Source: Paracoccus sp. (in: a-proteobacteria) (GTDB lineage: Bacteria; Pseudomonadota; Alphaproteobacteria; Rhodobacterales; Rhodobacteraceae). Taken from it: a stretch of 64,000 nucleotides of DNA. The stretch spans positions 62,001 to 126,000 of the forward strand of contig NZ_JAUNTJ010000002.1 of NCBI RefSeq assembly GCF_030538755.1, written 5' to 3'. The notes under the pieces were generated by a model. That model saw only the letters and a program-made list of their open reading frames with translations, was not told where the DNA came from and searched no databases. Numbering within the stretch: the first letter of the stretch is position 1; the number at the start of each line of letters is the position of its first letter. A program made the position numbers and the translations under genes. This document shows, in pieces, positions 1-64,000 of the stretch.

Positions 1-3000
1 CTGGACGGCTGGTGCGGCGCCCTGCTTGTGCGCGAGGTTCTGGACCTCTACGCCGGTGCCCGGCCCGGCCCGCGTCCCCGCCCGTTCCGCGACTTCGCCG
101 ACTGGCACGCCGCGCAGGATGCCGAGGCAGCCCGCGCGCATTGGGCCAGCACACTGGCCGGGATCGAGGGCGCGACGCCGCTGGGCATCGACCGCACAGA
201 TGCCGGACAGCACGGTTCGGCCGATTACCGCCAGACGCTGGACCCGGCCCTTGCCGCCCGCATCACAGGTTTTGCGCAGGCGCACCGGCTGACGCTGGCT
301 GCGCTGATGCAGGGGGCGTGGGCGCTGGTGCTGTCGCGCTATGCCGGGCAGAGCGATGTGACCTTTGGCACGGTGCTGTCGGGCCGGCCGGCCGACCTGC
401 CGGGGGTCGAAGAGATGGTCGGCCTGTTTCTTCAGACCGTGCCCCTGCGTGTCAGCGCGCCCGATGATGCGCAACCCGCCGACTGGCTGGCCGCGTTGCA
501 GGCGGGCCATCCGCTGCGCGAGGCGCATGGCCATATCGGCCTGTCCGCGATCCGCGCTGCGGCGGGGCTGCCCGCTTCGGCGCCGCTGATCGACAGCCTT
601 GTGATCGTGGAAACCTATCCCGAAAGCATCGAAATGGCCGTCGCAAGGGGTGGGGCCAGCCTGCGCCTGACAGCGACGGGAATGCGTGAACAAACCGACT
701 TTGCGCTGGTGATAAAGCTGCTGCCCGGCGATCCGCTGACGCTGTGCCTGACCGCGGACACCGCCCGCATCCCCGCCGCCGCGCTGCCGCGTCTTGCAGG
801 GCATCTGACACAGGTGATGGAGGGGCTGACACGCGCGACAACTCTGGCCGGGATCGACCTGCTGACCAAGGCAGAGCGCGCCGGGCTGGTGCGGGTCGGA
901 CAGGGCATGGATCTGCCCGCCGCGCCATCGACGCTGGCGCAGATACTTGCCATCGCCGCCGCGCATCCGGCGCGGATCGCGCTTGAAACCCCTGATGGGG
1001 CGCGGCTGACCTATGCCGGTCTGGTGGCGCGGTCGGGGCAGATCGCGGCTTCGTTGCAGGATCTGGGCATCGGGCCGGGCGATATCGTCGCCGTCTGTCA
1101 GGACCGCACGCCCGACCTGCTGGCCAGCCTGATCGCGGTCTGGCGCTGCGGCGCGACCTGGCTGCCGCTGGACCCCGCATATCCGGCCGAGCGGATCGCC
1201 TATATCCTGCGGGACGCGCAGGCGGTGCTGGCGCTGGCCGATGCGGCGGGGCAGGCAACGCTGGCGGCGCTGGACGACATCGGCATCCTGCCGGTCGAGG
1301 ATTGCGCGGGTGCGTCGCCGCTGCCCGATCAGGTGGCACCCGGCGATCTGGCCTATATCCTCTATACCAGCGGCAGCACGGGTCGGCCCAAGGGCGTGCC
1401 GATCCCGCATTCGGCGCTGACGAATTTTCTGGAATCCATGTGCGTGGAACCCGGCCTGACCGCCGATGACCGGCTGCTGGCGCTGACCACGGTGGGCTTT
1501 GACATTGCCGGGCTGGAACTGTTCGGACCGCTGATCCGGGGGGGCACCGTGGTGCTGGCCCCCACCGGCGCGGCGCTGGACGGGGCGGGGCTGGCGCGAA
1601 TGATCGCGGATCACGACATCACGATCATGCAGGCCACGCCCGCAGGCTGGCGGGTCTTGCGCGACAGCGGCTGGCAGGGTGCGCCCGGTTTGCGGATGAT
1701 CTCGGGGGGCGAGGCGCTGGACAGCGCCCTTGCGCGCGATCTGATCGGGTTGGGCGGGGTGCTGTGGAACCTCTATGGTCCGACGGAAACGACGATCTGG
1801 TCCGCTGCGCTGCGGGTCGAGGCCCGGCATCTGGCCGCGCCGAAAGTGCCCGTGGGCGGCCCCATTGCCCGCACAGTGCTGTCGTTGCGCGACGGGCAGG
1901 GGCGGCGCGTTCCCATGGGCGTGCCGGGCGAATTGTGGATCGGCGGCGACGGGCTTTCGCCCGGCTATCTGCACCGCCCCGACCTGACCGCAGACCGTTT
2001 CGTAACCCGGCAGGATGCGCGCCATTACCGCACCGGCGACCGGATGCGGCTGGCGGATGACGGGACGCTTGAATTCATGGGCCGCTTTGACGATCAGGTC
2101 AAACTGCGCGGCTACAGGATCGAACTGGGCGAGGTCGAGCGCCAGATCGAGACCCATCCCGCCATCGCGCAGGCCGTCGCGATGGTCCGGGGCGAGGGGA
2201 ATACCGCCCGGCTGACGGGCTATCTGCGCAGCGACGATGCGCCGACGCCCGCCGCGCTGCGGGCGCATCTGGCGGTAACGCTGCCCGCCTACATGATCCC
2301 TTCGGCCTGGGTGGTGCTGGATCGGTTCCCGCTGACGCCCAACGGCAAGATCGACCGCAAGGCGCTGCCCTCACCGGATGCCTTGCCGGACGCCGGGCCG
2401 CGCCCTGTCGCCGCGTCGGGGGGCGCACGCGATCAGGTGATCGCGGCGATCTGGGCCGAGGTGCTGGCGGTGCCTCATGTCGCCCCCGAGGATGATTTCT
2501 TCGCGCTTGGCGGCGATTCGATTGCGGCGATGCGTGTGATTGGCGATATCCGCCGCCATCTGGGCGTCGATCTGGCCCTGCGCGATCTGTTTCAGACGCC
2601 GGTGCTGGCGCGGTTCTGCGCGGGGATCGCGGGCGGAGGACAGGCCTTGCCGCCGGTGATGCCGGGGGCCTTGCCGGTGCTGTCGGCGGCCCAGCATCGG
2701 CAATGGCTGCTGGCGCGGCTGGACCCGGCATCCACCGATTACCACCTGCCGCTTGCCCTCCGGCTGACCGGCCCGCTGGATGCTGCGCGCCTGCACGGGG
2801 CACTGATCCGCATGACCGTCCGCCATGCGGTGCTGCGCTGCCTGTTTCCCGCCGATCAGGGGGTGGCGCGGGTGCGGGTGCTGGACGATTTCATCCCCGA
2901 CCTGCCCATCACAGAGGCCCGCGACCTTGACACGCTGCGCCGGGCCGAGGCGGCGACGCCCTTTGACCTGTCCGCTGCGCCGCCGTGGCGCGCGCATCTG

Positions 3001-4689
3001 GTGCGGCAGGCGGCGGACGATCACGTTCTGCTGCTGACGCTGCATCATATTCTGGCCGATGAATGGTCCTTTGGCGTGATCCTGAACGAATTGGCGCAGG
3101 GATATGCCGGGACCGAGGCACCGCCCCCCGCAGTCCAATACACCGACTTTGCCGCATGGCAGCGGGCTTTGCCGGTGGCGGAGGCGCGCGATTTCTGGCG
3201 TCGGCGGCTGACCGGCGCACCCGCCGTGACGGCCCTTCCCGCCGACCGCCCGCGCCCTGCGCGCCGCGACGGGCAGGCGGCGCGTGCGTCGTTCCACGTC
3301 GGTGCCGCCACCACGCAGGCGCTGGAGCGGCTGGCGAGGGCGAACGGGGCCACGCTGTTCATCGTGCTGCTGTCGGCCTATGCGCTGTTCCTGTCACGCC
3401 ACACCGGCCAGCGCGATCTGCTGATCGGCACGCCGGTCAGTAACCGTCGCCTGCCCGAACTGCATGATCTGATCGGGCTGTTCGTCAACACGCTGGTCCT
3501 GCGGGCTGATACCAATGCCGCCGATTTTCCCGAACTGCTGGCACGGATGCGCGATATGGTGCTGTCAGCCCATGCCAATCAGGATCTGCCGTTCGAACAA
3601 CTGATCGAACTGATGCAGCCGCCCCGCAGCGAAAGCCACGCGCCGCTGGTGCAGACGATGTTTTCAATGGCCGATGCCCCGCGTGCGGGCGATCTGGGTG
3701 GCGGCCTGTGCTGGCAGGCGCTGCCCGGCGGCGCGCAGGGACGCGCGCGCTTTGACCTGTCGCTGGAGATCTGGCGCGACGACGGTGGCCTTGGCGGGCA
3801 TTTCGACCACGCCACCGACATGATCGGCACAGAGACCGGCGCGGCGCTGGCCCGGCGCTTTGCGGCGTGGCTGGACCGAATTGCGCAATCGCCGGACATG
3901 CCTCTGGCGGACCTTCCGCTGCTGACGGCGGCGGAACGCGCGCAGGTGCTGACCGAGATGGATCACGCCGCGCCATCGGCGCATCTGGTGGCGGGGCCGA
4001 CCACCGCCGACTGGCACGATCCGGCAGAGATGCCACATGCCTTCATCCGTGATGCGGATGATCGCCTGCGGCCCGCGCCGGGGGTCAGGGCGCTGATCGT
4101 CGATGCCGGCGGGGTGCTGCTGCCACCGGGCTGCATCGGAGAGCTGGCGCTTGCCGGGGCGGGGCTTGCGCGCGGCTATGCGGGTGATCCGGCGGCGACG
4201 GCAGCGGCCTTTCGGCCCAACCCGAATGTCGATCCGCGCGGGTTCCATCCCGCCGATGCCTGTCTGTTCCATACCGGACAGGCGGCGCGGCTGGACCGTG
4301 ACGGGCGGATCACGCTGGTTGAGGGGGCGCCCGATCCGGCACGGCTGCATCCTGCGGAAACCGTCGCCTGTGCCGCCAGCGGCACCCCGCCGCAGACCGA
4401 TGCCGAAACCGTGCTGGCGGCGATCTGGGCGGCGGTGCTGGGGGTTCCCGCGCCGGGCCGCGATCAGGGCTTTTTCGATCTGGGCGGCGATTCCGTGCAG
4501 GCGGTGCAGGTCGCGGCCCGCGCCACAGAGGCCGGGCTGAGCCTTGATCCGCGCGATCTGTTCCGCCACCCGACCATTGCGGAACTGGCTGCCGTCGCGC
4601 GCCCCACAGCGCCCGAAGCCCACAGCCTGCCGGATCTGGATATCGACCCCCAGTCCATCGGCGCGCTGGTCAGCTTTGGCGACGAATGA
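1..4689 (+). CDS. Siderophore-type non-ribosomal peptide synthetase, 3' part (5' end outside window)
   Basis: The frame is open from base 1, so the true start lies upstream. Order read from motifs: the end of a condensation domain (DGW motif in the first codons); a complete adenylation domain (YTSGSTG near 1363, YGPTE near 1775, FDDQVKLRGYRIE near 2090, NGKIDRKAL near 2341); a carrier domain with LGGDS (Ser codon 2518-2520); a second condensation domain (about 2671-3900, HHILADEWS at 3043); a stub of an adenylation domain; and a second carrier domain (Ser codon 4492-4494). There is no thioesterase; the protein stops about 60 residues after the last carrier serine. Specificity residues read by eye against GrsA give D-I-L-Q-I-G-L-I-W-K, close to glycine-type codes. 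The exporter, PPTase and TonB receptor downstream suggest a siderophore product. The stop overlaps the next start (ATGA). Product unknown. Confidence 0.93.
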   Translation: MDGWCGALLVREVLDLYAGARPGPRPRPFRDFADWHAAQDAEAARAHWASTLAGIEGATPLGIDRTDAGQHGSADYRQTLDPALAARITGFAQAHRLTLAALMQGAWALVLSRYAGQSDVTFGTVLSGRPADLPGVEEMVGLFLQTVPLRVSAPDDAQPADWLAALQAGHPLREAHGHIGLSAIRAAAGLPASAPLIDSLVIVETYPESIEMAVARGGASLRLTATGMREQTDFALVIKLLPGDPLTLCLTADTARIPAAALPRLAGHLTQVMEGLTRATTLAGIDLLTKAERAGLVRVGQGMDLPAAPSTLAQILAIAAAHPARIALETPDGARLTYAGLVARSGQIAASLQDLGIGPGDIVAVCQDRTPDLLASLIAVWRCGATWLPLDPAYPAERIAYILRDAQAVLALADAAGQATLAALDDIGILPVEDCAGASPLPDQVAPGDLAYILYTSGSTGRPKGVPIPHSALTNFLESMCVEPGLTADDRLLALTTVGFDIAGLELFGPLIRGGTVVLAPTGAALDGAGLARMIADHDITIMQATPAGWRVLRDSGWQGAPGLRMISGGEALDSALARDLIGLGGVLWNLYGPTETTIWSAALRVEARHLAAPKVPVGGPIARTVLSLRDGQGRRVPMGVPGELWIGGDGLSPGYLHRPDLTADRFVTRQDARHYRTGDRMRLADDGTLEFMGRFDDQVKLRGYRIELGEVERQIETHPAIAQAVAMVRGEGNTARLTGYLRSDDAPTPAALRAHLAVTLPAYMIPSAWVVLDRFPLTPNGKIDRKALPSPDALPDAGPRPVAASGGARDQVIAAIWAEVLAVPHVAPEDDFFALGGDSIAAMRVIGDIRRHLGVDLALRDLFQTPVLARFCAGIAGGGQALPPVMPGALPVLSAAQHRQWLLARLDPASTDYHLPLALRLTGPLDAARLHGALIRMTVRHAVLRCLFPADQGVARVRVLDDFIPDLPITEARDLDTLRRAEAATPFDLSAAPPWRAHLVRQAADDHVLLLTLHHILADEWSFGVILNELAQGYAGTEAPPPAVQYTDFAAWQRALPVAEARDFWRRRLTGAPAVTALPADRPRPARRDGQAARASFHVGAATTQALERLARANGATLFIVLLSAYALFLSRHTGQRDLLIGTPVSNRRLPELHDLIGLFVNTLVLRADTNAADFPELLARMRDMVLSAHANQDLPFEQLIELMQPPRSESHAPLVQTMFSMADAPRAGDLGGGLCWQALPGGAQGRARFDLSLEIWRDDGGLGGHFDHATDMIGTETGAALARRFAAWLDRIAQSPDMPLADLPLLTAAERAQVLTEMDHAAPSAHLVAGPTTADWHDPAEMPHAFIRDADDRLRPAPGVRALIVDAGGVLLPPGCIGELALAGAGLARGYAGDPAATAAAFRPNPNVDPRGFHPADACLFHTGQAARLDRDGRITLVEGAPDPARLHPAETVACAASGTPPQTDAETVLAAIWAAVLGVPAPGRDQGFFDLGGDSVQAVQVAARATEAGLSLDPRDLFRHPTIAELAAVARPTAPEAHSLPDLDIDPQSIGALVSFGDE

Positions 4690-6005
4690 CGACGCTGCAA
4701 GGTCGGACGCTGTTCCAGCTCAGCTATCCGCTATTCCTGCAATCGCTGGTCATGTTCGGGGTGATGATCCTCGACATGATGATCTTCAGCGCCCATGGCC
4801 CGCAAACTGCCGCCGCCCTCAGCGTGGCGGGGCAGGTGCTGCGGGTGATGGTCGAGTTGTCCGCCGTCATGGGTATCGGTGCCGTCGTCACCATCGCGCG
4901 GCAACTGGGCCGGGGCAGGGTGCGTGCGGCACGGCTGACGGCCTCGGTGGCCTGTGTGGCGAATGGCGTGGCGGGGCTGGTCATGGGCGCGGCGCTGGCC
5001 ATTGGCGGGCCGCTGATCCTGCGGCTGATGGCGCTGGAGCCTGGCCTGCGCGCGGATGCGAGCGATTATCTGCATCTGGCAGGGGCGGCGATGGCGTTCC
5101 TGTGCTTTGGCACCACGGCGATTGCCTGCCTGCGCGGCTTTGGGCACAGCAGGGTGGTGATGGTGCTGGGTATCCTTGGCGCGGTGTTCTATCTGACGCT
5201 GGAATATCTGCTGGTGCTGCGCGCGGATCTGGGCGCGCGGGGGGCGGGGCTTGCCAATCTGGCGCTGCGGGCGGGGGTGGCGCTGGTGCTGGCCGCCGTT
5301 ACCCTGCGGATGCTGCGGCTGGACCTGCGTCCGCGCGTCATCCGGGGCCGCTGGCCCGCGATCCGCCGGATGGCCGCCATCGCGCTGCCTGGCGTGTCGG
5401 ATTTCATCGCCTATGGCTTTTACCAGATCATCCTGGTGGCGGTGATCGCCACGCAGGGCGAGGTTGCCGTCCTGTCCCGTGCGTATGTCATGATCGCGAT
5501 GTCTTTCCTGACGCTGGTCATCATGGCCATCGTGCAAGGGTCCGAGGTGTTGATCGGCTTTCGTCAGGGCAGCGGCCAGACCGACAGCGCATGGCGGCAG
5601 GCGGTCGAGGCGGCGCTGATCGCCTCGGCCCTGTCGATGGGCTGCGCGGTGCTGATCTGGGCGGGGTCGGGCGCGTTCGTTGATCTGTTCACGCCAGATC
5701 CCGCCGTCCATGACCTGTCGCGCCGGCTGCTGTGGCTGACGATCTGGCTGCAACCCTGCTTTGCGGTGAACATGGTGCTGTTTCACGCCCTGCGCGCGGT
5801 CGCGGACGTGCGCTGGCCGGTACTGGTCAGTCAGGCCCTGACATGGGGGCTGGGCCTGCCGCTGGCGTGGATTTTCTGTGTGCAGATGGATGGCGGCGCG
5901 GCGGGTGTCTGGTATGCCTTCATCATCGAGGAACTGGCAAAGGCAACCGCAATGGCATGGCGATGGAACGCTCGACGCAGCTTGCCGCCCCGGCCCGCCG
6001 GATGA
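4686..6005 (+). CDS. MATE-family efflux protein, probable siderophore exporter
   Basis: A 439-residue polytopic membrane protein with about 12 hydrophobic segments and the two-fold MATE layout. The N-terminus has the typical LFQLSYPLFLQSLVMF start, and a second repeat begins near residue 225 with IRRMAAIALPGVSDF. MATE proteins export small molecules with Na+ or H+ antiport. The gene starts inside the NRPS stop codon (ATGA at 4686-4689) and its own stop overlaps the PPTase start, so the three are coupled in translation. That context suggests export of the NRPS product. Substrate assignment is inference; membership in the MATE superfamily is fairly secure. Confidence 0.85.
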   Translation: MTTLQGRTLFQLSYPLFLQSLVMFGVMILDMMIFSAHGPQTAAALSVAGQVLRVMVELSAVMGIGAVVTIARQLGRGRVRAARLTASVACVANGVAGLVMGAALAIGGPLILRLMALEPGLRADASDYLHLAGAAMAFLCFGTTAIACLRGFGHSRVVMVLGILGAVFYLTLEYLLVLRADLGARGAGLANLALRAGVALVLAAVTLRMLRLDLRPRVIRGRWPAIRRMAAIALPGVSDFIAYGFYQIILVAVIATQGEVAVLSRAYVMIAMSFLTLVIMAIVQGSEVLIGFRQGSGQTDSAWRQAVEAALIASALSMGCAVLIWAGSGAFVDLFTPDPAVHDLSRRLLWLTIWLQPCFAVNMVLFHALRAVADVRWPVLVSQALTWGLGLPLAWIFCVQMDGGAAGVWYAFIIEELAKATAMAWRWNARRSLPPRPAG

Positions 6006-6673
6006 TCGGGGCGCTGTCGGACCGGGCATTGCTGGATGCGCCGGGCGTGGTCTGGCGATCAGGCCTGCTGCATGTGACCGATGCCTGCCGCCTGTCACAA
6101 GAGACAGCGCAAGGCCCGGTCGTGGTCGATCTGCCGGATGACATGCAGCGCGCGATCCCGAAACGGCGCAGCGAATATCTGGCCGGACGCGCCTGTGCCG
6201 TGCTGGCGCTGCGCGCGCTGAACGCGCCCGAGGTCGTGGCCCGCAGCGGTCGGGCACCGGTCTGGCCCGCAGGAATTGCGGGGTCTATCACCCATACCGA
6301 CCATCGCGTCGTCGCGGTGGCCGCGCGCGACATACGCGGCATCGGTGTCGATCTGGAACCGCTGATGTCGCCGCGAACCGTGGCCGAGGTCGGGCACCTG
6401 CTGCTGTCGCCCGCCGATCATGCGCAACGCCCCGCCGGGATGGATGTGGCCCGGTTCTGCACCCTGGTCTTTTCGGCCAAAGAGGCAACTTACAAGGCGC
6501 TGTCGCCGCAGCTTGCCGACATCCCCGATTTCCACGAGGCGCAGGTGGCGGCGCTGACGCCCCTGCACCTGACCATCGCCTTTCGCGGCTGGCGAATCCC
6601 TGTTCTGCATGGCGTTGACGATGGCGATTGCGTGACGCTCGCCTTGCTACCCAAAGGCGAAATGCCCGTATAA
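6002..6673 (+). CDS. 4'-phosphopantetheinyl transferase, EntD/Sfp type
   Basis: A 223-residue protein starting at an ATG that overlaps the exporter stop (ATGA, 6002-6005); the in-frame sequence further upstream lies inside the exporter gene. Family signatures: the early RRSEYLAGRACA motif of EntD-like enzymes, GRAPVWPAGIAGSITHT, GIGVDLEP (magnesium-binding D and E) and FSAKEATYKA (WxxKE-type motif). The enzyme moves phosphopantetheine from CoA to the serine of carrier domains, here most likely the two LGGDS sites of the adjacent NRPS. Length fits the EntD group. Being last of three coupled genes supports a dedicated siderophore PPTase. Confidence 0.9.
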   Translation: MIGALSDRALLDAPGVVWRSGLLHVTDACRLSQETAQGPVVVDLPDDMQRAIPKRRSEYLAGRACAVLALRALNAPEVVARSGRAPVWPAGIAGSITHTDHRVVAVAARDIRGIGVDLEPLMSPRTVAEVGHLLLSPADHAQRPAGMDVARFCTLVFSAKEATYKALSPQLADIPDFHEAQVAALTPLHLTIAFRGWRIPVLHGVDDGDCVTLALLPKGEMPV

Positions 6674-6843
6674 ATGACGCATTTCTGCCACCTTCCCCGC
6701 CCGGTTTCACGGATTCGCCCCTATTCCCGACAAAAACACTTGATCGGCAATCATCCGCCGTCGTAAGCGATTCCCGAGGCAGCCAGTCTTTCGTTCATGT
6801 GCAGCCAGTCCTCGGTTGATTTTGTTCGGATCGGGGGACAGAC

Positions 6844-9000
6844 ATGCACAATTCATACCGCAAACGGCAGGCCCGCGTGGCCGCCCTGCTGATCGGCTCG
6901 GCCCTTGGGTCGGGGCTGATCGTTCACAGCGCCAGCGCACAAGACGCCGAGGTGAACGTCCTCGACGAAATCACGCTGTATGGCGACCGCACCACGACGA
7001 ATATCGACGATTCAACCACCAGCGTGGCCGTGGTCGGGGCGCAGGAACTGGGCCAGCCGACGATCCAGACCTATAACGACGCCTATCACCGCATGGCCAA
7101 TGTCGGCGCCGGTGACTGGACCGAAAGCGGCTTCATTCTGCGCGGCGTGAATTCCGAAGGGCTGACGCCGGGCGGGGTCGGCACGCCGCTGGCGTCCTTC
7201 TATATCGACGGCGTGCAGCAGACGGTCGAGGGCACCCGACGCGGCTTGCGCGGCACCTTCGATCTGGAACAGATCGAGGTCTATCGCGGCCCGCAATCGA
7301 CCCTGACCGGGCGTTCGGCACTGGCCGGTGCGATCTATCTGCGCACCAAAGACCCGGAATTCGCGCGGTCGGGCGCGGCGCAGCTGACCTATGGATCGGA
7401 CAATCACAAACAGGTCGGGCTGGCCTTTGGCAATGCGCTTGGCGACCGGCTGGCCTATCGGATCAGCGGCGAATATTCGGAAAAAGACAGCGATCTGAAC
7501 TATCCGTCCTATCGGGGCTATGATCGTTATGACGATTACGTCAAGGACGACTACTGGGCGCTTCGCGGCAAGCTGCTGTGGCTGCCGACCGAAGACGACG
7601 CGACGCGCGTGGTCTTCAGCTATGCCCGGACTTTTGACGGCCCGACGCAGAACGACATCTATGGCCCGCTGTGGTCGTCAAACGGCCCGTCCTTTGGCGA
7701 AAGGCGCGGAGATGGCTGGGGCAGCATCCTGCCCGATCAATATGCCGGCCTTGGCCTGACCGCGCTGCCGGCTTTTCAGGATGTCCGCGAAACCTATGTC
7801 GATAACTTTGGCATCGAGGTGACGCATGACATCAACGATTTCCTGAGCCTGACCGCACAGACCGGCTATACGAACTCTTTGACGGAACGCCATTCGATCA
7901 ATGAAGGCACGGCGGGCGAGTTTCTGGTCGTCGATGGTGCCTTCAAGCAGCGGCTGGTCAGTCAGGAAATCCGCCTGAACTATGACAACGGCCCGCTGCG
8001 TTGGGTCGCCGGAGCCTATGCCGCCAAGGAAAAGCAGGATTCGTTCCGCGATCAGACGCTGCTGAACTTTGACCAGACGCGCAACAGCGCAGACATCACC
8101 AACTATGCGCTGTTCGGCGAGGCGAACTACGAATTCTCGCCCGGCTGGCGGGCGATCATCGGCGGGCGTCTGGACCGCATATCGCAGGATCAGACCGCGT
8201 TTGCCAGCCGCGACGGTGTTGTCACCTCGAACACCTCGACCAATTACAGCGACACCACGTTCATCCCCAAGCTGGGCGTTCAATACGAATTCGACACGAA
8301 CCAGTCCTTGTCGCTGGTCTATCAGGAAGGGTATCGCCCCGGCGGGTCGGGCATCTACACGTTTGACGGCACGCAATATTCCTATGATGCCGAAAGCACC
8401 CAGAACCTTGAACTGGCATGGCGAGGACGTTTCATGGACGACCGTTTGCGCGTGTCGGCCAACCTGTTCTACCAGAAATGGAACGATCAGCAGGTCGAAC
8501 TGCACCGCGATCCGCTGGACCCCCGCACTGCCTATATCACCAACGCGGGCAAATCCGAATCCTATGGCGCCGAGGTCGAGCTGGCCTATGAAGCCACCGA
8601 CATGCTGAACCTGACGGCTTCCATCGGGGTGCTGCATACCGAGTTCAAGGATTTCCAGACGGCATCGGCCGACTTTACGGGGCTGCCCTTCGCCGGTGCG
8701 CCGGAACGCTCGCTGTCGGTGGGCTTTGCCTGGGGCGCCGATCAGGGCTGGTTCGCCAATGGCAACCTGCGCTTGCAAAGCAGCATGTTGTCGCGGCTGG
8801 AAAGCAACACGCCGCTGGAACTGGGCGGGTTCGGCATCGTCGATATGGCGGTGGGTTACGCTTTTGGCGATGCGCGCGTTACGGCCTATGCCACCAATCT
8901 TTTTGACCGCGAGTATCTGACCTATGCCTATGGTCCGGGCGCGATGGCGACGCTGGGCGATCGCCGCGAAGTGGGTCTGCGGCTGGATTACCGGTTCTGA
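6844..9000 (+). CDS. TonB-dependent outer-membrane receptor, probable ferric-siderophore receptor
   Basis: 718 residues. A signal peptide covers about residues 1-32 (basic start, hydrophobic core, SASA/Q cleavage region), followed by a TonB-box-like DEITLYG at 41-47, then a plug domain with IEVYRGPQSTLTGRSALAGAI. The rest is a beta-barrel rich in aromatic and polar alternation, ending in DYRF with the terminal phenylalanine typical of outer-membrane proteins. It follows the NRPS-exporter-PPTase unit after a 170-bp gap, so it probably has its own promoter. I could not make out a convincing Fur or RirA box in that gap. Uptake of the locally made siderophore is inference from context. Confidence 0.92.
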   Translation: MHNSYRKRQARVAALLIGSALGSGLIVHSASAQDAEVNVLDEITLYGDRTTTNIDDSTTSVAVVGAQELGQPTIQTYNDAYHRMANVGAGDWTESGFILRGVNSEGLTPGGVGTPLASFYIDGVQQTVEGTRRGLRGTFDLEQIEVYRGPQSTLTGRSALAGAIYLRTKDPEFARSGAAQLTYGSDNHKQVGLAFGNALGDRLAYRISGEYSEKDSDLNYPSYRGYDRYDDYVKDDYWALRGKLLWLPTEDDATRVVFSYARTFDGPTQNDIYGPLWSSNGPSFGERRGDGWGSILPDQYAGLGLTALPAFQDVRETYVDNFGIEVTHDINDFLSLTAQTGYTNSLTERHSINEGTAGEFLVVDGAFKQRLVSQEIRLNYDNGPLRWVAGAYAAKEKQDSFRDQTLLNFDQTRNSADITNYALFGEANYEFSPGWRAIIGGRLDRISQDQTAFASRDGVVTSNTSTNYSDTTFIPKLGVQYEFDTNQSLSLVYQEGYRPGGSGIYTFDGTQYSYDAESTQNLELAWRGRFMDDRLRVSANLFYQKWNDQQVELHRDPLDPRTAYITNAGKSESYGAEVELAYEATDMLNLTASIGVLHTEFKDFQTASADFTGLPFAGAPERSLSVGFAWGADQGWFANGNLRLQSSMLSRLESNTPLELGGFGIVDMAVGYAFGDARVTAYATNLFDREYLTYAYGPGAMATLGDRREVGLRLDYRF

Positions 9001-9024
9001 CTTGCAGCCTGGGCCGATGACATC

Positions 9025-9051
9025 GACGCCTCGCATGACCTGCGGGGCGTC
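9025..9051 (+). terminator. Hairpin after the TonB receptor gene
   Basis: An 11-bp stem GACGCCTCGCA / TGCGGGGCGTC with one G-T pair and a 5-nt loop lies 25 bp after the receptor stop codon. It is followed by CTTCC rather than a clean T-run, so termination strength is uncertain. Confidence 0.5.
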
Positions 9052-9079
9052 CTTCCGTTCCATAATCCGCTATCAGGCA

Positions 9080-9406
9080 CCGGCCGCATTGATCTTCAAA
9101 GCCAGAACAAGACGGTTGCTGCGAGGGTAAACCCGGGACGCTTCAAAGACCCCATGTCACCCCACCGCTTCCATCGGTTGTAGAGGGTCTTCGGAGGTCC
9201 GTACTCACGCAGGGCGCATCGTACCACCGCAACCCATTGCGATTGATGAAGATTATGCCGCTCAATACCCGCCGGTCATCGACCCGCGGCTTGCCCGTTC
9301 GTCAGGAAAACGATCCACTGGATCGTTTTCTGATCTTCCTCACCTTCGGAAAGAACGGTTTCAATCGCTCCATTTGCGCGTCGGTCAGCCAGAAAAGGTT
9401 ACTCAT
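9080..9406 (-). pseudogene. Remnant of an IS5-family transposase
   Basis: From the ATG at 9404-9406 the minus strand reads MSNLFWLTDAQMERLKPFFP, the usual opening of an IS5-group transposase. The frame then hits a stop inside a 25-bp palindrome. The homologous reading resumes in another frame with KPRVDDRRVLSGIIF and INRNGLRWYDAP, then shifts again to REYGPPKTLYNRWKRWGDM before decaying. At least two frame breaks and a missing C-terminal catalytic part make it inactive. No terminal inverted repeats could be assigned. The 3' limit is approximate. This stretch fills most of the 488-bp gap between the receptor and the next gene. Confidence 0.8.
9306..9330. repeat. Perfect 25-bp palindrome inside the IS remnant
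   Basis: Arms GAAAACGATCCA and TGGATCGTTTTC surround a single central C. It interrupts the transposase reading frame exactly where the conserved FFP...GKPRVDDRR segment should be continuous, so it looks like a small inserted hairpin element. Confidence 0.7.
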
Positions 9407-9488
9407 CATCACCCCCGTTAGTGCAGGAGCTTGAATCAGGCAGACCGGGCAGCCTCAAGCCGATTAATGGGTTCTGAGCCTAAACGCC

Positions 9489-11252
9489 CTATCGGCCCAT
9501 TGCATAGGCCTGCCCTTGCCGGTCGGTGGCCGCTGCTGACAACAGCCCGTCAGGGTCGCGGCGGGCGGCGGTCAGGCGGGCGGCGCTTTGGGCCGGGATC
9601 AGGTTCAGGTCATGGCCGCGCTGGCGCAGGGACTTGATCGTGGCGGCGGGCATATCGGATTCGATCGCGATCTGGCCCGGCTGGCGGGTGCGCGGATAAA
9701 AGGACGACGGGATATGCGTCGTATGAATCACCGGCGCGTCAATCGCGCTTTGCAGGTCCATGCCGAACACCGCGTGACGCAGAAAGAACTGCAATTGCCA
9801 CTGGTCCTGCTGGTCGCCGCCCGGCGTGCCAAAGGCCAGCCGCGACCCGTCCGGCCCCACAGCGAAACCGGGTGTCAGCGTGGTGCGCGGGCGACGGCCG
9901 GGTGCCAGCGAGGTGGGCGCGCCTTCCGTCAGCCAGAACATCTGCGCACGGCTGTTCAGGCAAAAGCCAAGACCGGGGATCACCGGCGAGCTTTGCAGCC
10001 AGCCACCCGAAGGCGTTGCCGAAACCACATTGCCCCAGCGGTCGATGACATCCAGATGCACCGTATCCCCGCGCGGCGCATCCCCCAGATGCGCCATCGT
10101 GGGTTCATAGACCGCACCTTCCGGCCGTGACAGGCGATCCAGCAGCGCGCGCATATGCGTCACCTGCGCCTCAAACCCTGGCACCACACCGGGGCGCAGG
10201 TCGTAACTGGCGCGTTCCTCGATCTGGGTGCGGCGGGCGCGGTTGTAATCGGCTGACAGCAGCGCGGCCACCGGAATATCGCTGAAATCCGGGTCGCCGT
10301 AATAGGTTTCGCGGTCGGCAAAGGCCAGTTTCATCGCCTCGGCCAGCAGATGCAGGTAATCGGGGCCAAGCGGGTCCATCGCGGCCAGATCATCGCCGGC
10401 CATCAGTGCCAGTGTTTGCAAGAACGCAGGCCCTTGTGTCCACGGGCCTGCCTTGGCGATCTGCCAGCCGTGGAAATCCAGCGTCAGCGGCGCTTCCCAT
10501 GTTGCGGCGTAACCGGCCATATCCGCGCCGGTCAGCACACCGGCATGGGCCGCACCGGATTCGTCCATGAAGGGTTGCTGGCAAAAGCGGTCGATCTGTT
10601 CCGCCACAAAGCCGCGATAGAAAGCGTCGCGCGCCGCATTGATCCGGGCTTCGCGGTTCTGGCCCCGCGCCTCGGTCAGCAGCCGCCGCCATGTCGCGGC
10701 CAGCGTGGGGTTGCGGAAATTGCGGCCACCCTGCGGCGCTTGGCCATCCGGCAGCCATGTCGCGGCAGACCCCGGCCAATGCGCACGAAAGAAATCGGCC
10801 AGCCCGGCAATCGCTGCGGCGGCGCGGGGCAGGATCGGATGGCCATGTTCCGCATAATGGATCGCCGGTTCCAGCACATCGGCCAGCTCCATCGTGCCGT
10901 AATCGCGCAGCATGGTCATCCAGCCGTCGAATGCGCCGGGGATGACGGTGGCCAGCAGACCGTTGCCGGGGATCAGCTCCAGCCCCTGCGCCCGGTAATG
11001 CGCAAGGGTCGCACCGGCGGGCGCGGGGCCTTGGGCACACAGAACCCGCGTCTGCCCGTCCGTATGGATGATCGCAGGCAGATCGCCGCCGGGGCCGTTC
11101 AGATGCGGCTCGACCACCTGCAACACCAGCCCGGTGGCGACGGCGGCATCAAAAGCGTTGCCGCCCCGCTCTAACATGGCCATGCCCGCCGCCGAGCCAA
11201 GCCAGTGGGTGCTGGTCACAACCCCGAACGATCCCTGAATAACCGGCCGCAT
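9489..11252 (-). CDS. Gamma-glutamyltransferase-family protein (Ntn hydrolase)
   Basis: 587 residues. The N-terminal half carries the family block GGNAFDAAVATGLVLQVVEPHLNGPGGD. The autoprocessing site is read as GDTVHLDVIDRWGN, making Thr of TVH (about residue 397) the predicted N-terminal nucleophile of the small subunit. E. coli GGT has TTH here, so the second Thr is Val. A later FGTPGGDQQDQW matches the substrate-binding glycine region. I see no signal peptide, unlike the periplasmic E. coli enzyme, so it probably acts in the cytoplasm. It is the last gene after a Dpp-type ABC importer (13 bp away), which suggests it processes an imported gamma-glutamyl peptide or related amide. Exact substrate unknown. 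Confidence 0.87.
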   Translation of the reverse strand: MRPVIQGSFGVVTSTHWLGSAAGMAMLERGGNAFDAAVATGLVLQVVEPHLNGPGGDLPAIIHTDGQTRVLCAQGPAPAGATLAHYRAQGLELIPGNGLLATVIPGAFDGWMTMLRDYGTMELADVLEPAIHYAEHGHPILPRAAAAIAGLADFFRAHWPGSAATWLPDGQAPQGGRNFRNPTLAATWRRLLTEARGQNREARINAARDAFYRGFVAEQIDRFCQQPFMDESGAAHAGVLTGADMAGYAATWEAPLTLDFHGWQIAKAGPWTQGPAFLQTLALMAGDDLAAMDPLGPDYLHLLAEAMKLAFADRETYYGDPDFSDIPVAALLSADYNRARRTQIEERASYDLRPGVVPGFEAQVTHMRALLDRLSRPEGAVYEPTMAHLGDAPRGDTVHLDVIDRWGNVVSATPSGGWLQSSPVIPGLGFCLNSRAQMFWLTEGAPTSLAPGRRPRTTLTPGFAVGPDGSRLAFGTPGGDQQDQWQLQFFLRHAVFGMDLQSAIDAPVIHTTHIPSSFYPRTRQPGQIAIESDMPAATIKSLRQRGHDLNLIPAQSAARLTAARRDPDGLLSAAATDRQGQAYAMGR

Positions 11253-11264
11253 CGTCAGGCTCCT

Positions 11265-12137
11265 TTAATGTTCTCGCGGGTCCAGCGCGTCGCGCAGACC
11301 GTCGCCCATCAGGTTAAACCCCATCACCACGATAAAGATCGCGGTTCCGGGCCAGATCGCCATCCAGGGGGCCTGTTCCAGAAAGTTCTTGGCCGTCGCC
11401 AGCATCGTGCCCCAACTGGGCGCGGGCGGCTGTTGACCAAGGCCAAGAAACGACAGCGATGCCTCGGCGATGATGGCGCTGGCGATGGTCAGGGTCGATT
11501 GAACCACGATCGGCGGGATCACATTGGGCAGGATATAGCGGCCCATGATCCGCAGATGGCCCAGACCGATGGCGCGGGCGCCCTCGATATAATCTTCGGT
11601 CTTGACCGACAGCACCTGACCGCGCGTCAGGCGGATAAAGATCGGCACCGCTGACAGGCCGATGGCAATCATCGCATTCGTCAGCGACGGGCCAAGAAAG
11701 GCCGCCAGCGCGATGGCCATAATCAGGAACGGCATGGCCAGCAGCGCATCGGTCATCCGCGCGATGATCTGGTCGATCCAGCCGCCGAAATAGCCCGCGA
11801 TCAGCCCCAGCGGCACCCCCACGGCCAGCGCGATCATGACCGAAATCACCCCCGCCATCAGCGAGGCGCGCGCGCCCCAGATCATCCGCGACAGGATGTC
11901 CCGGCCCAGCTCATCCGTGCCCAGCCAATGCGCCGGCGATGGCGGCTGGCGAATGGCGGTCCAGCTTGTCGCCGTCGGATCGGGCAGCGGCAGGATCGGG
12001 GCCAGAACCGCGACCAGCACGAAAAACAGAACCAGAAACCCGCCGACCAAAGCCGAGCGATTGGCCTTGAACTTGGTCCATGCGCGGTTCTTGCGGCGGG
12101 GCGCGATCCCGTCAGCGGCAGTTGTGGCAGCAGTCAT
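11265..12137 (-). CDS. Dpp/Opp-type ABC transporter permease (DppC-like)
   Basis: 290 residues. A cytoplasmic N-terminus and a first membrane helix (about 32-52) are followed by the OppC/DppC-type linker with PLPDPTATSW and HWLGTDELGRDILSRMIWGAR. The C-terminal half is the permease core with the EAA-like loop EGARAIGLGHLRIMGRYILPN. It pairs with the DppB-like permease, whose stop overlaps its start (ATGA, 12134-12137). It forms the inner-membrane channel of the importer encoded by this operon. Family is clear; substrate is inferred from the adjacent gamma-glutamyltransferase gene. Confidence 0.92.
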   Translation of the reverse strand: MTAATTAADGIAPRRKNRAWTKFKANRSALVGGFLVLFFVLVAVLAPILPLPDPTATSWTAIRQPPSPAHWLGTDELGRDILSRMIWGARASLMAGVISVMIALAVGVPLGLIAGYFGGWIDQIIARMTDALLAMPFLIMAIALAAFLGPSLTNAMIAIGLSAVPIFIRLTRGQVLSVKTEDYIEGARAIGLGHLRIMGRYILPNVIPPIVVQSTLTIASAIIAEASLSFLGLGQQPPAPSWGTMLATAKNFLEQAPWMAIWPGTAIFIVVMGFNLMGDGLRDALDPREH

Positions 12138-13081
12138 AGGTTCGCCCTCATCCGCGGGTTCAGCACGACATACAGGACATCGGCCAACAGGTTTACCAGA
12201 ATGAACATGGTCGCTGTGACCAGCACGACCCCCTGCACGACGGCGTAATCACGGGTGAACACCGCATCGACGACCATCTTGCCAAAGCCGGGGATGGTGA
12301 AGATCTGTTCGGTCAGCACCGCACCGGCCAGCAGCTCGCCAAACAGCAGCGCGGTCAGCGTTACCACCGGCAACAGCGCATTGCGAAAGGCGTGTTTGCG
12401 CACGACGACGCCTTCGCGCAACCCTTTGGCGCGGGCGGTGCGGACATAATCGGCCTGCAACACCCCCAGCATGGCCGAACGGGTATGCCGCATCAGCGTG
12501 CCCGCAATCGCGGTGCCCAGCACGACCGACGGCATCAGCATGGTCATGAAGCTGCGTTTCAGATCGACCCAAGGTTCGACATAGCCCGAGGCGGGCAGCC
12601 AGCCCAGATTGACCGCGAACAGCAGGATCATCATGATCCCCAGCCAGAAATTCGGCACCGACAGGCCCGACAGCGCAAAGATATTGGCGGCGTAATCGAC
12701 CACGGTTCCCTTTTTCACCGCAGACAGAACCCCCATCGGAATCCCGACGATCAGCGCAAAGAACATCGACATGACCGCAAGCTGGATCGTGACCGGCAGC
12801 TTTTGCGCGATCAGTTCCGTGACCGGCAGGCCAGTGCGCAGCGAGGTGCCAAGATCGCCGCGCAGAACGTCAAACAGCCAATAGCCGTATTGAAAGATCA
12901 GCGGATCGTTCATGCGATATTGTTCGCGCAGCGCGGCGATGGTTTCGGGGTCGCGGTCTTCGCCCGCCAGCACCAGCAGCGGATCGCCGGGCAGCAGCTT
13001 GGTCAGCAGAAAGACGAAGACCGTCACCAGAAACAGCGTCGGAATCGCCACCAGCAGACGGTTCAGGATATAGCGCAACAT
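12134..13081 (-). CDS. Dpp/Opp-type ABC transporter permease (DppB-like)
   Basis: 315 residues, starting MLRYILNRLLVAIPTLFLVT as in almost every DppB/OppB protein. Six membrane segments are expected. The EAA-type loop reads VRTARAKGLREGVVVRKHAFRN in two overlapping pieces near residues 205-226, and the C-terminus has the typical GFGKMVVDAVFTRDYAVVQG. It follows the binding-protein gene after a 60-bp gap holding a strong hairpin and is translationally coupled to the DppC-like gene. Confidence 0.93.
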   Translation of the reverse strand: MLRYILNRLLVAIPTLFLVTVFVFLLTKLLPGDPLLVLAGEDRDPETIAALREQYRMNDPLIFQYGYWLFDVLRGDLGTSLRTGLPVTELIAQKLPVTIQLAVMSMFFALIVGIPMGVLSAVKKGTVVDYAANIFALSGLSVPNFWLGIMMILLFAVNLGWLPASGYVEPWVDLKRSFMTMLMPSVVLGTAIAGTLMRHTRSAMLGVLQADYVRTARAKGLREGVVVRKHAFRNALLPVVTLTALLFGELLAGAVLTEQIFTIPGFGKMVVDAVFTRDYAVVQGVVLVTATMFILVNLLADVLYVVLNPRMRANL

Positions 13082-13105
13082 TCGGTCGGCCTTTCGGGGG
13101 CAAGC

Positions 13106-13130
13106 CCCGCCCGGCTGGACGCCGGGCGGG
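13106..13130 (-). terminator. Intra-operon hairpin between the binding-protein and DppB-like genes
   Basis: A perfect 9-bp stem CCCGCCCGG / CCGGGCGGG with a 7-nt loop lies just after the binding-protein stop. There is no T-run. Such hairpins after binding-protein genes often stabilise or partly terminate the transcript so that the periplasmic protein is made in excess; that role is inference. Confidence 0.5.
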
Positions 13131-13141
13131 AAAGGTGCAGA

Positions 13142-14647
13142 TCAGCCGGTCACGCCGCGCAGGCGGATGATCCCGTCAGGATAAGGCACGAAACCTTCGA
13201 TCCCCTGCCGCATCGTGTAGAAATACTTGATGTGATACAGATAGATCAGCGGCATCTCGTCCTTGAGGATCTCGCGGCTCTGGTCATACAGCTTTTTGCG
13301 CTCTGCGGGGTCGGCGATGGTGCGGGCCTCGGCCAGCAGGCGGTCAACCTCGGGGTTGGAATAATGTTCGTCATTATTCCCCGCGCCGGTAAAGACAAAC
13401 GGATGGATGTTTGCATCCGGGTCGATCCGGCCCGACCAGCCCTGCTGCGAGATGTCAAAGTTACCAGCAACGTTTTCGGCCAGCAGGGTCGCAAACTCGG
13501 TCGGGCGCAGGGTGATGTCGATGCCGGCCTCGGCGGCCATGGCCTGAATGACGGCGCCCTGCTGCTGGGCCTGCGGCGCGTTGCCGGTCTGCATCTCGAC
13601 GGCGATGCGGCCCTCGATCCCGGCTTCTTTCAGCAGTTCCTTGGCCTTTTCGACATCGCGCGGCGGAACCGGATCGCTTTCGTCATACCAGAACGATCCC
13701 GGCGCGGCCCATTGGTTACCCGGCACATACAGCCCCTCGAACACGACCTGATTCAGCGCCTCGCGGTCGATGGCGTGCGACAGCGCCTGACGGACCAGCT
13801 TGTTCGCCCCCATCGGCCCTTCTGCACGCGGCCCGTTGCCGACATTCACGGTGATGCCCTGATAGCCGATATTGGCAACCTCGAACAATTGCAGGCGCGT
13901 ATCATTGCGGACCTGCGGCACATCGGTCGGCTGGGTGCGTTCGGAAATATCCAGATCACCGGCGCGGACATTGGCCAGACGCACGGTGCCATCGGGGATC
14001 GGCAGATAGATCACGCGGTCATAGTGATATTCGTCCGCTTCCCAGTAATCGGCGAATTTTTCCAGCACGATCCGGTTGCCCTCGACCCGCTCGACGAATT
14101 TATAGGGGCCGGTGCAGATCGGTTTCGCGCCAAAGCTGGCACCTGCGGCTTCGGCGGCGTCGGGCGAATACATCCGCCCCGCGTGATGGGCCAGCTGCGC
14201 CAGAACCGTGACATCGGCCGATTTCAGATGAACGGTCAGCTCATGTTCGCCCGTCGCCTCGACCGACCCGATCGAGGACAGTTCCGATTTGCGGCGCGAT
14301 TCCTGCAAGTTCAGGTTCCGCTCCAGCACGCGCTTGGCGGACTCGGCGTTGAACGGGGTGCCGTCATGGTGGGTCACACCTTCGCGCAGGGTAAAGACCA
14401 GCGCCTTGCCATCCTCGGACCAGTTCCATGCCGTGGCCAGTTCGGGGATGATCTCCATGTCGGAATTGGTGTTTACCAGACGGTTGCACAGCGATTCATA
14501 AACCAGCGAGGACACAAAGGTCCGCGACTGTGCCGGGTCCAGCGAATCCGGGTCTTCGTTCAGGCCGATGCGCATATCGGCAGCAAAGGCCGGCGCGGCC
14601 AGTGCGCTGACCAGCAAAGCGGCCAGCAGAGGGTTGCGAAGGGTCAT
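13142..14647 (-). CDS. ABC transporter substrate-binding protein, DppA/OppA family (SBP_bac_5)
   Basis: 501 residues. A clear signal peptide (LLAALLVSALAAPAFA, cleavage after about residue 22) is followed by the cluster-C binding-protein start MRIGLNEDPDSLDPAQSRTF. Internal family signatures include ALVFTLREGVTHHDGTPFNA near residue 85 and the long alpha/beta lobes typical of peptide-binding proteins. It is periplasmic and delivers a peptide-like ligand to the two permeases encoded next. A gamma-glutamyltransferase gene ends the operon, so a gamma-glutamyl peptide is a reasonable guess. Family assignment is firm. Confidence 0.92.
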   Translation of the reverse strand: MTLRNPLLAALLVSALAAPAFAADMRIGLNEDPDSLDPAQSRTFVSSLVYESLCNRLVNTNSDMEIIPELATAWNWSEDGKALVFTLREGVTHHDGTPFNAESAKRVLERNLNLQESRRKSELSSIGSVEATGEHELTVHLKSADVTVLAQLAHHAGRMYSPDAAEAAGASFGAKPICTGPYKFVERVEGNRIVLEKFADYWEADEYHYDRVIYLPIPDGTVRLANVRAGDLDISERTQPTDVPQVRNDTRLQLFEVANIGYQGITVNVGNGPRAEGPMGANKLVRQALSHAIDREALNQVVFEGLYVPGNQWAAPGSFWYDESDPVPPRDVEKAKELLKEAGIEGRIAVEMQTGNAPQAQQQGAVIQAMAAEAGIDITLRPTEFATLLAENVAGNFDISQQGWSGRIDPDANIHPFVFTGAGNNDEHYSNPEVDRLLAEARTIADPAERKKLYDQSREILKDEMPLIYLYHIKYFYTMRQGIEGFVPYPDGIIRLRGVTG

Positions 14648-14665
14648 TTTGGTTCGTTCTCCCTG

Positions 14666-15723
<1,058 letters not shown>

Positions 15724-15727
<4 letters not shown>

Positions 15728-16731
15728 GCCGCCCCCACGATGTGCTGTTCCAAAGGTGCGCGGATGCAGGCCCATTGGTGGCCCGCCTCGCCGGTCTGCA
15801 TCGCCGGGCGCGCGGCGTTGCAGGCGTCGATGACAAAGGGGCAGCGGCTGGCAAAGCGACAGCCGGGCGGCATTGCCTCGGGCACGGGAACCGCGCCGGG
15901 AATGGTCATCAGCCGCGCCGCGCCGCCCTGCCGGCGCCCGCCAAGCGCGGGCATCGACCCCATCAGCCCCAGCGTATAGGGATGCTGCGGTTCCCCAAAG
16001 ATCTGCGCGGCAGGGCCGCTTTCGACGACGCGCCCGGCATACATCACCGTCACCTGATCTGCGATTTCCGCCACCACGCCCAGATCATGGGTAATCATCA
16101 TCAGCGCGGTGCCATATTCGGCCTGCAATTCGCGCATAAGATCAAGGATCTGCGCCTGAATGGTCACATCCAGCGCCGTTGTCGGCTCATCCGCGATCAG
16201 CAGCGCCGGATCATTGGCCAGCGCCATCGCAATCATCACCCGCTGACGCATCCCGCCCGAAAGCTGGTGCGGGTAATCGTCCATCCGCTTTTCCGCCGCA
16301 GGCATCCGCACCCGGCGGAACATCTCCAGCGCCCGCTTGCGCGCTTCGCCATGCGAACATCTGCGATGCCGGCGCACGGCCTCGGCGATCTGATCGCCGA
16401 CGGTAAAGACCGGGTTCAGGCTGGTCATCGGTTCCTGAAAGATCATGGCCATGCGGTTGCCGCGCAGTTCCTCGATCTCGCGCGTGGATTTGGTCAGCAG
16501 ATCCTGGCCGTTGAACAGCACCTGCCCGCCGGTGATGGTGGCCGCGCGTTTGGGCAGCAGACCCATGGCGGCCAGCGATGTCACCGATTTGCCGCAGCCC
16601 GATTCCCCCACCACGGCCAATGTCTGCCCCGGCATGATCGACAGGCTGACCCGGTCGATCAGGTCGATGGGCTGGCCGCGAAACCGGATCGACAGATCGC
16701 GCAGTTCCAGCACGGGCGTGTCAGATGTCAT
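15724..16731 (-). CDS. Dpp/Opp-type ABC transporter ATPase (DppD-like)
   Basis: 335 residues from the ATG at 16729-16731, chosen because upstream in-frame residues are basic filler lying within the regulator gene. Walker A is VGESGCGKSV, the Q-loop region is MIFQEPMTSLNP, the signature is SGGMRQRV and Walker B is LLIADEPTTALD. The C-terminus has the oligopeptide-ABC motif GCRFASRCPF. Its first codons overlap the 3' end of the GntR gene by 11 bp, so regulator and transporter are one transcription unit. It forms an ATPase heterodimer with the DppF-like protein. Confidence 0.92.
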
Positions 16732-17482
16732 GGCCGGTCGTCTCCTCGGTGGCATAGCGCAGGAACACGCGCTGAAGGCTGGTCAGGTGATCGCGCATGG
16801 CAGCGGCGGCGGCATTGCCGTCGCCCGAGGCGATGGCGTCCAGAATGGTGTGATGTTCGTCGATCACCGGCTGAATCGTCCCGGCATGGCGGCGCGCGCG
16901 CAGGCGGATGCGGCGCATCCCTTCATCATAGCGCCAGCCGTTGATCTGATCGAACAGCGCCAGCAGGATCGGATTGCCCGCCGCAGCCGCAATTTCGCGG
17001 TGAAGCGCGCTGTCCCACAGGTCCGCGCCATCCACGTCTTCGGCAGCGGCAATCCGATCCGCAAAGCTTTTCATGCGCGTCAAGGCATTCGGCACATGGC
17101 GCAGAGCCGCAAGACGCGCCAGGGCCGGTTCCAGCATTAGCCGCGCTTCTACCATGTGGATCAGGCTGGCAGGGCTGGCAGGCATCGTCTGCTGCCTCAT
17201 CGCCGGTGATGGGGGCGTAACCGCCGGCGTGGGGCCAAGATAGGTGCCAGACCCATGCTTGCGCCAGATCGCGCCCTCTGCCTCAAGCACTTCCAAAGCG
17301 CGGCGAATGGCCCGACGCCCCTTGCCCAGACGCTCGGCCAGTTCGCGTTCGGTCGGCAATCGCCCGGTTTCCTTGCAGGCCACCTCGGTCAGCAAGGTGC
17401 GGATCTGTTCCAGCGCCTTGGCCGAACTTTCCGGCAAATCAGCCTTGGGCAGGCCATCTGTCAGGGCGGAACCACTTTGCAT
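16721..17482 (-). CDS. GntR-family regulator, FadR/FCD type
   Basis: 253 residues from ATG 17480-17482; a GTG at 17507-17509 would add nine residues and neither has a good Shine-Dalgarno. The N-terminal winged helix carries the GntR signature GRLPTERELAERLGKGRRAI and RRALEVLEAEGAIWRKHGSG. The C-terminal FCD domain supplies metal/ligand residues (D and H in DSALHREI, H in EHHTILDAI). It is the first gene of the Dpp/gamma-glutamyltransferase operon, so it most likely controls that operon in response to the imported ligand or a breakdown product. Two near-identical 14-bp repeats lie at its start and may be its operator. Confidence 0.88.
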   Translation of the reverse strand: MQSGSALTDGLPKADLPESSAKALEQIRTLLTEVACKETGRLPTERELAERLGKGRRAIRRALEVLEAEGAIWRKHGSGTYLGPTPAVTPPSPAMRQQTMPASPASLIHMVEARLMLEPALARLAALRHVPNALTRMKSFADRIAAAEDVDGADLWDSALHREIAAAAGNPILLALFDQINGWRYDEGMRRIRLRARRHAGTIQPVIDEHHTILDAIASGDGNAAAAAMRDHLTSLQRVFLRYATEETTGHDI

Positions 17483-17515
17483 TGGTTCAGCGTAAAGGTT
17501 CGGGACCACTTTACA
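17468..17515 (-). promoter_or_regulatory. Candidate operator: two direct 14-bp repeats at the GntR gene start
   Basis: On the plus strand GGAACCACTTTGCA (17468-17481) and GGGACCACTTTACA (17502-17515) match at 12 of 14 positions with starts 34 bp apart. One copy overlaps the proposed ATG and the other lies just upstream. That placement fits autorepression of the operon. Binding by this GntR protein is inference. Confidence 0.4.
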
Positions 17516-17521
17516 AGCATT

Positions 17522-18373
17522 TTATGACGGTTCGCCGCGGCGATCTGCCGTGCAGGTGCTGGCCCGTGCGGCGGTTGGGGCCTGTCCCCCGTCAATGCTG
17601 GCGCGCCCCGCTGCCTGATGCATCCGTGCCACGCGCGCTTCGGCATCGCGCAGCATATCGGGGAGCGCGGCGGTTTCGGGCAGGTTTTTCCAGTATTTCA
17701 GCGGCATTTCCGACCGCATCGCCCCAAGCTTGACCCGCGCGGGGTTGAAAATATTGGTGAAATACGTCACCCACAGCGCGGCCGAGGCATCGCTGGGCAG
17801 ATCTGGCCGTGGCCCACCGGGCAAAAAGGACAGCGCGCCATCGTGAAACTGTGCGGTCAGGCGCGGAGTGGCGATCATCCAGTCCATATCGGCAAAGCGG
17901 TTCACAAAGAATGTGCTGCCCGGTTCCAGCGTGTTGTGATCGGGTTCGAACCATGCGGCAAAGCGGCGGCGCACGCCCTTGGACGGCAATTCGTGAAAGC
18001 GCACAAAGGCGTGCATTTTGTGAATGTCGCGCCGAACCGATTTTGCCAGCATATTCAGGCGGTGGCCCAGCGGATCGGCAGGGCCAAGCGGATCACCCTC
18101 GCGCCGGTCAAGACGCCACAGGGCCTGATACAGCAGTGCCAGCCGTTCCGGTGCGGAATGCCAGATGACCGAACCGGCCAGCTTCAGAAAGGCCGCCGGC
18201 ACACGCGCCTGATGCGGCCCCGGCGTGTCGGGCAGCGGATCGGCGGCAAACAGACCCTGCGTGCCGCTCCAGTCGATGTCGGGGGGCGGGATGCGGTGGC
18301 TGATCGCGATGCGCGCGGCGCGGCGCCACGCCCCGAACATGCCGCGATCTGGCAGGGTGACGGCGTGGCTCAT
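17522..18373 (-). CDS. DUF4130/TIGR03915-type DNA metabolism protein, partner of the radical SAM protein
   Basis: 283 residues. Recognisable family blocks include VRRDIHKMHAFVRFHE near residue 112, AAWFEPDHNTLEPGSTFFV and RFADMDWMIATP, then YWKNLPETAALPDML near residue 228. This family sits beside TIGR03916-type radical SAM genes in many bacteria, and the pair is annotated as putative DNA repair or modification. Its start overlaps the radical SAM stop (ATGA, 18370-18373). In many relatives this domain is fused at its C-terminus to a UdgX-type uracil-DNA glycosylase. Here the protein ends about 35 low-complexity residues after the domain, so the glycosylase part is absent or lost. Biochemical role unknown. 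Confidence 0.8.
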   Translation of the reverse strand: MSHAVTLPDRGMFGAWRRAARIAISHRIPPPDIDWSGTQGLFAADPLPDTPGPHQARVPAAFLKLAGSVIWHSAPERLALLYQALWRLDRREGDPLGPADPLGHRLNMLAKSVRRDIHKMHAFVRFHELPSKGVRRRFAAWFEPDHNTLEPGSTFFVNRFADMDWMIATPRLTAQFHDGALSFLPGGPRPDLPSDASAALWVTYFTNIFNPARVKLGAMRSEMPLKYWKNLPETAALPDMLRDAEARVARMHQAAGRASIDGGQAPTAARASTCTADRRGEPS

Positions 18374-19599
18374 AGCAACTGCAACTGTTTCGGTGCCGGG
18401 GCAAAGCGGGCGCGCAGATCGGCACTGTCGGTCAGCGCACGGGGCGACCAGCCCGGCAGACTGATGAAGGGACGGGCTTTTTTCATCAGCGCCCCCATGC
18501 GCGCAAGGTCTTCATACCGCAGCGCGCGTGACCGGCGCGCGGTCAGGATACGGTCCACCGTTCGCGTGCCAAAACCCGGCACCCGCAGCAGCAATTCCCG
18601 CGCCGCCGTGTTCACATCCAGCGGAAATACCCCGCGATGCTGCAAGGCCCAGGCCAGCTTGGGGTCGATGTCCAGATCCAGATGACCGGCAGTGGTGCCG
18701 GTGGCGATTTCTTCGGCGGTAAAGCCGTAAAACCGCAGCAGCCAGTCGGCCTGATACAGCCGGTGTTCGCGCAGCAAAGGCGGCTGGATCAGCGGCAGCG
18801 CCTGCGAGGCGTCGGGGATGGGCGAAAAGGCCGAATAATACACCCGCCGCAGCTTGTAGCCCGTATAAAGCCGGGCCGAGCTTTTGAGGATCGTCACGTC
18901 GTCGCTGTTATCCGCGCCGATAATCATCTGCGTGCTTTGCCCGGCAGGCGCAAAGCGGGGTGGGCGTTTGCCCGTATGGCTGCGATCCTTGGCGGCCTCG
19001 CCCTCGACCCGGACCTGCGCCATGGCCGAGCGGATCGTTTCGGGGCGCTTTTCGGGGGCAAGCTGGCGCACGCTGGCATCTTGCGGCAGTTCGACATTGA
19101 TCGACAGCCGGTCGGCATAAAGCCCCGCCTCGCGGATCAGATCGGGGCTGGCGTCGGGAATGGTTTTCAGGTGGATATAGCCGCGAAAGCCATGCTGCTG
19201 CCGCAAGACCCTGACGATATTGACCATATCTGCCATGGTCTGATCCGATGACCGGATGATGCCGGATGACAGAAACAGCCCCTCGATATAGTTGCGGCGA
19301 TAGAATTCCAGCGTCAGGCGCACAACCTCGTCCACGGAAAAGCGCGCGCGTTCGACATTCGACGACGCCCGGTTGATGCAATAGGCGCAATCGAAGATGC
19401 AGAAATTCGTCATCAGGATTTTCAGCAGGCTGATGCAGCGCCCGTCTGGTGTGTAGGCGTGGCAAATGCCGCTGCCCCCGGATGACCCCAGACCGCCCTT
19501 GCGGGAATCGCGCCGTTCGCCCCCGGATGACGCGCAAGAGGCGTCATATTTGGCCGCGTCGGACAGAATCGCCAGCTTTTCCTGAAGGGTTTTGACCAT
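18370..19599 (-). CDS. Putative DNA modification/repair radical SAM protein (TIGR03916 type)
   Basis: 409 residues from ATG 19597-19599 (MVKTLQEKLAILSDAAKYDA, the usual family start); upstream in-frame residues are not conserved-looking. The iron-sulfur cluster motif CxxxCxxC is CIFDCAYC at residues 67-74, preceded by further cysteines in SGICHAYTPDGRC. The C-terminus has a helix-hairpin-helix DNA-binding motif (LLRVPGFGTRTVDRILTARR). It probably binds SAM and DNA, but the reaction has not been established for this family as far as I know. It is translationally coupled to the DUF4130-type gene. Confidence 0.88.
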   Translation of the reverse strand: MVKTLQEKLAILSDAAKYDASCASSGGERRDSRKGGLGSSGGSGICHAYTPDGRCISLLKILMTNFCIFDCAYCINRASSNVERARFSVDEVVRLTLEFYRRNYIEGLFLSSGIIRSSDQTMADMVNIVRVLRQQHGFRGYIHLKTIPDASPDLIREAGLYADRLSINVELPQDASVRQLAPEKRPETIRSAMAQVRVEGEAAKDRSHTGKRPPRFAPAGQSTQMIIGADNSDDVTILKSSARLYTGYKLRRVYYSAFSPIPDASQALPLIQPPLLREHRLYQADWLLRFYGFTAEEIATGTTAGHLDLDIDPKLAWALQHRGVFPLDVNTAARELLLRVPGFGTRTVDRILTARRSRALRYEDLARMGALMKKARPFISLPGWSPRALTDSADLRARFAPAPKQLQLL

Positions 19600-19661
19600 T
19601 CCGGGATTGTAGATGTTCGCGAAATGTTCGTCAATTCGCCTCTGCGCGTCGGGTCTGATGC

Positions 19662-19690
19662 GGGACGCCCGGCGCGAAACCGGGCGTCCC
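19662..19690 (-). terminator. Hairpin after the TRAP large-permease gene
   Basis: A perfect 11-bp stem GGGACGCCCGG / CCGGGCGTCCC with a 7-nt loop lies 9 bp after the dctM-like stop on the minus strand. There is no T-run, but position and strength fit an operon terminator ahead of the radical SAM gene. Confidence 0.6.
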
Positions 19691-19698
19691 ACCAAACG

Positions 19699-21021
19699 CT
19701 ATCCGCCCAAGGCCCGCACCAGCCCCAGCGAGATGAAGGGGAAGGCCACCAGAAAGACGATGCGGATGATGTCGCTGACCAGAAACGGGATCACGCCGCG
19801 GAAACTGTCCCACATCGGCACATCGCGGGCCAGTCCGTTGATGACAAAGACGTTCATCCCCACGGGCGGAGTAATCAGCCCGACCTCGACCACGACGACG
19901 GCAAGGATGCCGAACCAGATCAGGGTTTCTTCGCGGCTTAGCCCGAAATCGAGTCCGGCGATGATCGGGTAAAAGATCGGGATGGTCAGCAGCAGCATGG
20001 ACATGCTGTCCATCACGCAGCCCATGGCCATATACAGCAGCAGGATCGCCACCAGCACCAGCATTGGTGACAGCCCCGATTCCGCGATCATCTGCGCGGC
20101 CAGAAACGGCGTGCGCGTGGCCGACAGAAAGGCGTTGAACATCTCGGCGCCCAGCATGATCAGAAAGATCATGCCGGTGATCTTGGCTGTGCCTTCCAGA
20201 CAGCGGATCAGCCCCTCCAGCCGCATTCCGCCGTGCAGCACGGCCAGAACGAAGGTGCCGCAGGCGCCGACGGCGGCGGCCTCGGTCGGGGTGAACCAGC
20301 CGCGATACATGCCGATGATGACGACCAGAAAAATCAGCGCGATGGACCAGGTTTCGCGGATCGCGGCCAGTTTTTCCCGCAGGCTGGCGCGCGGGCCGGC
20401 GGGGCCTGCGCCGGGATGACGCCGCACATACACCGCAATCGCCAGCATATAGCCCAAGGCCGCCAGAATGCCGGGGATCATCGCGGCCACGAACATCTTG
20501 GCAATGCTTTGTTCCGTCATCAGCGCATACAGCACCAGAATGACCGAGGGCGGGATCAGGATGCCCAGCGTGCCGCCAGCGGCCAGTGCCCCGGTGGCCA
20601 GCCCGCCGGAATAGCCATAGCGGCGCATCTCGGGCAGGGCGACCTGACCCATGGTCGCCGCCGTCGCCAGCGACGATCCGCAGATCGCGCCAAAGGCGGC
20701 GCTGCCCCCGATCGAGGCCATGGCCAGCCCGCCCCGCCTGTGGCCGATAAAGGCGGCGGCGGCACGATACAGCGCCCGGCTCATCCCGGCGCGGGTGGCG
20801 AATTCGCCCATCAGCACGAACAGCGGGATGACCGACAGCGAATAGGTGGAAAACTGGTAATAGGTGCTGGTTTTCAGATAGGCCAGCAGCGGCGTCAGCC
20901 CGTTCATCAGGCCATAGCCGGTCACGCCCACGGTCAGCATCGCCACCGCAATCGGCACCCGCAGCGCCATCAGCACCAGCAGCACCGCAAACCCGGTCAG
21001 CCCGGCGGAAATCCCGGTCAT
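19699..21021 (-). CDS. dctM: TRAP transporter large permease (DctM family)
   Basis: 440 residues from ATG 21019-21021, which overlaps the small-permease stop. About 12 membrane segments. Family signatures include ALRVPIAVAMLTVGVTGYGL at the start, FGAICGSSLATAATMGQVAL and MRRYGYSGGLATGALAAGGT mid-protein, and LGILIPPSVILVLYALMTEQ. With DctQ it forms the Na+-dependent membrane unit of a tripartite importer. The adjacent 4-hydroxybenzoate hydroxylase and aldehyde dehydrogenase suggest an aromatic acid substrate. Confidence 0.93.
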   Translation of the reverse strand: MTGISAGLTGFAVLLVLMALRVPIAVAMLTVGVTGYGLMNGLTPLLAYLKTSTYYQFSTYSLSVIPLFVLMGEFATRAGMSRALYRAAAAFIGHRRGGLAMASIGGSAAFGAICGSSLATAATMGQVALPEMRRYGYSGGLATGALAAGGTLGILIPPSVILVLYALMTEQSIAKMFVAAMIPGILAALGYMLAIAVYVRRHPGAGPAGPRASLREKLAAIRETWSIALIFLVVIIGMYRGWFTPTEAAAVGACGTFVLAVLHGGMRLEGLIRCLEGTAKITGMIFLIMLGAEMFNAFLSATRTPFLAAQMIAESGLSPMLVLVAILLLYMAMGCVMDSMSMLLLTIPIFYPIIAGLDFGLSREETLIWFGILAVVVVEVGLITPPVGMNVFVINGLARDVPMWDSFRGVIPFLVSDIIRIVFLVAFPFISLGLVRALGG

Positions 21022-21569
21022 ACGCGCCCCCATGCCATGCGCAGATGGCCGATCATGGTGAAAACCGTGGTGACGATCAGCAGGCTGAAGGCCGGAAAGA
21101 TGATGACAAAGCTCCACCAGATCGGGATGCGGCGGATCATCGTCTGTTCGTTATACTGATGGAAATCCATCGCGCCGTGCCACAGCCGCCACAGGATCAG
21201 CCCGCCGATCAGCGCATAAATCAGATCGCCGACCGCTTCGAGCATGTGGTTCAGCCGTGGGCTGGCGCGCATGGTAAAGAAATCGACCAGCACATTGCCG
21301 CGGGTGATCTGGCACCACGGCAGGAAACAGAACACGGTGATGGCGCAGGCCAGTTCGACCATTTCGAAATCGCCCGCAATCGGGGCACCCAGCAGGCTGC
21401 GGCGGGTGATGCTGATGACGGTCATCAGCATCATCGCCATCAGCACCGCGCCCCCCGCAATCGCAAAGGCGCGGGCAAGGCCAAGCAGCCAGCGCGGCAC
21501 CGGCACGGGCAGCCCCTTTTCCTGTGGCGGGCCCTGGTCTGCGGGGGCCGTCTGGTCTGCGCCGGTCAT
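21018..21569 (-). CDS. dctQ: TRAP transporter small permease (DctQ family)
   Basis: 183 residues with four predicted membrane segments (first near 28-50) after a charged, proline-rich N-terminus. The second half contains ITVFCFLPWCQITRGNVLVD, a typical DctQ block, and SPRLNHMLEAVGDLIYALIG. It lies 6 bp after the binding-protein gene and overlaps dctM by ATGA, so the P-Q-M order is complete. It bridges the binding protein and the large permease. Confidence 0.9.
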   Translation of the reverse strand: MTGADQTAPADQGPPQEKGLPVPVPRWLLGLARAFAIAGGAVLMAMMLMTVISITRRSLLGAPIAGDFEMVELACAITVFCFLPWCQITRGNVLVDFFTMRASPRLNHMLEAVGDLIYALIGGLILWRLWHGAMDFHQYNEQTMIRRIPIWWSFVIIFPAFSLLIVTTVFTMIGHLRMAWGRV

Positions 21570-21575
21570 GGTCTG

Positions 21576-22598
21576 TTACTCCTGCGCGGCGTCCAGCATG
21601 GCGCGGGCGGCGTCCAGCATGGCCTGACCGTCATGGCCCGCCGCGTTCATCTGCGCCACCCATGCGTCGATCACCGGCTGCGTCGCCGCGTGCCACGGCT
21701 CAAGGTCGGCCTCGGGGATGACGCGGATCGTGGCCCCGGCATCGACGTATTTCTGCCGCTCTTGTTCCTCGACCCGGTCAAAGGCCGCGCCCGCCCGTTC
21801 GGCCAGCGCCGCGCCCGAGTTTTCGTCCAGAATCGCGCGCAGATCATCGGGCATCGCATCGTATTTCGCCTGATTCATCACCAGCGCCATGACCGCCGTG
21901 GCGATCCCGCCGTTTTCGATGCCGATTTCGGTGTGTTCGCGGGTGATTTCCTCGACCCGCAGCGAACCCACCACTTCCCACGGGATCACGGCGCCGTCGA
22001 TGACGCCGGTGGTCAGCGATTGCGCCACCTCGGGGACGGGCATCCCCACGGCGGTTGCGCCAAGCGCGTTCAGCCCGTCGGTCATCGCGCGCGACGGGGC
22101 GCGGATCTTCAGCCCGGCCAGATCGTCCAGCGATTCGATGCTGGCGCTGACGGTGTGGAATTTATAGGCCGAGGGCGCGTGCAGCATCAGCGTGTGCACC
22201 CCCGCCAGTTCCTCGGTCAGGTATTGCCCCTGAAATTCCTGCAAGGCCGTGGTGGTCGCCACGGCGGTCGAGGCCATGAAGGGCAGCTCGAACACTTCGG
22301 CAATCGGGAACCGCCCCGGCGTATAGCCCAGCAGCGTCCACGACACATCCACCACGCCGTCGCGGGCCTGATCGAACAGTTGCGGCGGACGCCCGCCCAA
22401 TTGCATCGAGGGATAGATCTCGACCGCGATGCGCCCGCCCGATTGTTCCTCAAGCGCGGCTTTCCACGGTTCCAGCACTTCGGTCTGGATCGGGGCGGCG
22501 GCTGACAGGAAGTGGTGGACGCGCAGCGTCACCTCTTGCGCGGCAAGGCCGGTGCTGCCTGCCAGCAGCGCGATGGTCGTCAGAATTGCGGTTTTCAT
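21576..22598 (-). CDS. dctP: TRAP transporter substrate-binding protein (DctP family)
   Basis: 340 residues. A signal peptide (AILTTIALLAGSTGLAAQ, cleavage near residue 20) is followed by VTLRVHHFLSAAAPIQTEVL, the usual DctP start. Later blocks include GRIAVEIYPSMQLGG and GMPVPEVAQSLTTGVIDGAV, the ligand-contact region, which here lacks the usual MPLSE-type start. Periplasmic. It lies 33 bp downstream of the pobA-like gene in the same direction, so uptake of an aromatic acid is a fair prediction, not a demonstrated fact. The C-terminus ends in a short alanine-rich repeat (AMLDAARAMLDAAQ). Confidence 0.9.
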   Translation of the reverse strand: MKTAILTTIALLAGSTGLAAQEVTLRVHHFLSAAAPIQTEVLEPWKAALEEQSGGRIAVEIYPSMQLGGRPPQLFDQARDGVVDVSWTLLGYTPGRFPIAEVFELPFMASTAVATTTALQEFQGQYLTEELAGVHTLMLHAPSAYKFHTVSASIESLDDLAGLKIRAPSRAMTDGLNALGATAVGMPVPEVAQSLTTGVIDGAVIPWEVVGSLRVEEITREHTEIGIENGGIATAVMALVMNQAKYDAMPDDLRAILDENSGAALAERAGAAFDRVEEQERQKYVDAGATIRVIPEADLEPWHAATQPVIDAWVAQMNAAGHDGQAMLDAARAMLDAAQE

Positions 22599-22631
22599 GG
22601 TTGTTCCTCCCTGATGTCGAATATGCCCGCA

Positions 22632-23801
22632 CTAGTAGGGCAGACCCACATAATTTTCGGCAAAAGCCCTTTGCTGCGATTCATTATCACGCAGGAATGC
22701 AATATCCGCCTGCTGCATCTTCAGATCGAACGGGCTTTGATCGGGAAAGCGGTGCAGCAGCCCGCTGAACCACCAACTGAACCGTTCCGCCTTCCAGACC
22801 CGCAGCAGCGCCTGTTCGGAATAGCGGTCCAGCGCCTGATCGTCGCCGTCGTGATAATGCTGGCGCAGGCCGTTATACAGGTAATGCACGTCGCTGGCGG
22901 CGGTGTTCAGCCCCTTGGCCCCGGTCGGTGGCACGATATGGGCGGCATCGCCGCACAGGAACAGACGGCCCCAGCGCATCGGCTCGGTCACGAAGGATCG
23001 CAGGGGCGCGATGGATTTTTCGATGGTGGGACCGGTTTGCAGGCGCTCGGCGATATGGGGCGGGATACGGCGGCGCAGTTCCTGCCAAAAGGCCGTATCG
23101 GTCCAGTCGCCGGGGCTGTCAGACAGCGCGCATTGGATATAATAGCGCGACAGGTTTTCATTGCGCATCGAACACAGCGCAAAGCCCCGGTCCGAACTGG
23201 CATAGATCAGTTCGTCATGCACCGGAGGGGTGCGCGACAGCACACCCAGCCAGCCAAAGGGATAGGTCTTTTCGTATTCGCGCCGCACCGTCAGCGGAAT
23301 CGCCTGCCGGCTGACGCCGTGAAAGCCGTCGCATCCGGCGATAAAGTTGCAGTCGATGCGCTGTTCGCGCCCGCTCTGGGCAAAGGTGACATAAGGCGCG
23401 TCGCTGTCGGCCCCGTGAATCTGGACGTGATCCACCTCGAATATCGTGCGGGCACCGGCGGCGTCGCGGGCGTCATACAGATCGCGCGTCACCTCGGTCT
23501 GGCCGTAAACGATGACGGGTTCGCCGGTCAGGGCCTTGAAATCAATGTGGAACATGTCGTCGCCAAAGGCGATCTGCGTGCCGTCGTGAACAAAGCCCTC
23601 GCGGTGCAGCCGCTCGGCGACACCGGCCTGTTCAAGCAGCCGCACCATGCCGGTTTCCAGCACCCCCGCGCGGATGCGCGACAGCACATAATCGCGGGTC
23701 TTGCGTTCCAGCACCACCGCATCAATGCCCTGCCGGTGCAGCAACTGCCCCAGCAGCAGGCCAGACGGGCCACCCCCGATGATAACCACCTGACAGCGCA
23801 T
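22632..23801 (-). CDS. pobA: 4-hydroxybenzoate 3-monooxygenase
   Basis: 389 residues from ATG 23799-23801, preferred over one four codons upstream because GGAGGA precedes it. Flavoprotein hydroxylase signatures are near textbook: VVIIGGGPSGLLLGQLLHRQ (FAD Rossmann), GCDGFHGVSRQAIP (DG motif) and LCGDAAHIVPPTGAKGLN (GD motif, flavin ribityl binding). The length matches PobA of Pseudomonas (394). It converts 4-hydroxybenzoate to protocatechuate with NAD(P)H and O2 in the cytoplasm. It sits between an aldehyde dehydrogenase and a TRAP importer, all co-oriented. No protocatechuate ring-cleavage genes lie in the window. Confidence 0.95.
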   Translation of the reverse strand: MRCQVVIIGGGPSGLLLGQLLHRQGIDAVVLERKTRDYVLSRIRAGVLETGMVRLLEQAGVAERLHREGFVHDGTQIAFGDDMFHIDFKALTGEPVIVYGQTEVTRDLYDARDAAGARTIFEVDHVQIHGADSDAPYVTFAQSGREQRIDCNFIAGCDGFHGVSRQAIPLTVRREYEKTYPFGWLGVLSRTPPVHDELIYASSDRGFALCSMRNENLSRYYIQCALSDSPGDWTDTAFWQELRRRIPPHIAERLQTGPTIEKSIAPLRSFVTEPMRWGRLFLCGDAAHIVPPTGAKGLNTAASDVHYLYNGLRQHYHDGDDQALDRYSEQALLRVWKAERFSWWFSGLLHRFPDQSPFDLKMQQADIAFLRDNESQQRAFAENYVGLPY

Positions 23802-23939
23802 GATCTCCTCCATCCTGCCAGAATGACCTGCGAAAATCCGCAGGTAAATTGAGATATTCGGCAGCTTGATTGCTGGTTTTGGTAACTGACGATTATCAGG
23901 CAGGGGCGCGGGTCAGCGCCGCCCGCCCGTTCACCCCGT

Positions 23940-25391
23940 TCAGATCGGATAGTGGATCGGGCCGTCCTGCAACGTGATCCAGCGCAGTTCAGTGAATTCG
24001 TCGATGCCCCAATTGCCGCCGAACCGGCCATAGCCTGACGCCTTGACGCCACCAAAGGGCATCTGCGCCTCGTCGTGGACGGTTGGGCCGTTGACATGGC
24101 AGATGCCGCTTTCGATGCGCCGCGCCACGGCCATCGCGCGGTTGACATCGCCGCCGAACACGGCTGCGGACAGGCCGTATTCGGTGTCATTGGCGACGCG
24201 CACGGCTTCGTCCGTTGATCCGACACGCACGACGGTGACAACCGGGCCGAAGGATTCTTCGGCATAAAGGCGCATGTCGGGTGTTACCTTGTCGATCAGC
24301 GTTGCATCCATGATCGTGCCGTCGATCCGCCCGCCTGCTGCCAGCGTCGCGCCCTTGGATGTGGCATCGGCGATCAGTTCACCCAGCCGTTCCGCCGCGC
24401 CGACATCCACGACCGAACCCAGCGGCGTTTCACCCCTGGCCGGATCGCCGGCAATCAGGGTTTTGGCCTTGGCGGCAAGTTTTTCCACAAAGGCATCCGC
24501 CACGGCATCCATCACAACGATGCGTTCGGTGGACATGCAGATCTGACCCTGATTCATATAGGCCCCAAAGGCCGCAGCCGCGACGGCGGCATCAAGGTCG
24601 GCATCATCCAGCACCACGAAGGGCGCTTTGCCGCCCAGTTCCAGCAGGGCGGGCTTCAGGTGTTTGCCTGCCGTTTCGGCGATGATCCGGCCCACGCGGG
24701 TCGAGCCGGTAAAGTTGATCCGCCGCACCGCAGGATGCGCGATCAGTTCACCCACGATCTCGCCAGCATCGGCGGGGGCATTGGACAGCGCGTTCAGCAC
24801 GCCGGGCGGCAAGCCGGCCTCGATCAGGCATTGCGCGATCAGCCGGTGGGTGCGGGGGCACAGTTCGGATGTTTTCATCACGACGGTATTGCCGCAGGCC
24901 AGTGCCGTGGCCAGCGACCGCACGCCAAGGATGACGGGCGCGTTCCACGGCGCGATCGCCAGAACCACCCCCGCCGGTCGGCGGATGGCCAGCGCGGTGC
25001 TGCCGGGCCGGTTCGAGGGGATCACCTCGCCCTTGATCTGGGTGACAAGGCTGGCGGCTTCGCGCAGCATGTCGGCGGCCAGTGTCACGTTGAACATCGC
25101 CCAGCCCTTGGTCGCGCCAATTTCGGCCGCCATGGCATCGACAAATTCGGGGGCACGCTGTTCCAGAATATCGGCGGCCTTGCTCAGCAGTTTGCGCCGT
25201 TCCCTGGGGCTGGTGGCCGACCAGCCGGGAAAGGCCGCAGCCGCCGCATTGGCGGCGGCGCGGGCATCGGCGACGGTGGCAGCTGCCGCGCGCGTGGCAA
25301 GCTGGCCGGTCATCGGGTTCATCCGGTCAAAGGATTTCCCGTCCGAGGCGGGCCTGTCCTGGTTGTTCATCAGCAGGGCAAGATCCTGCAT
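23940..25391 (-). CDS. NAD(P)+-dependent aldehyde dehydrogenase, likely aromatic aldehyde
   Basis: 483 residues. ALDH superfamily landmarks: VLAIAPWNAPVILGVRSLAT (oxyanion Asn), LLELGGKAPFVVLDDADLDA (general base Glu) and NQGQICMSTERIVV (nucleophile Cys), then ESFGPVVTVV. The N-terminal and Cys-region wording resembles the salicylaldehyde/vanillin dehydrogenase group. The gene lies 138 bp upstream of pobA in the same direction. That suggests oxidation of 4-hydroxybenzaldehyde or a similar aldehyde to the acid that PobA hydroxylates. The aromatic substrate is inference from context. Confidence 0.9.
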   Translation of the reverse strand: MQDLALLMNNQDRPASDGKSFDRMNPMTGQLATRAAAATVADARAAANAAAAAFPGWSATSPRERRKLLSKAADILEQRAPEFVDAMAAEIGATKGWAMFNVTLAADMLREAASLVTQIKGEVIPSNRPGSTALAIRRPAGVVLAIAPWNAPVILGVRSLATALACGNTVVMKTSELCPRTHRLIAQCLIEAGLPPGVLNALSNAPADAGEIVGELIAHPAVRRINFTGSTRVGRIIAETAGKHLKPALLELGGKAPFVVLDDADLDAAVAAAAFGAYMNQGQICMSTERIVVMDAVADAFVEKLAAKAKTLIAGDPARGETPLGSVVDVGAAERLGELIADATSKGATLAAGGRIDGTIMDATLIDKVTPDMRLYAEESFGPVVTVVRVGSTDEAVRVANDTEYGLSAAVFGGDVNRAMAVARRIESGICHVNGPTVHDEAQMPFGGVKASGYGRFGGNWGIDEFTELRWITLQDGPIHYPI

Positions 25392-25637
25392 GGGCGTTCC
25401 TCCTCTTGGATCAGGCGGTCAGGCTGCCCGGTTATGTGCAGCCACCGCCAATCGTTCGCCGCTCCCTTTCCGGCAGGCCGAGGCTAGCGCAAAAGCCACG
25501 CTGGAAAGAATGAGAATTTCCCATGCAAACTTGTGTGTTTTGGCAATCTGTCTGGCTGGCGGCACTTTGCGCGGGCTTGTGTCTGGCGTGTGGCGGGAAA
25601 CTTGCCTAAACCGCCCGCAACCAAACAGGAGCCGCCC

Positions 25638-26522
25638 ATGCTGACGCTTTCGCTGATCGCCGCGCCATCGGTCGCCAATCTGGAATCGGCGCTGATCGAC
25701 AGCCTGCGCCGGTCGTGGGGCGGGTCGGACATGCGCTGGCTGAACCCCGGCATTGCGGCCGAATTTCAGATGCCTGCCGTGCCCGGCGATCTGGATCAGG
25801 TGGCCGGGGATCTGCAGACCATCGGCATTGATCTGGCCGTCCAGCCCACCCATGCCCGGCGCAAGCGGGTGCTGCTGGCCGATATGGACAGCACCATGAT
25901 CGGGCAGGAATGTATCGACGAACTGGCGGCGATGGCGGGTGTGGGCGACCGCGTGGCCGCGATCACCGCCCGCGCCATGAACGGCGAGCTGAACTTTCAC
26001 GAGGCGCTGATCGAGCGGGTCGGCCTGCTGGCGGGCCTGCGCGAGACCGTCATTCAGGATGTGCTGGACAGCCGCATCACCCTGACGCCCGGAGGGCCGG
26101 AACTGGTGGCGACGATGCGGGCGCATGGGGGCTATGCGGCGCTGGTGTCGGGCGGGTTCACCGCCTTTACCGGCGCGGTGGCGGCGGCGCTTGGGTTCAA
26201 TGAACACCGCGCCAATACGCTGCTGGCCGATGATGGCGTGCTGACCGGCCATGTCGCCTTGCCGGTGCTGGGGCGCGAAGCCAAGGTCGAGGCGCTGCAT
26301 CAGATCACCGCTGCGCGCGGGCTGGTGCCTGCCGATGTGATCGCGGTGGGGGATGGCGCCAATGATCTGGGGATGCTGGCCGAGGCAGGCACCGGCGTTG
26401 CCCTGCACGCCAAGCCGGTGGTCGCCGCGCAGGCGCAGATTCGCATCAACCACGGCGATCTGACCGCGCTGCTGTATCTGCAAGGCTACAGCGCCGCCGA
26501 ATTCGTCAGCCCGGCGCGGTAA
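25638..26522 (+). CDS. serB: Phosphoserine phosphatase
   Basis: 294 residues from ATG 25638, close behind an AGGAG. The HAD catalytic motif is ADMDSTMIG (nucleophile D82, acid D84), followed by the SerB cap block ECIDELAAMAGVGDRVAAIT and NGELNFHEALIERVGLLAGL. Motif II lies in YAALVSGGFTAFTG and motif III/IV in VGDGANDLGMLAEAGTGVAL. It hydrolyses phosphoserine in the last step of serine synthesis. It is transcribed alone, divergent from the aldehyde dehydrogenase; the 246-bp gap holds both promoters but I could not assign boxes. Confidence 0.95.
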   Translation: MLTLSLIAAPSVANLESALIDSLRRSWGGSDMRWLNPGIAAEFQMPAVPGDLDQVAGDLQTIGIDLAVQPTHARRKRVLLADMDSTMIGQECIDELAAMAGVGDRVAAITARAMNGELNFHEALIERVGLLAGLRETVIQDVLDSRITLTPGGPELVATMRAHGGYAALVSGGFTAFTGAVAAALGFNEHRANTLLADDGVLTGHVALPVLGREAKVEALHQITAARGLVPADVIAVGDGANDLGMLAEAGTGVALHAKPVVAAQAQIRINHGDLTALLYLQGYSAAEFVSPAR

Positions 26523-26551
26523 TTGGCGGCGCGCCCCGCCCGCGCGCGGGG

Positions 26552-27550
26552 TCAGCCGCGCAGCATGGCGGTGATTGTGGCGGCGGGGGCGGCGATGGCC
26601 TGCGCCGCGCCGGTTCCGGCCCAGAACGCGCCATAGCTGGTATCGCCCGCCCCGGATGCCGCCGCGTGCAGCGCCTTGCCTGCCGAATATGTCACCGGGT
26701 AATCGGGCGCGTCGCGGTCGTCCATGGCGGTAAAGCTGTTGCGCAGACAGCGTGCCGGGCGGCCTGAAACCGCGCGGGTCATCTGCGTTTCGCCACCTGC
26801 CAGCGCGGCGCGATGGGCGGGCGGGGCGGCAGATTCATCGGCGTTCAGATAGGCGGTGCCGCATTGCACGGCCACCGCGCCCGCATCGCGCGCGGCCTGC
26901 GCATCCGCCGCAGACATGACGCCCCCCGCCGCGATCACCGGCACGCCGACGCGCGCCAGTTGCCGCACCAGATCCAGCGTCGGCAGGCGCTCGTCAGGGC
27001 CGTTGGGGTCAAAGATGCCGCGATGCCCGCCCGCCTGCCAGCCCTGGGCCACCAGCGCATTTGCACCTGATCGGGTAGCCAGCCGTGCCTCGGGGTCTGA
27101 TGTGGCGGTGACGATCAGGGTCGCGCCCATTTCCTTGATCGCGGCGATCTGGTCGGCGCGGGGCAGGCCGAAATGGGCGGATACGACGGCGGGCCGGGCC
27201 TGAATCACGGCGCGGAACATGGCGTCATCGACGCGAAAGCTGGTGTAGGGGGCGCTCAGCCCTGCCGGGGGTTCGGCCCCTGCGGCGGCAAAGGCCGGGC
27301 GCAGGTGGTCGATCCACGCCGCCTCGCGCGCTGGGTCGCGGCGGGGCGGGGTGTTGCAGAACAGGTTGACGCCGAACGGCCCGTCCCACCGCGACCGCAG
27401 ATCGGCCATGGCCGCGCTGGCTGCCGCCGCATCCAGCGCGCCAAAGGCCAGCATCGGAAAGCCGCCCGCCTGCGCCACCGCCGCCGCCAGAGCCACGGTC
27501 GAGCTGCCCGCCATCGGAGCCTGAATCACCCGGTATGATGCGAAATCCAT
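26552..27550 (-). CDS. Nitronate monooxygenase-family flavoprotein
   Basis: 332 residues. FMN-dependent TIM-barrel enzyme of the 2-nitropropane dioxygenase family: IQAPMAGSSTVALAAAVAQA at the start, GVNLFCNTPP at the second strand, then QGWQAGGHRGIFDP with the catalytic histidine region and GVPVIAAGGVMSAADAQAARD toward the end. It oxidises alkyl nitronates such as propionate 3-nitronate in characterised members. Convergent with serB and divergent from the TSUP permease gene. Confidence 0.88.
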   Translation of the reverse strand: MDFASYRVIQAPMAGSSTVALAAAVAQAGGFPMLAFGALDAAAASAAMADLRSRWDGPFGVNLFCNTPPRRDPAREAAWIDHLRPAFAAAGAEPPAGLSAPYTSFRVDDAMFRAVIQARPAVVSAHFGLPRADQIAAIKEMGATLIVTATSDPEARLATRSGANALVAQGWQAGGHRGIFDPNGPDERLPTLDLVRQLARVGVPVIAAGGVMSAADAQAARDAGAVAVQCGTAYLNADESAAPPAHRAALAGGETQMTRAVSGRPARCLRNSFTAMDDRDAPDYPVTYSAGKALHAAASGAGDTSYGAFWAGTGAAQAIAAPAATITAMLRG

Positions 27551-27645
27551 CCGTTCCCCCTGTCTGCTTGCGGGCAGTATGGCACCGCTGCAACCGGCCT
27601 GAAAGCCGGGTTTACATTCCGCCCCGGCGGGCGCATGTGGCGATC

Positions 27646-28410
27646 ATGTTTGAAGTAACGCTCGATCTGGCTGTGATGTTGATCCTTGCTGCTTTTGCGG
27701 CGGGATTTGTGGATTCCATTGCGGGCGGCGGCGGGCTGATTACGGTGCCGGCGCTGCTGCTGGCCGGGGTGCCGCCGGCGCAGGCTCTGGCCACCAACAA
27801 GGTGCAGGGCGCGTTCGGGGCGGCGACGGCGGCGGCCAGCTATGCCCGCGCGGGGCTGGTCGATCTGCGCACGCAGGGCGGATCGGCGCTGATCGCGGGT
27901 GCGGCGGGGGCACTTGGCGCGGCGCTGGTGTCATGGCTGCCGGTGCAGGCGCTGAACTATATCCTGCCGGCGATCCTGCTGGCGATTGCGGCGTTTTTCG
28001 CGCTCAAGCCGGGGCTGAACGATCTGGACCGCGCGCGGCGCATGGGGGCAGGGGTTTTCGCCGCAACCATCGTGCCGCTGATCGGGTTCTATGACGGGCT
28101 GATCGGGCCGGGGACGGGCGCGTTCTTCATGCTGGGCTTTGTGATGCTGGCGGGTTACGGCATCCTCAAGGCGACGGCGCATACCAAGCTGCTGAACTTT
28201 GCCTCGAATATGGGCGGGCTGATCGCCTTTGCCATCGCGGGCGCGCCCTTGTGGGCCATCGGTCTGGCCATGGGGGTGGCGCAGGTGGCGGGGGCGTGGC
28301 TGGGGTCGCGTCTGGCGGTGCGCATCGGGTCGCGCGTCATCAAGCCGCTGCTGGTCGTCACCTCGACCGCGCTGGCGCTGCGGCTGATCTGGCGGCTGAT
28401 CGCGGAATAG
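27646..28410 (+). CDS. TSUP/TauE-SafE family membrane protein
   Basis: 254 residues from ATG 27646. About eight hydrophobic segments. The N-terminal repeat has FAAGFVDSIAGGGGLITVPA and ALATNKVQGAFGAATAAASY, both typical of the family. The C-terminal repeat has GIGPGTGAF-like wording (DGLIGPGTGAFFMLGFVMLA) and AHTKLLNFASNMGGLIAFAI. These proteins move sulfite, sulfonates or other organic anions across the inner membrane; the substrate here cannot be told. A strong hairpin follows the stop. Confidence 0.9.
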   Translation: MFEVTLDLAVMLILAAFAAGFVDSIAGGGGLITVPALLLAGVPPAQALATNKVQGAFGAATAAASYARAGLVDLRTQGGSALIAGAAGALGAALVSWLPVQALNYILPAILLAIAAFFALKPGLNDLDRARRMGAGVFAATIVPLIGFYDGLIGPGTGAFFMLGFVMLAGYGILKATAHTKLLNFASNMGGLIAFAIAGAPLWAIGLAMGVAQVAGAWLGSRLAVRIGSRVIKPLLVVTSTALALRLIWRLIAE

Positions 28411-28413
28411 AAA

Positions 28414-28443
28414 CCGGCGCCCCCTCTGCCCAGGGGGCGCCGG
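28414..28443 (+). terminator. Strong hairpin after the TSUP gene
   Basis: A perfect 12-bp stem CCGGCGCCCCCT / AGGGGGCGCCGG with a 6-nt loop starts 4 bp after the stop codon. No T-run follows on the plus strand. It lies between convergent genes and could act for both. Confidence 0.65.
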
Positions 28444-28536
28444 ACGGGAAGGCAGCGGAACAGCGCCAAAAGCGGGGACAAGACCCTGCGTCCGCATGGG
28501 CATTCAAGCACGCGGACGCAAATCTTTCGTGACAGA

Positions 28537-29523
28537 TCAGCCCGGAAAGCCCGGCGCGCGGCGCAATTCGCCCGTCACGATGCCGCGCCAGTTCTTTTGC
28601 GGGCCGGTCAGATAGGTGGCGACCACCGGGTGATCGGCATCCAGCAGCCCCAGATGCACGAGAATCGCGGTGATCGCGGCCTCGGACGCGCGGGTGCCGC
28701 CATCCATGATCTTCAGCGCGACGCCCAGGCCCTGGTCGGGGGCGATGGCGACGAACACCGCCTCGGCCCCGGTTTTCACCGCGACGCGGCCGCCCATGGC
28801 GCGCATCAATGCGGTGCAGGCGCGCCCCTCGCCCGCGACCAGTTCGGGAAAGGCGCACATGGCCTGCACCAGCCGTTCCATGGCGCGACCGCGCGAATCA
28901 CCCTGCGGAGCGGCAAAGGCCGCCATGGCGCGGGCCAGCCCGGTGACGGTGCAGGCGTGATTGGGTGCCGAACAGCCGTCGATGCCAAAGCCGGGGCTGG
29001 TTTCGCCTGTGACATCTTCGAAAGCGGATTTGATCGCGGTCTGAACCGGGTGGTCCAGCTCAATATATTCGCTGCCGCCCTTCAGGTGCTGGTTCAGCGT
29101 CAGAAAGCCGGCGTGTTTGCCCGAGCAGTTGTTGTGCAACTGACAAGGCGATTCACCCGAGCAGGTCAGGCGTTTGTTTTCATCCTTGTCGGCGGGCATA
29201 TGCGATCCGCAGCGCAGGTCGGTTTCGGCCAGCCCGCGCGCGGCCAGCCAGTCGGCCACGCGGCGGGTGTGGATTTCCGCGCCGTTATGGCTGGCGCAGG
29301 ACAGGGCCAGTTGTTCGGCGCTTAGCCCGGCGGCATCGGCCGCGCCCGATTCCAGCAGCGGCAGGGCCTGGATCATCTTGCACGAGGATCGCGGAAAGAT
29401 CACCGCCCCCGGATCGCCCCATGCCGCGACGATCCCGCGCGTATCGGCCACCACCGCATGGCCCTGATGCACGCTTTCGCGCATCCCGCCCCGCCACAAT
29501 TCGATCAGATCGGCTGGCGCCAT
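28537..29523 (-). CDS. Asparaginase, Rhizobium etli type (asparaginase II family)
   Basis: 328 residues from ATG 29521-29523 (MAPADLIELWRGGMRESVHQ). This family is unrelated to the E. coli asparaginases and is built like a serine beta-lactamase fold. Conserved blocks: FPRSSCKMIQALPLLESGAA (the SxxK pair), CASHNGAEIHTRRVADWLA, HNNCSGKHAGFL (conserved Cys and Lys near zinc) and GIDGCSAPN. It would hydrolyse asparagine to aspartate and ammonia. Transcribed alone, convergent with the TSUP gene; upstream in-frame residues before the chosen ATG are not conserved-looking. Confidence 0.88.
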   Translation of the reverse strand: MAPADLIELWRGGMRESVHQGHAVVADTRGIVAAWGDPGAVIFPRSSCKMIQALPLLESGAADAAGLSAEQLALSCASHNGAEIHTRRVADWLAARGLAETDLRCGSHMPADKDENKRLTCSGESPCQLHNNCSGKHAGFLTLNQHLKGGSEYIELDHPVQTAIKSAFEDVTGETSPGFGIDGCSAPNHACTVTGLARAMAAFAAPQGDSRGRAMERLVQAMCAFPELVAGEGRACTALMRAMGGRVAVKTGAEAVFVAIAPDQGLGVALKIMDGGTRASEAAITAILVHLGLLDADHPVVATYLTGPQKNWRGIVTGELRRAPGFPG

Positions 29524-29687
29524 CACATCCCTCGTTTTCTGTCTGTTCCTGACATTCGCGCGATTTACCGCCAAGGGGCCTTTCTCGCACGACAAAAATT
29601 GCGCTATTGTTGCGCGGGGTGGTTGAAAACGCCACAGCAATCAGATTCAAAGCCGGGAAACAGGCGAATTTGGCAGGAGACCAGAGC

Positions 29688-30209
29688 ATGAAGATCACCA
29701 CGCTGCGGGGCATGACCGCCATCGCGATCCTTGCCGCAGGCATTGGCGCGGCACAGGCGCAGGAATCCACGAATGTCGTTGCCACCGAGGGCGACTGGAC
29801 CGTGTTCGCCGCCGACAGCCCGCGCGAATGCTGGGCGGTGTCGCCTCCGCGTTCGTCGGTGAATACCCAGAACGGCAATCCGGTTGACGTGCGCCGGGGC
29901 GATATTCGCCTGTATGTCGCCTATCGTCCCGGCCAGCAGGGCGAGGTCAGCTTTAGCGGCGGCTATCCCTTTGCCCCCGACTCGACCGTCGAGGTGGATG
30001 TGGGCGGTGCCAAGTTCAACCTGTTCACCGAAGGCGAAAGCGCCTGGACCGGCAGCGCCGATGACGACGCGCGGCTGATTTCCGCCCTGCGCGCCGGTGC
30101 CACGGCGGTTGTGTCGGGCCGGTCGTCGCGCGGGACGCGGACGGTGGATACCTTCAGCCTGGCCGGGATCACCGCTGCGACCAACACCGCCCGGTCGCGC
30201 TGTCAGTAA
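29688..30209 (+). CDS. Secreted IalB-like (invasion-associated locus B) family protein
   Basis: 173 residues from ATG 29688, preceded by GGCAGGAGACC (Shine-Dalgarno). A signal peptide ends near residue 24 (GMTAIAILAAGIGAAQAQ). The mature protein has the family pattern GDWTVFAADSPRECWAVSPP and a C-terminal TFSLAGITAATNTARSRC. Two cysteines (one after the signal, one at the end) could pair in the periplasm. Function in free-living bacteria is unknown. Transcribed alone; a short hairpin follows. Confidence 0.75.
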   Translation: MKITTLRGMTAIAILAAGIGAAQAQESTNVVATEGDWTVFAADSPRECWAVSPPRSSVNTQNGNPVDVRRGDIRLYVAYRPGQQGEVSFSGGYPFAPDSTVEVDVGGAKFNLFTEGESAWTGSADDDARLISALRAGATAVVSGRSSRGTRTVDTFSLAGITAATNTARSRCQ

Positions 30210-30225
30210 CCGGAGCGCCCGAAGG

Positions 30226-30246
30226 CCGGGGGTTTTCCACCCCCGG
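30226..30246 (+). terminator. Hairpin after the IalB-like gene
   Basis: A 7-bp stem CCGGGGG / CCCCCGG with a 7-nt loop, 17 bp after the stop. Directly after it comes CCCGAGGATATTTTTCGGAC, which resembles a short motif I associate with Rhodobacterales intergenic regions, so the whole may be a conserved intergenic element. Confidence 0.5.
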
Positions 30247-30346
30247 ACCCCCGAGGATATTTTTCGGACCAAAGATGGGGGCCGGTTGAAAGAGCGGCCC
30301 TTTTCGCGTATATCCGGGTCTTTCCGCTAAAGAATCCGGTTTGCCT

Positions 30347-31513
30347 ATGTCTGCCCCGATTACTCAGGATGTTGTGACCATCCCCCGCAAGCTGCCCGAA
30401 GGCGGGCGGGTGAATATTGTCGGGCTGACGCGCGATCAGTTGCGCGATGCGCTGATTGCCGCCGGAACGCCGGACAAGCAGGCCAGAATGCGCGTCGGGC
30501 AGATCTGGCAATGGGTGTATCATTGGGGGGTGCGCGATTTCGGGCAGATGACCAATCTGGCCAAGGATTACCGCGCTTTGCTGGCCGAGCGGTTCGAAAT
30601 TGCCGTGCCCGAGGTGGTGACGCGGCAGGTCTCGGCCGATGGCACCCGTAAATATCTGCTGCGCATCGCCGGCGGGCACGAGGTCGAGGCGGTGTATATC
30701 CCCGAGGAAAACCGTGGCACCTTGTGCATCAGTTCGCAGGTTGGCTGCACGCTGACGTGCAGTTTCTGCCATACCGGCACGCAAAAGCTGGTGCGCAACC
30801 TGACTGCCGGGGAAATCGTCGGGCAGGTGATGGTGGCGCGCGACGATCTGGGCGAATGGCCGCAGCCCGGCGTGCCCAAGGATGAGACCCGCCTTGTCAG
30901 CAACGTGGTTCTGATGGGCATGGGCGAGCCGCTGTATAATTTCGACAATGTGCGTGACGCCATGCAGGTGGTCATGGACGGCGAGGGCATCAGCCTGTCG
31001 CGTCGCCGCATCACCCTGTCCACCAGCGGCGTGGTGCCCGAAATCGCCCGCACGGCGCAGGAAATCGGCTGTCTGCTGGCCGTGTCCTTTCACGCCACCA
31101 CCGATGCGGTGCGCGACCGGCTGGTGCCGATCAACAAACGCTGGAACATCGACACGCTGCTGGGGGCGCTGCGGGACTATCCGCGTCTGTCGAACAGCGA
31201 ACGGATCACCTTTGAATATGTCATGCTGGACGGCGTGAACGACAGCGACGACGACGCGCGCCGTCTGGTCAGGCTGATCCGTGGCATCCCGGCCAAGATC
31301 AATCTGATCCCCTTTAACGAATGGCCCGGCGCGCCCTACACGCGGTCGTCATGGGACCGGATCGAGGCGTTTGCCGACATCATCTACAAGGCCGGTTACG
31401 CCAGCCCCATCCGCACCCCGCGCGGCGAGGACATCATGGCCGCCTGCGGCCAGTTGAAATCCGCGACCGAGCGGGGGCGCAAATCGGCGGCGCAGATCGC
31501 CGCCGAACTGTAG
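30347..31513 (+). CDS. rlmN: 23S rRNA (A2503-C2) methyltransferase / dual-specificity RlmN
   Basis: 388 residues from ATG 30347; a TTG two codons upstream is possible. Radical SAM motif CTLTCSFC is near residue 134, with the RlmN context [20 protein letters not shown]. Further blocks are [48 protein letters not shown] and [19 protein letters not shown] late cysteine in MAACGQL is the methyl-carrying Cys. It methylates A2503 of 23S rRNA and, in E. coli, some tRNAs. The family is very well conserved. Confidence 0.97.
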
Positions 31514-31532
31514 GCTGCCGCGAAGGGTCTGC

Positions 31533-31561
31533 GCAGGAAACCCGGCGCGACGGGTTCCTGC
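31533..31561. terminator. Bidirectional hairpin between rlmN and the LOG gene
   Basis: GCAGGAAACCCG pairs with CGGGTTCCTGC with one bulged A and a 6-nt loop. It lies in the 54-bp gap between two convergent genes, as expected for a shared terminator. Confidence 0.6.
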
Positions 31562-31567
31562 CGGGCG

Positions 31568-32392
31568 TCAGTCGGGTCGCCCGGCGGCGTCGATGATGGC
31601 CACCGCCTCTTGCGCGGTTTCGACATAATGCATCAGGTCCAGATCCTCGTCCGAAATGGTGCCGGATTCGGCCAGCGCGCGCCAGTTGATGATGCCGTCC
31701 CAGAAATCGCGCCCGAACATCAGAACCGGCACCCGCCGCATCCGCTGGGTCTGGATCAGGGTCAGGGTTTCGAACAATTCATCCAGCGTGCCAAAGCCGC
31801 CGGGGAACACCGTGATCGCCCGCGCCCGCATCAGGAAATGCATCTTGCGAATGGCGAAATAGTGGAAATTGAACGACAGCGCCGGGGTGACATAGCTGTT
31901 GGGCGCCTGTTCATGCGGCAGCACGATGCCAAGCCCGATGGATTCGCCCCCGGCCTGCTGCGCGCCCAGATTGCCCGCCTCCATCACGCCGGGACCGCCG
32001 CCGGTGCAGATCACAAAGTCGCGCCCGCCGGACTTCAGGCTGCGCTCGGTCATCATCTGGGCAAAGATCCGCGCCTGTTCGTAATATTTCGCCAGCGCCG
32101 CCAGGGTCGGCGTGCGCGCGCTGCCCGAATCCTGCGGCGCGGGAATGCGGGCGCCGCCGAACATCACCACGGTCGATTCGATGCCATGTTCATCCATCAG
32201 CATCTGCGGCTTCAGCAGCTCCAGTTGCAGACGGACCGGGCGCAATTCCTCGCGCATCAGGAAATCGTGGTCGGTATAGGCCAGACGATAGGCGGGCGAG
32301 CGGGTTTGCGGCGTGTCGGCAATGCGGTTGGCGCGGGCGGCATCCTCGTCGCTGTGGGTCAGGGCGTGGGCGCGGTCGTCGTCCGGCGTCAT
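31568..32392 (-). CDS. LOG-family protein (putative cytokinin riboside 5'-monophosphate phosphoribohydrolase)
   Basis: 274 residues from ATG 32390-32392. The family motif PGGxGTxxE is present as [20 protein letters not shown], together with [20 protein letters not shown] and the hydrophobic FGGARIPAP start of the Rossmann-like core near residue 75. LOG proteins hydrolyse nucleoside monophosphates to base and ribose phosphate. Bacterial members are often called lysine decarboxylases in error. Convergent with rlmN and divergent from dapD. Confidence 0.9.
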
Positions 32393-32483
32393 CGGAACCT
32401 CTTGTTTTGCGACCCGGCGCATTGCACGGGCCTTTCCCCCCGCTTATAGCCCAAAACCAGAATTTGCCACCCGGAGACACGCC

Positions 32484-33305
32484 ATGACCGCCGATCTTGA
32501 AACCGCCATCGAAGCCGCGTGGGAAAAGCGCGACCAGATCACCCCTGACACCAAAGGCAAGACCCGCGACGCGGTCGAGGAAACGCTGAACGCATTGGAC
32601 AGCGGCACGCTGCGCGTGGCCGAACCGCGCGGGCGCGACTGGCACGTGAACCAATGGGCGAAAAAGGCGGTGCTGCTGTCGTTCCGCCTGAACGACATGG
32701 AAAAGCACGCGGGCGGCCCGCAGGGCGGCACTTGGTGGGACAAGGTGGACAGCAAATTCGCCAGTTGGAAGAAAAAAGACTGGCAGGCCGCCGGTTTCCG
32801 CGCCGTGCCGAACTGTATCGTGCGCAAATCGGCCTATATCGGCAAGGGCGTGGTGCTGATGCCGTCCTTCGTCAACCTTGGCGCCTATGTGGACGAAGGC
32901 ACGATGGTTGACACATGGGCCACGGTCGGTTCCTGCGCCCAGATCGGCAAGAACGTGCACCTGTCGGGCGGCGTCGGTATCGGCGGCGTGCTGGAACCGA
33001 TGCAGGCCGGCCCCACCATCATCGAGGACAACTGCTTCATCGGCGCCCGCTCCGAAGTGGTCGAGGGTTGCATCATCCGCGAAGGCTCGGTCCTTGGCAT
33101 GGGCGTGTTCATCGGCAAATCGACGAAAATCGTCGATCGCGAAACCGGCGAGGTGATGTATGGCGAAGTTCCCGCCGGCTCGGTCGTGGTGGCAGGGTCG
33201 ATGCCGTCGAAGAACGGCGTCAACCTGTATTGCGCCGTGATCGTCAAACGCGTCGATGCGCAAACCCGGTCGAAAACCAGCATCAACGACCTGCTGCGCG
33301 ATTAA
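32484..33305 (+). CDS. dapD: 2,3,4,5-tetrahydropyridine-2,6-dicarboxylate N-succinyltransferase
   Basis: 273 residues from ATG 32484, with GGAGA 8 bp upstream. The N-terminal helical domain ([16 protein letters not shown]) is followed by a left-handed beta-helix made of hexapeptide repeats (about residues 110-230, for example [20 protein letters not shown]). Length and wording match DapD. It succinylates tetrahydrodipicolinate in the lysine and diaminopimelate route. It is the last housekeeping gene before the debris field that begins the cyclitol island. Confidence 0.97.
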
Positions 33306-33410
33306 AGGCATTTTCATTTAATTTGAGGTATATCCGGCAGCTATGAGGGGGTTTCGGCATTTGTTCGGATTGAACATGTCCCGGATGTCACCAAGAGCGT
33401 CTTGCCCGGA

Positions 33411-33530
33411 TCAATCAACGATCCGATAAATCCGCCGGTGTTCGGGGTGTTTGTCGGAAGTCACCACCAATCCGGGGCGCTTCGTCAGTGTCCCGGCTAT
33501 GGCTCCGCGCACCGTGTGGAGGCTATATCC
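33411..33530 (-). pseudogene. C-terminal fragment of a DUF3489-type gene
   Basis: On the minus strand the bases encode GYSLHTVRGAIAGTLTKRPG followed by VVTSDKHPEHRRIYRIVD and a TGA (33411-33413). That is the C-terminal winged-helix-like end of DUF3489 proteins. The N-terminal half is missing: upstream the sequence changes abruptly into an ABC-ATPase fragment. The right limit is approximate. Confidence 0.6.
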
Positions 33531-33902
33531 CAGCTTACCAGACGCAACACCTCGCGGGCAGCGGCACGCATGGCGGCATAGCCGATCAGACCGAGCCGTG
33601 CCGGCTCACGCCTCAGCAAGATATTCTCAGCGACGCTGAGGTTCGGGATCAGGGTGAATTCCTGATGCACCAAGACAATCCTTGCGGCCTCGGCAGGCAC
33701 CGATTGGCCCTGCCGCAGCTTCACCAGGATGCAGATGGCCCGCGACGATCTTCATCAGCGTCGATTTTCCGGCGCCATTCTTGCCGACCAGCGCCAGCAC
33801 TTCGCCTGCGCCGACCGTCAGGTCGATGCCGTTCAGAACCCTGTTTGGACCATAGGCATATGAAATTCTCACCCGCAACGGAAACGCTGATTTTCGAAGC
33901 AT
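33530..33902 (-). pseudogene. Truncated, frameshifted sugar ABC transporter ATPase
   Basis: The minus strand starts with [20 protein letters not shown] and has an intact Walker A ([19 protein letters not shown]). After that the frame is lost, with an apparent small deletion near 33720-33750. It resumes in another frame with [20 protein letters not shown] and NILLRREPARLGLIGYAAM. It then ends where the DUF3489 fragment begins. It lacks signature, Walker B and the whole second ATPase domain, so it cannot work. Its wording differs from the intact ATPase at 38452, so it is not a simple duplicate. This and the DUF3489 piece fill the 677-bp gap after dapD. Confidence 0.8.
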
Positions 33903-33918
33903 TGCAATAATTGTTGCG
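33903..33918 (+). promoter_or_regulatory. Cyclitol-island operator, site 1 (candidate RpiR site)
   Basis: TGCAAT-AATT-GTTGCG, an imperfect copy of the 16-bp dyad seen at three other promoters. It is 65 bp upstream of the first dehydrogenase start. A possible promoter, TTGCGA (33914) and TTTCTA (33937) with 17-bp spacing, overlaps it. Confidence 0.6.
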
Positions 33919-33982
33919 ATTTACGGCGATCCGCGCTTTCTATTGCTGGAGAGGGCAGGGAATCACCTCGAGGAGGAAGTCG

Positions 33983-35179
33983 ATGTCAGAGAATGCCAAC
34001 CTTGCGGGGGCTTTCCCCGCTATGGGCCGAAAGCTGCGCCTTGGGGTCGTGGGCGGTGGAGCGGGGGCGTTCATCGGGCAGGTCCATGCGCGGGGTGCGC
34101 GGCTGTCGGACCGCTGGCAGATCGTCGCAGGCGCACTGTCCTCGCGTCCTGAGGTCGCAGTAGAATCGGGCCGCGACTGGGGGCTGGATCCCGATCGCAG
34201 CTATACCGACTGGCGCGAGATGGCGCAGGCCGAGGCGGTGCGACCGGATGGTATCGACGCGGTGGCAATCGCTGTTCCGAACCATCTGCATTTCCCGGTT
34301 GCCATGGCCTTTATGGATGCGGGCATCGACGTGATCTGCGACAAGCCGCTGGTCAACACGCTGGACGAGGCGCGGGCGCTGATCGACCGACAGCGCCAAA
34401 CCGGGTTGATCTTTGGTGTGACCTATTCCTTCGCAGCCCATGCGATGGTGCGGCAGGCCCGGCAGATGGTGCGGGAAGGTGCCATCGGCAAGATCACGCA
34501 GATCCATGTCGAGTATTTCCAGGAAATGGCGCTGCTGCCCGCGGATGCCGCCTGGTCTGGCACGCCCTGGCGGCAGGAGCCGACCAAGGTGGGGGGTGCT
34601 GCGACCACAGCGGATATCGGCACCCACGCGCATCATCTGGCCGAGTTCGTATCGGATCTGCGCATGACTGAATTGCGGGCCGAGTTTCACAGGCTGGGGG
34701 CCGATCAGCCGCTGGAGGACACCGCCTTCATGACCTGCCGCTTTCAGGGCGGCGTGCCCGGCACGCTGTTGATTTCGCAGGCGGCGGCGGGGGCCAGTTG
34801 CGGGCTGCGCATCCGTATCTCGGGGACCGAGGGCACGCTGGAATGGGATCAGGAGAACCCGGAATACCTGCAACACCGCCCCTTCAACGCGCCGCATATC
34901 CGCATTTCGCGCGGCCATGGCGCAGGGATACTGTCGGATGCTGCGCGCTTCGTCCACATGCCGCGCGGCCATCCCGAAGCACTGTCGGATGCCTGGGGCA
35001 ATCTCTACGAGGAATTCGCCATTGCCATAGAGGCCCGGCGTCAAGGGCGCAATCTGCCGGACGGGCTGCTGGCCTATCCTGGGCTGGAGGAGGGCGCTGC
35101 GGGCGTTGCCTTCATCCAGGCCGCGATTCGTTCGAATGCTGAAGGCGGGGCGTGGGTATCCTGCGCCGTTAATGACTGA
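33983..35179 (+). CDS. Gfo/Idh/MocA-family dehydrogenase 1
   Basis: 398 residues from ATG 33983, behind a strong GAGGAGGAAG. The nucleotide-binding start is LRLGVVGGGAGAFIGQVHAR, and the catalytic Lys lies in VICDKPLVNTLDEA. The C-terminal sheet domain has GGAATTADIGTHAHHLAEFV. The wording is close to the dehydrogenase at 53022 (GGGxGAFIG/GAYIG, EWDQENP/QWFQEQP region), so the two are likely paralogues. It heads the unit dehydrogenase - binding protein - dehydrogenase under operator site 1. Probable role: NAD(P)-linked oxidation or reduction of a cyclitol or derived sugar; substrate unknown. Confidence 0.88.
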   Translation: MSENANLAGAFPAMGRKLRLGVVGGGAGAFIGQVHARGARLSDRWQIVAGALSSRPEVAVESGRDWGLDPDRSYTDWREMAQAEAVRPDGIDAVAIAVPNHLHFPVAMAFMDAGIDVICDKPLVNTLDEARALIDRQRQTGLIFGVTYSFAAHAMVRQARQMVREGAIGKITQIHVEYFQEMALLPADAAWSGTPWRQEPTKVGGAATTADIGTHAHHLAEFVSDLRMTELRAEFHRLGADQPLEDTAFMTCRFQGGVPGTLLISQAAAGASCGLRIRISGTEGTLEWDQENPEYLQHRPFNAPHIRISRGHGAGILSDAARFVHMPRGHPEALSDAWGNLYEEFAIAIEARRQGRNLPDGLLAYPGLEEGAAGVAFIQAAIRSNAEGGAWVSCAVND

Positions 35180-35206
35180 CGGAAGAATACAAGGAGGAGG
35201 AACCAC

Positions 35207-36145
35207 ATGAAACGGCTGATGATTACAACCGCTTTTGCAATGGCCGCATTCGGTGCGCAGGCGCAGGAAATCGGCGTTGCCATGGCGCAATTCGACAATA
35301 ATTTCCTGACCATTCTGCGTCAGGGCATTGAAGAAGCGGGACGTGCAGAAGGCGTTACCTTGCAATTCGAGGATGCGCAAAACGATGTGCCCCGGCAGTT
35401 GAGCCAGATTCAGAATTTCATCTCGTCCGGGGTCGATGCGATCATCGTGGTCGCGGTGGATTCAGATGCGATTACCCAGATGGACAGGATGGCTGTCGAT
35501 GCCGGGATCCCCATCGTGAATATTAACCGCGAGCCGCCGAATGTAGACGACCTTGGTCCGTTGCAGGCCTTCGTCGGTTCGCGTGAGGTCGATGCAGGCA
35601 CGATTCAGGCGACCGAAGCCTGCCGTATGGTCAAGGAAAAGGTCGGTGACGGCGAGGCCACTGGCATGATCCTGGCAGGTGACCTGTTCATTCAGGCGGG
35701 ACGCGTGCGGACCGAAACGGTGCAGGAATTCGTTCGGACGCCCGACTGCGATTTTGTGAAGATCGAGGATATGCAGGTCGCTGACTGGTCGCGCAGCAAG
35801 GCTTCGGATCTGGTTTCGAACTGGCTGACCGCCGGGCTGTCGCCGGATGTCATCTTTGCCAATAACGATGAAATGGCCATCGGCGCGGCTCAGGCCTTGA
35901 AGGCTGCGGCGGTTGATCCAGACGAGGTGGTCGTGGCGGGTATCGACGCGACACCGGATGCCTTGATGGCACTGAAGGCCGGAGATATTGATCTGACCGT
36001 TTTTCAGGATGCAGCAGGGCAGGGCCGCAAGGGAGTCGAGGTCGCCGCCGCCATGGCGCGGGGCGAGGAACTGGCAGAGCGTGCTGTTTATATCCCGTTC
36101 GAACTCGTGACCCCCGAGAATGTCGATGACTATCTGGCGCGCTGA
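35207..36145 (+). CDS. Periplasmic sugar/cyclitol-binding protein 1 (RbsB family, orphan)
   Basis: 312 residues. A short signal peptide (MKRLMITTAFAMAAFGAQAQ) is followed by EIGVAMAQFDNNFLTILRQG, typical of ribose/inositol-type binding proteins. Later blocks are QNFISSGVDAIIVVAVDSDA, FANNDEMAIGAAQALKAA and VVAGIDATPDALMALKAGDI. Shine-Dalgarno AAGGAGGAGG. It has no permease or ATPase of its own nearby; an ABC-ATPase relic lies upstream on the other strand. It may feed the complete transporter at 38452-41039 or one elsewhere. Confidence 0.9.
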   Translation: MKRLMITTAFAMAAFGAQAQEIGVAMAQFDNNFLTILRQGIEEAGRAEGVTLQFEDAQNDVPRQLSQIQNFISSGVDAIIVVAVDSDAITQMDRMAVDAGIPIVNINREPPNVDDLGPLQAFVGSREVDAGTIQATEACRMVKEKVGDGEATGMILAGDLFIQAGRVRTETVQEFVRTPDCDFVKIEDMQVADWSRSKASDLVSNWLTAGLSPDVIFANNDEMAIGAAQALKAAAVDPDEVVVAGIDATPDALMALKAGDIDLTVFQDAAGQGRKGVEVAAAMARGEELAERAVYIPFELVTPENVDDYLAR

Positions 36146-36178
36146 AACCGGTCATCCCGCCATCCGGAGGGATCGCAG

Positions 36179-37135
36179 ATGAGTCTGGCTGTTGGTGTGA
36201 TCGGTGCCGGTGTGATGGGCGGGTTTCATGCCCGCCTCTTCGCCGAGGAGATTTCGGGCGCACGGCTGGTTGCGGTCTCTGATCCTGATCCGGCACGGGC
36301 AACTGCCGCCGCATATGGGGCGCAACTTTTCGACGACGGGTTAGCCCTGATCGAAAGCGATGCGGTCGAGGCGGTGGTGGTTGCCGCCCCGGACGCCGCC
36401 CACCATGAACTGGTCATGGCGGCGATCGGTCTGGGCAAGCCGGTGCTCTGCGAGAAGCCCCTGGCCTCGACGGTTGCGCAATGCCGCGAGATTGCCGATG
36501 CCGATGCGGGCCGCAATCTGGTCAGTCTTGGCTTCATGCGCCGCTTTGATCCCTCATATCGAGAGATGAAACGGGAACTGAATGAGGGGCGGATCGGGGC
36601 GCCCTTGCTGATGCATTGCGTGCATCGCAATCGTGCTGCGCCGCATTGGTTCGATGGCCCGATGATCGTCACCAACGCGATGGTGCATGAAATCGACATC
36701 TGCCGCTGGTTGCTGGACGCCGAATACACGTCGGCAAGCCTGACGCAGATTGGCGATGCCAACGATATGTTGCTGGCCGAGTTGCGCACGGATCGCGGGG
36801 CGGTAATCTCGGTCGAGATGTTCATGAACGCCGCTTATGGCTACCACGTCCATGCCGAGATCGTCGGCCGCGAAGGCGTTGTGGCCATGGCCGAACCGGC
36901 GCAGGTGCGTTTGCGGCGCAATGGTGCGATGCGGGCCGGATATTCGCCCGACTGGATCGGTCGATTTGCCGACAGCTATCGTTTGCAGGATCAGGCCTGG
37001 GTGCGGGCGAGCCGTTACGGTCTGCCCTGCGAGGACATGGCGACAGCCCGCGATGGTCTGCTGGCGACGGACTATTGCCAACAGTTGGTCGAGCATCTGC
37101 CAGCAGGCGGGGGGCTGCTGGCGCCCCTCTTGTAG
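36179..37135 (+). CDS. Gfo/Idh/MocA-family dehydrogenase 2, inositol 2-dehydrogenase-like
   Basis: 318 residues from ATG 36179, 34 bp after the binding-protein gene with GGAGGGA before it. NAD-binding start VGVIGAGVMGGFHARLFAEE, the catalytic-lysine motif LCEKPLASTVAQC, and IolG-like FMRRFDPSYREMKRELNEGR and NAMVHEIDICRWLLDA (active-site His and Asp). It is about 15 residues shorter than the IolG at 47277. The IolG-like wording supports action on inositol or an isomer, but not which one. Confidence 0.87.
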   Translation: MSLAVGVIGAGVMGGFHARLFAEEISGARLVAVSDPDPARATAAAYGAQLFDDGLALIESDAVEAVVVAAPDAAHHELVMAAIGLGKPVLCEKPLASTVAQCREIADADAGRNLVSLGFMRRFDPSYREMKRELNEGRIGAPLLMHCVHRNRAAPHWFDGPMIVTNAMVHEIDICRWLLDAEYTSASLTQIGDANDMLLAELRTDRGAVISVEMFMNAAYGYHVHAEIVGREGVVAMAEPAQVRLRRNGAMRAGYSPDWIGRFADSYRLQDQAWVRASRYGLPCEDMATARDGLLATDYCQQLVEHLPAGGGLLAPLL

Positions 37136-37172
37136 ATACGCAAAAAGAGCACCCGTTGCCATATTTCTCATC

Positions 37173-37199
37173 TGCAATTTTCATTGCAATCATATTGCA
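37173..37199 (+). promoter_or_regulatory. Cyclitol-island operator, site 2 (two overlapping dyads)
   Basis: TGCAAT-TTTC-ATTGCA (37173-37188) and TGCAAT-CAT-ATTGCA (37185-37199) share the central ATTGCA. A plausible promoter, TTGCAA (37184) and TATGGT (37207) with 17-bp spacing, overlaps both, so binding here would block RNA polymerase. Apart from this, the 302-bp gap between 37136 and 37437 holds no gene I can support. Confidence 0.7.
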
Positions 37200-37437
37200 G
37201 AAGGGCTATGGTTAATGTCGAGGCAGGGAATCCCTGGCTCGTGGAGGTCAGGGGCAGGATGCGTGGGGCGCATCGCTCACGGCTCTTGGGCATGGCGGGA
37301 GGTCGTCATCAGGTCGGACTGGATGCGGCGGAACGGTGGTTCTGCCAACGGCTTGATATTGCCTTATCGCATCGAGGTTTTGGCTGCGTTCGACGCGAGA
37401 AGATCGGGCGGAGGTAACAGGAGGAGGAAAGACCCAC

Positions 37438-38367
37438 ATGATCACGAAAATTGCGACGGCTACCGCGTTCTGTGCGCTTATGACGGGGGCAGGCCATGCA
37501 GAGACCATTGGCGTTGCCATGTCGCTTTTTGACGACAACTATCTGACTGTGCTGCGCCAAAATATCCAGCGCCATGCAGGCGATCTGGGCGTCACGGTTC
37601 AGATGGAAGATGCCCAGGGTGACATCGCGCGCCAGCAGTCCCAGATCGAGAATTTTGTCGCTTCGGACGTGGACGGCATTATCGTGATGCTGGTCGATGC
37701 GGACTCGGGTCAAGCCATGTCGCGTATCGCCGAGCGGTCGGGTGTGCCCCTGGTCTTCGTCAACATGCTGCCTGCCAATATGGAGGAGTTCCCCGAGAAG
37801 CAGGCCTGGGTTGGCTCGGACGAGGAACAGGCGGGCGAATTGCAGGCGACCGAGATGTGCAGGCTGATGGGCGGCGAGGGTGAGGCCGTTATCCTGATGG
37901 GCCAGCTTGGCACCACCGGCCAGCGTGGGCGCACTGCGGCGGTCGAGCGCGTGCTGCAATCCGAAGAATGCGCGGGCATCAATGTGCTGGATTCCCAGTC
38001 GGCGAACTGGATGCGAACGCCGGCCCTTGACCTGATGACCAACTGGCTGACCTCGGGGATGCAGCCCGAGGCCGTGTTCGCGAATAATGACGAGATGGCG
38101 CTGGGTGCGATTCAGGCGCTGAAAGCCTCGGGGATTTCGATGGACAATGTGGTTGTCGGTGGCGTTGATGCAACGCAGGACGCTTTGGCAGCACTGGAAG
38201 CCGGGGATCTGGATGTCACCGTCCATCAATCGGCCAAGGGGCAGGGCGAGGGGGCGCTGGACACTGTTCTGAGAATTGCGCGGGGCGAAGAATTCGAACA
38301 ACGCGTTGCCGTGCCCTTTGAGTTGGTAACGCCCGCGAATATCGCCGAATACAAGGAACAGAACTGA
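37438..38367 (+). CDS. Periplasmic sugar/cyclitol-binding protein 2 (RbsB family)
   Basis: 309 residues, with AGGAGGAAAG upstream. A signal peptide (residues 1-21, ending GAGHA) is followed by ETIGVAMSLFDDNYLTVLRQ. It is clearly related to binding protein 1 (same motif order: NDEMALGAIQALKAS, VVGGVDATQDALAALEAGDL). It is the first gene of a complete binding protein - ATPase - permease unit under operator site 2. Inositol or a related cyclitol is the likely ligand given the island's content. Confidence 0.92.
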   Translation: MITKIATATAFCALMTGAGHAETIGVAMSLFDDNYLTVLRQNIQRHAGDLGVTVQMEDAQGDIARQQSQIENFVASDVDGIIVMLVDADSGQAMSRIAERSGVPLVFVNMLPANMEEFPEKQAWVGSDEEQAGELQATEMCRLMGGEGEAVILMGQLGTTGQRGRTAAVERVLQSEECAGINVLDSQSANWMRTPALDLMTNWLTSGMQPEAVFANNDEMALGAIQALKASGISMDNVVVGGVDATQDALAALEAGDLDVTVHQSAKGQGEGALDTVLRIARGEEFEQRVAVPFELVTPANIAEYKEQN

Positions 38368-38390
38368 TCTGAACAGGCGTCCGGCATCAC

Positions 38391-38406
38391 GTCCGGGCGC
38401 CCGGAC
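38391..38406 (+). repeat. Perfect 16-bp palindrome between binding-protein and ATPase genes
   Basis: GTCCGGGCGCCCGGAC, 23 bp after the binding-protein stop. It could fold in mRNA and help keep binding-protein levels above ATPase levels, as for the hairpin at 13106. Role is inference. Confidence 0.4.
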
Positions 38407-38451
38407 CTCAATCCCGGGGGTGACATCCCCTGATGGTCTTTCGGGGGGAAG

Positions 38452-39987
38452 ATGGTTTCGACGAATACACTGGAGGCGATTGAACGCTTCAAGGAAAAGA
38501 GCCTGCCCTATATTCTTGAAATCGAGGGTATTCGGAAAGAATTTCCTGGCGTGGTGGCGCTGGATGATGTGCAGTTCCGGCTTCGCTCTGGCTCGGTCCA
38601 TGCCCTGATGGGCGAGAATGGCGCCGGAAAATCCACGCTGATGAAGATCATTGCGGGGATCTATTCCCCTGACCGCGGCACCATCCGGCTGCGTGGCGAG
38701 GAGGTTGTCCTGGCCAGCCCGCTTGATGCGCTGGAACAGGGTATCGCGATGATCCATCAGGAACTGGCGCTGATGGACTGGATGACGGTCGCCGAGAACA
38801 TCTGGATCCGGCGCGAGCCGAAAAATGCGCTTGGCCTGATCGATCATCGCAAGATGACCGAGATGACCCGAGAACTGTTTCAGCAGCTTCGGCTGAAGAT
38901 TGATCCAACGGCACAGATCAGCACCCTGACCGTTGCGCAGCGTCAAATGGTCGAGATTGCCAAGGCGGTCAGCCACAGGTCGAACGTGCTGATTATGGAC
39001 GAGCCCACCTCGGCAATCACCGAAACCGAGGTCGAGCATCTGTTCGAGATCATCCGCGACCTCAAGGCGCGTGGCGTGGCCATCGTCTACATCACCCACA
39101 AGATGAACGAGCTGTTCGAGATCGCCGATGAGTTCTCGGTTTTCCGCGATGGCAAATATGTGGGCACTCATGCCAGCACCGACGTGACCCGCGACGATAT
39201 CATCCGCATGATGGTCGGACGCGAGATCACCAATATGTTCCCGAAAGAAGAGGCCGAGATCGGCGATGTGATCCTGTCGGTCAAGGATCTGTCCCTGCCG
39301 GGCACGTTCCACGGGATCACCTTTGATCTGCGGCGGGGCGAGATACTTGGTCTGGCGGGTCTGGTCGGCTCGGGTCGTTCGAATGTCGCCGAGGCGCTGT
39401 TCGGTGTGACGCCCGCCAGCGGAGGCACGATCAGTATCGACGGACGCCAGGTCGCCATTACATCGCCCGCCGATGCCATGCGCGAGGGGATGGCGCTGCT
39501 GACCGAGGACCGCAAGGATACCGGCTGCTTCCTGCCGCTTTCCATTTTGGAAAACATGCAGATCGCCGCTCTTCAGGAAGGTCACGTCAAGCTGGGCTAT
39601 GTCGATGAGAAGGGCATGACCAATCTCTGCCTTGACATGAAGGACAAGCTGCGGATCAAGACCCCGAACCTCGAAGAGCGGATCGAGAACCTTTCGGGGG
39701 GCAACCAGCAAAAGGTGCTGATCGCACGTTGGCTTTTAACCAAGCCCCGTATCCTGATCCTCGACGAGCCGACGCGCGGCATTGATGTCGGCGCAAAGGC
39801 GGAAATCCACCGTCTGATTTCGCGTCTTGCGCAGTCCGGGGTCGCTGTCATCATGATTTCGTCCGAACTGCCCGAGGTTTTGGGCATGTCTGATCGGATC
39901 ATGGTCATGCACGAGGGTCATATGACCGGGATTCTGGATCGGGCTGAGGCCGATCAGGTGAAAATCATGGAACTGGCGGCCCGCTGA
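38452..39987 (+). CDS. Sugar/cyclitol ABC transporter ATPase (RbsA/MglA type)
   Basis: 511 residues with two fused nucleotide-binding domains. The first has Walker [22 protein letters not shown]-loop IHQELALM, the degenerate-looking signature [18 protein letters not shown] and [10 protein letters not shown]. The second has a weak Walker A ([16 protein letters not shown]), the signature [17 protein letters not shown] and [20 protein letters not shown]. That asymmetry is normal for the CUT2 family. A run of about 18 residues precedes the first domain. It energises the permease at 40026. Confidence 0.94.
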
Positions 39988-40025
39988 GGCCTTTGTGGCG
40001 TGGTGCCAAGGAGGAGTATTATCTC

Positions 40026-41039
40026 ATGGACAATGTGCAGATCGAACCGATCAGGCGACAGCGGCGCGGCTTGCCACAAGAGTTGAATATTCTGCTGGTG
40101 CTGGTTGCCGTCGCTCTGATGTTCGAGCTTCTGGGATGGATTTTTCAGGGGCAGAGCTTCCTGATGAATACCCGTCGTCTGACGATCATGATCCTGCAAG
40201 TTTCGGTGATCGGTATCATTGCGATCGGGGTGACGCAGGTCATCATTACCGGGGGGATCGACCTGTCTTCTGGCTCGGTCGTTGCCATGACAGCGATGAT
40301 AACAATGAGTGTGGCGCAGTCAGGTGATTATGCGCGTGCGATGTATCCGGCGCTGACCGACATGCCGGTCATCGTGCCACTGGCCCTGGGACTGGGCATC
40401 GGATTGGTTGCGGGGATGATTAACGGAGCACTGATCGCATTGACAGGGATCCCGCCGTTCATAGCGACTCTGGGCATGATGGTGACAGCACGCGGAATTG
40501 CCAAATGGTATACCAAGGGCCAGCCGATCAGTTTTCCAACCGATGGTTTCGCGGCGATTGGTGCGGGGGCAACGCCGGTCTTTATCTTTCTGGCCGTGGC
40601 GGTGATTTTTCACATTGCCCTGCGTTATACTCGCTATGGCAAGTTCACCTATGCGATCGGTGCCAACCCGCAGGCGGCCCGCGTTTCAGGCATCAACGTC
40701 AAGCGGCACCTGATCAAGGTCTATGCCATCGCCGGTTTGCTGGCAGGGCTTGCCGGCATCGTCACCGCTGCCCGCGCGGAAACCGCGCAGGCCGGCATGG
40801 GCATGATGTATGAGCTGGACGCCATCGCCGCAGCCGTGATCGGCGGCACCTCGTTGGCCGGGGGGCGAGGGCGGATCTTCGGCACAGTGATCGGCACGTT
40901 GATCCTGGGCCTGATGATGTCTGGTTTCACCTTCCTGCGGGTCGATGCCTTCTATCAGGAAATCGTCAAGGGCGTGATTATCGTTGCCGCTGTGATTGCC
41001 GACACCTATCGGCAGAAGGCCCGAAGCAAGAAAGCCTGA
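40026..41039 (+). CDS. Sugar/cyclitol ABC transporter permease (RbsC type)
   Basis: 337 residues from ATG 40026, behind CCAAGGAGGAG. About ten membrane segments. CUT2 landmarks include GVTQVIITGGIDLSSGSVVA, NGALIALTGIPPFIATLGMM and IGANPQAARVSGINVKRHLI, plus AAAVIGGTSLAGGRGRIFGT near the end. It completes the importer with the two genes upstream. A good intrinsic terminator follows 18 bp after its stop. Confidence 0.94.
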   Translation: MDNVQIEPIRRQRRGLPQELNILLVLVAVALMFELLGWIFQGQSFLMNTRRLTIMILQVSVIGIIAIGVTQVIITGGIDLSSGSVVAMTAMITMSVAQSGDYARAMYPALTDMPVIVPLALGLGIGLVAGMINGALIALTGIPPFIATLGMMVTARGIAKWYTKGQPISFPTDGFAAIGAGATPVFIFLAVAVIFHIALRYTRYGKFTYAIGANPQAARVSGINVKRHLIKVYAIAGLLAGLAGIVTAARAETAQAGMGMMYELDAIAAAVIGGTSLAGGRGRIFGTVIGTLILGLMMSGFTFLRVDAFYQEIVKGVIIVAAVIADTYRQKARSKKA

Positions 41040-41056
41040 GCTCTCGTGCAGGTGAC

Positions 41057-41086
41057 AGGCCCGGAGCAATTGCTGCGGGCCTTTTT
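41057..41086 (+). terminator. Intrinsic terminator of the cyclitol ABC operon
   Basis: Stem AGGCCCG / CGGGCCT around an inner AGCAATTGCT palindrome, followed by TTTTT. This is the most classical rho-independent terminator in the window. Confidence 0.85.
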
Positions 41087-41112
41087 CGTGGCTGCCACAA
41101 TGCTGTGGAATA

Positions 41113-41469
41113 TCTTTGTTTCTGCGGTCAAACTCGCTGCCACAAGCCTTGGCCGTGGCGCTGGTGAGTCTTTCGCAACTCGGTCTCGGCGGCATGGGCC
41201 TGCCCGGTGATCCGAGGTGTTTTGCCGCCGCGAAGGTGATGTTCTTTGCCGTGACGAATGCCCTGAAACTGATCTCCTATGCAGTTATCGGGGGAGTTCG
41301 GTTCAGATAATCTGGTCCGCGCTGCGGGAATGCTGCTGCTGGCCGTGGAGCAGCTTGGCTTGGTGCCTGGGTGGTCGGCCATATGCGCGCCGGCACCTTC
41401 TATCCCTTCACATACGCCTCGGTGGCGTTGGTCGGGATAAGCTGGTCCGGGGGGCGGGTATCAGGTTCC
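41113..41469 (+). pseudogene. Remnant of a TSUP/TauE-SafE membrane protein gene
   Basis: Decayed frames keep the family's C-terminal order: FFAVTNALKLISYAVIGG (41239 onward), then NLVRAAGMLLLA in a second frame, then LGAWVVGHMRAGTFYPFTYA and SVALVGISWSGG in a third. The N-terminal half is missing and at least two frame shifts are present. This fills the gap between the permease terminator and the regulator gene. Confidence 0.65.
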
Positions 41470-42333
41470 GGTCACGGTCGGGATGCGTGGGTCTTCATCA
41501 TTGTGCTGCACGCGGGCGGCCACGGCCACAACCAATGCCTGCGCCAGACACATCGGTGCGGCCAGCGAACGCGAGAAGGTGTAATCATGTTCGGGAACCG
41601 GAAACAGCACCCGTGCCCACCGCGCCAGCGGCGACAGGGTGCTGTCCGAGATGGCGATGATGTCGGTTCCCCTCTGGCCCGCTTCCTCGACGACGTTCAC
41701 CACTTCATTGGCATAGAAACGGAACGAGACCGCCAGCAGAACATCGGTCTTGCGAATGGTGCGGCCGATATGCGTGGCCAGCCCGCCGCCGGGGTCCAGC
41801 AGCACGCAGCGCTTGCCCAGCATGGTCAGCACATAACGCAGGAGTTCGACGACCGGCGATGAACGCAACTGGCCGATCAGGTAGATGATCTCGGCACGAT
41901 CCAGCAGGTCGGCAGCCAGTGCCAGATCCTCGGGGTTCACCTCGTTCAGCAGTTGCTGCAATGAAGCGATGTCGCGCACCACCAGATCGCGCAGGAAACC
42001 GATCTCGGTCGGATCATCCGCACCTTTGAGTTCGGTTTCCAGCGCCCTGACGCGGGCCTCGAAGCCCGGTGCAGCAGTGGCCAGACGTTTCTGGAACAGC
42101 GCCTGTAACTCCTTGAAGCCCTTATAGCCCAGGGACTGGGCAAAGCGCACGAAACTTGAGGCGTGGATGCCGCAGCGTTCGGCAATGGCATTCACCGAAT
42201 GGACGGCGACCTCGTTGGGATTCTGGGTCAGATAGACGGAGATGCGCTGATAGGTCTTGCTCATCTGATCGTGACGATCATGGATGATGCGGATCAGTTC
42301 TTCGTAATCCTGCGGCGGGTGGCTTGTTGGCAT
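41461..42333 (-). CDS. RpiR/MurR-family transcriptional regulator of the cyclitol island
   Basis: 290 residues from ATG 42331-42333, with AGAGGAAAG upstream. The N-terminal HTH_6 domain (about 8-85) contains SVNAIAERCGIHASSFVRFA and GYKGFKELQALFQKRL. The C-terminal SIS domain (about 115-260) has IYLIGQLRSSPVVELLRYVL and TDVLLAVSFRFYANEVVNVV. SIS domains sense phosphosugars. A perfect 18-bp palindrome sits 22 bp upstream of its ATG, and versions of it precede the other units of the island. The simplest reading is an autoregulated local repressor that responds to a cyclitol or sugar-acid intermediate. Confidence 0.9.
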   Translation of the reverse strand: MPTSHPPQDYEELIRIIHDRHDQMSKTYQRISVYLTQNPNEVAVHSVNAIAERCGIHASSFVRFAQSLGYKGFKELQALFQKRLATAAPGFEARVRALETELKGADDPTEIGFLRDLVVRDIASLQQLLNEVNPEDLALAADLLDRAEIIYLIGQLRSSPVVELLRYVLTMLGKRCVLLDPGGGLATHIGRTIRKTDVLLAVSFRFYANEVVNVVEEAGQRGTDIIAISDSTLSPLARWARVLFPVPEHDYTFSRSLAAPMCLAQALVVAVAARVQHNDEDPRIPTVTGT

Positions 42334-42354
42334 GGCTTTCCTCTGCTGCCAAGT

Positions 42355-42372
42355 CTGCAATAATTATTGCAG
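42355..42372 (-). promoter_or_regulatory. Cyclitol-island operator, site 3 (perfect palindrome at the regulator gene)
   Basis: CTGCAATAATTATTGCAG is perfectly symmetrical and lies between the RpiR start and its upstream region. It is the best copy of the TGCAAT-N4-ATTGCA dyad in the window. Confidence 0.75.
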
Positions 42373-42507
42373 AGGGCCAAGCCCTCTTTCTTCCTGTTTT
42401 ATTTCGATCAGCAGCCCTTTGCGTCGATCCACTGGCAGGGTGAAGCTGACATCGACGCCCTGATCCTCGACCTGCACCCGCGTCAGCACCATGTCGCCTG
42501 CCAGCCT
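42364..42507 (-). pseudogene. Orphan C-terminal coding fragment upstream of the regulator
   Basis: The minus strand reads VLTRVQVEDQGVDVSFTLPV, then DRRKGLLIEIKQEERG and a TAA that lies inside the operator palindrome. It looks like the end of a real protein (alternating beta-strand pattern) but I do not recognise the family and no start is visible. The rest of the 352-bp gap up to 42685 shows only a hairpin. Right limit is approximate. Confidence 0.3.
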
Positions 42508-42597
42508 GGGGGCGGGCCTGTAGGCTGTTCTCGAAGGTAAGCCTTGCCCGGCTCGTTACAGGAAACTTGTCGAATATCCAAAGCCCTTCCTGAGGTT

Positions 42598-42624
42598 GGG
42601 TGCCCGGTTATGCGCCGGGCACCC
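42598..42624 (-). terminator. Hairpin after the 42686-43810 dehydrogenase gene
   Basis: A perfect 10-bp stem GGGTGCCCGG / CCGGGCACCC with a 7-nt loop lies 62 bp after the end of the minus-strand iolG operon. There is no T-run. Confidence 0.55.
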
Positions 42625-42685
42625 CGGAGAGCCGGGGCAGAAAGCGTCCCATCAGACGCTGCGGCAGAAAGGCGGCAGCGGATTA

Positions 42686-43810
42686 TCAGGCCGTCACAGC
42701 CAACCATTGCCGCGTCGATGAAGAGTGCTGGATCGTCTCGACCAGCTGCTGGATACGCAATCCGGCTGCGAAGCCGAAAGGCTCGGGGGTCTCGCCTGCG
42801 ATGGCGCGCAGATAGCCCTCGATCTCGATGGCTTTCAGGTCGTTGAAGCCGATCTGGTGGCCAGGGGCGACGCAGAAGCGGCCATAGGGCGGATGGTCGG
42901 GGCTGGCCTCGATGCGACGGAAGCCGCGGCGACCGGGCATGTCAGCGATTGAATAGAAATGCAGCTCGTTGAATCGCTCCTGACTGAAGGCCAGTGCGCC
43001 TTTTGTGCCATAGACCTCGAAATCATGCTGCATCTTGCGGCCGGTGGCGATCCAGTTACCTTCGATCGAACCCTGCGCGCCATTCGCGAAGCGCAGAAAG
43101 GCGCGACCGACATCATCCACGGTTACGGCACGCATCCTGCCCTGACCGTCGGGCCGCTGGCCAATCATGGTGATGCAATCGCCCATGACCTCGGTGATCG
43201 GACCCAGCAGGAATTCGGCCGTGGCCAGCGCATGGCTGCCGATATCGGCCAGCGCGCCGCCACCCGCCGGATCGTGGCGAAATGTCCAGGGACCGTCGGC
43301 ATCGGCCATGTAATCCTCGGCATGCAGCCCGCGATAGCCCCGGATCTCGCCCAACTCGCCCGCTGCGATCATCTCGCGCGCAAGCCGCAGCATCGGGTTG
43401 CAGAGATAGTTGAAGCCGACCTGGGTCTTGACGCCTTTGGCTGCCGCCGCATCCGCCATCTGGCGCGCATCCGAGGCCAGCGGTGCCAACGGCTTTTCGC
43501 AATAGACATGCTTGCCGGCAGAGATGGCAGCCAAGGCCATTTCCTTGTGCAGCGCATTCGGGGCGGTGATGTCGATGACGTCGATTTCGGGGTTCTCGAC
43601 CATGCTGCGCCAGTCGGCTGTGGCATGGGCGAAGCCGAAATCGGTTGCGGCACGGGCTGCGGCATCTTCGGTGACATCGGCGACCGTGTGCAGTTCCAGC
43701 CTGTAGGGAAGGTCAAAGACCTTCTGCGCGCTGGCAAAGCCGAAGACATGGGCCTTGCCCATGAAGCCGGTGCCAATCAGGCCGATACGCAGGACAGGTT
43801 TGTCAGACAT
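42686..43810 (-). CDS. Gfo/Idh/MocA-family dehydrogenase 3, scyllo-inositol/L-glucose dehydrogenase-like
   Basis: 374 residues. NAD-binding start LRIGLIGTGFMGKAHVFGFA, the catalytic-lysine motif HVYCEKPLAPLASDA, then VGFNYLCNPMLRLAREMIAA, RGLHAEDYMADADGPWTFRH and GGGALADIGSHALATAEFLL. The combination of EDYMAD, GPW and FSQERFNELHFYS reminds me of the LgdA-type dehydrogenases of Paracoccus that act on scyllo-inositol and L-glucose; that is from memory and unaligned. It is the last gene of the minus-strand iolG operon. Substrate remains a guess. Confidence 0.87.
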   Translation of the reverse strand: MSDKPVLRIGLIGTGFMGKAHVFGFASAQKVFDLPYRLELHTVADVTEDAAARAATDFGFAHATADWRSMVENPEIDVIDITAPNALHKEMALAAISAGKHVYCEKPLAPLASDARQMADAAAAKGVKTQVGFNYLCNPMLRLAREMIAAGELGEIRGYRGLHAEDYMADADGPWTFRHDPAGGGALADIGSHALATAEFLLGPITEVMGDCITMIGQRPDGQGRMRAVTVDDVGRAFLRFANGAQGSIEGNWIATGRKMQHDFEVYGTKGALAFSQERFNELHFYSIADMPGRRGFRRIEASPDHPPYGRFCVAPGHQIGFNDLKAIEIEGYLRAIAGETPEPFGFAAGLRIQQLVETIQHSSSTRQWLAVTA

Positions 43811-43843
43811 GGGCGGTATCCAGTTTATAGATGACGTTACTAC

Positions 43844-44062
43844 TCAACCGCCGTCCAGTTGGCGGACAAGACGACCGATTGACGAAACTTCGGCACGGGC
43901 GCGTGAAGATCCTGAATGCGTGCCGTCCCGAGGCACCGGCAGATCCTGCTCCAGCCGTTGCGGCAGCTTTGAAATAAAGGCCCCGCCGCCGTAACGGAGA
44001 ACCATCGCGCGTCCGAGGTTGTTGTTGAAATCCGCGAACCAGCGGTGCAGCTGTTCAAGCAT
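43844..44062 (-). CDS. Small open reading frame of unknown function, possibly a gene remnant
   Basis: 72 residues. Its ATG (44060-44062) overlaps the stop of the upstream 2-hydroxyacid dehydrogenase gene, in the same ATG-in-stop style as real couplings here. The first 40 residues (MLEQLHRWFADFNNNLGRAM, then VLRYGGGAFISKLPQ) look protein-like; the rest is polar and less so. I recognise no family. It could be the surviving N-terminus of a larger lost gene. It fills most of the 244-bp gap in the operon. Confidence 0.3.
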   Translation of the reverse strand: MLEQLHRWFADFNNNLGRAMVLRYGGGAFISKLPQRLEQDLPVPRDGTHSGSSRARAEVSSIGRLVRQLDGG

Positions 44063-45023
44063 GAGCAAATGCCGCATTGACGATGAGAGCGTGGTCAACC
44101 GTGCCCTCCAGATAGTTGATTGCATTCTGGATGGAAGCGATGGCCATGCGTTCGCCGCATTCGGCAGTCAGGCCGGCGATGTGGGGCGACAGCACTGCGG
44201 TCCATTGGTCGAACAAGGGCGAATCGCCGGGCGGTTCATCGTCGAAGACATCGACCCCGGCAGCAGCAACCTGACCAGAGGCCAAAGCTTCGGCCAGTGC
44301 AGGTTCGTCCACCACACCACCGCGCGCGGTATTGGCAAGGACGACGCCCGGCTTCATCAGCGCGATCTCCCTTGCCCCCAGCAGCGGTTTGTTGGCCTTG
44401 GGCACATGGATCGAGATGCAATCGGCCCAGGCCAGCCCTTCGTCCAGATCGGTGATCTCGGCCACCGGACCTGCGGGCCAGCCCTTGCGTGAAAGATAGG
44501 GGTCATAGGCGCGGATCGTCATATCAAAGCCGGCGGCCATGCGGGCAAGGCGCTGCCCGGTGCGGCCATAGCCGATGACAAGCAGGTTCTTGCCCGATAT
44601 TTCCTGCTGTTCCAGGCGATTGCGCCAGCCCCATTGGCCGGGCTTGCGCACCGCGCGGTCGGCCAGCAGCACCCGCTTGGCCCCGGCCAGTAATTGCATC
44701 ATCGCATGTTCGGCGACCGAGATCGAATTTACGTCGCCAACGATGGTCAGGGCAATGCCGCGTTCGTTCAGCGCCGCAAGATCGACGGCATCATAGCCAA
44801 CGCCGTGGCGCGAGACGACCTTCAGCTTTTCGGCCAGAGCCACAGTGGCGGCAGACAGCGGCTGGGTGCGGATCACCAGCGCATCGGCCTTGTGGATCAG
44901 TGGTGCGTAGGAAGGTTCCGAGATTTCCTCGACATAATCCACGGTGATGCCGCGCGCGGGCAGGTCGCGCAGCAGCGCCTCGCCTGCGGGATGCAATTTT
45001 CCGGCAACAAGAAGATGCGGCAT
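44055..45023 (-). CDS. D-isomer-specific 2-hydroxyacid dehydrogenase family (SerA-like)
   Basis: 322 residues from ATG 45021-45023; a TTG one codon upstream is also possible. Rossmann motif GKNLLVIGYGRTGQRLARMA, substrate-side VSRHGVGYDAVDLAALNERG, Arg region LANTARGGVVDEPALAEALA and catalytic His in LSPHIAGLTAECGE. These enzymes reduce 2-oxoacids to 2-hydroxyacids or the reverse with NAD(P). The start overlaps the aldolase stop by one base. Next to a 2-keto-3-deoxy-acid aldolase, it may process a sugar-acid intermediate or an aldolase product. The exact substrate cannot be read. Confidence 0.88.
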   Translation of the reverse strand: MPHLLVAGKLHPAGEALLRDLPARGITVDYVEEISEPSYAPLIHKADALVIRTQPLSAATVALAEKLKVVSRHGVGYDAVDLAALNERGIALTIVGDVNSISVAEHAMMQLLAGAKRVLLADRAVRKPGQWGWRNRLEQQEISGKNLLVIGYGRTGQRLARMAAGFDMTIRAYDPYLSRKGWPAGPVAEITDLDEGLAWADCISIHVPKANKPLLGAREIALMKPGVVLANTARGGVVDEPALAEALASGQVAAAGVDVFDDEPPGDSPLFDQWTAVLSPHIAGLTAECGERMAIASIQNAINYLEGTVDHALIVNAAFAHA

Positions 45024-45829
45024 CAATAGGCTCCTTTCATGGTGGCGGCGGCGGCAGAGCCGGTCAGGTCACGCCAGGTCGCGACCGAGGCGGCGGCTGC
45101 ACTGGCCAGCAGGCGGGTATCACCGCCGACCGTGGTCAGGTCGAACCCCCAGCCGATGGCCTTGGCGGCATATTCCGGTGTGCCACAATGGATGCAGGCG
45201 CGAATGCCGTTCGTCTTGCAGGCGGCCTTGATGCGCTGAAGCAGTTCGATCATCTCGGGCTCCTCGCGGTCGAAGGCGGGGGGCAGGCGGCCGTTCTGGG
45301 TGCCAAGTGTCAGGTCTGCGGGGCCGACATAGATGCCGTCCAGGCCGGGCGTCGCCGCGATGGCCTCAAGGTTGTCTATGCCCCGCTGGGTCTCAACCAT
45401 CGCCAGCGCAAGCACCTGATCGTTCGCCGCCACGCCATAGCCGCCATAGGCGATTGCGGCGCGGGTCGGGCCGAAGCTGCGCTGGCCATGCGGCGGATAG
45501 CGCATATAGCTGACGAATTCCGCCGCCTCCTCGGCCGAGTTGACCATCGGGCAGATGATGCCCTGCGCGCCGGCGTCCAGCGCCTTCATGATCGCGCCCG
45601 GTTCGCGCCATGGCACGCGGACCATCGGCGTGACGCCCGAGGCGCGCATCGCCTGTAGCATCGGCAGCACGGCACTGTAATCCAGCGCACCGTGCTGGGC
45701 GTCGATGGTGATGCTGTCATAATCCTGTGCCGCCATGATCTCGGCGGTCAACGGGTTGCCGATGGACAGCCAGCCATTGATCGCGGGGCGACCCTCGGCC
45801 CAATGCTGTTTCAGCTTGTTGTTGAACAT
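45023..45829 (-). CDS. HpcH/HpaI-family class II aldolase
   Basis: 268 residues from ATG 45827-45829 (MFNNKLKQHWAEGRPAINGW). Family blocks: YDSITIDAQHGALDYSAVLP (catalytic His), VTPMVRVPWREPGAIMKALD (Arg), GIICPMVNSAEEAAEFVSYM and VETQRGIDNLEAIAATPGLD with the metal-binding Glu and Asp (GIYVGPADL). Such enzymes split 2-keto-3-deoxy acids to pyruvate and an aldehyde. It lies between a semialdehyde dehydrogenase and a 2-hydroxyacid dehydrogenase in the iolG operon. This aldolase is not part of the textbook inositol route, so it marks a second branch. Confidence 0.9.
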   Translation of the reverse strand: MFNNKLKQHWAEGRPAINGWLSIGNPLTAEIMAAQDYDSITIDAQHGALDYSAVLPMLQAMRASGVTPMVRVPWREPGAIMKALDAGAQGIICPMVNSAEEAAEFVSYMRYPPHGQRSFGPTRAAIAYGGYGVAANDQVLALAMVETQRGIDNLEAIAATPGLDGIYVGPADLTLGTQNGRLPPAFDREEPEMIELLQRIKAACKTNGIRACIHCGTPEYAAKAIGWGFDLTTVGGDTRLLASAAAASVATWRDLTGSAAAATMKGAY

Positions 45830-45842
45830 CGCGTTTCCCCCC

Positions 45843-47273
45843 TCAGAACACGAGCTGTGCCAGCTTGGTGTCGAGGTAATCCTCGATCCCTTCGATGCCG
45901 CCCTCGCGACCCATGCCGGAATGGTTGGTGCCGCCGAAGGGCGCCTCGGATGCGGCAAGCGCGAAGCTGTTGATGCCGACCATGCCGGCCTTCAGCCCCG
46001 CCGCCATACGCCGTGCCCGGTCGGGCGAGCGGGTGAAGGCATAGGCAGCCAGCCCCATGTCGGACGCATTGGCGCGCGCCAGCGCCTCGTCCTCGGTCGA
46101 AAAGCGGGTGATGGCGGCGACAGGACCGAAGTTTTCCTCGGCAAAGACCTTCATGTCGTCGGTAACATCGGTCAGCACCGTCGGCTCGAAGAAGAAGCCG
46201 CTGTTCAGATGCGCCGGACGCATGCCGCCATGGGCCAGTGTCGCGCCGTTGCGGATGGCATCGGCGACGATGGATTCAATCTCGGCCAGTCGTCCGCCAT
46301 TTATCAGCGGTCCCATGCCAGTGCCCGGATCCAACCCGTCGCCCAGCCTGATCTGCGCTGTCCGCGAAACGAAGCCGTCCACGAAGGCGTCGTGCAGGCT
46401 GTCATGGACGAAGATCCGGTCCGGGGTTACGCAGACCTGCCCGCAATTGGCGAACTTGGTCGGCACGGTCAGGTCCAGCGCGGTTTCCAGATCGGCGTCA
46501 TCATGGATAATCAGTGGCGCATTGCCGCCAAGCTCCATGCTGACCTTCTTCACCGTATCGGCTGCATCGCGGATCATCTGCTGGCCGACGCGGGTCGAGC
46601 CGGTCAGGCTGACCTTGCGCACCCGATTGTCCGCCATGATCGGCGCATAGGTTGCGCCGGTCGGGCCGACGACAAGGTTCACCGCGCCATCGGGCAGCCC
46701 CGCCGCGCGCAGGCAGTCGATCATCACCATCGCCACGCCCGGCGTCTGTGAAGACGGGCGCAGCACCACCGGGCAGCCGGCAGCCAGCGCCGGGGCCAGC
46801 TTGCGGGCGGGCAGGGCGGCGGGGAAGTTCCAGGCGGTAAAGGCCCCGACGATCCCCACCGGCTCGCGCGTCACCTCGAAACGGCCGCCGGGGACACGGC
46901 TGTCGATGATGCGGCCATAGATGCGGCGGGCTTCCTCGGCGAACCAGCGGAACTGGTCGCAGGCAAGGCCCCATTCGCGGCCCGCCTGTGCGATGGGCTT
47001 GCCAGTCTCGACCGAGATCATCCGCGCGGCCTCGTCGGCACGGCGGATCATTTCGTCCGCGGCCTTGTGCAGCGCGTCGGCACGGCCAAAACCGCCCATC
47101 TCGCGCAGTTTGGGCAGGGCGCGCGCCGCAGCATCCAGTGCCGCCCGTGTGTCCTCGGCGGCGGCAAGGGCCACCGCACCCAGCGGCTTTTCGGTGACCG
47201 GAGAGATGACCTCGCCGCTGGTGGTGCCCTGTGTCCAGTTCCCGTCGATGAACAATCCGAATTGCGAATACAT
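45843..47273 (-). CDS. NAD(P)+-dependent aldehyde dehydrogenase, succinate-semialdehyde dehydrogenase-like
   Basis: 476 residues. GIVGAFTAWNFPAALPARKL (Asn of the oxyanion hole), MELGGNAPLIIHDDADLETA (general base Glu), NCGQVCVTPDRIFVHD (nucleophile Cys) and EENFGPVAAITRF. The layout matches the GabD-like group, not the MmsA/IolA group, which is CoA-dependent. It starts 3 bp after the iolG stop and is followed 13 bp later by the aldolase, so it probably oxidises the aldehyde that the aldolase releases. Confidence 0.9.
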   Translation of the reverse strand: MYSQFGLFIDGNWTQGTTSGEVISPVTEKPLGAVALAAAEDTRAALDAAARALPKLREMGGFGRADALHKAADEMIRRADEAARMISVETGKPIAQAGREWGLACDQFRWFAEEARRIYGRIIDSRVPGGRFEVTREPVGIVGAFTAWNFPAALPARKLAPALAAGCPVVLRPSSQTPGVAMVMIDCLRAAGLPDGAVNLVVGPTGATYAPIMADNRVRKVSLTGSTRVGQQMIRDAADTVKKVSMELGGNAPLIIHDDADLETALDLTVPTKFANCGQVCVTPDRIFVHDSLHDAFVDGFVSRTAQIRLGDGLDPGTGMGPLINGGRLAEIESIVADAIRNGATLAHGGMRPAHLNSGFFFEPTVLTDVTDDMKVFAEENFGPVAAITRFSTEDEALARANASDMGLAAYAFTRSPDRARRMAAGLKAGMVGINSFALAASEAPFGGTNHSGMGREGGIEGIEDYLDTKLAQLVF

Positions 47274-47276
47274 GGC

Positions 47277-48284
47277 TTATCCGATTTCCCTGGTTGCGAC
47301 TGTGCGCCCCTCGGCGGCGGAAAGGATTGCGGCTTCGGCCAGTAACAGTGCCTGCCTGCCGTCCTCGAACCCGACGGGAACAGGCTTGCCTTGTTCGATG
47401 GCATCGACAAAGGCGCTGATCTCGGCTGCGAAGGCATCGGCATAGCGGTCGATGAAAAAGTTTTTCAGCGGCGCAGCCCGGTCGGTGAATTCCGCGCCAT
47501 AAAGCCGCACCTGATTCATTATCGGGTTTTCCGAAATCGCCATGCCGGCGCTGCCGAATGCCTCGACGCGCTGGTCATAGCCATAGACCGCGCGGCGCGA
47601 GTTGGTGATGATCGCCTGCTTGCCCGATTCGGTTTTCAGGACAACGGTGACGGTGTCATAATCGTCGCAATGCTGCATCAGGGTCGGGTTGACCAGGCGC
47701 GAGCCGGTGGCGGTGACTTCGGTCACGTCCTCGCCCAGGATAAATCGGGCCATGTCGAAATCATGGATGGTCATGTCGCGGAAAATGCCGCCCGAGACCT
47801 TTATATAGGCATCGGGTGCCATGTCCGGGTCGCGCGAGGTGATGACGACCTGATGCAATTCGCCGATCTGGCCCGATTCGATGGCCTGCCGCACACCGGC
47901 GTGGCCGCTGTCGAAACGGCGCACAAAGCCCAGCATGATCGGCAGATCTGTCCCGGCAATTTTCGTTGCACAGGCATTAACCCGGTCCAGAGACAGGTCG
48001 ATGGGTTTTTCACACAGGATGGCCTTGCCCGCGACGACCGACTGCTCGATCAGGTCGGCATGAGTGGCGGTCGAACTGGCGATCAGCACCGCATCCACCT
48101 CGGCCGAGGCCAGCGCCGCCTCGACCGAATCGAATTGCGGCACGCCCAGGGCGGCGGCGACTTCGGCGGCGGCAGGGGCGTGGATATCATAGACGCCCGC
48201 CAGCCGGGCGCGCGGATGGGCGGCGATATTTTCGGCGTGCATCCGGCCAATACGACCTGTGCCAAGGACGGCGATTCCTGTCAT
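47277..48284 (-). CDS. iolG: Inositol 2-dehydrogenase
   Basis: 335 residues from ATG 48282-48284, preceded by GGGAGGAACC. NAD-binding start IAVLGTGRIGRMHAENIAAH, catalytic-lysine motif AILCEKPIDLSLDRV, IolG-type FVRRFDSGHAGVRQAIESGQ, and active-site GGIFRDMTIHDFDMARFILG (His and Asp). The protein oxidises myo-inositol to scyllo-inosose with NAD+. It is divergent from iolD across operator site 4 and leads a minus-strand operon with dehydrogenase, aldolase and further dehydrogenases. Confidence 0.93.
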   Translation of the reverse strand: MTGIAVLGTGRIGRMHAENIAAHPRARLAGVYDIHAPAAAEVAAALGVPQFDSVEAALASAEVDAVLIASSTATHADLIEQSVVAGKAILCEKPIDLSLDRVNACATKIAGTDLPIMLGFVRRFDSGHAGVRQAIESGQIGELHQVVITSRDPDMAPDAYIKVSGGIFRDMTIHDFDMARFILGEDVTEVTATGSRLVNPTLMQHCDDYDTVTVVLKTESGKQAIITNSRRAVYGYDQRVEAFGSAGMAISENPIMNQVRLYGAEFTDRAAPLKNFFIDRYADAFAAEISAFVDAIEQGKPVPVGFEDGRQALLLAEAAILSAAEGRTVATREIG

Positions 48285-48306
48285 GGGTTCCTCCCGAAAT
48301 TCACTT

Positions 48307-48333
48307 CGCAATAATCATTGCAGAAGTATTGCA
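48307..48333. promoter_or_regulatory. Cyclitol-island operator, site 4, between divergent iolG and iolD
   Basis: CGCAAT-AATC-ATTGCA (48307-48322) plus a further ATTGCA half-site (48328-48333). It lies in the 104-bp gap between the two divergent starts, so one bound protein could control both operons. Confidence 0.7.
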
Positions 48334-48388
48334 TTGTCAATCATCATTCCGTAGTGTTCCTGAAAACCCATCCGCAGGAGGAGGCGAG

Positions 48389-50260
48389 ATGCCACGCAAG
48401 ACCGTGCGCCTGACTATGGCTCAGGCCCTTGTCCGTTACCTTTGCAGTCAATTCACCGAGATCGACGGCCAGCGTCTCCCCCTGTTTGCCGGTGTCTTCG
48501 GGATATTCGGCCACGGCAATGTGACCTGCCTTTCCGAAGCGCTTGAGCAGGTTCAGGATCAGCTGCCGACATGGCGTGGCCAGAATGAACAAAGCATGGC
48601 GTTGGCCGCCATCGGTTTCGCCAAGGCCAAGCGACGCCGCCAACTGATGGTGGCCGCGACCTCGATCGGGCCGGGCGCGCTGAACATGGTGACGGCGGCG
48701 GGTGTGGCGATGGCGAACCGTCTGCCTGTGCTGCTGATTGCAGGTGACACTTTTGCGAATCGCCTGCCCGATCCGGTGTTGCAGCAGGTCGAGCATTTCG
48801 GCGACCCGACCATCACCGCGAATGATGCCTTCAAATCGGTCGTGCGCTATTGGGACCGTATCACGCTGCCCGAGCAGTTGATCCAGTCGCTGCCGCAGGC
48901 AGTCGCGACCATGCTGGACCCCGCCGATTGCGGCCCGGCCTTCATCGGGCTGGCGCAGGATACGCAGGAACTGGCCTATGATTACCCCGAGGCCTTCTTT
49001 GAACCGCGTATTTGGGCCATCCCGCGCCCGCGCCCTGACCGCGATGCCGTGCAGGCAGCGGCCGAACTGCTGAAATCGGCGAAGAAACCGCTGATTATTT
49101 CGGGCGGCGGCGTGCGCTATTCACTGGCTGAAGCTGCTCTGGCTGATTTTGCTGCCAAGCGCGGCATCCCTGTGGTCGAGACCATCGCGGGCAAGGGCGC
49201 GCTGACCCATGACCACCCGGTTCATGCCGGTCCCATCGGCATCGTCGGCTCGACCTCGGCCAATGCGTTGGCGAAAGAGGCCGACGTGATCCTGGCCATC
49301 GGCACCCGCTTGCAGGATTTCACCACCGGATCATGGACGGCTTTTGCCGAGGATGCGCGGTTCATTTCGGTCAACGCGGCGCGCTTTGACGCCATCAAGC
49401 ACCGGTCGCTGGCCGTGGTCGGCGATGCGCTGGAAACCATCGGCGAGCTTGATGCGGCGCTTGGTGACTATGCCGCCGATGCCGGGCTGATGAAGCGTGC
49501 CAAGGCGCTGTTCGCCGAATGGAACACGCTGCTGGACGAGCATCAGGCCCCGACCAACGAACTGGTGCCATCTTATGCGCAGGTTGTCGGTGTCCTGAAC
49601 AAGGTCGCCGGGCCGAACGACACGCTGATCGCCGCAGCGGGCGGCACGCCGGGGGAAGTGACCAAGGGCTGGCGGGTCAAGAATCCGAATACCTTCGACT
49701 GCGAATTCGGCTTTTCCTGCATGGGATACGAGATTGCGGCCGGCTGGGGCTGCGCCATGGCGCAGGAAGGGCCGGGCGCGACCGGCGGCACGCCTATCGT
49801 CATGCTGGGCGACGGCACCTATATGATGATGAACTCGGACATCTATTCGGCGGCGCTGACCGGCCACAAGATGGTCGTGGTTGTGTGCGACAACGGCGGT
49901 TTCGCGGTCATCAACCGGCTGCAACAGGCCAAGGGCGTGCCCGGTTTCAACAACCTGCTGGCCGATTGCAGGATACAGAACCGCGACAACCCGCTGCATG
50001 TCGATTTCGTGAAACATGCCGAAGCGATGGGTGCCCGCGCCGTCAAGGCCGAAAGCCTGGCCGATCTGGAAAGCGCGATGACGGATGCGCTGGCCCATGA
50101 CGGGGTGACGGTGATCTCGATCGTCTCGGATGCCTGGAAATGGGTGCCGGGGGATGCGGATTGGGATGTCGGCGTGCCCGAGATTTCCAATTTCGAGACC
50201 GTTCGCGCTGCGCGTGCAGCACAAGAAAAAATCCGTAAAGCACAGCGGCTGGGTGTCTGA
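48389..50260 (+). CDS. iolD: 3D-(3,5/4)-trihydroxycyclohexane-1,2-dione acylhydrolase (decyclising)
   Basis: 623 residues from ATG 48389, behind GCAGGAGGAGGCGAG. ThDP-dependent enzyme: N-terminal PYR domain with WRGQNEQSMALAAIGFAKAK (catalytic Glu), central domain near residues 210-350, and C-terminal ThDP-binding GDGTYMMMNSDIYSAALTGH. The YMMMNSDIYSA wording is specific to IolD. It opens the ring of the trione formed from inosose by IolE. First gene of the plus-strand iol operon. The stop is one base from the iolE start. Confidence 0.96.
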   Translation: MPRKTVRLTMAQALVRYLCSQFTEIDGQRLPLFAGVFGIFGHGNVTCLSEALEQVQDQLPTWRGQNEQSMALAAIGFAKAKRRRQLMVAATSIGPGALNMVTAAGVAMANRLPVLLIAGDTFANRLPDPVLQQVEHFGDPTITANDAFKSVVRYWDRITLPEQLIQSLPQAVATMLDPADCGPAFIGLAQDTQELAYDYPEAFFEPRIWAIPRPRPDRDAVQAAAELLKSAKKPLIISGGGVRYSLAEAALADFAAKRGIPVVETIAGKGALTHDHPVHAGPIGIVGSTSANALAKEADVILAIGTRLQDFTTGSWTAFAEDARFISVNAARFDAIKHRSLAVVGDALETIGELDAALGDYAADAGLMKRAKALFAEWNTLLDEHQAPTNELVPSYAQVVGVLNKVAGPNDTLIAAAGGTPGEVTKGWRVKNPNTFDCEFGFSCMGYEIAAGWGCAMAQEGPGATGGTPIVMLGDGTYMMMNSDIYSAALTGHKMVVVVCDNGGFAVINRLQQAKGVPGFNNLLADCRIQNRDNPLHVDFVKHAEAMGARAVKAESLADLESAMTDALAHDGVTVISIVSDAWKWVPGDADWDVGVPEISNFETVRAARAAQEKIRKAQRLGV

Positions 50261-50261
50261 A

Positions 50262-51155
50262 ATGAAAGCAAAGCTTGGTATCGCACCTATCGCGTGGTGG
50301 AATGATGACTTGGCCGAACTGTCCGATGACGTCAGCCTTGAGGAATGCTTGCGACAGGCGTCCGAGGCTGGCTTTACCGGCATGGAAACCGGACGCCGCT
50401 TTCCGATGGACATGGCCGAACTGGGGCCGATCCTCGACCGTTTCGGAATATCGGTCTGCGGTGGCTGGTTCTCGGGCTTGCTTCTGGACGGCGATATTGA
50501 GGCTGAAAAGGATCGTATCGCGCAGCAGATGGAGTTTTTCATTGCTGCCGGTGCGCCCTGTATCGTCTATGGCGAGACCGCGCGCTCTATTCAGGGTATG
50601 CGTTCCGCGCCGCTGGCCACCAAACCGAAGCTGTCCGAATCCGAGATGGCTGCCTATGGCCGCAAGATCAGCGATTTTGCCGATTGGTGCGCGGGGCAGG
50701 GTATGCCGATCAGCTATCATCACCACATGGCGGCAGCGGTCGAGACCGAGGCCGAGCTTGACCTGTTCATGAAGCATTCCTCGCTGCCGCTGCTCTACGA
50801 TGCGGGCCATATGGCCTTTGCCGGTGGTGATGTGATGCGGGTGATCGAGAACCACCATGCCCGCATCAGCCATGTCCATACCAAGGACATCCGCCATGCC
50901 GTCGTGGATGGGCTGGATCGTTCGCGCGACAGTTTTCTTGATGCCGTTATCCGGGGCGCCTTCACCGTTCCGGGCGATGGCGATCTGGATTTCGAGGCCA
51001 TCGTCAAGGCATTGGCGGCCAAGGGCTATGAGGGTTGGTTCGTCGTCGAGGCCGAGCAGGACCCGGTGGCAAACCCGCCGCTGGAGATGGCGAAAAAGGG
51101 GCACAAGGAACTGCTGCGCGTGATGGCGGCGGCAGGTTACGAGGTGGTGAAATGA
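50262..51155 (+). CDS. iolE: Inosose dehydratase
   Basis: 297 residues from ATG 50262. TIM-barrel sugar isomerase fold: KLGIAPIAWWNDDLAELSDD start, then ASEAGFTGMETGRRFP, metal-site ISYHHHMAAAVETEAELDLF, LLYDAGHMAFAGGDVMRVIE and ISHVHTKDIRHAVVDG. The N-terminal IAWWNDD phrase is an IolE hallmark. It dehydrates scyllo-inosose to the diketone that IolD's substrate comes from. Tightly coupled to iolD (1 bp) and the SDR gene (ATGA overlap). Confidence 0.95.
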   Translation: MKAKLGIAPIAWWNDDLAELSDDVSLEECLRQASEAGFTGMETGRRFPMDMAELGPILDRFGISVCGGWFSGLLLDGDIEAEKDRIAQQMEFFIAAGAPCIVYGETARSIQGMRSAPLATKPKLSESEMAAYGRKISDFADWCAGQGMPISYHHHMAAAVETEAELDLFMKHSSLPLLYDAGHMAFAGGDVMRVIENHHARISHVHTKDIRHAVVDGLDRSRDSFLDAVIRGAFTVPGDGDLDFEAIVKALAAKGYEGWFVVEAEQDPVANPPLEMAKKGHKELLRVMAAAGYEVVK

Positions 51156-51964
51156 ACCGCATTGATGGAAAGATCGCTGTTGTCACCGGCGGCACGCAGG
51201 GGCTTGGCGCGGCTATTGCAAGGTTGTTCGCAGAGGCGGGCGCGGCGGGCATCGTGATCGTCGGGCGCGGCGTCGAGAAGGGGCAGGCGGTTGCGACCGA
51301 AATCACGGCGGCGACCGGCGTTCCGGCCGAGATGGTGGCCGCCGATCTGGGCCAGATCGAGGACGTGCAGGCCGTCATCCCCGCCGCTGACAGGCGCTTC
51401 GGCCGCGTGGATATCCTGGTCAATGCCGCCGGTCTGACCGACCGTGGCAACCTGCTGAACACCACGCCCGAGTTGTTCGACCGCATGTTCGCGGTCAACA
51501 CCCGCGCGCCCTTCTTTTTGATGCAGGACGCGGCCAAAGTGATGATCCGCGAGGGCATCGAGGGCCGCATCGTCAATATCGGCTCGATGTCCGCGCTGGT
51601 CGGCCAGCCCTTTCTTGCGCCCTATGCCGGCTCCAAGGGGGCCTTGGCGACGCTGACCCGCCATGCCGGTTTCGCGCTGATGCGGCACCGGATTCACGTC
51701 AACCAGCTTGATATCGGCTGGATGAACTCGGACCATGAACGCGCGCTGGTATTGTCGGAAACCGGCGATCCCGATTTCATCGACCGGGCGGCGGCGCAGA
51801 AACCTTTCGGTCGCATCCTCGACCCGAAAGAGGTTGCGCGCACCGTGTTGTGGATGGCCTCGGACGACAGCGGCATGATGACCGGGGCGGTCATCCCCTT
51901 CGACCAGTCCGTTCACGGCGGCTATGACGACGCACCGGTTCCGGCGGCAAAACTGGAGGCGTGA
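51152..51964 (+). CDS. Short-chain dehydrogenase/reductase in the iol operon
   Basis: 270 residues from ATG 51152, overlapping the iolE stop. Classical SDR: TGGTQGLGAAIARLF (cofactor glycine motif), DILVNAAGLTDRGNLL (NNAG-type), IVNIGSMSALVGQPFLAPYA with catalytic Ser, and YAGSKGALATL (YxxxK). It is not part of the standard inositol set. Position between iolE and a sugar isomerase suggests it helps convert another cyclitol isomer or a keto-sugar into the iol route. Substrate unknown. Confidence 0.92.
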   Translation: MNRIDGKIAVVTGGTQGLGAAIARLFAEAGAAGIVIVGRGVEKGQAVATEITAATGVPAEMVAADLGQIEDVQAVIPAADRRFGRVDILVNAAGLTDRGNLLNTTPELFDRMFAVNTRAPFFLMQDAAKVMIREGIEGRIVNIGSMSALVGQPFLAPYAGSKGALATLTRHAGFALMRHRIHVNQLDIGWMNSDHERALVLSETGDPDFIDRAAAQKPFGRILDPKEVARTVLWMASDDSGMMTGAVIPFDQSVHGGYDDAPVPAAKLEA

Positions 51965-51966
51965 CG

Positions 51967-53025
51967 ATGCGGACCATCAAGGGGCCGGGCGTCTTTCTGG
52001 CTCAGTTCGCGGCTGATGATGCCCCCTATGACTCGCTGCCCGGTCTGGCGAAATGGGCGGCGGACAAGGGCTTCAGGGGGGTGCAGATCCCGACCTGGGA
52101 CACCCGCCTGATCGACATGGCGAAGGCCGCCGAAAGCGATGCCTATTGCGACGAGATCAAGGGGCTGCTGGCGGATAATGGTCTTGAGATCACCGAATTC
52201 GCTTCACATATCACCGGGCAGTTGGTGGCAGTGCATCCGGCACATGACGTCATCATGGACAGCTTTGCGCCGGAAGCGGTGCGCGGCAATCCGCCCTCCC
52301 GCAGGGCATGGGCCGAGGAGCAGTTGCGCTTTGCTGCCCGCGCCTCGCAGCGGCTGGGGATCGACCGGCATGTGACCTTTTCGGGTGCGCTGCTGTGGCC
52401 CTATCTCTACCCCTATCCGCAATGGCCCGAGGGGTTGGTCGAGGAAGGTTTTGACGAACTGGCGCGGCGCTGGACGCCGATCCTTGATGATTTCGACGCG
52501 CATGGCGTGGATGTCTGCTACGAGATCCATCCCTGCGAGGATCTGCATGACGGCCATAGCTGGGAGTTCTTTCTTGAGAAGGTAAAGAACCACCCCCGCG
52601 CCAACATCATGTATGACCCCAGCCATTTCGTGCTGCAAGCACTGGATTATCTGGCCTTCATCGACCATTATCACGACCGTATCCGGGCCTTTCATGTCAA
52701 GGATGCCGAGTTCCGCCCGGACGGCAAGTCCGGTGCCTATGGCGGCTATCAGCCGTGGTCGAAGCGCGCCGGACGTTTTCGCAGTCCCGGCGACGGGCAG
52801 GTCGATTTCGGGGCGATCTTCACCAGGCTGACCACCCATGGTTTCGATGGCTGGGCGGTGCTGGAATGGGAATGCTTCATCAAGAACCCCGAGGACGGCG
52901 CCCGCGAAGGCGCGCAATTCATCGCGGACCATATTATCCGGGTGTCGGATCGCGCTTTCGACGATTTCGTGAAATCTGGCGCCAATCGCAGCGCCAACCG
53001 GGCGATGCTGGGGTTGGAGGAATGA
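51967..53025 (+). CDS. Sugar phosphate isomerase/epimerase-family TIM-barrel protein
   Basis: 352 residues from ATG 51967; a GTG at 51961 overlapping the SDR stop is an alternative. AP endonuclease-2/xylose isomerase-like fold: FRGVQIPTWDTRLIDMAKAA, LEITEFASHITGQLVAVHPA, GVDVCYEIHPCEDLHDGHSW, NIMYDPSHFVLQALDYL and IRAFHVKDAEFRPDG with metal-binding Glu, Asp and His. It is longer than IolE and distinct in wording. Relatives include inosose isomerases (IolI) and 3-keto-sugar enzymes. Together with the flanking SDR and MocA genes it probably interconverts a cyclitol or keto-sugar. Confidence 0.87.
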   Translation: MRTIKGPGVFLAQFAADDAPYDSLPGLAKWAADKGFRGVQIPTWDTRLIDMAKAAESDAYCDEIKGLLADNGLEITEFASHITGQLVAVHPAHDVIMDSFAPEAVRGNPPSRRAWAEEQLRFAARASQRLGIDRHVTFSGALLWPYLYPYPQWPEGLVEEGFDELARRWTPILDDFDAHGVDVCYEIHPCEDLHDGHSWEFFLEKVKNHPRANIMYDPSHFVLQALDYLAFIDHYHDRIRAFHVKDAEFRPDGKSGAYGGYQPWSKRAGRFRSPGDGQVDFGAIFTRLTTHGFDGWAVLEWECFIKNPEDGAREGAQFIADHIIRVSDRAFDDFVKSGANRSANRAMLGLEE

Positions 53026-54176
53026 GCATGTTGCGTCTTGGGATGGTGGGCGGCGGGCAGGGCGCCTATATCGGCAATATCCACCGGCTTGCGGCGCGGC
53101 TGGATGGGCAATGGCAGCTGGTGGCCGGGGCCTTTGACGTCGATCCCGAACGCGGCCGCGCCTTCGCGATCTCGCAGGGGCTGGACCCCGCGCGCAGCTA
53201 TGGGACGTATCAGGAACTGATTGCGGGCGAAGCGGGGCGACAGGATCGGGTCGATGCCGTGGCGATCTGCACGCCGAACTTCACCCATTACCCGATCGCG
53301 AAGGCACTGATCGAGGCGGGCTTTGACGTGATCTGCGAAAAGCCCCTGACCGCGACTCTGAAGGATGCCGTGGCGCTTGAGGCGCTGGCCCGCGAGTCGG
53401 GCCGCTTCGTCGGTGTGACCTATACCTATTCCGGTTATCCGATGGTGCATGAGGCCCGCGTCCGCGTCGCCCGTGGCGAGTTGGGTGCGATCCGCACCGT
53501 GCAGGTTGAATATCCGCTGGAATGGATGGCGACCGCAATCGAGCAGTCGGGCAATGCCCAGGCTGCCTGGCGCACCGATCCGAACAAGAACGGTCGCGGC
53601 GGCTCCATCGGTGACATCGGCACCCATGCCTATCATCTGGCGGGCTTTGTCACCGGCCTAAAGCTGGAGGCACTGACCGCCGATCTGGCAACCTTTGTGG
53701 GCGGTCGGGCGCTGGACGACAACGCCCATGTGATGATGCGCTATCAGGGCGGGGCGCGGGGGCTGTTGTGGTCCTCGCAGGTTGCCATTGGCAATTCCAA
53801 CGGCGTGCGGTTGCGGGTTTTTGGCGAAAAAGGCTCGCTGCAATGGTTTCAGGAACAGCCGAACGAGCTGATCTTCACGCCGCTGGACGGTCGTGTGCAG
53901 ATCATCAAGCGCGGTGCAGACGACCTGTCCGAAGACGCCAGGCTGCGTATCCGCACACCCCCCGGCCATCCTGAAGGTTATCTGGAGGCCTTCGCCAACC
54001 TCTATGCCGGTTTCGCCGAGGCGATCCGTGCCCGGCAGGAGGGGCGCAAACCCGGCCTGTTGGGGCAGAATCTGCCGCTGGCCCATGACGGGCTGAAGGG
54101 TGTCGCCTTTGTCGAGGCGGTCGTGGACAGCCATGAGGCCGAGGGCCAGCCATGGCTGACGCCCGTTGCGGTCTGA
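53022..54176 (+). CDS. Gfo/Idh/MocA-family dehydrogenase 4
   Basis: 384 residues from ATG 53022, overlapping the isomerase stop (ATGA). Start LRLGMVGGGQGAYIGNIHRL, the catalytic-lysine motif VICEKPLTATLKDAV, then GVTYTYSGYPMVHEARVRVA, GGSIGDIGTHAYHLAGFVTG and SSQVAIGNSNGVRLRVFGEK. It is the nearest paralogue of the dehydrogenase at 33983 by motif wording, so the island carries this subtype twice under different operators. Likely oxidises or reduces a cyclitol or keto-sugar; substrate unknown. Confidence 0.9.
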   Translation: MSMLRLGMVGGGQGAYIGNIHRLAARLDGQWQLVAGAFDVDPERGRAFAISQGLDPARSYGTYQELIAGEAGRQDRVDAVAICTPNFTHYPIAKALIEAGFDVICEKPLTATLKDAVALEALARESGRFVGVTYTYSGYPMVHEARVRVARGELGAIRTVQVEYPLEWMATAIEQSGNAQAAWRTDPNKNGRGGSIGDIGTHAYHLAGFVTGLKLEALTADLATFVGGRALDDNAHVMMRYQGGARGLLWSSQVAIGNSNGVRLRVFGEKGSLQWFQEQPNELIFTPLDGRVQIIKRGADDLSEDARLRIRTPPGHPEGYLEAFANLYAGFAEAIRARQEGRKPGLLGQNLPLAHDGLKGVAFVEAVVDSHEAEGQPWLTPVAV

Positions 54177-54226
54177 CTGTCGCCGCCCCGATTGGGGCCG
54201 CGCATCCCGCCGGGGAGGAGGGGCAT

Positions 54227-56143
54227 ATGAAGACGCTTGACGTTATCACCATTGGCCGTTCGTCGGTTGATCTCTATGGCCAGCAGGTCGGTGGGCGGCT
54301 TGAGGATATGGGGTCGTTTGCCAAGTATATTGGCGGTTCGCCCACCAATATCGCCTGCGGAACGGCGCGGCTGGGGCTGCGTTCCGCCGTCATCACGCGG
54401 GTCGGGGATGAGCATATGGGCCGGTTCATCCGCGAGCAGCTTGCGCGCGAGGGGGTGGACACGCGCGGCGTCACGACCGATCCCGAGCGGCTGACGGCGC
54501 TGGTGCTGCTGGGCATCCGTGACCAAGACAGCTTCCCGCTGATCTTCTACCGCGAGAACTGCGCCGATATGGCGCTGAGCGAGGACGACATCGACGAGGG
54601 CTTCATCGCCGAGGCCCGCTCGGTGCTGGCTACCGGCACGCATCTGAGCCATCCGCGCACCGAGGCCGCGGTGCTGAATGCGCTGCAACTGGCGCGCAAG
54701 CACGGCGCGCGGACGGCGCTGGATATCGACTATCGCCCGAACCTCTGGGGCGTGGCCAGCCATGGCGAGGGCGAGAGCCGCTTTGTCGCAAGCGCCGCAG
54801 TGACAGCGAAGCTGCAATCGACGCTGCATCTTTTCGATCTGATCGTCGGCACCGAGGAGGAATTCCATATCGCCGGAGGCTCGACCGACACCATCGCGGC
54901 CCTGCGCGCGGTCCGCAAGGTCAGCACCGCCACGCTGGTCTGCAAGCGCGGCGCGGCGGGGGCCGTGGCCTTCGAGGGCGCGATCCCGGACAGCCTGGAC
55001 GACGGCCAGACCGGCCCCGGCTTCCCGATCGAGGTGTTCAACGTGCTGGGTGCGGGCGACGGCTTCTTTTCGGGGCTGCTCAAAGGCTGGCTGGATGACG
55101 AGGACTGGCCGCGCACGCTGGAATACGCCAATGCCTGCGGCGCCTTCGCCGTCAGCCGCCACGGCTGCACCCCGGCCTATCCGTCGCTTGCCGAGCTGGA
55201 CTTTTTCCTTGGGCGCGGGGTCATCCGCCCCGACCTGCGCAACGACCCCGAGCTTGAACAGATCCACTGGGCCACCAACCGCAGCGGCGACTGGTCCACC
55301 ATGCGGATTTTCGCCTTCGACCACCGCGCGCAGCTTGAGGAGATGACGGGTTACACGCCGGAAAAAGGCGGCACCTTCAAGGAATTGTGCCTGAGGGCTG
55401 CACTGAAGGTCGCTGGCGGCCAGCCCGGCCATGGCATCCTGTGCGACAACCGCATCGGGCGGCGGGCGCTGCATGCGGCCTCGGGGACGGGGCTGTGGAT
55501 CGGTCGGCCCTGCGAATGGCCGGGTTCCCGTCCGCTGGAACTCGAACCCGAGCTTGGGCCGGATTGCGGCACCCTGTCCGAATGGGCGCGCGAAAACGTG
55601 GTCAAGGTGCTGTGCTTCTGCCATCCCGATGACGACGCCGAAACGCGCACCGCACAGGAGGCGACGGTCAAGCGCCTGTTCACCGCAGCCCGTCGCAACG
55701 GGCTGGAATTTCTGCTGGAGATTATTCCATCCAAGGTCGGTCCGGTCGATGACGACACCACGGCGGTCCTGATCCGGCAATTCTACGAGATCGGCATCTA
55801 TCCCGACTGGTGGAAGCTGGAGCCGATGCAGACCGCCGCCGCCTGGCGGAACGCCATCGCCGCGATTGAGGCCCATGACCGCCACACTCGCGGCATCGTG
55901 GTGTTGGGCCTCGACGCGCCCGAGGCAGAACTTGCCGCCAGTTTCAAGGTGGCGGCGGGGTTCGATCTGGTGCGCGGCTTCGCGGTCGGGCGCACGATCT
56001 TTGGCGCGGTGGCGCGGGCCTGGCTGAAAGGTGAATTGACCGACACCGCCGCCGTGGACGAAATGGCGGCACGCTATCAGCGGCTGTGCGAAATCTGGGA
56101 CGAGGCGCGCTGCGCAGGCCCATTCCTGTCGCCAAAGGCATGA
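54227..56143 (+). CDS. iolC: 5-dehydro-2-deoxygluconokinase fused to a DUF2090 aldolase-like domain
   Basis: 638 residues from ATG 54227, behind GGGGAGGAGGGG. Residues about 1-330 are a PfkB kinase: DVITIGRSSVDLYGQQVGG, KYIGGSPTNIACGTARLGLR, and NVLGAGDGFFSGLLKGWLDD with the catalytic Asp. Residues about 355-638 are DUF2090, with IFAFDHRAQLEEMTGYTP, FLLEIIPSKVG and FAVGRTIFGAVARAWLKGEL. That domain resembles a class I-type aldolase and is thought to replace IolJ in splitting the phosphorylated product. No separate iolJ lies in the window. The fusion is known in proteobacterial iol clusters. Confidence 0.93.
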   Translation: MKTLDVITIGRSSVDLYGQQVGGRLEDMGSFAKYIGGSPTNIACGTARLGLRSAVITRVGDEHMGRFIREQLAREGVDTRGVTTDPERLTALVLLGIRDQDSFPLIFYRENCADMALSEDDIDEGFIAEARSVLATGTHLSHPRTEAAVLNALQLARKHGARTALDIDYRPNLWGVASHGEGESRFVASAAVTAKLQSTLHLFDLIVGTEEEFHIAGGSTDTIAALRAVRKVSTATLVCKRGAAGAVAFEGAIPDSLDDGQTGPGFPIEVFNVLGAGDGFFSGLLKGWLDDEDWPRTLEYANACGAFAVSRHGCTPAYPSLAELDFFLGRGVIRPDLRNDPELEQIHWATNRSGDWSTMRIFAFDHRAQLEEMTGYTPEKGGTFKELCLRAALKVAGGQPGHGILCDNRIGRRALHAASGTGLWIGRPCEWPGSRPLELEPELGPDCGTLSEWARENVVKVLCFCHPDDDAETRTAQEATVKRLFTAARRNGLEFLLEIIPSKVGPVDDDTTAVLIRQFYEIGIYPDWWKLEPMQTAAAWRNAIAAIEAHDRHTRGIVVLGLDAPEAELAASFKVAAGFDLVRGFAVGRTIFGAVARAWLKGELTDTAAVDEMAARYQRLCEIWDEARCAGPFLSPKA

Positions 56144-56337
56144 CGATGTTCGATCTTGACGACGCCTTTTATCGTCCGCTTTGGCTCCGGCTGTTGCTGG
56201 TTGCGCTGGCCTTGGGTTGGGGGCTGTTCGAATTCGCGTCTGCTGCGCCTTTCTTCGGCATAATCTTTGTCGCCATCGGGCTTTATGCAGCCTGGCGTTT
56301 CTTCGTGACATTCAACCCGCCCGGAGAGGACAGATGA
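56140..56337 (+). CDS. Small two-helix membrane protein inside the iol operon
   Basis: 65 residues from ATG 56140, with a second ATG at 56146. Its start overlaps the iolC stop and its stop overlaps the iolB start (ATGA both times), so it is very likely translated. Two hydrophobic stretches (LWLRLLLVALALGWGLFEF and APFFGIIFVAIGLYAAWRFF) suggest an inner-membrane hairpin. I do not recognise a named family. Role unknown. Confidence 0.7.
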   Translation: MTMFDLDDAFYRPLWLRLLLVALALGWGLFEFASAAPFFGIIFVAIGLYAAWRFFVTFNPPGEDR

Positions 56338-57128
56338 GCAACCTGCTGCTGAGGCCCCCTGCCACGAAAGGCAAGGTCTTCGACATCACGCCAAAATCCG
56401 CTGGCTGGACATATGTTGGTTTCGGCCTTTACCGGCTGGCCCCCGGCGACACCGTGGCCGAGGATACCTGCGGCAACGAGGTCATTCTGGTGATGGTCGA
56501 GGGCAAGGCCTCGTTCCACGCTGCCGGCAGGGATTGGGGCGTTTTGGGCGACCGCATGAACGTCTTTGAAAAGACCCCGCCGCACAGCCTTTATGTTCCG
56601 AATGGCCAGCGGTGGCAGGCCGAGGCACTGACCGATTGCGTCATCGCCGTTTGCGCGGCACCGGGTCATGGCGGGCATGAGGCGCGGCGCCTTGGTCCCG
56701 AAGGGATCGTGCTGACACAGCGCGGCGAGGGCGCGAACACACGCTTCATCAACAATATTGCGATGGAGGCCGACCCGGTTGCCGACAGCCTGCTTGTCAC
56801 CGAGGTGTTCACACCAGCGGGCAACTGGTCTTCATACCCCAGCCATCGTCATGACGAGGACGACTATCCCCGGATCACCTATCTGGAAGAGACCTATTAC
56901 CACCGCCTGAACCCACCCGATGGTTTTGGCTTTCAACGTGTCTATACGGACGACGGCTGTCTGGATGAAACCATGACGGTTCGTGACGGCGATGTGGTGC
57001 TGGTCCCGCGCGGCCATCACCCTTGTGGTGCCCCGGTGGGATTCGAAATGTATTATCTGAATGTCATGGCTGGGCCGTTGCGCAAATGGCGTTTCATTTC
57101 GGCGCCCGAGGTTGCGCATTTGTTCTGA
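56334..57128 (+). CDS. iolB: 5-deoxy-glucuronate isomerase
   Basis: 264 residues from ATG 56334. IolB family: GWTYVGFGLYRLAPGDTVAE in the first cupin half and NWSSYPSHRHDEDDYPRITY with the metal-binding His and Glu in the second, then LEETYYHRLNPPDGFGFQRV and VLVPRGHHPCGAPVG. It isomerises 5-deoxy-glucuronate to 5-dehydro-2-deoxygluconate, the substrate of IolC. Last gene of the plus-strand iol operon. The separate dehydrogenase needed at the end (iolA/mmsA) is not in this window. Confidence 0.95.
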   Translation: MSNLLLRPPATKGKVFDITPKSAGWTYVGFGLYRLAPGDTVAEDTCGNEVILVMVEGKASFHAAGRDWGVLGDRMNVFEKTPPHSLYVPNGQRWQAEALTDCVIAVCAAPGHGGHEARRLGPEGIVLTQRGEGANTRFINNIAMEADPVADSLLVTEVFTPAGNWSSYPSHRHDEDDYPRITYLEETYYHRLNPPDGFGFQRVYTDDGCLDETMTVRDGDVVLVPRGHHPCGAPVGFEMYYLNVMAGPLRKWRFISAPEVAHLF

Positions 57129-57399
57129 GGGAACCGGGTCTCGAAAATACCAGCTTCATGCAGGTCGTCCGGAACAGCACCGTCTTGGGACGCGTCGCAA
57201 AAATACTGTTGCCTGAACTGCTTCTCCGCAAGCAAGAGAAGGGACATTGGTCCGGCGGTTCGATCTTGGTCTTGAATGGCTCGATGTTCTCCAGACAGGA
57301 TCGCTGTTCGCTGACCTTGCGAAAATATTCGGTCTGGTCGGAGAAAAAGGTGCGCGTGGCTCTGCTCTGCCCGCTGAAAACTGGATCGTTTGAAGCTGG

Positions 57400-58047
57400 A
57401 GTTTTCGGCTAGGCTTTCCCTGACTGACCGCCTCGGTTCGGGTCAATGCGAGGCGCTGGCGCAGGCTGTTGGCGTCGTATCCCTTGTCTGCAAGCAGACG
57501 TTTCGGTGCGGGGCATTTGCCCGGCAGCACAGGGGTGGCAGAGATGTCGGCCTCGTTTCCCAGGCCGAGGGTGAAGGCCTCGGCCGCCCGCAACCGTCTG
57601 TCAGGGCGTGGATTTTGGTGGTTGCCCCGCCACGCGAACGCCGCCCGATGGCCTGAGCTTTCGCCCCCCTTTGCCGCCATGGGCCGAGCGATGGGCGCGC
57701 AGGGCGGTGCTGTCGATGCTCAGGTCGTCCGGCAGTTCCGCCCGCGCCGCGAGGGTGGCGAAGATGCGGGTTCACAGGTCGTGATGGCTCCAGCGGTTGA
57801 AACGATTGCAGATCGTGGTTGAGGGGCCATAGGCGGCTGGACAGTCCTGCCAGCGGCAGCCGACACGCAGGACATGGATGATCCCGCGGATCACACGGCG
57901 ATCATCCACCCGCTGCGCACCCGGCTGGTTCCTTGGCGGCAATGGCTCGATGCCGGCCCATGCCCGATCCGAAAGCCGGAATTCTGCTATTGCTCCCTCC
58001 AACATCCACTCCAGGGAGAAGTGAAGCGCCAAACAAAACAATATCAA
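57400..58047 (-). pseudogene. Remnant of an IS5-group transposase (two-frame type)
   Basis: The minus strand begins with EFRLSDRAWAGIEPLPPRNQ and VDDRRVIRGIIHVLRVGCRW, matching the N-terminal half of a common IS5-group transposase. It continues in a second frame (HALTDGCGRPRP) and then a third (NEADISATPVLPGKC, RLLADKGYDANSLRQRLALT). After TRTEAV the sequence no longer fits and the last catalytic part is gone. Multiple frame shifts and 3' truncation make it dead. The preceding 57129-57400 shows nothing I can identify. It marks the right edge of the cyclitol island. Confidence 0.8.
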
Positions 58048-58136
58048 TATGATGATTGAATTTTCAGTCTGAGCCTTTGTTCTGCTTCAGCAGCGGCAAA
58101 AGAATAGTGCGGCAAACGTCCCTCAAATCTTCGTCA

Positions 58137-58859
58137 TCAGCCGCCCGGGTCCGCTTCAAGAACACTACCAGCCTTCGCTCGGGGCAGCGCATAGGCACCG
58201 CATTTCGAGGTGGCGAAGCCACCGCCGACCATCGCTTCGGCGAATTTGACCGCAGCAGTGACGCCATCGATGACCGGGATCCCGCAACGCGCCCGCAAAT
58301 CGGCAGCGAGGTCGGCCATACCAGCGCAACCAAGGATCACTGCGTCAACCCTGTCCTCGTCGCGGGCCGCCAATATCTGGGCTTCGATCAAGGCGGTGCC
58401 ACCCTCTTCGAGATCAAGAACCGGCATATCGGCGGCGCGGACGCTGCGACAGCGATGGGTCGCACCATAAGACTGAAGCAGATCTTCGATAATCGGAACC
58501 GAACGGGGTAGCGTCGTCACGACCGAGAACCTGGCTGCGATCGTCATGGCGACCTGAACGGCGGCCTGACAGATGCCGATAACGGGACCACGGGCAACCT
58601 CGCGCGCGGCATCCAGTCCGGGATCGTCGAAGCAGGCGATGACATGAGCAGCCGCACCCTGAGCCTCGGCGGACATGATCGCGCGCAACAGGGCGGGGAC
58701 GGCCATTGCCTCGTCTGCGTAGCCTTCGATGCTGGCCGGGGTCCCGCGCGGATTGCAGGCCAGCAGCGTTGTGCCCGGCGAAATCACTGCCTTGGCTGCC
58801 GCAGCGGCCCTGTCCGTCATGGATGCAGTCCCGTTTGGGTTGACGAGATGAAGGATCAC
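58137..58859 (-). CDS. Asp/Glu/hydantoin racemase-family protein
   Basis: 240 residues. Two catalytic-type cysteines sit in HVIACFDDPGLDAAREV and VILGCAGMADLAADL, with the N-terminal hydantoin-racemase start MILHLVNPNGTASMTDRAAA. The family racemises hydantoins, allantoin, aspartate or glutamate. It overlaps the flavin reductase stop (ATGA, 58856-58859). In context with amidohydrolases and a Dpp-type importer, a hydantoin- or heterocycle-derived substrate is plausible but unproven. Confidence 0.85.
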   Translation of the reverse strand: MILHLVNPNGTASMTDRAAAAAKAVISPGTTLLACNPRGTPASIEGYADEAMAVPALLRAIMSAEAQGAAAHVIACFDDPGLDAAREVARGPVIGICQAAVQVAMTIAARFSVVTTLPRSVPIIEDLLQSYGATHRCRSVRAADMPVLDLEEGGTALIEAQILAARDEDRVDAVILGCAGMADLAADLRARCGIPVIDGVTAAVKFAEAMVGGGFATSKCGAYALPRAKAGSVLEADPGG

Positions 58860-59491
58860 GGGGCGTCCTCCCGGATCGGGATGATGCTGTCGATTGGCGG
58901 GGCGCGTAGCGTGAACTGACGATCCGGAACGATATATTCGTCGGCGTGCAGGCGGGCGATCGGCTGATAGGCTGCCGGGTCGACATAGCGGCCACCGTCG
59001 TCCAGGCAGTCGCGCCTGACATGCATGAACTCGACCAGCCCCAGCACGATGACGCGCCGGTCATAGTCGATCAGTTGTTCGACGCGACATTCCATCGCGC
59101 AGGGCGCCTCGGTAATGATCGGCGCCCGGACCCGCGCGCCGGGGCGCGGGGTCAGGCCGGCAGTCAGGATCTCATCCACGTCAGCATCGAACGGAAGCCC
59201 GCAGACCAACATCGCCGGCGCAAGCGCCATATCGACCATGTTGACGACAAATTCCCCAGTCGCCCTGATATTGGCGACGGTATCCTTGCTGGCACCGTCG
59301 GGGCGTGTCTGAATCCCCAGAATGACGATGGGCGGTTCATGGGAAAAGACGTTGAAGAAACTCATCGGCGCTGCATTACGTCCCGCCGGGCCGCTGGTGG
59401 ACACGAGGGCAATTGGGCGGGGTCCGACGAAGTTCGTCAGCAGGCGGTAGCGGTCATCGGCGGGCAGCGCCGTGAAGTCGAACTCGGTCAT
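58856..59491 (-). CDS. Flavin reductase-family protein (FMN-binding split barrel)
   Basis: 211 residues. Family blocks: YRLLTNFVGPRPIALVSTSG near the start, NAAPMSFFNVFSHEPPIVIL, then KDTVANIRATGEFVVNMVD and a C-terminal LGLVEFMHVR. Such proteins bind FMN and either supply reduced flavin to a monooxygenase or act as oxidoreductases themselves. No partner monooxygenase is seen in the window. Divergent from the GntR gene at 59593; the 101-bp gap should hold both promoters. Confidence 0.88.
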   Translation of the reverse strand: MTEFDFTALPADDRYRLLTNFVGPRPIALVSTSGPAGRNAAPMSFFNVFSHEPPIVILGIQTRPDGASKDTVANIRATGEFVVNMVDMALAPAMLVCGLPFDADVDEILTAGLTPRPGARVRAPIITEAPCAMECRVEQLIDYDRRVIVLGLVEFMHVRRDCLDDGGRYVDPAAYQPIARLHADEYIVPDRQFTLRAPPIDSIIPIREDAP

Positions 59492-59592
59492 GGATAGGCT
59501 CAGTGCAAAAAGGGTAAGTGTGGTTGAAGCCAGTGCGCTTTGGCGACATGTTTGTCGGCAACGATCTCACCAAACCTCGATGGAAATTGTTC

Positions 59593-60312
59593 ATGAGCGA
59601 CCCCGCCCTTCCCGCCCAGATCGCTGAACGTATCTGGCTGGCCATCGCCGAGCGACGCCTGCGTCCCGGCACGAGGCTGAAAGAGGAAGAACTCGCCGAG
59701 ATATTTGGCGTGTCCCGTGCCCGTATCCGACAGGCGCTGAGTGGACTTGAACGCGAGGGTCTCGTGAAGATCGTGCCGAATCGCGGTGCCCTCGTCGCCG
59801 CACCCACTGTTGAGGAAGCGGGCGACGTGTTGTTCGCCCGGCGCACCATCGAACAGCGTGTGGTCGAACGTCTGGCCGGACAGATCCGTCATGGCGAGGT
59901 CGCCGCTGGGGCGGTCGCATCGCTCCGCGATCATGTGGCACGGGAACGTGACGCGGCGCGTCTGGCCATCCCGGCCGACACGATCCGGCTGTCTGGCGGC
60001 TTCCATCTTAAACTGGCCGAGCTTGTGGGATCGGATTTTCTCTGCTCGATCTTGCGTGACCTCATCTCGCGCAGTTCGCTGATTACCGCGATTTACCGCG
60101 ACAGCGCCCATGACAACTGTGGCCCGGACGAACACGAGGCCATTATCGCCGCGCTTGAACGCGGTGATGCCGCAGCGGCGCGTGACAGGATGGGAAAGCA
60201 TCTCGATCATATCGAAGCCGATCTCGACCTTGATCGGGCTCGCCGCCCCGAGCCGAACCTGCGCAGCGTGCTGGGTCACGTCGCGCCCCCACCGACAAAG
60301 CCGCTGGCCTGA
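59593..60312 (+). CDS. GntR-family regulator, FCD type
   Basis: 239 residues from ATG 59593; starts at 59518 (GTG) or 59548 would add residues and none has a clear Shine-Dalgarno. Winged helix: RLRPGTRLKEEELAEIFGVS and RARIRQALSGLEREGLVKI. The FCD domain has GFHLKLAELVG and DEHEAIIAALERGDAAAARD with ligand His and Asp. Divergent from the flavin reductase/racemase pair and convergent with the Dpp-type ATPases, so it probably controls this catabolic cluster. Its 3' end overlaps the converging ATPase gene by 37 bp. Confidence 0.85.
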   Translation: MSDPALPAQIAERIWLAIAERRLRPGTRLKEEELAEIFGVSRARIRQALSGLEREGLVKIVPNRGALVAAPTVEEAGDVLFARRTIEQRVVERLAGQIRHGEVAAGAVASLRDHVARERDAARLAIPADTIRLSGGFHLKLAELVGSDFLCSILRDLISRSSLITAIYRDSAHDNCGPDEHEAIIAALERGDAAAARDRMGKHLDHIEADLDLDRARRPEPNLRSVLGHVAPPPTKPLA

Positions 60313-61310
60313 CCGGGCGCACGATTGGATCGCGCCCTTGCCGGACTGCCGCCCTGTTCCTCGACCCGGTGGCATGCGGTACGCGACCCGTCCGGCCACC
60401 GGCGCATCTGGGGCTTCTCGGTGCGGCAACGCGCGTCGGCCAGCGGGCAACGCGGATGAAAGCTGCAGCCCGGCGGCGGGTCCAGCGGGCTGGGCACCTC
60501 GCCGTCCTTGACCGGGCGGTGGCGCTGCGGATTGCGGACATCCGGGATCGTGTCCAGCAGAAGCTGCGTATAGGGATGGCGCGGCATCGCGAACAGCGTT
60601 TCGGTCGGCGCGTCCTCGACGATGCGACCCAGATACATCACCGCGATGCGGTCCGACATGTGCCGCACGACCGACAGGTCATGGCTGATGAACAGATAGG
60701 TCAGCCCAAGCTCGTCTTGCAGCCGCCGCATCAGGTTCAGGATCTGCGCCTGCACCGACACGTCCAGCGCGCTGGTCGGTTCGTCGCAGACAAGGAACTC
60801 GGGTTCCGACGCCAGCGCCCGCGCGATCGAGATCCGCTGCCGCTGCCCGCCCGAAAACTCGTGCGGATATTTGGTCCCGTCGCGCGGTGACAGGCCGACG
60901 ATGGACAAAAGCTCTTCTACGCGGGCGCGGATCGCGTCGCCCTCGCGCAGCTTCAGTTCGCGCAGAGGCTCGGCGATGATTTCGAACACCCGCCAGCGCG
61001 GGTTGAGGCTGGCGTAAGGGTCCTGAAAGATCATCTGCGCAGACAGCGGCTGGCCCGCGCGGCCGGGGGCAAAGCGGATCTCGCCCGCGCTGGGGGCATA
61101 AAGCCCGGTCACCAGCCGTGCGACGGTGGATTTCCCGCAGCCGGATTCGCCGACCAGGGACAGGCAGCCGCCGCGCGGCACGGCGAAGTCGATGTCGTCA
61201 ACCGCGCGCAGGAACTGGCGCGGGCGGCGCTCGATCACGCGGTTCAGCCACGGGGCCGAGACGTCGAAGCGGCGCGTCAGGCCGGTGGCGGTCATGGCGT
61301 CGTCAGGCAT
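60276..61310 (-). CDS. Dpp/Opp-type ABC transporter ATPase (DppF-like), second system
   Basis: 344 residues from ATG 61308-61310, overlapping the DppD-like stop. Walker A VGESGCGKSTVARLVTGLY, Q-loop IFQDPYASLNPRWRV, signature FSGGQRQRISIARALASEP and Walker B FLVCDEPTSALDVSVQAQIL. The C-terminus has the oligopeptide-ABC Cys region GCSFHPRCPLADARC. It lies in an operon with a DppD-like ATPase and two amidohydrolase-like genes. Permeases and binding protein, if present, must lie beyond the right edge. Confidence 0.92.
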   Translation of the reverse strand: MPDDAMTATGLTRRFDVSAPWLNRVIERRPRQFLRAVDDIDFAVPRGGCLSLVGESGCGKSTVARLVTGLYAPSAGEIRFAPGRAGQPLSAQMIFQDPYASLNPRWRVFEIIAEPLRELKLREGDAIRARVEELLSIVGLSPRDGTKYPHEFSGGQRQRISIARALASEPEFLVCDEPTSALDVSVQAQILNLMRRLQDELGLTYLFISHDLSVVRHMSDRIAVMYLGRIVEDAPTETLFAMPRHPYTQLLLDTIPDVRNPQRHRPVKDGEVPSPLDPPPGCSFHPRCPLADARCRTEKPQMRRWPDGSRTACHRVEEQGGSPARARSNRAPGQASGFVGGGAT

Positions 61311-62274
61311 CGGCTCCTCCCTGGTGCAGCCAGCAGGCCGCAAGGCTTGCCCCGGCGGGGGCGAGGTCCGGGCGCTGCACCCGGCAGCGTGGCCCGGCAT
61401 GGGGGCAGCGCGGGTTGAAGGCGCAGCCGGGTGGGATCGCATCCAGCCGCGGCATCGCTCCATCGATTTGCGCCAGCAGTTCGACCCGCGCGCCTAACGC
61501 CGGGATCGACCCCATCAGTCCGCGCGTATAGGGATGGGCGGGGTTGCGGGTGACCTGATCGACCGGGCCGATCTCGACCAGCCGCCCGGCATACATCACC
61601 GCCACCCGATCAGCGGTTTCCGCGATCACGCCCATGTCATGGGTGACAAGCATCACCGCCGTGCCGTGTTCATCGCAAAGCCGCCGCAGCAGCGCGGTGA
61701 TCTGTGCCTGAATCGATACGTCGAGCGCTGTAGTCGGCTCGTCCGCGATAATCAGCTTCGGCTTGGCGGCCAGCGCCAGTGCGATGACGACACGCTGCCG
61801 CATCCCGCCGCTGAATTGATGGGGAAAATGGTTGACGCGTTCGGCGGGCGCAGGGATGCCGACTTCGGATAGCAGTTCAATCGCCCGGTCCTGCGCGGCA
61901 CGGCGTGACAGCGGAAGATGCAGCCGGATCGTTTCCACCAGTTGCGCGCCGACCGTGAACAAAGGGTTCAGCGAGGTCAGCGGATCCTGAAAGATCGCGC
62001 CAATCTCGCGGCCCCGGATCTTTTCCATCTTGGCTTCCGCGAGTCCATTGATGCGGCGTCCGTTCAGCACCACAGCGCCGCCCGCGATATGGCCGGGCGG
62101 TTCCAGCAGCCCCTGAACGGCCAGCCCGGTCATCGACTTGCCTGCGCCGGATTCACCGACGACGCCCAGGATCTCGCCCGGTTCGATCGACAGCGACACG
62201 TCGTCCAGCGCGGTCAGCGTGCCGTGCCGCGAGGGGAATTGCACGTGCAGGTTTTCTACCGACAGAACGGTCAT
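61303..62274 (-). CDS. Dpp/Opp-type ABC transporter ATPase (DppD-like), second system
   Basis: 323 residues. Walker A VGESGAGKSMTGLAVQGLL, IFQDPLTSLNPLFTVGAQLV, signature FSGGMRQRVVIALALAAKP and LIIADEPTTALDVSIQAQIT, then the Cys region GCAFNPRCPHAGPRC. It overlaps the amidohydrolase stop by four bases (62271-62274) and the DppF-like start. Partner of the ATPase at 60276. Substrate unknown, but linked to the hydrolases by operon order. Confidence 0.92.
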   Translation of the reverse strand: MTVLSVENLHVQFPSRHGTLTALDDVSLSIEPGEILGVVGESGAGKSMTGLAVQGLLEPPGHIAGGAVVLNGRRINGLAEAKMEKIRGREIGAIFQDPLTSLNPLFTVGAQLVETIRLHLPLSRRAAQDRAIELLSEVGIPAPAERVNHFPHQFSGGMRQRVVIALALAAKPKLIIADEPTTALDVSIQAQITALLRRLCDEHGTAVMLVTHDMGVIAETADRVAVMYAGRLVEIGPVDQVTRNPAHPYTRGLMGSIPALGARVELLAQIDGAMPRLDAIPPGCAFNPRCPHAGPRCRVQRPDLAPAGASLAACWLHQGGADA

Positions 62275-63761
62275 GACGCCTCTACGGGATAGGAGGGCGG
62301 GAAAAGCCGGTCCACCGGCGGGTGGTCCCAGCTACGTTCAGGGTATTTCGCAACCAGCCCGTCGAACTGCGCCTGCGCGCGGGCCTGCGCGGTTGTCAGG
62401 TCCAGCCCTGCGACCTCGGGGGTGTGGCGGATGCGGCGCATCGACAGGCGGCCATCGACGAAGACGGCGCGGCAGACCTTGCCCGACCCACCGGCGACGA
62501 GGGTCGAAATCGGGTCGATGGCGGGCGTCATCACCGCGTCGTCCAGCCCGAACACGGCGATGTCGGCGGGCAGGCCGGGGGCAAGCCGGCCAAGGTCGGA
62601 CCGCTTCAGCGCCCGCGCCCCGCCCAGCGTCGCCGCGTCCCAGAAATCGCGCGACTGCACCGCCTCGGGGTCGTCGGCGATCCGGGCGGTCATCAGCCCC
62701 GCCAGCAGGTTCAGCAGCATGTCGGCGGGCGCAGTGTCGGTCCCCATCGCAATGGTGATCCCCATGTCGCGCAGCCGTGCGAAGGACCGCAGGATCGACC
62801 CGCCGCGCCCCGACACCAGCGGGCAATGCACGATGCTGACCCCATGATCGGCATAATGGCGCAGGTCCGCCTCGGTCGCGTTGGTCGCGTGTGGAGCGAT
62901 CAGACGGTCTGACAGCAGCCCCATCCCCGCCAGCCAGTCGGGCGCGGTGGTGCCGTGCAGGGCGCGGACGGTTTCGACCTCCATCTGGCCCTGCGCCATG
63001 TGCAGCCGGATCGGGCAGCCGAGGTCGCGGCTGGCCGCGTCGGTGGCGCGCAGCAGCGCCTCGGTGCAGGTCTCTACCCGATCAGGGGCCAGAAGGCCGC
63101 GCACCAGCCCCCCGTGGCGTCCGTCATGGTCGCGGATGAACGCCACCGCCCCGGCCAGCCCAGCCAGCCCACGCGGTTCGTCGAAGACCGGGCGCATCTC
63201 GCCCGGTGCCTCCAGCACCATGCCGCCCGACCGGAAAGCGGGGCCAAGATAGACCCGCAGCCCCATCTCGCCCGCCGCGTCCGAGGCGGCGGCGAACTCG
63301 GCCACGGTTTCACCCCATTCTCGATAGAACAGGCTCGCGATCGGCGCGGCGGTGGTGATGCCGGACATCAGCAACTGCGCAAAGGCAAAGCGTTTCTGGA
63401 AGGCCAGTTCGTCGGGGGAATACATCTCGTAGGGGCCACGCTCGACATAGGATCGCGGCCAGACGCGACCCTTGGCCCAGCCGGGATGGTGATCCAGTGC
63501 CAAGATGGTCGTGTCGAGGTCCGACAGCGCGTCAAGGTCGATCAGACCGGGCGAGATCAGCGCCGCGCCGAAGTCGATGCGGCGCGCGACCTCGCCCTCG
63601 AAACGTTGGCCGACGTGCAGGATGCGACCATCCTCGATCACCACCGCGCCGTCACGGATCAGGCGCGGGCCGTCTGCCAGCACCCATCGGGCGGTCAGCA
63701 GGGTCCGCCCAATGGGGCGCGCGCCAAGTGCTAAAGTTTCCAGCGTGCTGTCCTGCGTCAT
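62271..63761 (-). CDS. Amidohydrolase-superfamily protein (chlorohydrolase/cytosine-deaminase-like), atypical metal site
   Basis: 496 residues. Overall layout matches ATZ/TRZ-type amidohydrolases: a short N-terminal beta domain, ALISPGLIDLDALSDLD, MSGITTAAPIASLFYREWG, IRLHMAQGQMEVETVRALHG, LIAPHATNATEADLRHYADH and GITIAMGTDTAPADMLLNLL. Where the superfamily has HxH after PGxxD, this protein has DLDALSDLD, so the first two metal ligands are replaced. Later His and Asp ligands are kept. It may use one metal, another metal, or have lost hydrolase activity. It overlaps the adjoining amidohydrolase by ATGA. Confidence 0.82.
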   Translation of the reverse strand: MTQDSTLETLALGARPIGRTLLTARWVLADGPRLIRDGAVVIEDGRILHVGQRFEGEVARRIDFGAALISPGLIDLDALSDLDTTILALDHHPGWAKGRVWPRSYVERGPYEMYSPDELAFQKRFAFAQLLMSGITTAAPIASLFYREWGETVAEFAAASDAAGEMGLRVYLGPAFRSGGMVLEAPGEMRPVFDEPRGLAGLAGAVAFIRDHDGRHGGLVRGLLAPDRVETCTEALLRATDAASRDLGCPIRLHMAQGQMEVETVRALHGTTAPDWLAGMGLLSDRLIAPHATNATEADLRHYADHGVSIVHCPLVSGRGGSILRSFARLRDMGITIAMGTDTAPADMLLNLLAGLMTARIADDPEAVQSRDFWDAATLGGARALKRSDLGRLAPGLPADIAVFGLDDAVMTPAIDPISTLVAGGSGKVCRAVFVDGRLSMRRIRHTPEVAGLDLTTAQARAQAQFDGLVAKYPERSWDHPPVDRLFPPSYPVEAS

Positions 63762-64000
63762 GGCGCCGCGACCCCCATCACCTCGCCCATCCGGGCGGTG
63801 ACGCGGCCGCCCTTGACGACCAGCGGGCGCGGCGCGGTGTCGGCGACGGCATGGGCCAGCGTCTGGCCTTGCAGCAACGTGAAATCGGCGGGCATCCCCT
63901 CGGCCAGCCCGTGCGGGATGCCCATCACATCGGCCCCGCCGACGGAACAGACGTGCAGCGCATGGTTCAGATCCACGTCGCGGCGGAAGCCGTTCTTCAT
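63758..64000 (-). CDS. Amidohydrolase-like protein, C-terminal end only (gene runs off the window)
   Basis: 80 residues are visible, ending at 63758. They read like the final metal-loop and beta-domain part of a cytosine-deaminase-type amidohydrolase: NHALHVCSVGGADVMGIPHG and GMPADFTLLQGQTLAHAVAD. The frame is open to the window edge, so the start and catalytic core lie beyond it. Coupled to the next gene by ATGA. Confidence 0.65.
   Translation of the reverse strand: MKNGFRRDVDLNHALHVCSVGGADVMGIPHGLAEGMPADFTLLQGQTLAHAVADTAPRPLVVKGGRVTARMGEVMGVAAP

Follow-up and report, generated by a model that had tools for sequence, protein, structure and literature searches.

A conserved TGCAAT-N4-ATTGCA dyad and its probable RpiR-family regulator in a Paracoccus cyclitol island

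Genes and dyads of the cyclitol island

The 64,000-nucleotide stretch of Paracoccus DNA analysed in this study (the window) contains a cyclitol island with four gene units and a gene for an RpiR-family regulator (Table 1). The encoded protein has the domain make-up of the RpiR family, with an N-terminal HTH_6 domain (3.6e-14) and a C-terminal SIS domain (1.4e-12), and three residues of its helix HASSFVR (H, first S and R) are invariant in 90 of 90 RpiR orthologues.

The initial annotation had placed a TGCAAT-N4-ATTGCA dyad at four positions of the island, and the sequence reads as described at all of them; the palindrome at the RpiR gene is perfect as claimed, with a length of 20 bp instead of 18 bp. 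These putative operators are located 64 bp upstream of the gfo/idh/mocA gene opening unit 1 (operator 1), 238 bp upstream of the ABC importer unit (operator 2) and 22 bp upstream of the RpiR start codon (operator 3), while operator 4 is common to the divergent iolG and iolD. At operator 2, a TGCAAT-N3-ATTGCA arrangement at 37185–37199 overlaps the exact dyad. Sites scoring 22 precede a gene of the same family as the gfo/idh/mocA target of operator 1 at two other loci (L007 and L078). The broader claim that the dyad marks every transcription unit of the island holds provided that the gfo gene at 42686–43810 is part of the iolG operon, which the gene order of relatives suggests. Beyond the earlier description, operators 2 and 4 contain a third half-site, a fifth site lies inside iolG, and three good sites occur outside the island.

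Table 1. Gene units, putative operators and promoter of the cyclitol island (window coordinates; scores from the Paracoccus-free weight matrix).
Feature	Position	Strand	Description	Score
Unit 1	33983–37135	+	gfo/idh/mocA dehydrogenase, periplasmic binding protein, IolG-like dehydrogenase	
Unit 2	37438–41039	+	ABC importer (binding protein, ATPase, permease)	
RpiR-family regulator	41461–42333	−	HTH_6 and SIS domains; proposed owner of the operators	
Unit 3	42686–48284	−	iolG, aldehyde dehydrogenase, HpcH/HpaI aldolase, 2-hydroxyacid dehydrogenase, gfo/idh/mocA dehydrogenase	
Unit 4	48389–57128	+	iolD, iolE, SDR, TIM-barrel protein, gfo dehydrogenase, iolC kinase-aldolase fusion, iolB	
Putative operator 1	33903–33918	+	TGCAATAATTGTTGCG; 2 mismatches to TGCAAT-N4-ATTGCA	26.2
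Putative operator 2	37173–37199	+	exact dyad 37173–37188, third half-site ATTGCA 37194–37199	29.8
Putative operator 3	42354–42373	−	perfect 20-bp palindrome, exact core 42356–42371	31.9
Putative operator 4	48307–48333		dyad 48307–48322 (1 mismatch), third half-site 48328–48333	28.9
Candidate auxiliary operator	47955–47970		iolG codons 105–110; 352 bp from operator 4	17.0
Predicted iolG promoter	48311–48340	−	TTGACA-N18-GATTAT, -10 in dyad centre; scan 10/12, shuffles mean 0.1	

Occurrence of the dyad in the window and the source genome

With up to three mismatches allowed, the plain consensus occurs 24 times in the window against an expectation of 25.45; it is thus not enriched, and this loose count alone proves nothing. 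An independent weight matrix, for which 95 sites from 70 loci outside Paracoccus served as the training set (Paracoccus alone was removed), ranks exactly the four putative operators highest in the window, followed by the site inside iolG and then by a score of 4.8. Only one of 1000 first-order Markov windows contained any site scoring at least as high as the weakest operator.

The source genome comprises 3.01 Mb and is 86.8% complete. A genome-wide consensus search allowing two mismatches, as the initial annotation had proposed, identified 4 exact matches, 4 with one mismatch and 42 with two. By core score, eight of these 50 exceed 18, five in the island and three outside. Of the off-island places, C50:52243 overlaps a possible start of a sulfotransferase gene, C25:133626 separates a LysR gene from a NuoF-like one, and C10:60598 falls within a radical SAM/TRAM coding gene. 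Because their sequences, as spelled, are absent from the lists of places with at most one mismatch in five Paracoccus relatives, we treated them as chance or coding matches; C25 may alternatively be a site of the LysR protein itself. The three score in the same range as island sites, which was counted against the operator reading.

Association of the dyad with the RpiR orthologue

In 79 loci with an RpiR orthologue (1.415 Mb), 41 exact and 91 one-mismatch dyads were identified; the same pattern on the reversed sequence of these loci gave neither exact nor one-mismatch matches, and six other palindromes gave no exact and 0–13 one-mismatch matches each. A site scoring at least 20 is present in 71 of the 79 loci and lacking in eight; the matrix of the locus and iolD-promoter scans was trained on the same loci, and the Paracoccus-free version removes Paracoccus alone. 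Relative to gene calls from a purpose-built codon model, 156 of 160 sites (window included) are extragenic and mostly precede iolD, iolG or the RpiR gene. A site no more than 300 bp ahead of the start was found for iolD in 44, for the RpiR gene in 43 and for iolG in 34 of the 79 loci. The dyad accompanies the RpiR orthologue in Alphaproteobacteria and at three betaproteobacterial loci.

With one mismatch allowed, five Paracoccus relatives contain 31 matches. All nine exact ones are within ~7 kb of the RpiR gene, and of the remaining 22, 16 are away from it. In a sample of 199 family genomes (about one per genus; exact-dyad totals added by hand), 12 exact dyads occur in the 12 RpiR-positive genomes, four of them in the source genome, versus 53 in the 187 others. 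Half of those 12 dyads are no more than 8 kb away from the RpiR gene, and five RpiR-positive genomes have no exact dyad. The dyads are real, and dozens of other bacteria retain them next to this regulator gene.

Proposed mode of regulation

A scan of the four operators for sigma-70-like promoters identified one only at operator 4, before iolG. Among 36 distinct iolG promoters, a TTGACA is located 13–18 bp before the dyad, and each of its bases is kept in 31–35 of them. Because this conserved TTGACA places the iolG -10 in the dyad centre, a repressor is the best reading; since no such promoter was found at operators 1–3, repression there is proposed by analogy. We consider it probable (about 0.87), from sequence comparison, that the dyads are operators of the RpiR protein. 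An RpiR dimer (or tetramer) would bind TGCAAT-N4-ATTGCA and, on operator 4, cover the -10 box and shut the iolG promoter; a metabolite of the inositol pathway might bind the SIS domain and release RpiR, and the same dyad before its own gene would allow autoregulation. The single autoregulated RpiR regulon suggested by the initial annotation is supported by a dyad that tracks the RpiR orthologue, frequently precedes the RpiR gene, and is absent before all nine canonical iolD genes described below.

It is improbable that RpiR instead activates from the dyads, or represses at some sites and activates at others: the distance of operator 2 from its gene, the third half-sites of operators 2 and 4, and the relative RccR, which switches targets by linker length (PMC5489143), would agree with such a role, but the iolG dyad occupies a repressor position on the -10 of a conserved promoter.

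Comparison with IolR and other RpiR systems

The dyads might alternatively belong to the known IolR, likewise an RpiR protein controlling inositol genes, or to another regulator merely sharing the neighbourhood. The sites of IolR are given as GGAA-N6-TTCC (PMC2597717), a pattern with a single match in the window (60794, away from the island promoters; 0.77 expected). In 10 canonical loci (121 kb) it occurs 15 times, in six of the ten, with four matches reading exactly TGGAAT-N4-ATTCCA, and no dyad scoring at least 15 was found there; in RpiR loci it occurs 23 times in 1573 kb, about the chance rate. Nine genomes with two iolD genes have the dyad only at the copy of the RpiR-module type. Within 500 bp upstream, the best dyad scores 16.0–30.4 before module-type iolD in 11 of 11 RpiR genomes (at least 20 in 10), versus at most -4.2 before canonical iolD in nine of nine; two of these genomes (G051 and G165) have the RpiR gene on another contig than the dyad-bearing iolD. 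Among RpiR-negative genomes, 28 iolD promoters were scored and two gave positive values (18.9 and 11.6), in a control in which 24 of the 28 are the top-scoring canonical kind and whose genomes may overlap the species of matrix training. Genomes with both systems keep the motifs apart, although four of the 10 canonical loci do not contain the exact GGAA-N6-TTCC form.

In six genomes, the RpiR gene next to canonical iolD is a paralogue 29–35% identical to the module RpiR, whose orthologue is elsewhere in the same genomes, so the two are not orthologous in these six, a comparison of neighbours of canonical iolD rather than of the Caulobacter and Sinorhizobium proteins themselves. Similar to the regulator proposed here, IolR of Caulobacter crescentus and Sinorhizobium meliloti controls inositol import and catabolism through a short palindromic operator; it differs in one base per half-site (G at position 3, TGGAAT, instead of C), in serving the canonical iolC–iolB pathway and in being a separate, co-resident paralogue. 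The 86.8% complete source genome yielded a single further HTH_6 gene, which was rejected as owner because it encodes a DeoR-type C-terminal sensor domain and no dyad scoring at least 9 lies across its 11-kb neighbourhood. Ownership by IolR or another regulator is considered very unlikely. Chance AT-rich palindromes, which the loose window count would permit, deserve practically no credence given the independent matrix, the simulation and the sites kept in 71 of 79 loci.

With half-site TGCAAT and spacer 4, the operator of the proposed RpiR regulon is also not of the RccR or HexR type. RccR of Pseudomonas uses half-site TGTAGT in sites of 15 or 28 bp, that is, spacers of 3 or 16; it shares the half-site build, double sites and a site 292 bp inside a target gene, and differs in its spacers, central carbon targets and ligand KDPG (PMC5489143). 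HexR similarly represses sugar genes via an inverted repeat, but with a Pseudomonas consensus TTGT-N7-8-ACAA and Entner–Doudoroff and glucose targets (quoted in PMC5489143). No paper with a TGCAAT-N4-ATTGCA operator was recognised in the open-access literature, a scope that leaves RegPrecise outside.

Potential for inositol degradation without phosphorylation

In relatives, the regulon core includes genes for an aldehyde dehydrogenase, an HpcH aldolase and a 2-hydroxyacid dehydrogenase, whereas iolB and iolC are nearly absent: with a threshold of 45% identity, iolC was found once and iolB never in the 79 loci (flanks up to 10 kb, some shorter). The window's iolD operon does hold both. Neither gene was found in five RpiR-bearing genomes, hinting at an inositol route without phosphorylation in them. 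A general loss of iolB was rejected, and such a bypass is not universal, because an iolB-type match exists somewhere in 45 of 48 RpiR genomes tested from the 79 loci (43 over the cut-off) and in 10 of the 12 in the family set. For two Bradyrhizobium among the five, the bypass is disfavoured because their locus lacks all three core genes and their HpcH genes elsewhere are only 46–47% identical, one with an internal stop; in another (G100), no 2-hydroxyacid dehydrogenase was found in the stretch read.

We tentatively suggest, at slightly below even odds, that the TGCAAT regulon serves a second, non-phosphorylating inositol pathway, and that two RpiR paralogues keep the pathways apart by C versus G at position 3. 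Judging from gene families, the aldehyde dehydrogenase and a further dehydrogenase (SDR or gfo) would oxidise the 5-deoxy-glucuronate formed by IolG, IolE and IolD. Cleavage of the product by the HpcH/HpaI aldolase would yield malonate semialdehyde and hydroxypyruvate, the latter being reduced to glycerate by the 2-hydroxyacid dehydrogenase, without IolB, the IolC kinase or a phospho-aldolase.

Inositol is an abundant carbon source in soil. The findings point to a testable alternative route for its use and to a putative second regulator of inositol genes, which would have an operator of its own and is predictable from sequence data in the Alphaproteobacteria and in some Betaproteobacteria. TGCAAT and TGGAAT form a natural pair for asking how RpiR proteins choose DNA. 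Surveys requiring three of iolB, iolC, iolD and iolE per cluster (PMC9430895) would, by the rule as stated there, miss clusters with iolD and iolE alone.

Candidate auxiliary site inside iolG

The site inside iolG was evaluated by within-gene permutation; some relatives share this candidate auxiliary dyad, with scores of at least 10 in only eight of 55 orthologues, two of them near-identical.

Predicted operator dyads and gene units in the window

The window belongs to contig 22 of a 3.01-Mb genome (86.8% complete) that is close to Paracoccus, and its RpiR-family protein is 97% identical to those of P. versutus, P. kondratievae and P. aminovorans. All four TGCAAT-N4-ATTGCA dyads claimed for the island in the initial annotation are present where it had placed them. 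The dyad at the RpiR gene is indeed a perfect palindrome, with a length of 20 bp and not the 18 bp proposed.

Predicted operators and gene units in the window
Feature	Position	Strand
Operator 1	33903-33918	
Dehydrogenase, binding protein, IolG-like	33983-37135	+
Operator 2	37173-37199	
ABC importer	37438-41039	+
RpiR	41461-42333	-
Operator 3 (RpiR gene)	42354-42373	
iolG, aldehyde dehydrogenase, HpcH/HpaI aldolase, 2-hydroxyacid dehydrogenase, gfo	48284-42686	-
Operator 4 (divergent iolG/iolD)	48307-48333	
iolD, iolE, SDR, TIM-barrel protein, gfo, iolC kinase-aldolase fusion, iolB	48389-57128	+

Loose consensus matches in the window numbered 24 against 25.45 expected, so significance had to be sought elsewhere. 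The four dyads ranked highest with a weight matrix built from 126 distinct sites in 79 relatives' loci, and again with a second matrix from 95 sites in 70 non-Paracoccus loci, in which the next best sites scored 17.0 and then 4.8. With the latter matrix, only 1 of 1000 simulated windows held any site scoring as high as the fourth dyad. In operators 2 and 4, a third ATTGCA half-site lies at a spacing of exactly 11 bp from the second. Counting these two, 10 of 152 distinct sites have this geometry; the rest comprise six iolD/iolG operators plus one site next to iolD (locus L035), all from other genomes, as well as a transporter operator at L078. Tandem dyads separated by 29 bp also seem to be present in some relatives' loci (L007-L085; the left-half count at offset -29 is 10). 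Ahead of operator 1, the minus strand at 33500-33870 resembles by eye a decayed ABC-transporter ATPase gene.

Association of the dyad with the RpiR orthologue

The 79 orthologue loci (1.415 Mb) contained 41 exact and 91 one-mismatch dyads; their reversed sequences gave none of either, and other palindromes gave 0 exact and 0-13 one-mismatch matches. Sites scoring at least 20 were identified in 71 of 79 loci and were missing from eight (L049, L050, L052, L054, L055, L059, L063 and L072). Nearly all sites (156 of 160, counting 156 in the loci and four in the window) fall outside called genes. A site lies within 300 bp of the start of iolD in 44 of the 79 loci, RpiR in 43, iolG in 34, an ABC ATPase family in 16 and a binding protein family in 14. 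The dyad thus follows RpiR across orthologue loci, its own gene included, which supports the proposal of one autoregulated RpiR regulon.

This RpiR was found in 12 of 199 family genomes (198 genera). By hand count, these 12 contain 12 exact dyads versus 53 in the 187 others (1.0 versus 0.28 per genome); four of the 12 dyads belong to the window's own genome, and five of the 12 genomes have none. One exact dyad of the window's genome (G000:C25:133626-133641, locus L087) is flanked by LysR and NuoF-like genes and is missing from the dyad lists of five Paracoccus relatives.

Two iolD types and comparison with IolR

Nine of the 12 RpiR-positive family genomes encode two iolD genes. The module type is 68-81% identical to the window's iolD, and in 11 of 11 RpiR genomes examined a dyad (scores 16.0-30.4) lies 76-95 bp upstream of its start, including G051 and G165, in which the RpiR gene is on a different contig. 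The canonical type, that of iolBCDE clusters, is 46-49% identical, and the 500 bp before it contain no dyad in nine of nine genomes (best score -4.2). Among 28 iolD promoters of RpiR-negative genomes, one scored 18.9, one 11.6 and the others were negative.

A different RpiR (29-35% identical) adjoins canonical iolD in six genomes. The motif GGAA-N6-TTCC, described for IolR (Boutte et al., 2008; PMC2597717), occurs in six of 10 canonical loci, with 15 matches per 121 kb versus 23 per 1573 kb of RpiR loci, and none of the 10 holds a TGCAAT dyad scoring at least 15. With flanks, eight of the 15 canonical matches read T-GGAA-N6-TTCC-A and four exactly TGGAAT-N4-ATTCCA; the IolR-type operator therefore differs from the TGCAAT dyad by a single base in each half-site. 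The recognition helix of the RpiR studied here is HASSFVRFAQ, whose H, first S and R are conserved without exception in 90 of 90 orthologues, whereas that of the canonical-locus RpiR is V(Q/P)PSA-x-MRFC in four of six. RpiR control of inositol genes is already known, and these results support the TGCAAT-dyad system as a variant of it.

Content of the probable regulon and potential inositol route

The recurrent order in the 79 loci is SDR-iolE-iolD, operator, iolG-aldehyde dehydrogenase-HpcH-2-hydroxyacid dehydrogenase-gfo, with the RpiR gene at either end. At identity of at least 60% and flanks up to 10 kb, iolE was found in 60 loci, iolD in 59, HpcH in 53, aldehyde dehydrogenase in 52, gfo in 47, 2-hydroxyacid dehydrogenase in 42 and iolG in 37; iolC and iolB were found in none, and a single iolC appeared at 45% or more. 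Genes for aldehyde dehydrogenase, HpcH aldolase and 2-hydroxyacid dehydrogenase thus accompany iolD, iolE and iolG instead of iolB and iolC (window 44055-47273; L007-L085).

Elsewhere in the genome, iolB was present in 45 of 48 hosts tested. Five genomes (G087, G100, G211, G212 and G238) yielded neither iolB nor iolC. In three of them the module retains the aldehyde dehydrogenase and aldolase genes; one of the three, G100, has no 2-hydroxyacid dehydrogenase within the stretch read. Both genes are missing from the module in the two Bradyrhizobium genomes (G211 and G212). The window's own iolD operon ends with iolC and iolB, which means that either route may be available to this strain. The P. 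kondratievae genome (G199, L009) has an iolC with one in-frame stop about 4 kb from module iolD (G199:C2:861489-862463) and a second iolC without stops on another contig.

On a bolder reading, the regulon may serve a separate inositol route without phosphorylation. Within the portions of the open-access literature consulted, we recognized no paper describing this operator or such a route; a large inositol survey demands three of iolB, iolC, iolD and iolE for a cluster (PMC9430895).

iolG promoter and internal site

When 36 distinct iolG promoters are aligned on the dyad, TTGACA appears 13-18 bp before it, and each of the six bases is conserved in 31-35 of these promoters. The window's iolG promoter scanned as TTGACA-N18-GATTAT (10/12; shuffles mean 0.1), and GATTAT falls in the dyad centre; the operator therefore sits on the -10 box. 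Judged from sequence, this is the position of a repressor, and the overlap would account for the AT-rich dyad spacer. The scan gave no sigma-70 match at operators 1, 2 and 3. The SIS domain of RpiR presumably senses a pathway metabolite; according to work cited in PMC8877191, IolR of S. meliloti reacts to a phosphorylated intermediate of the pathway.

The fifth-best window site (47955-47970) lies within iolG. Among 55 iolG orthologues, 11 intragenic dyads scored at least 10, eight of which occupy one common codon position and phase and lie 353-366 bp away from the main operator; the same-codon site is weak or absent in 47 of the 55. When synonymous codons were permuted within each gene, the observed score was rarely matched (fraction at most 0.01 in 10 of 55 genes versus 0.55 expected). 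In some lineages this site may plausibly act as an additional, looping operator, comparable to the RccR site of Pseudomonas 292 bp inside pckA (PMC5489143). Abutting operator 3 is a terminator-like hairpin with a T-rich tail (42371-42387), which lies on the strand that does not encode RpiR.
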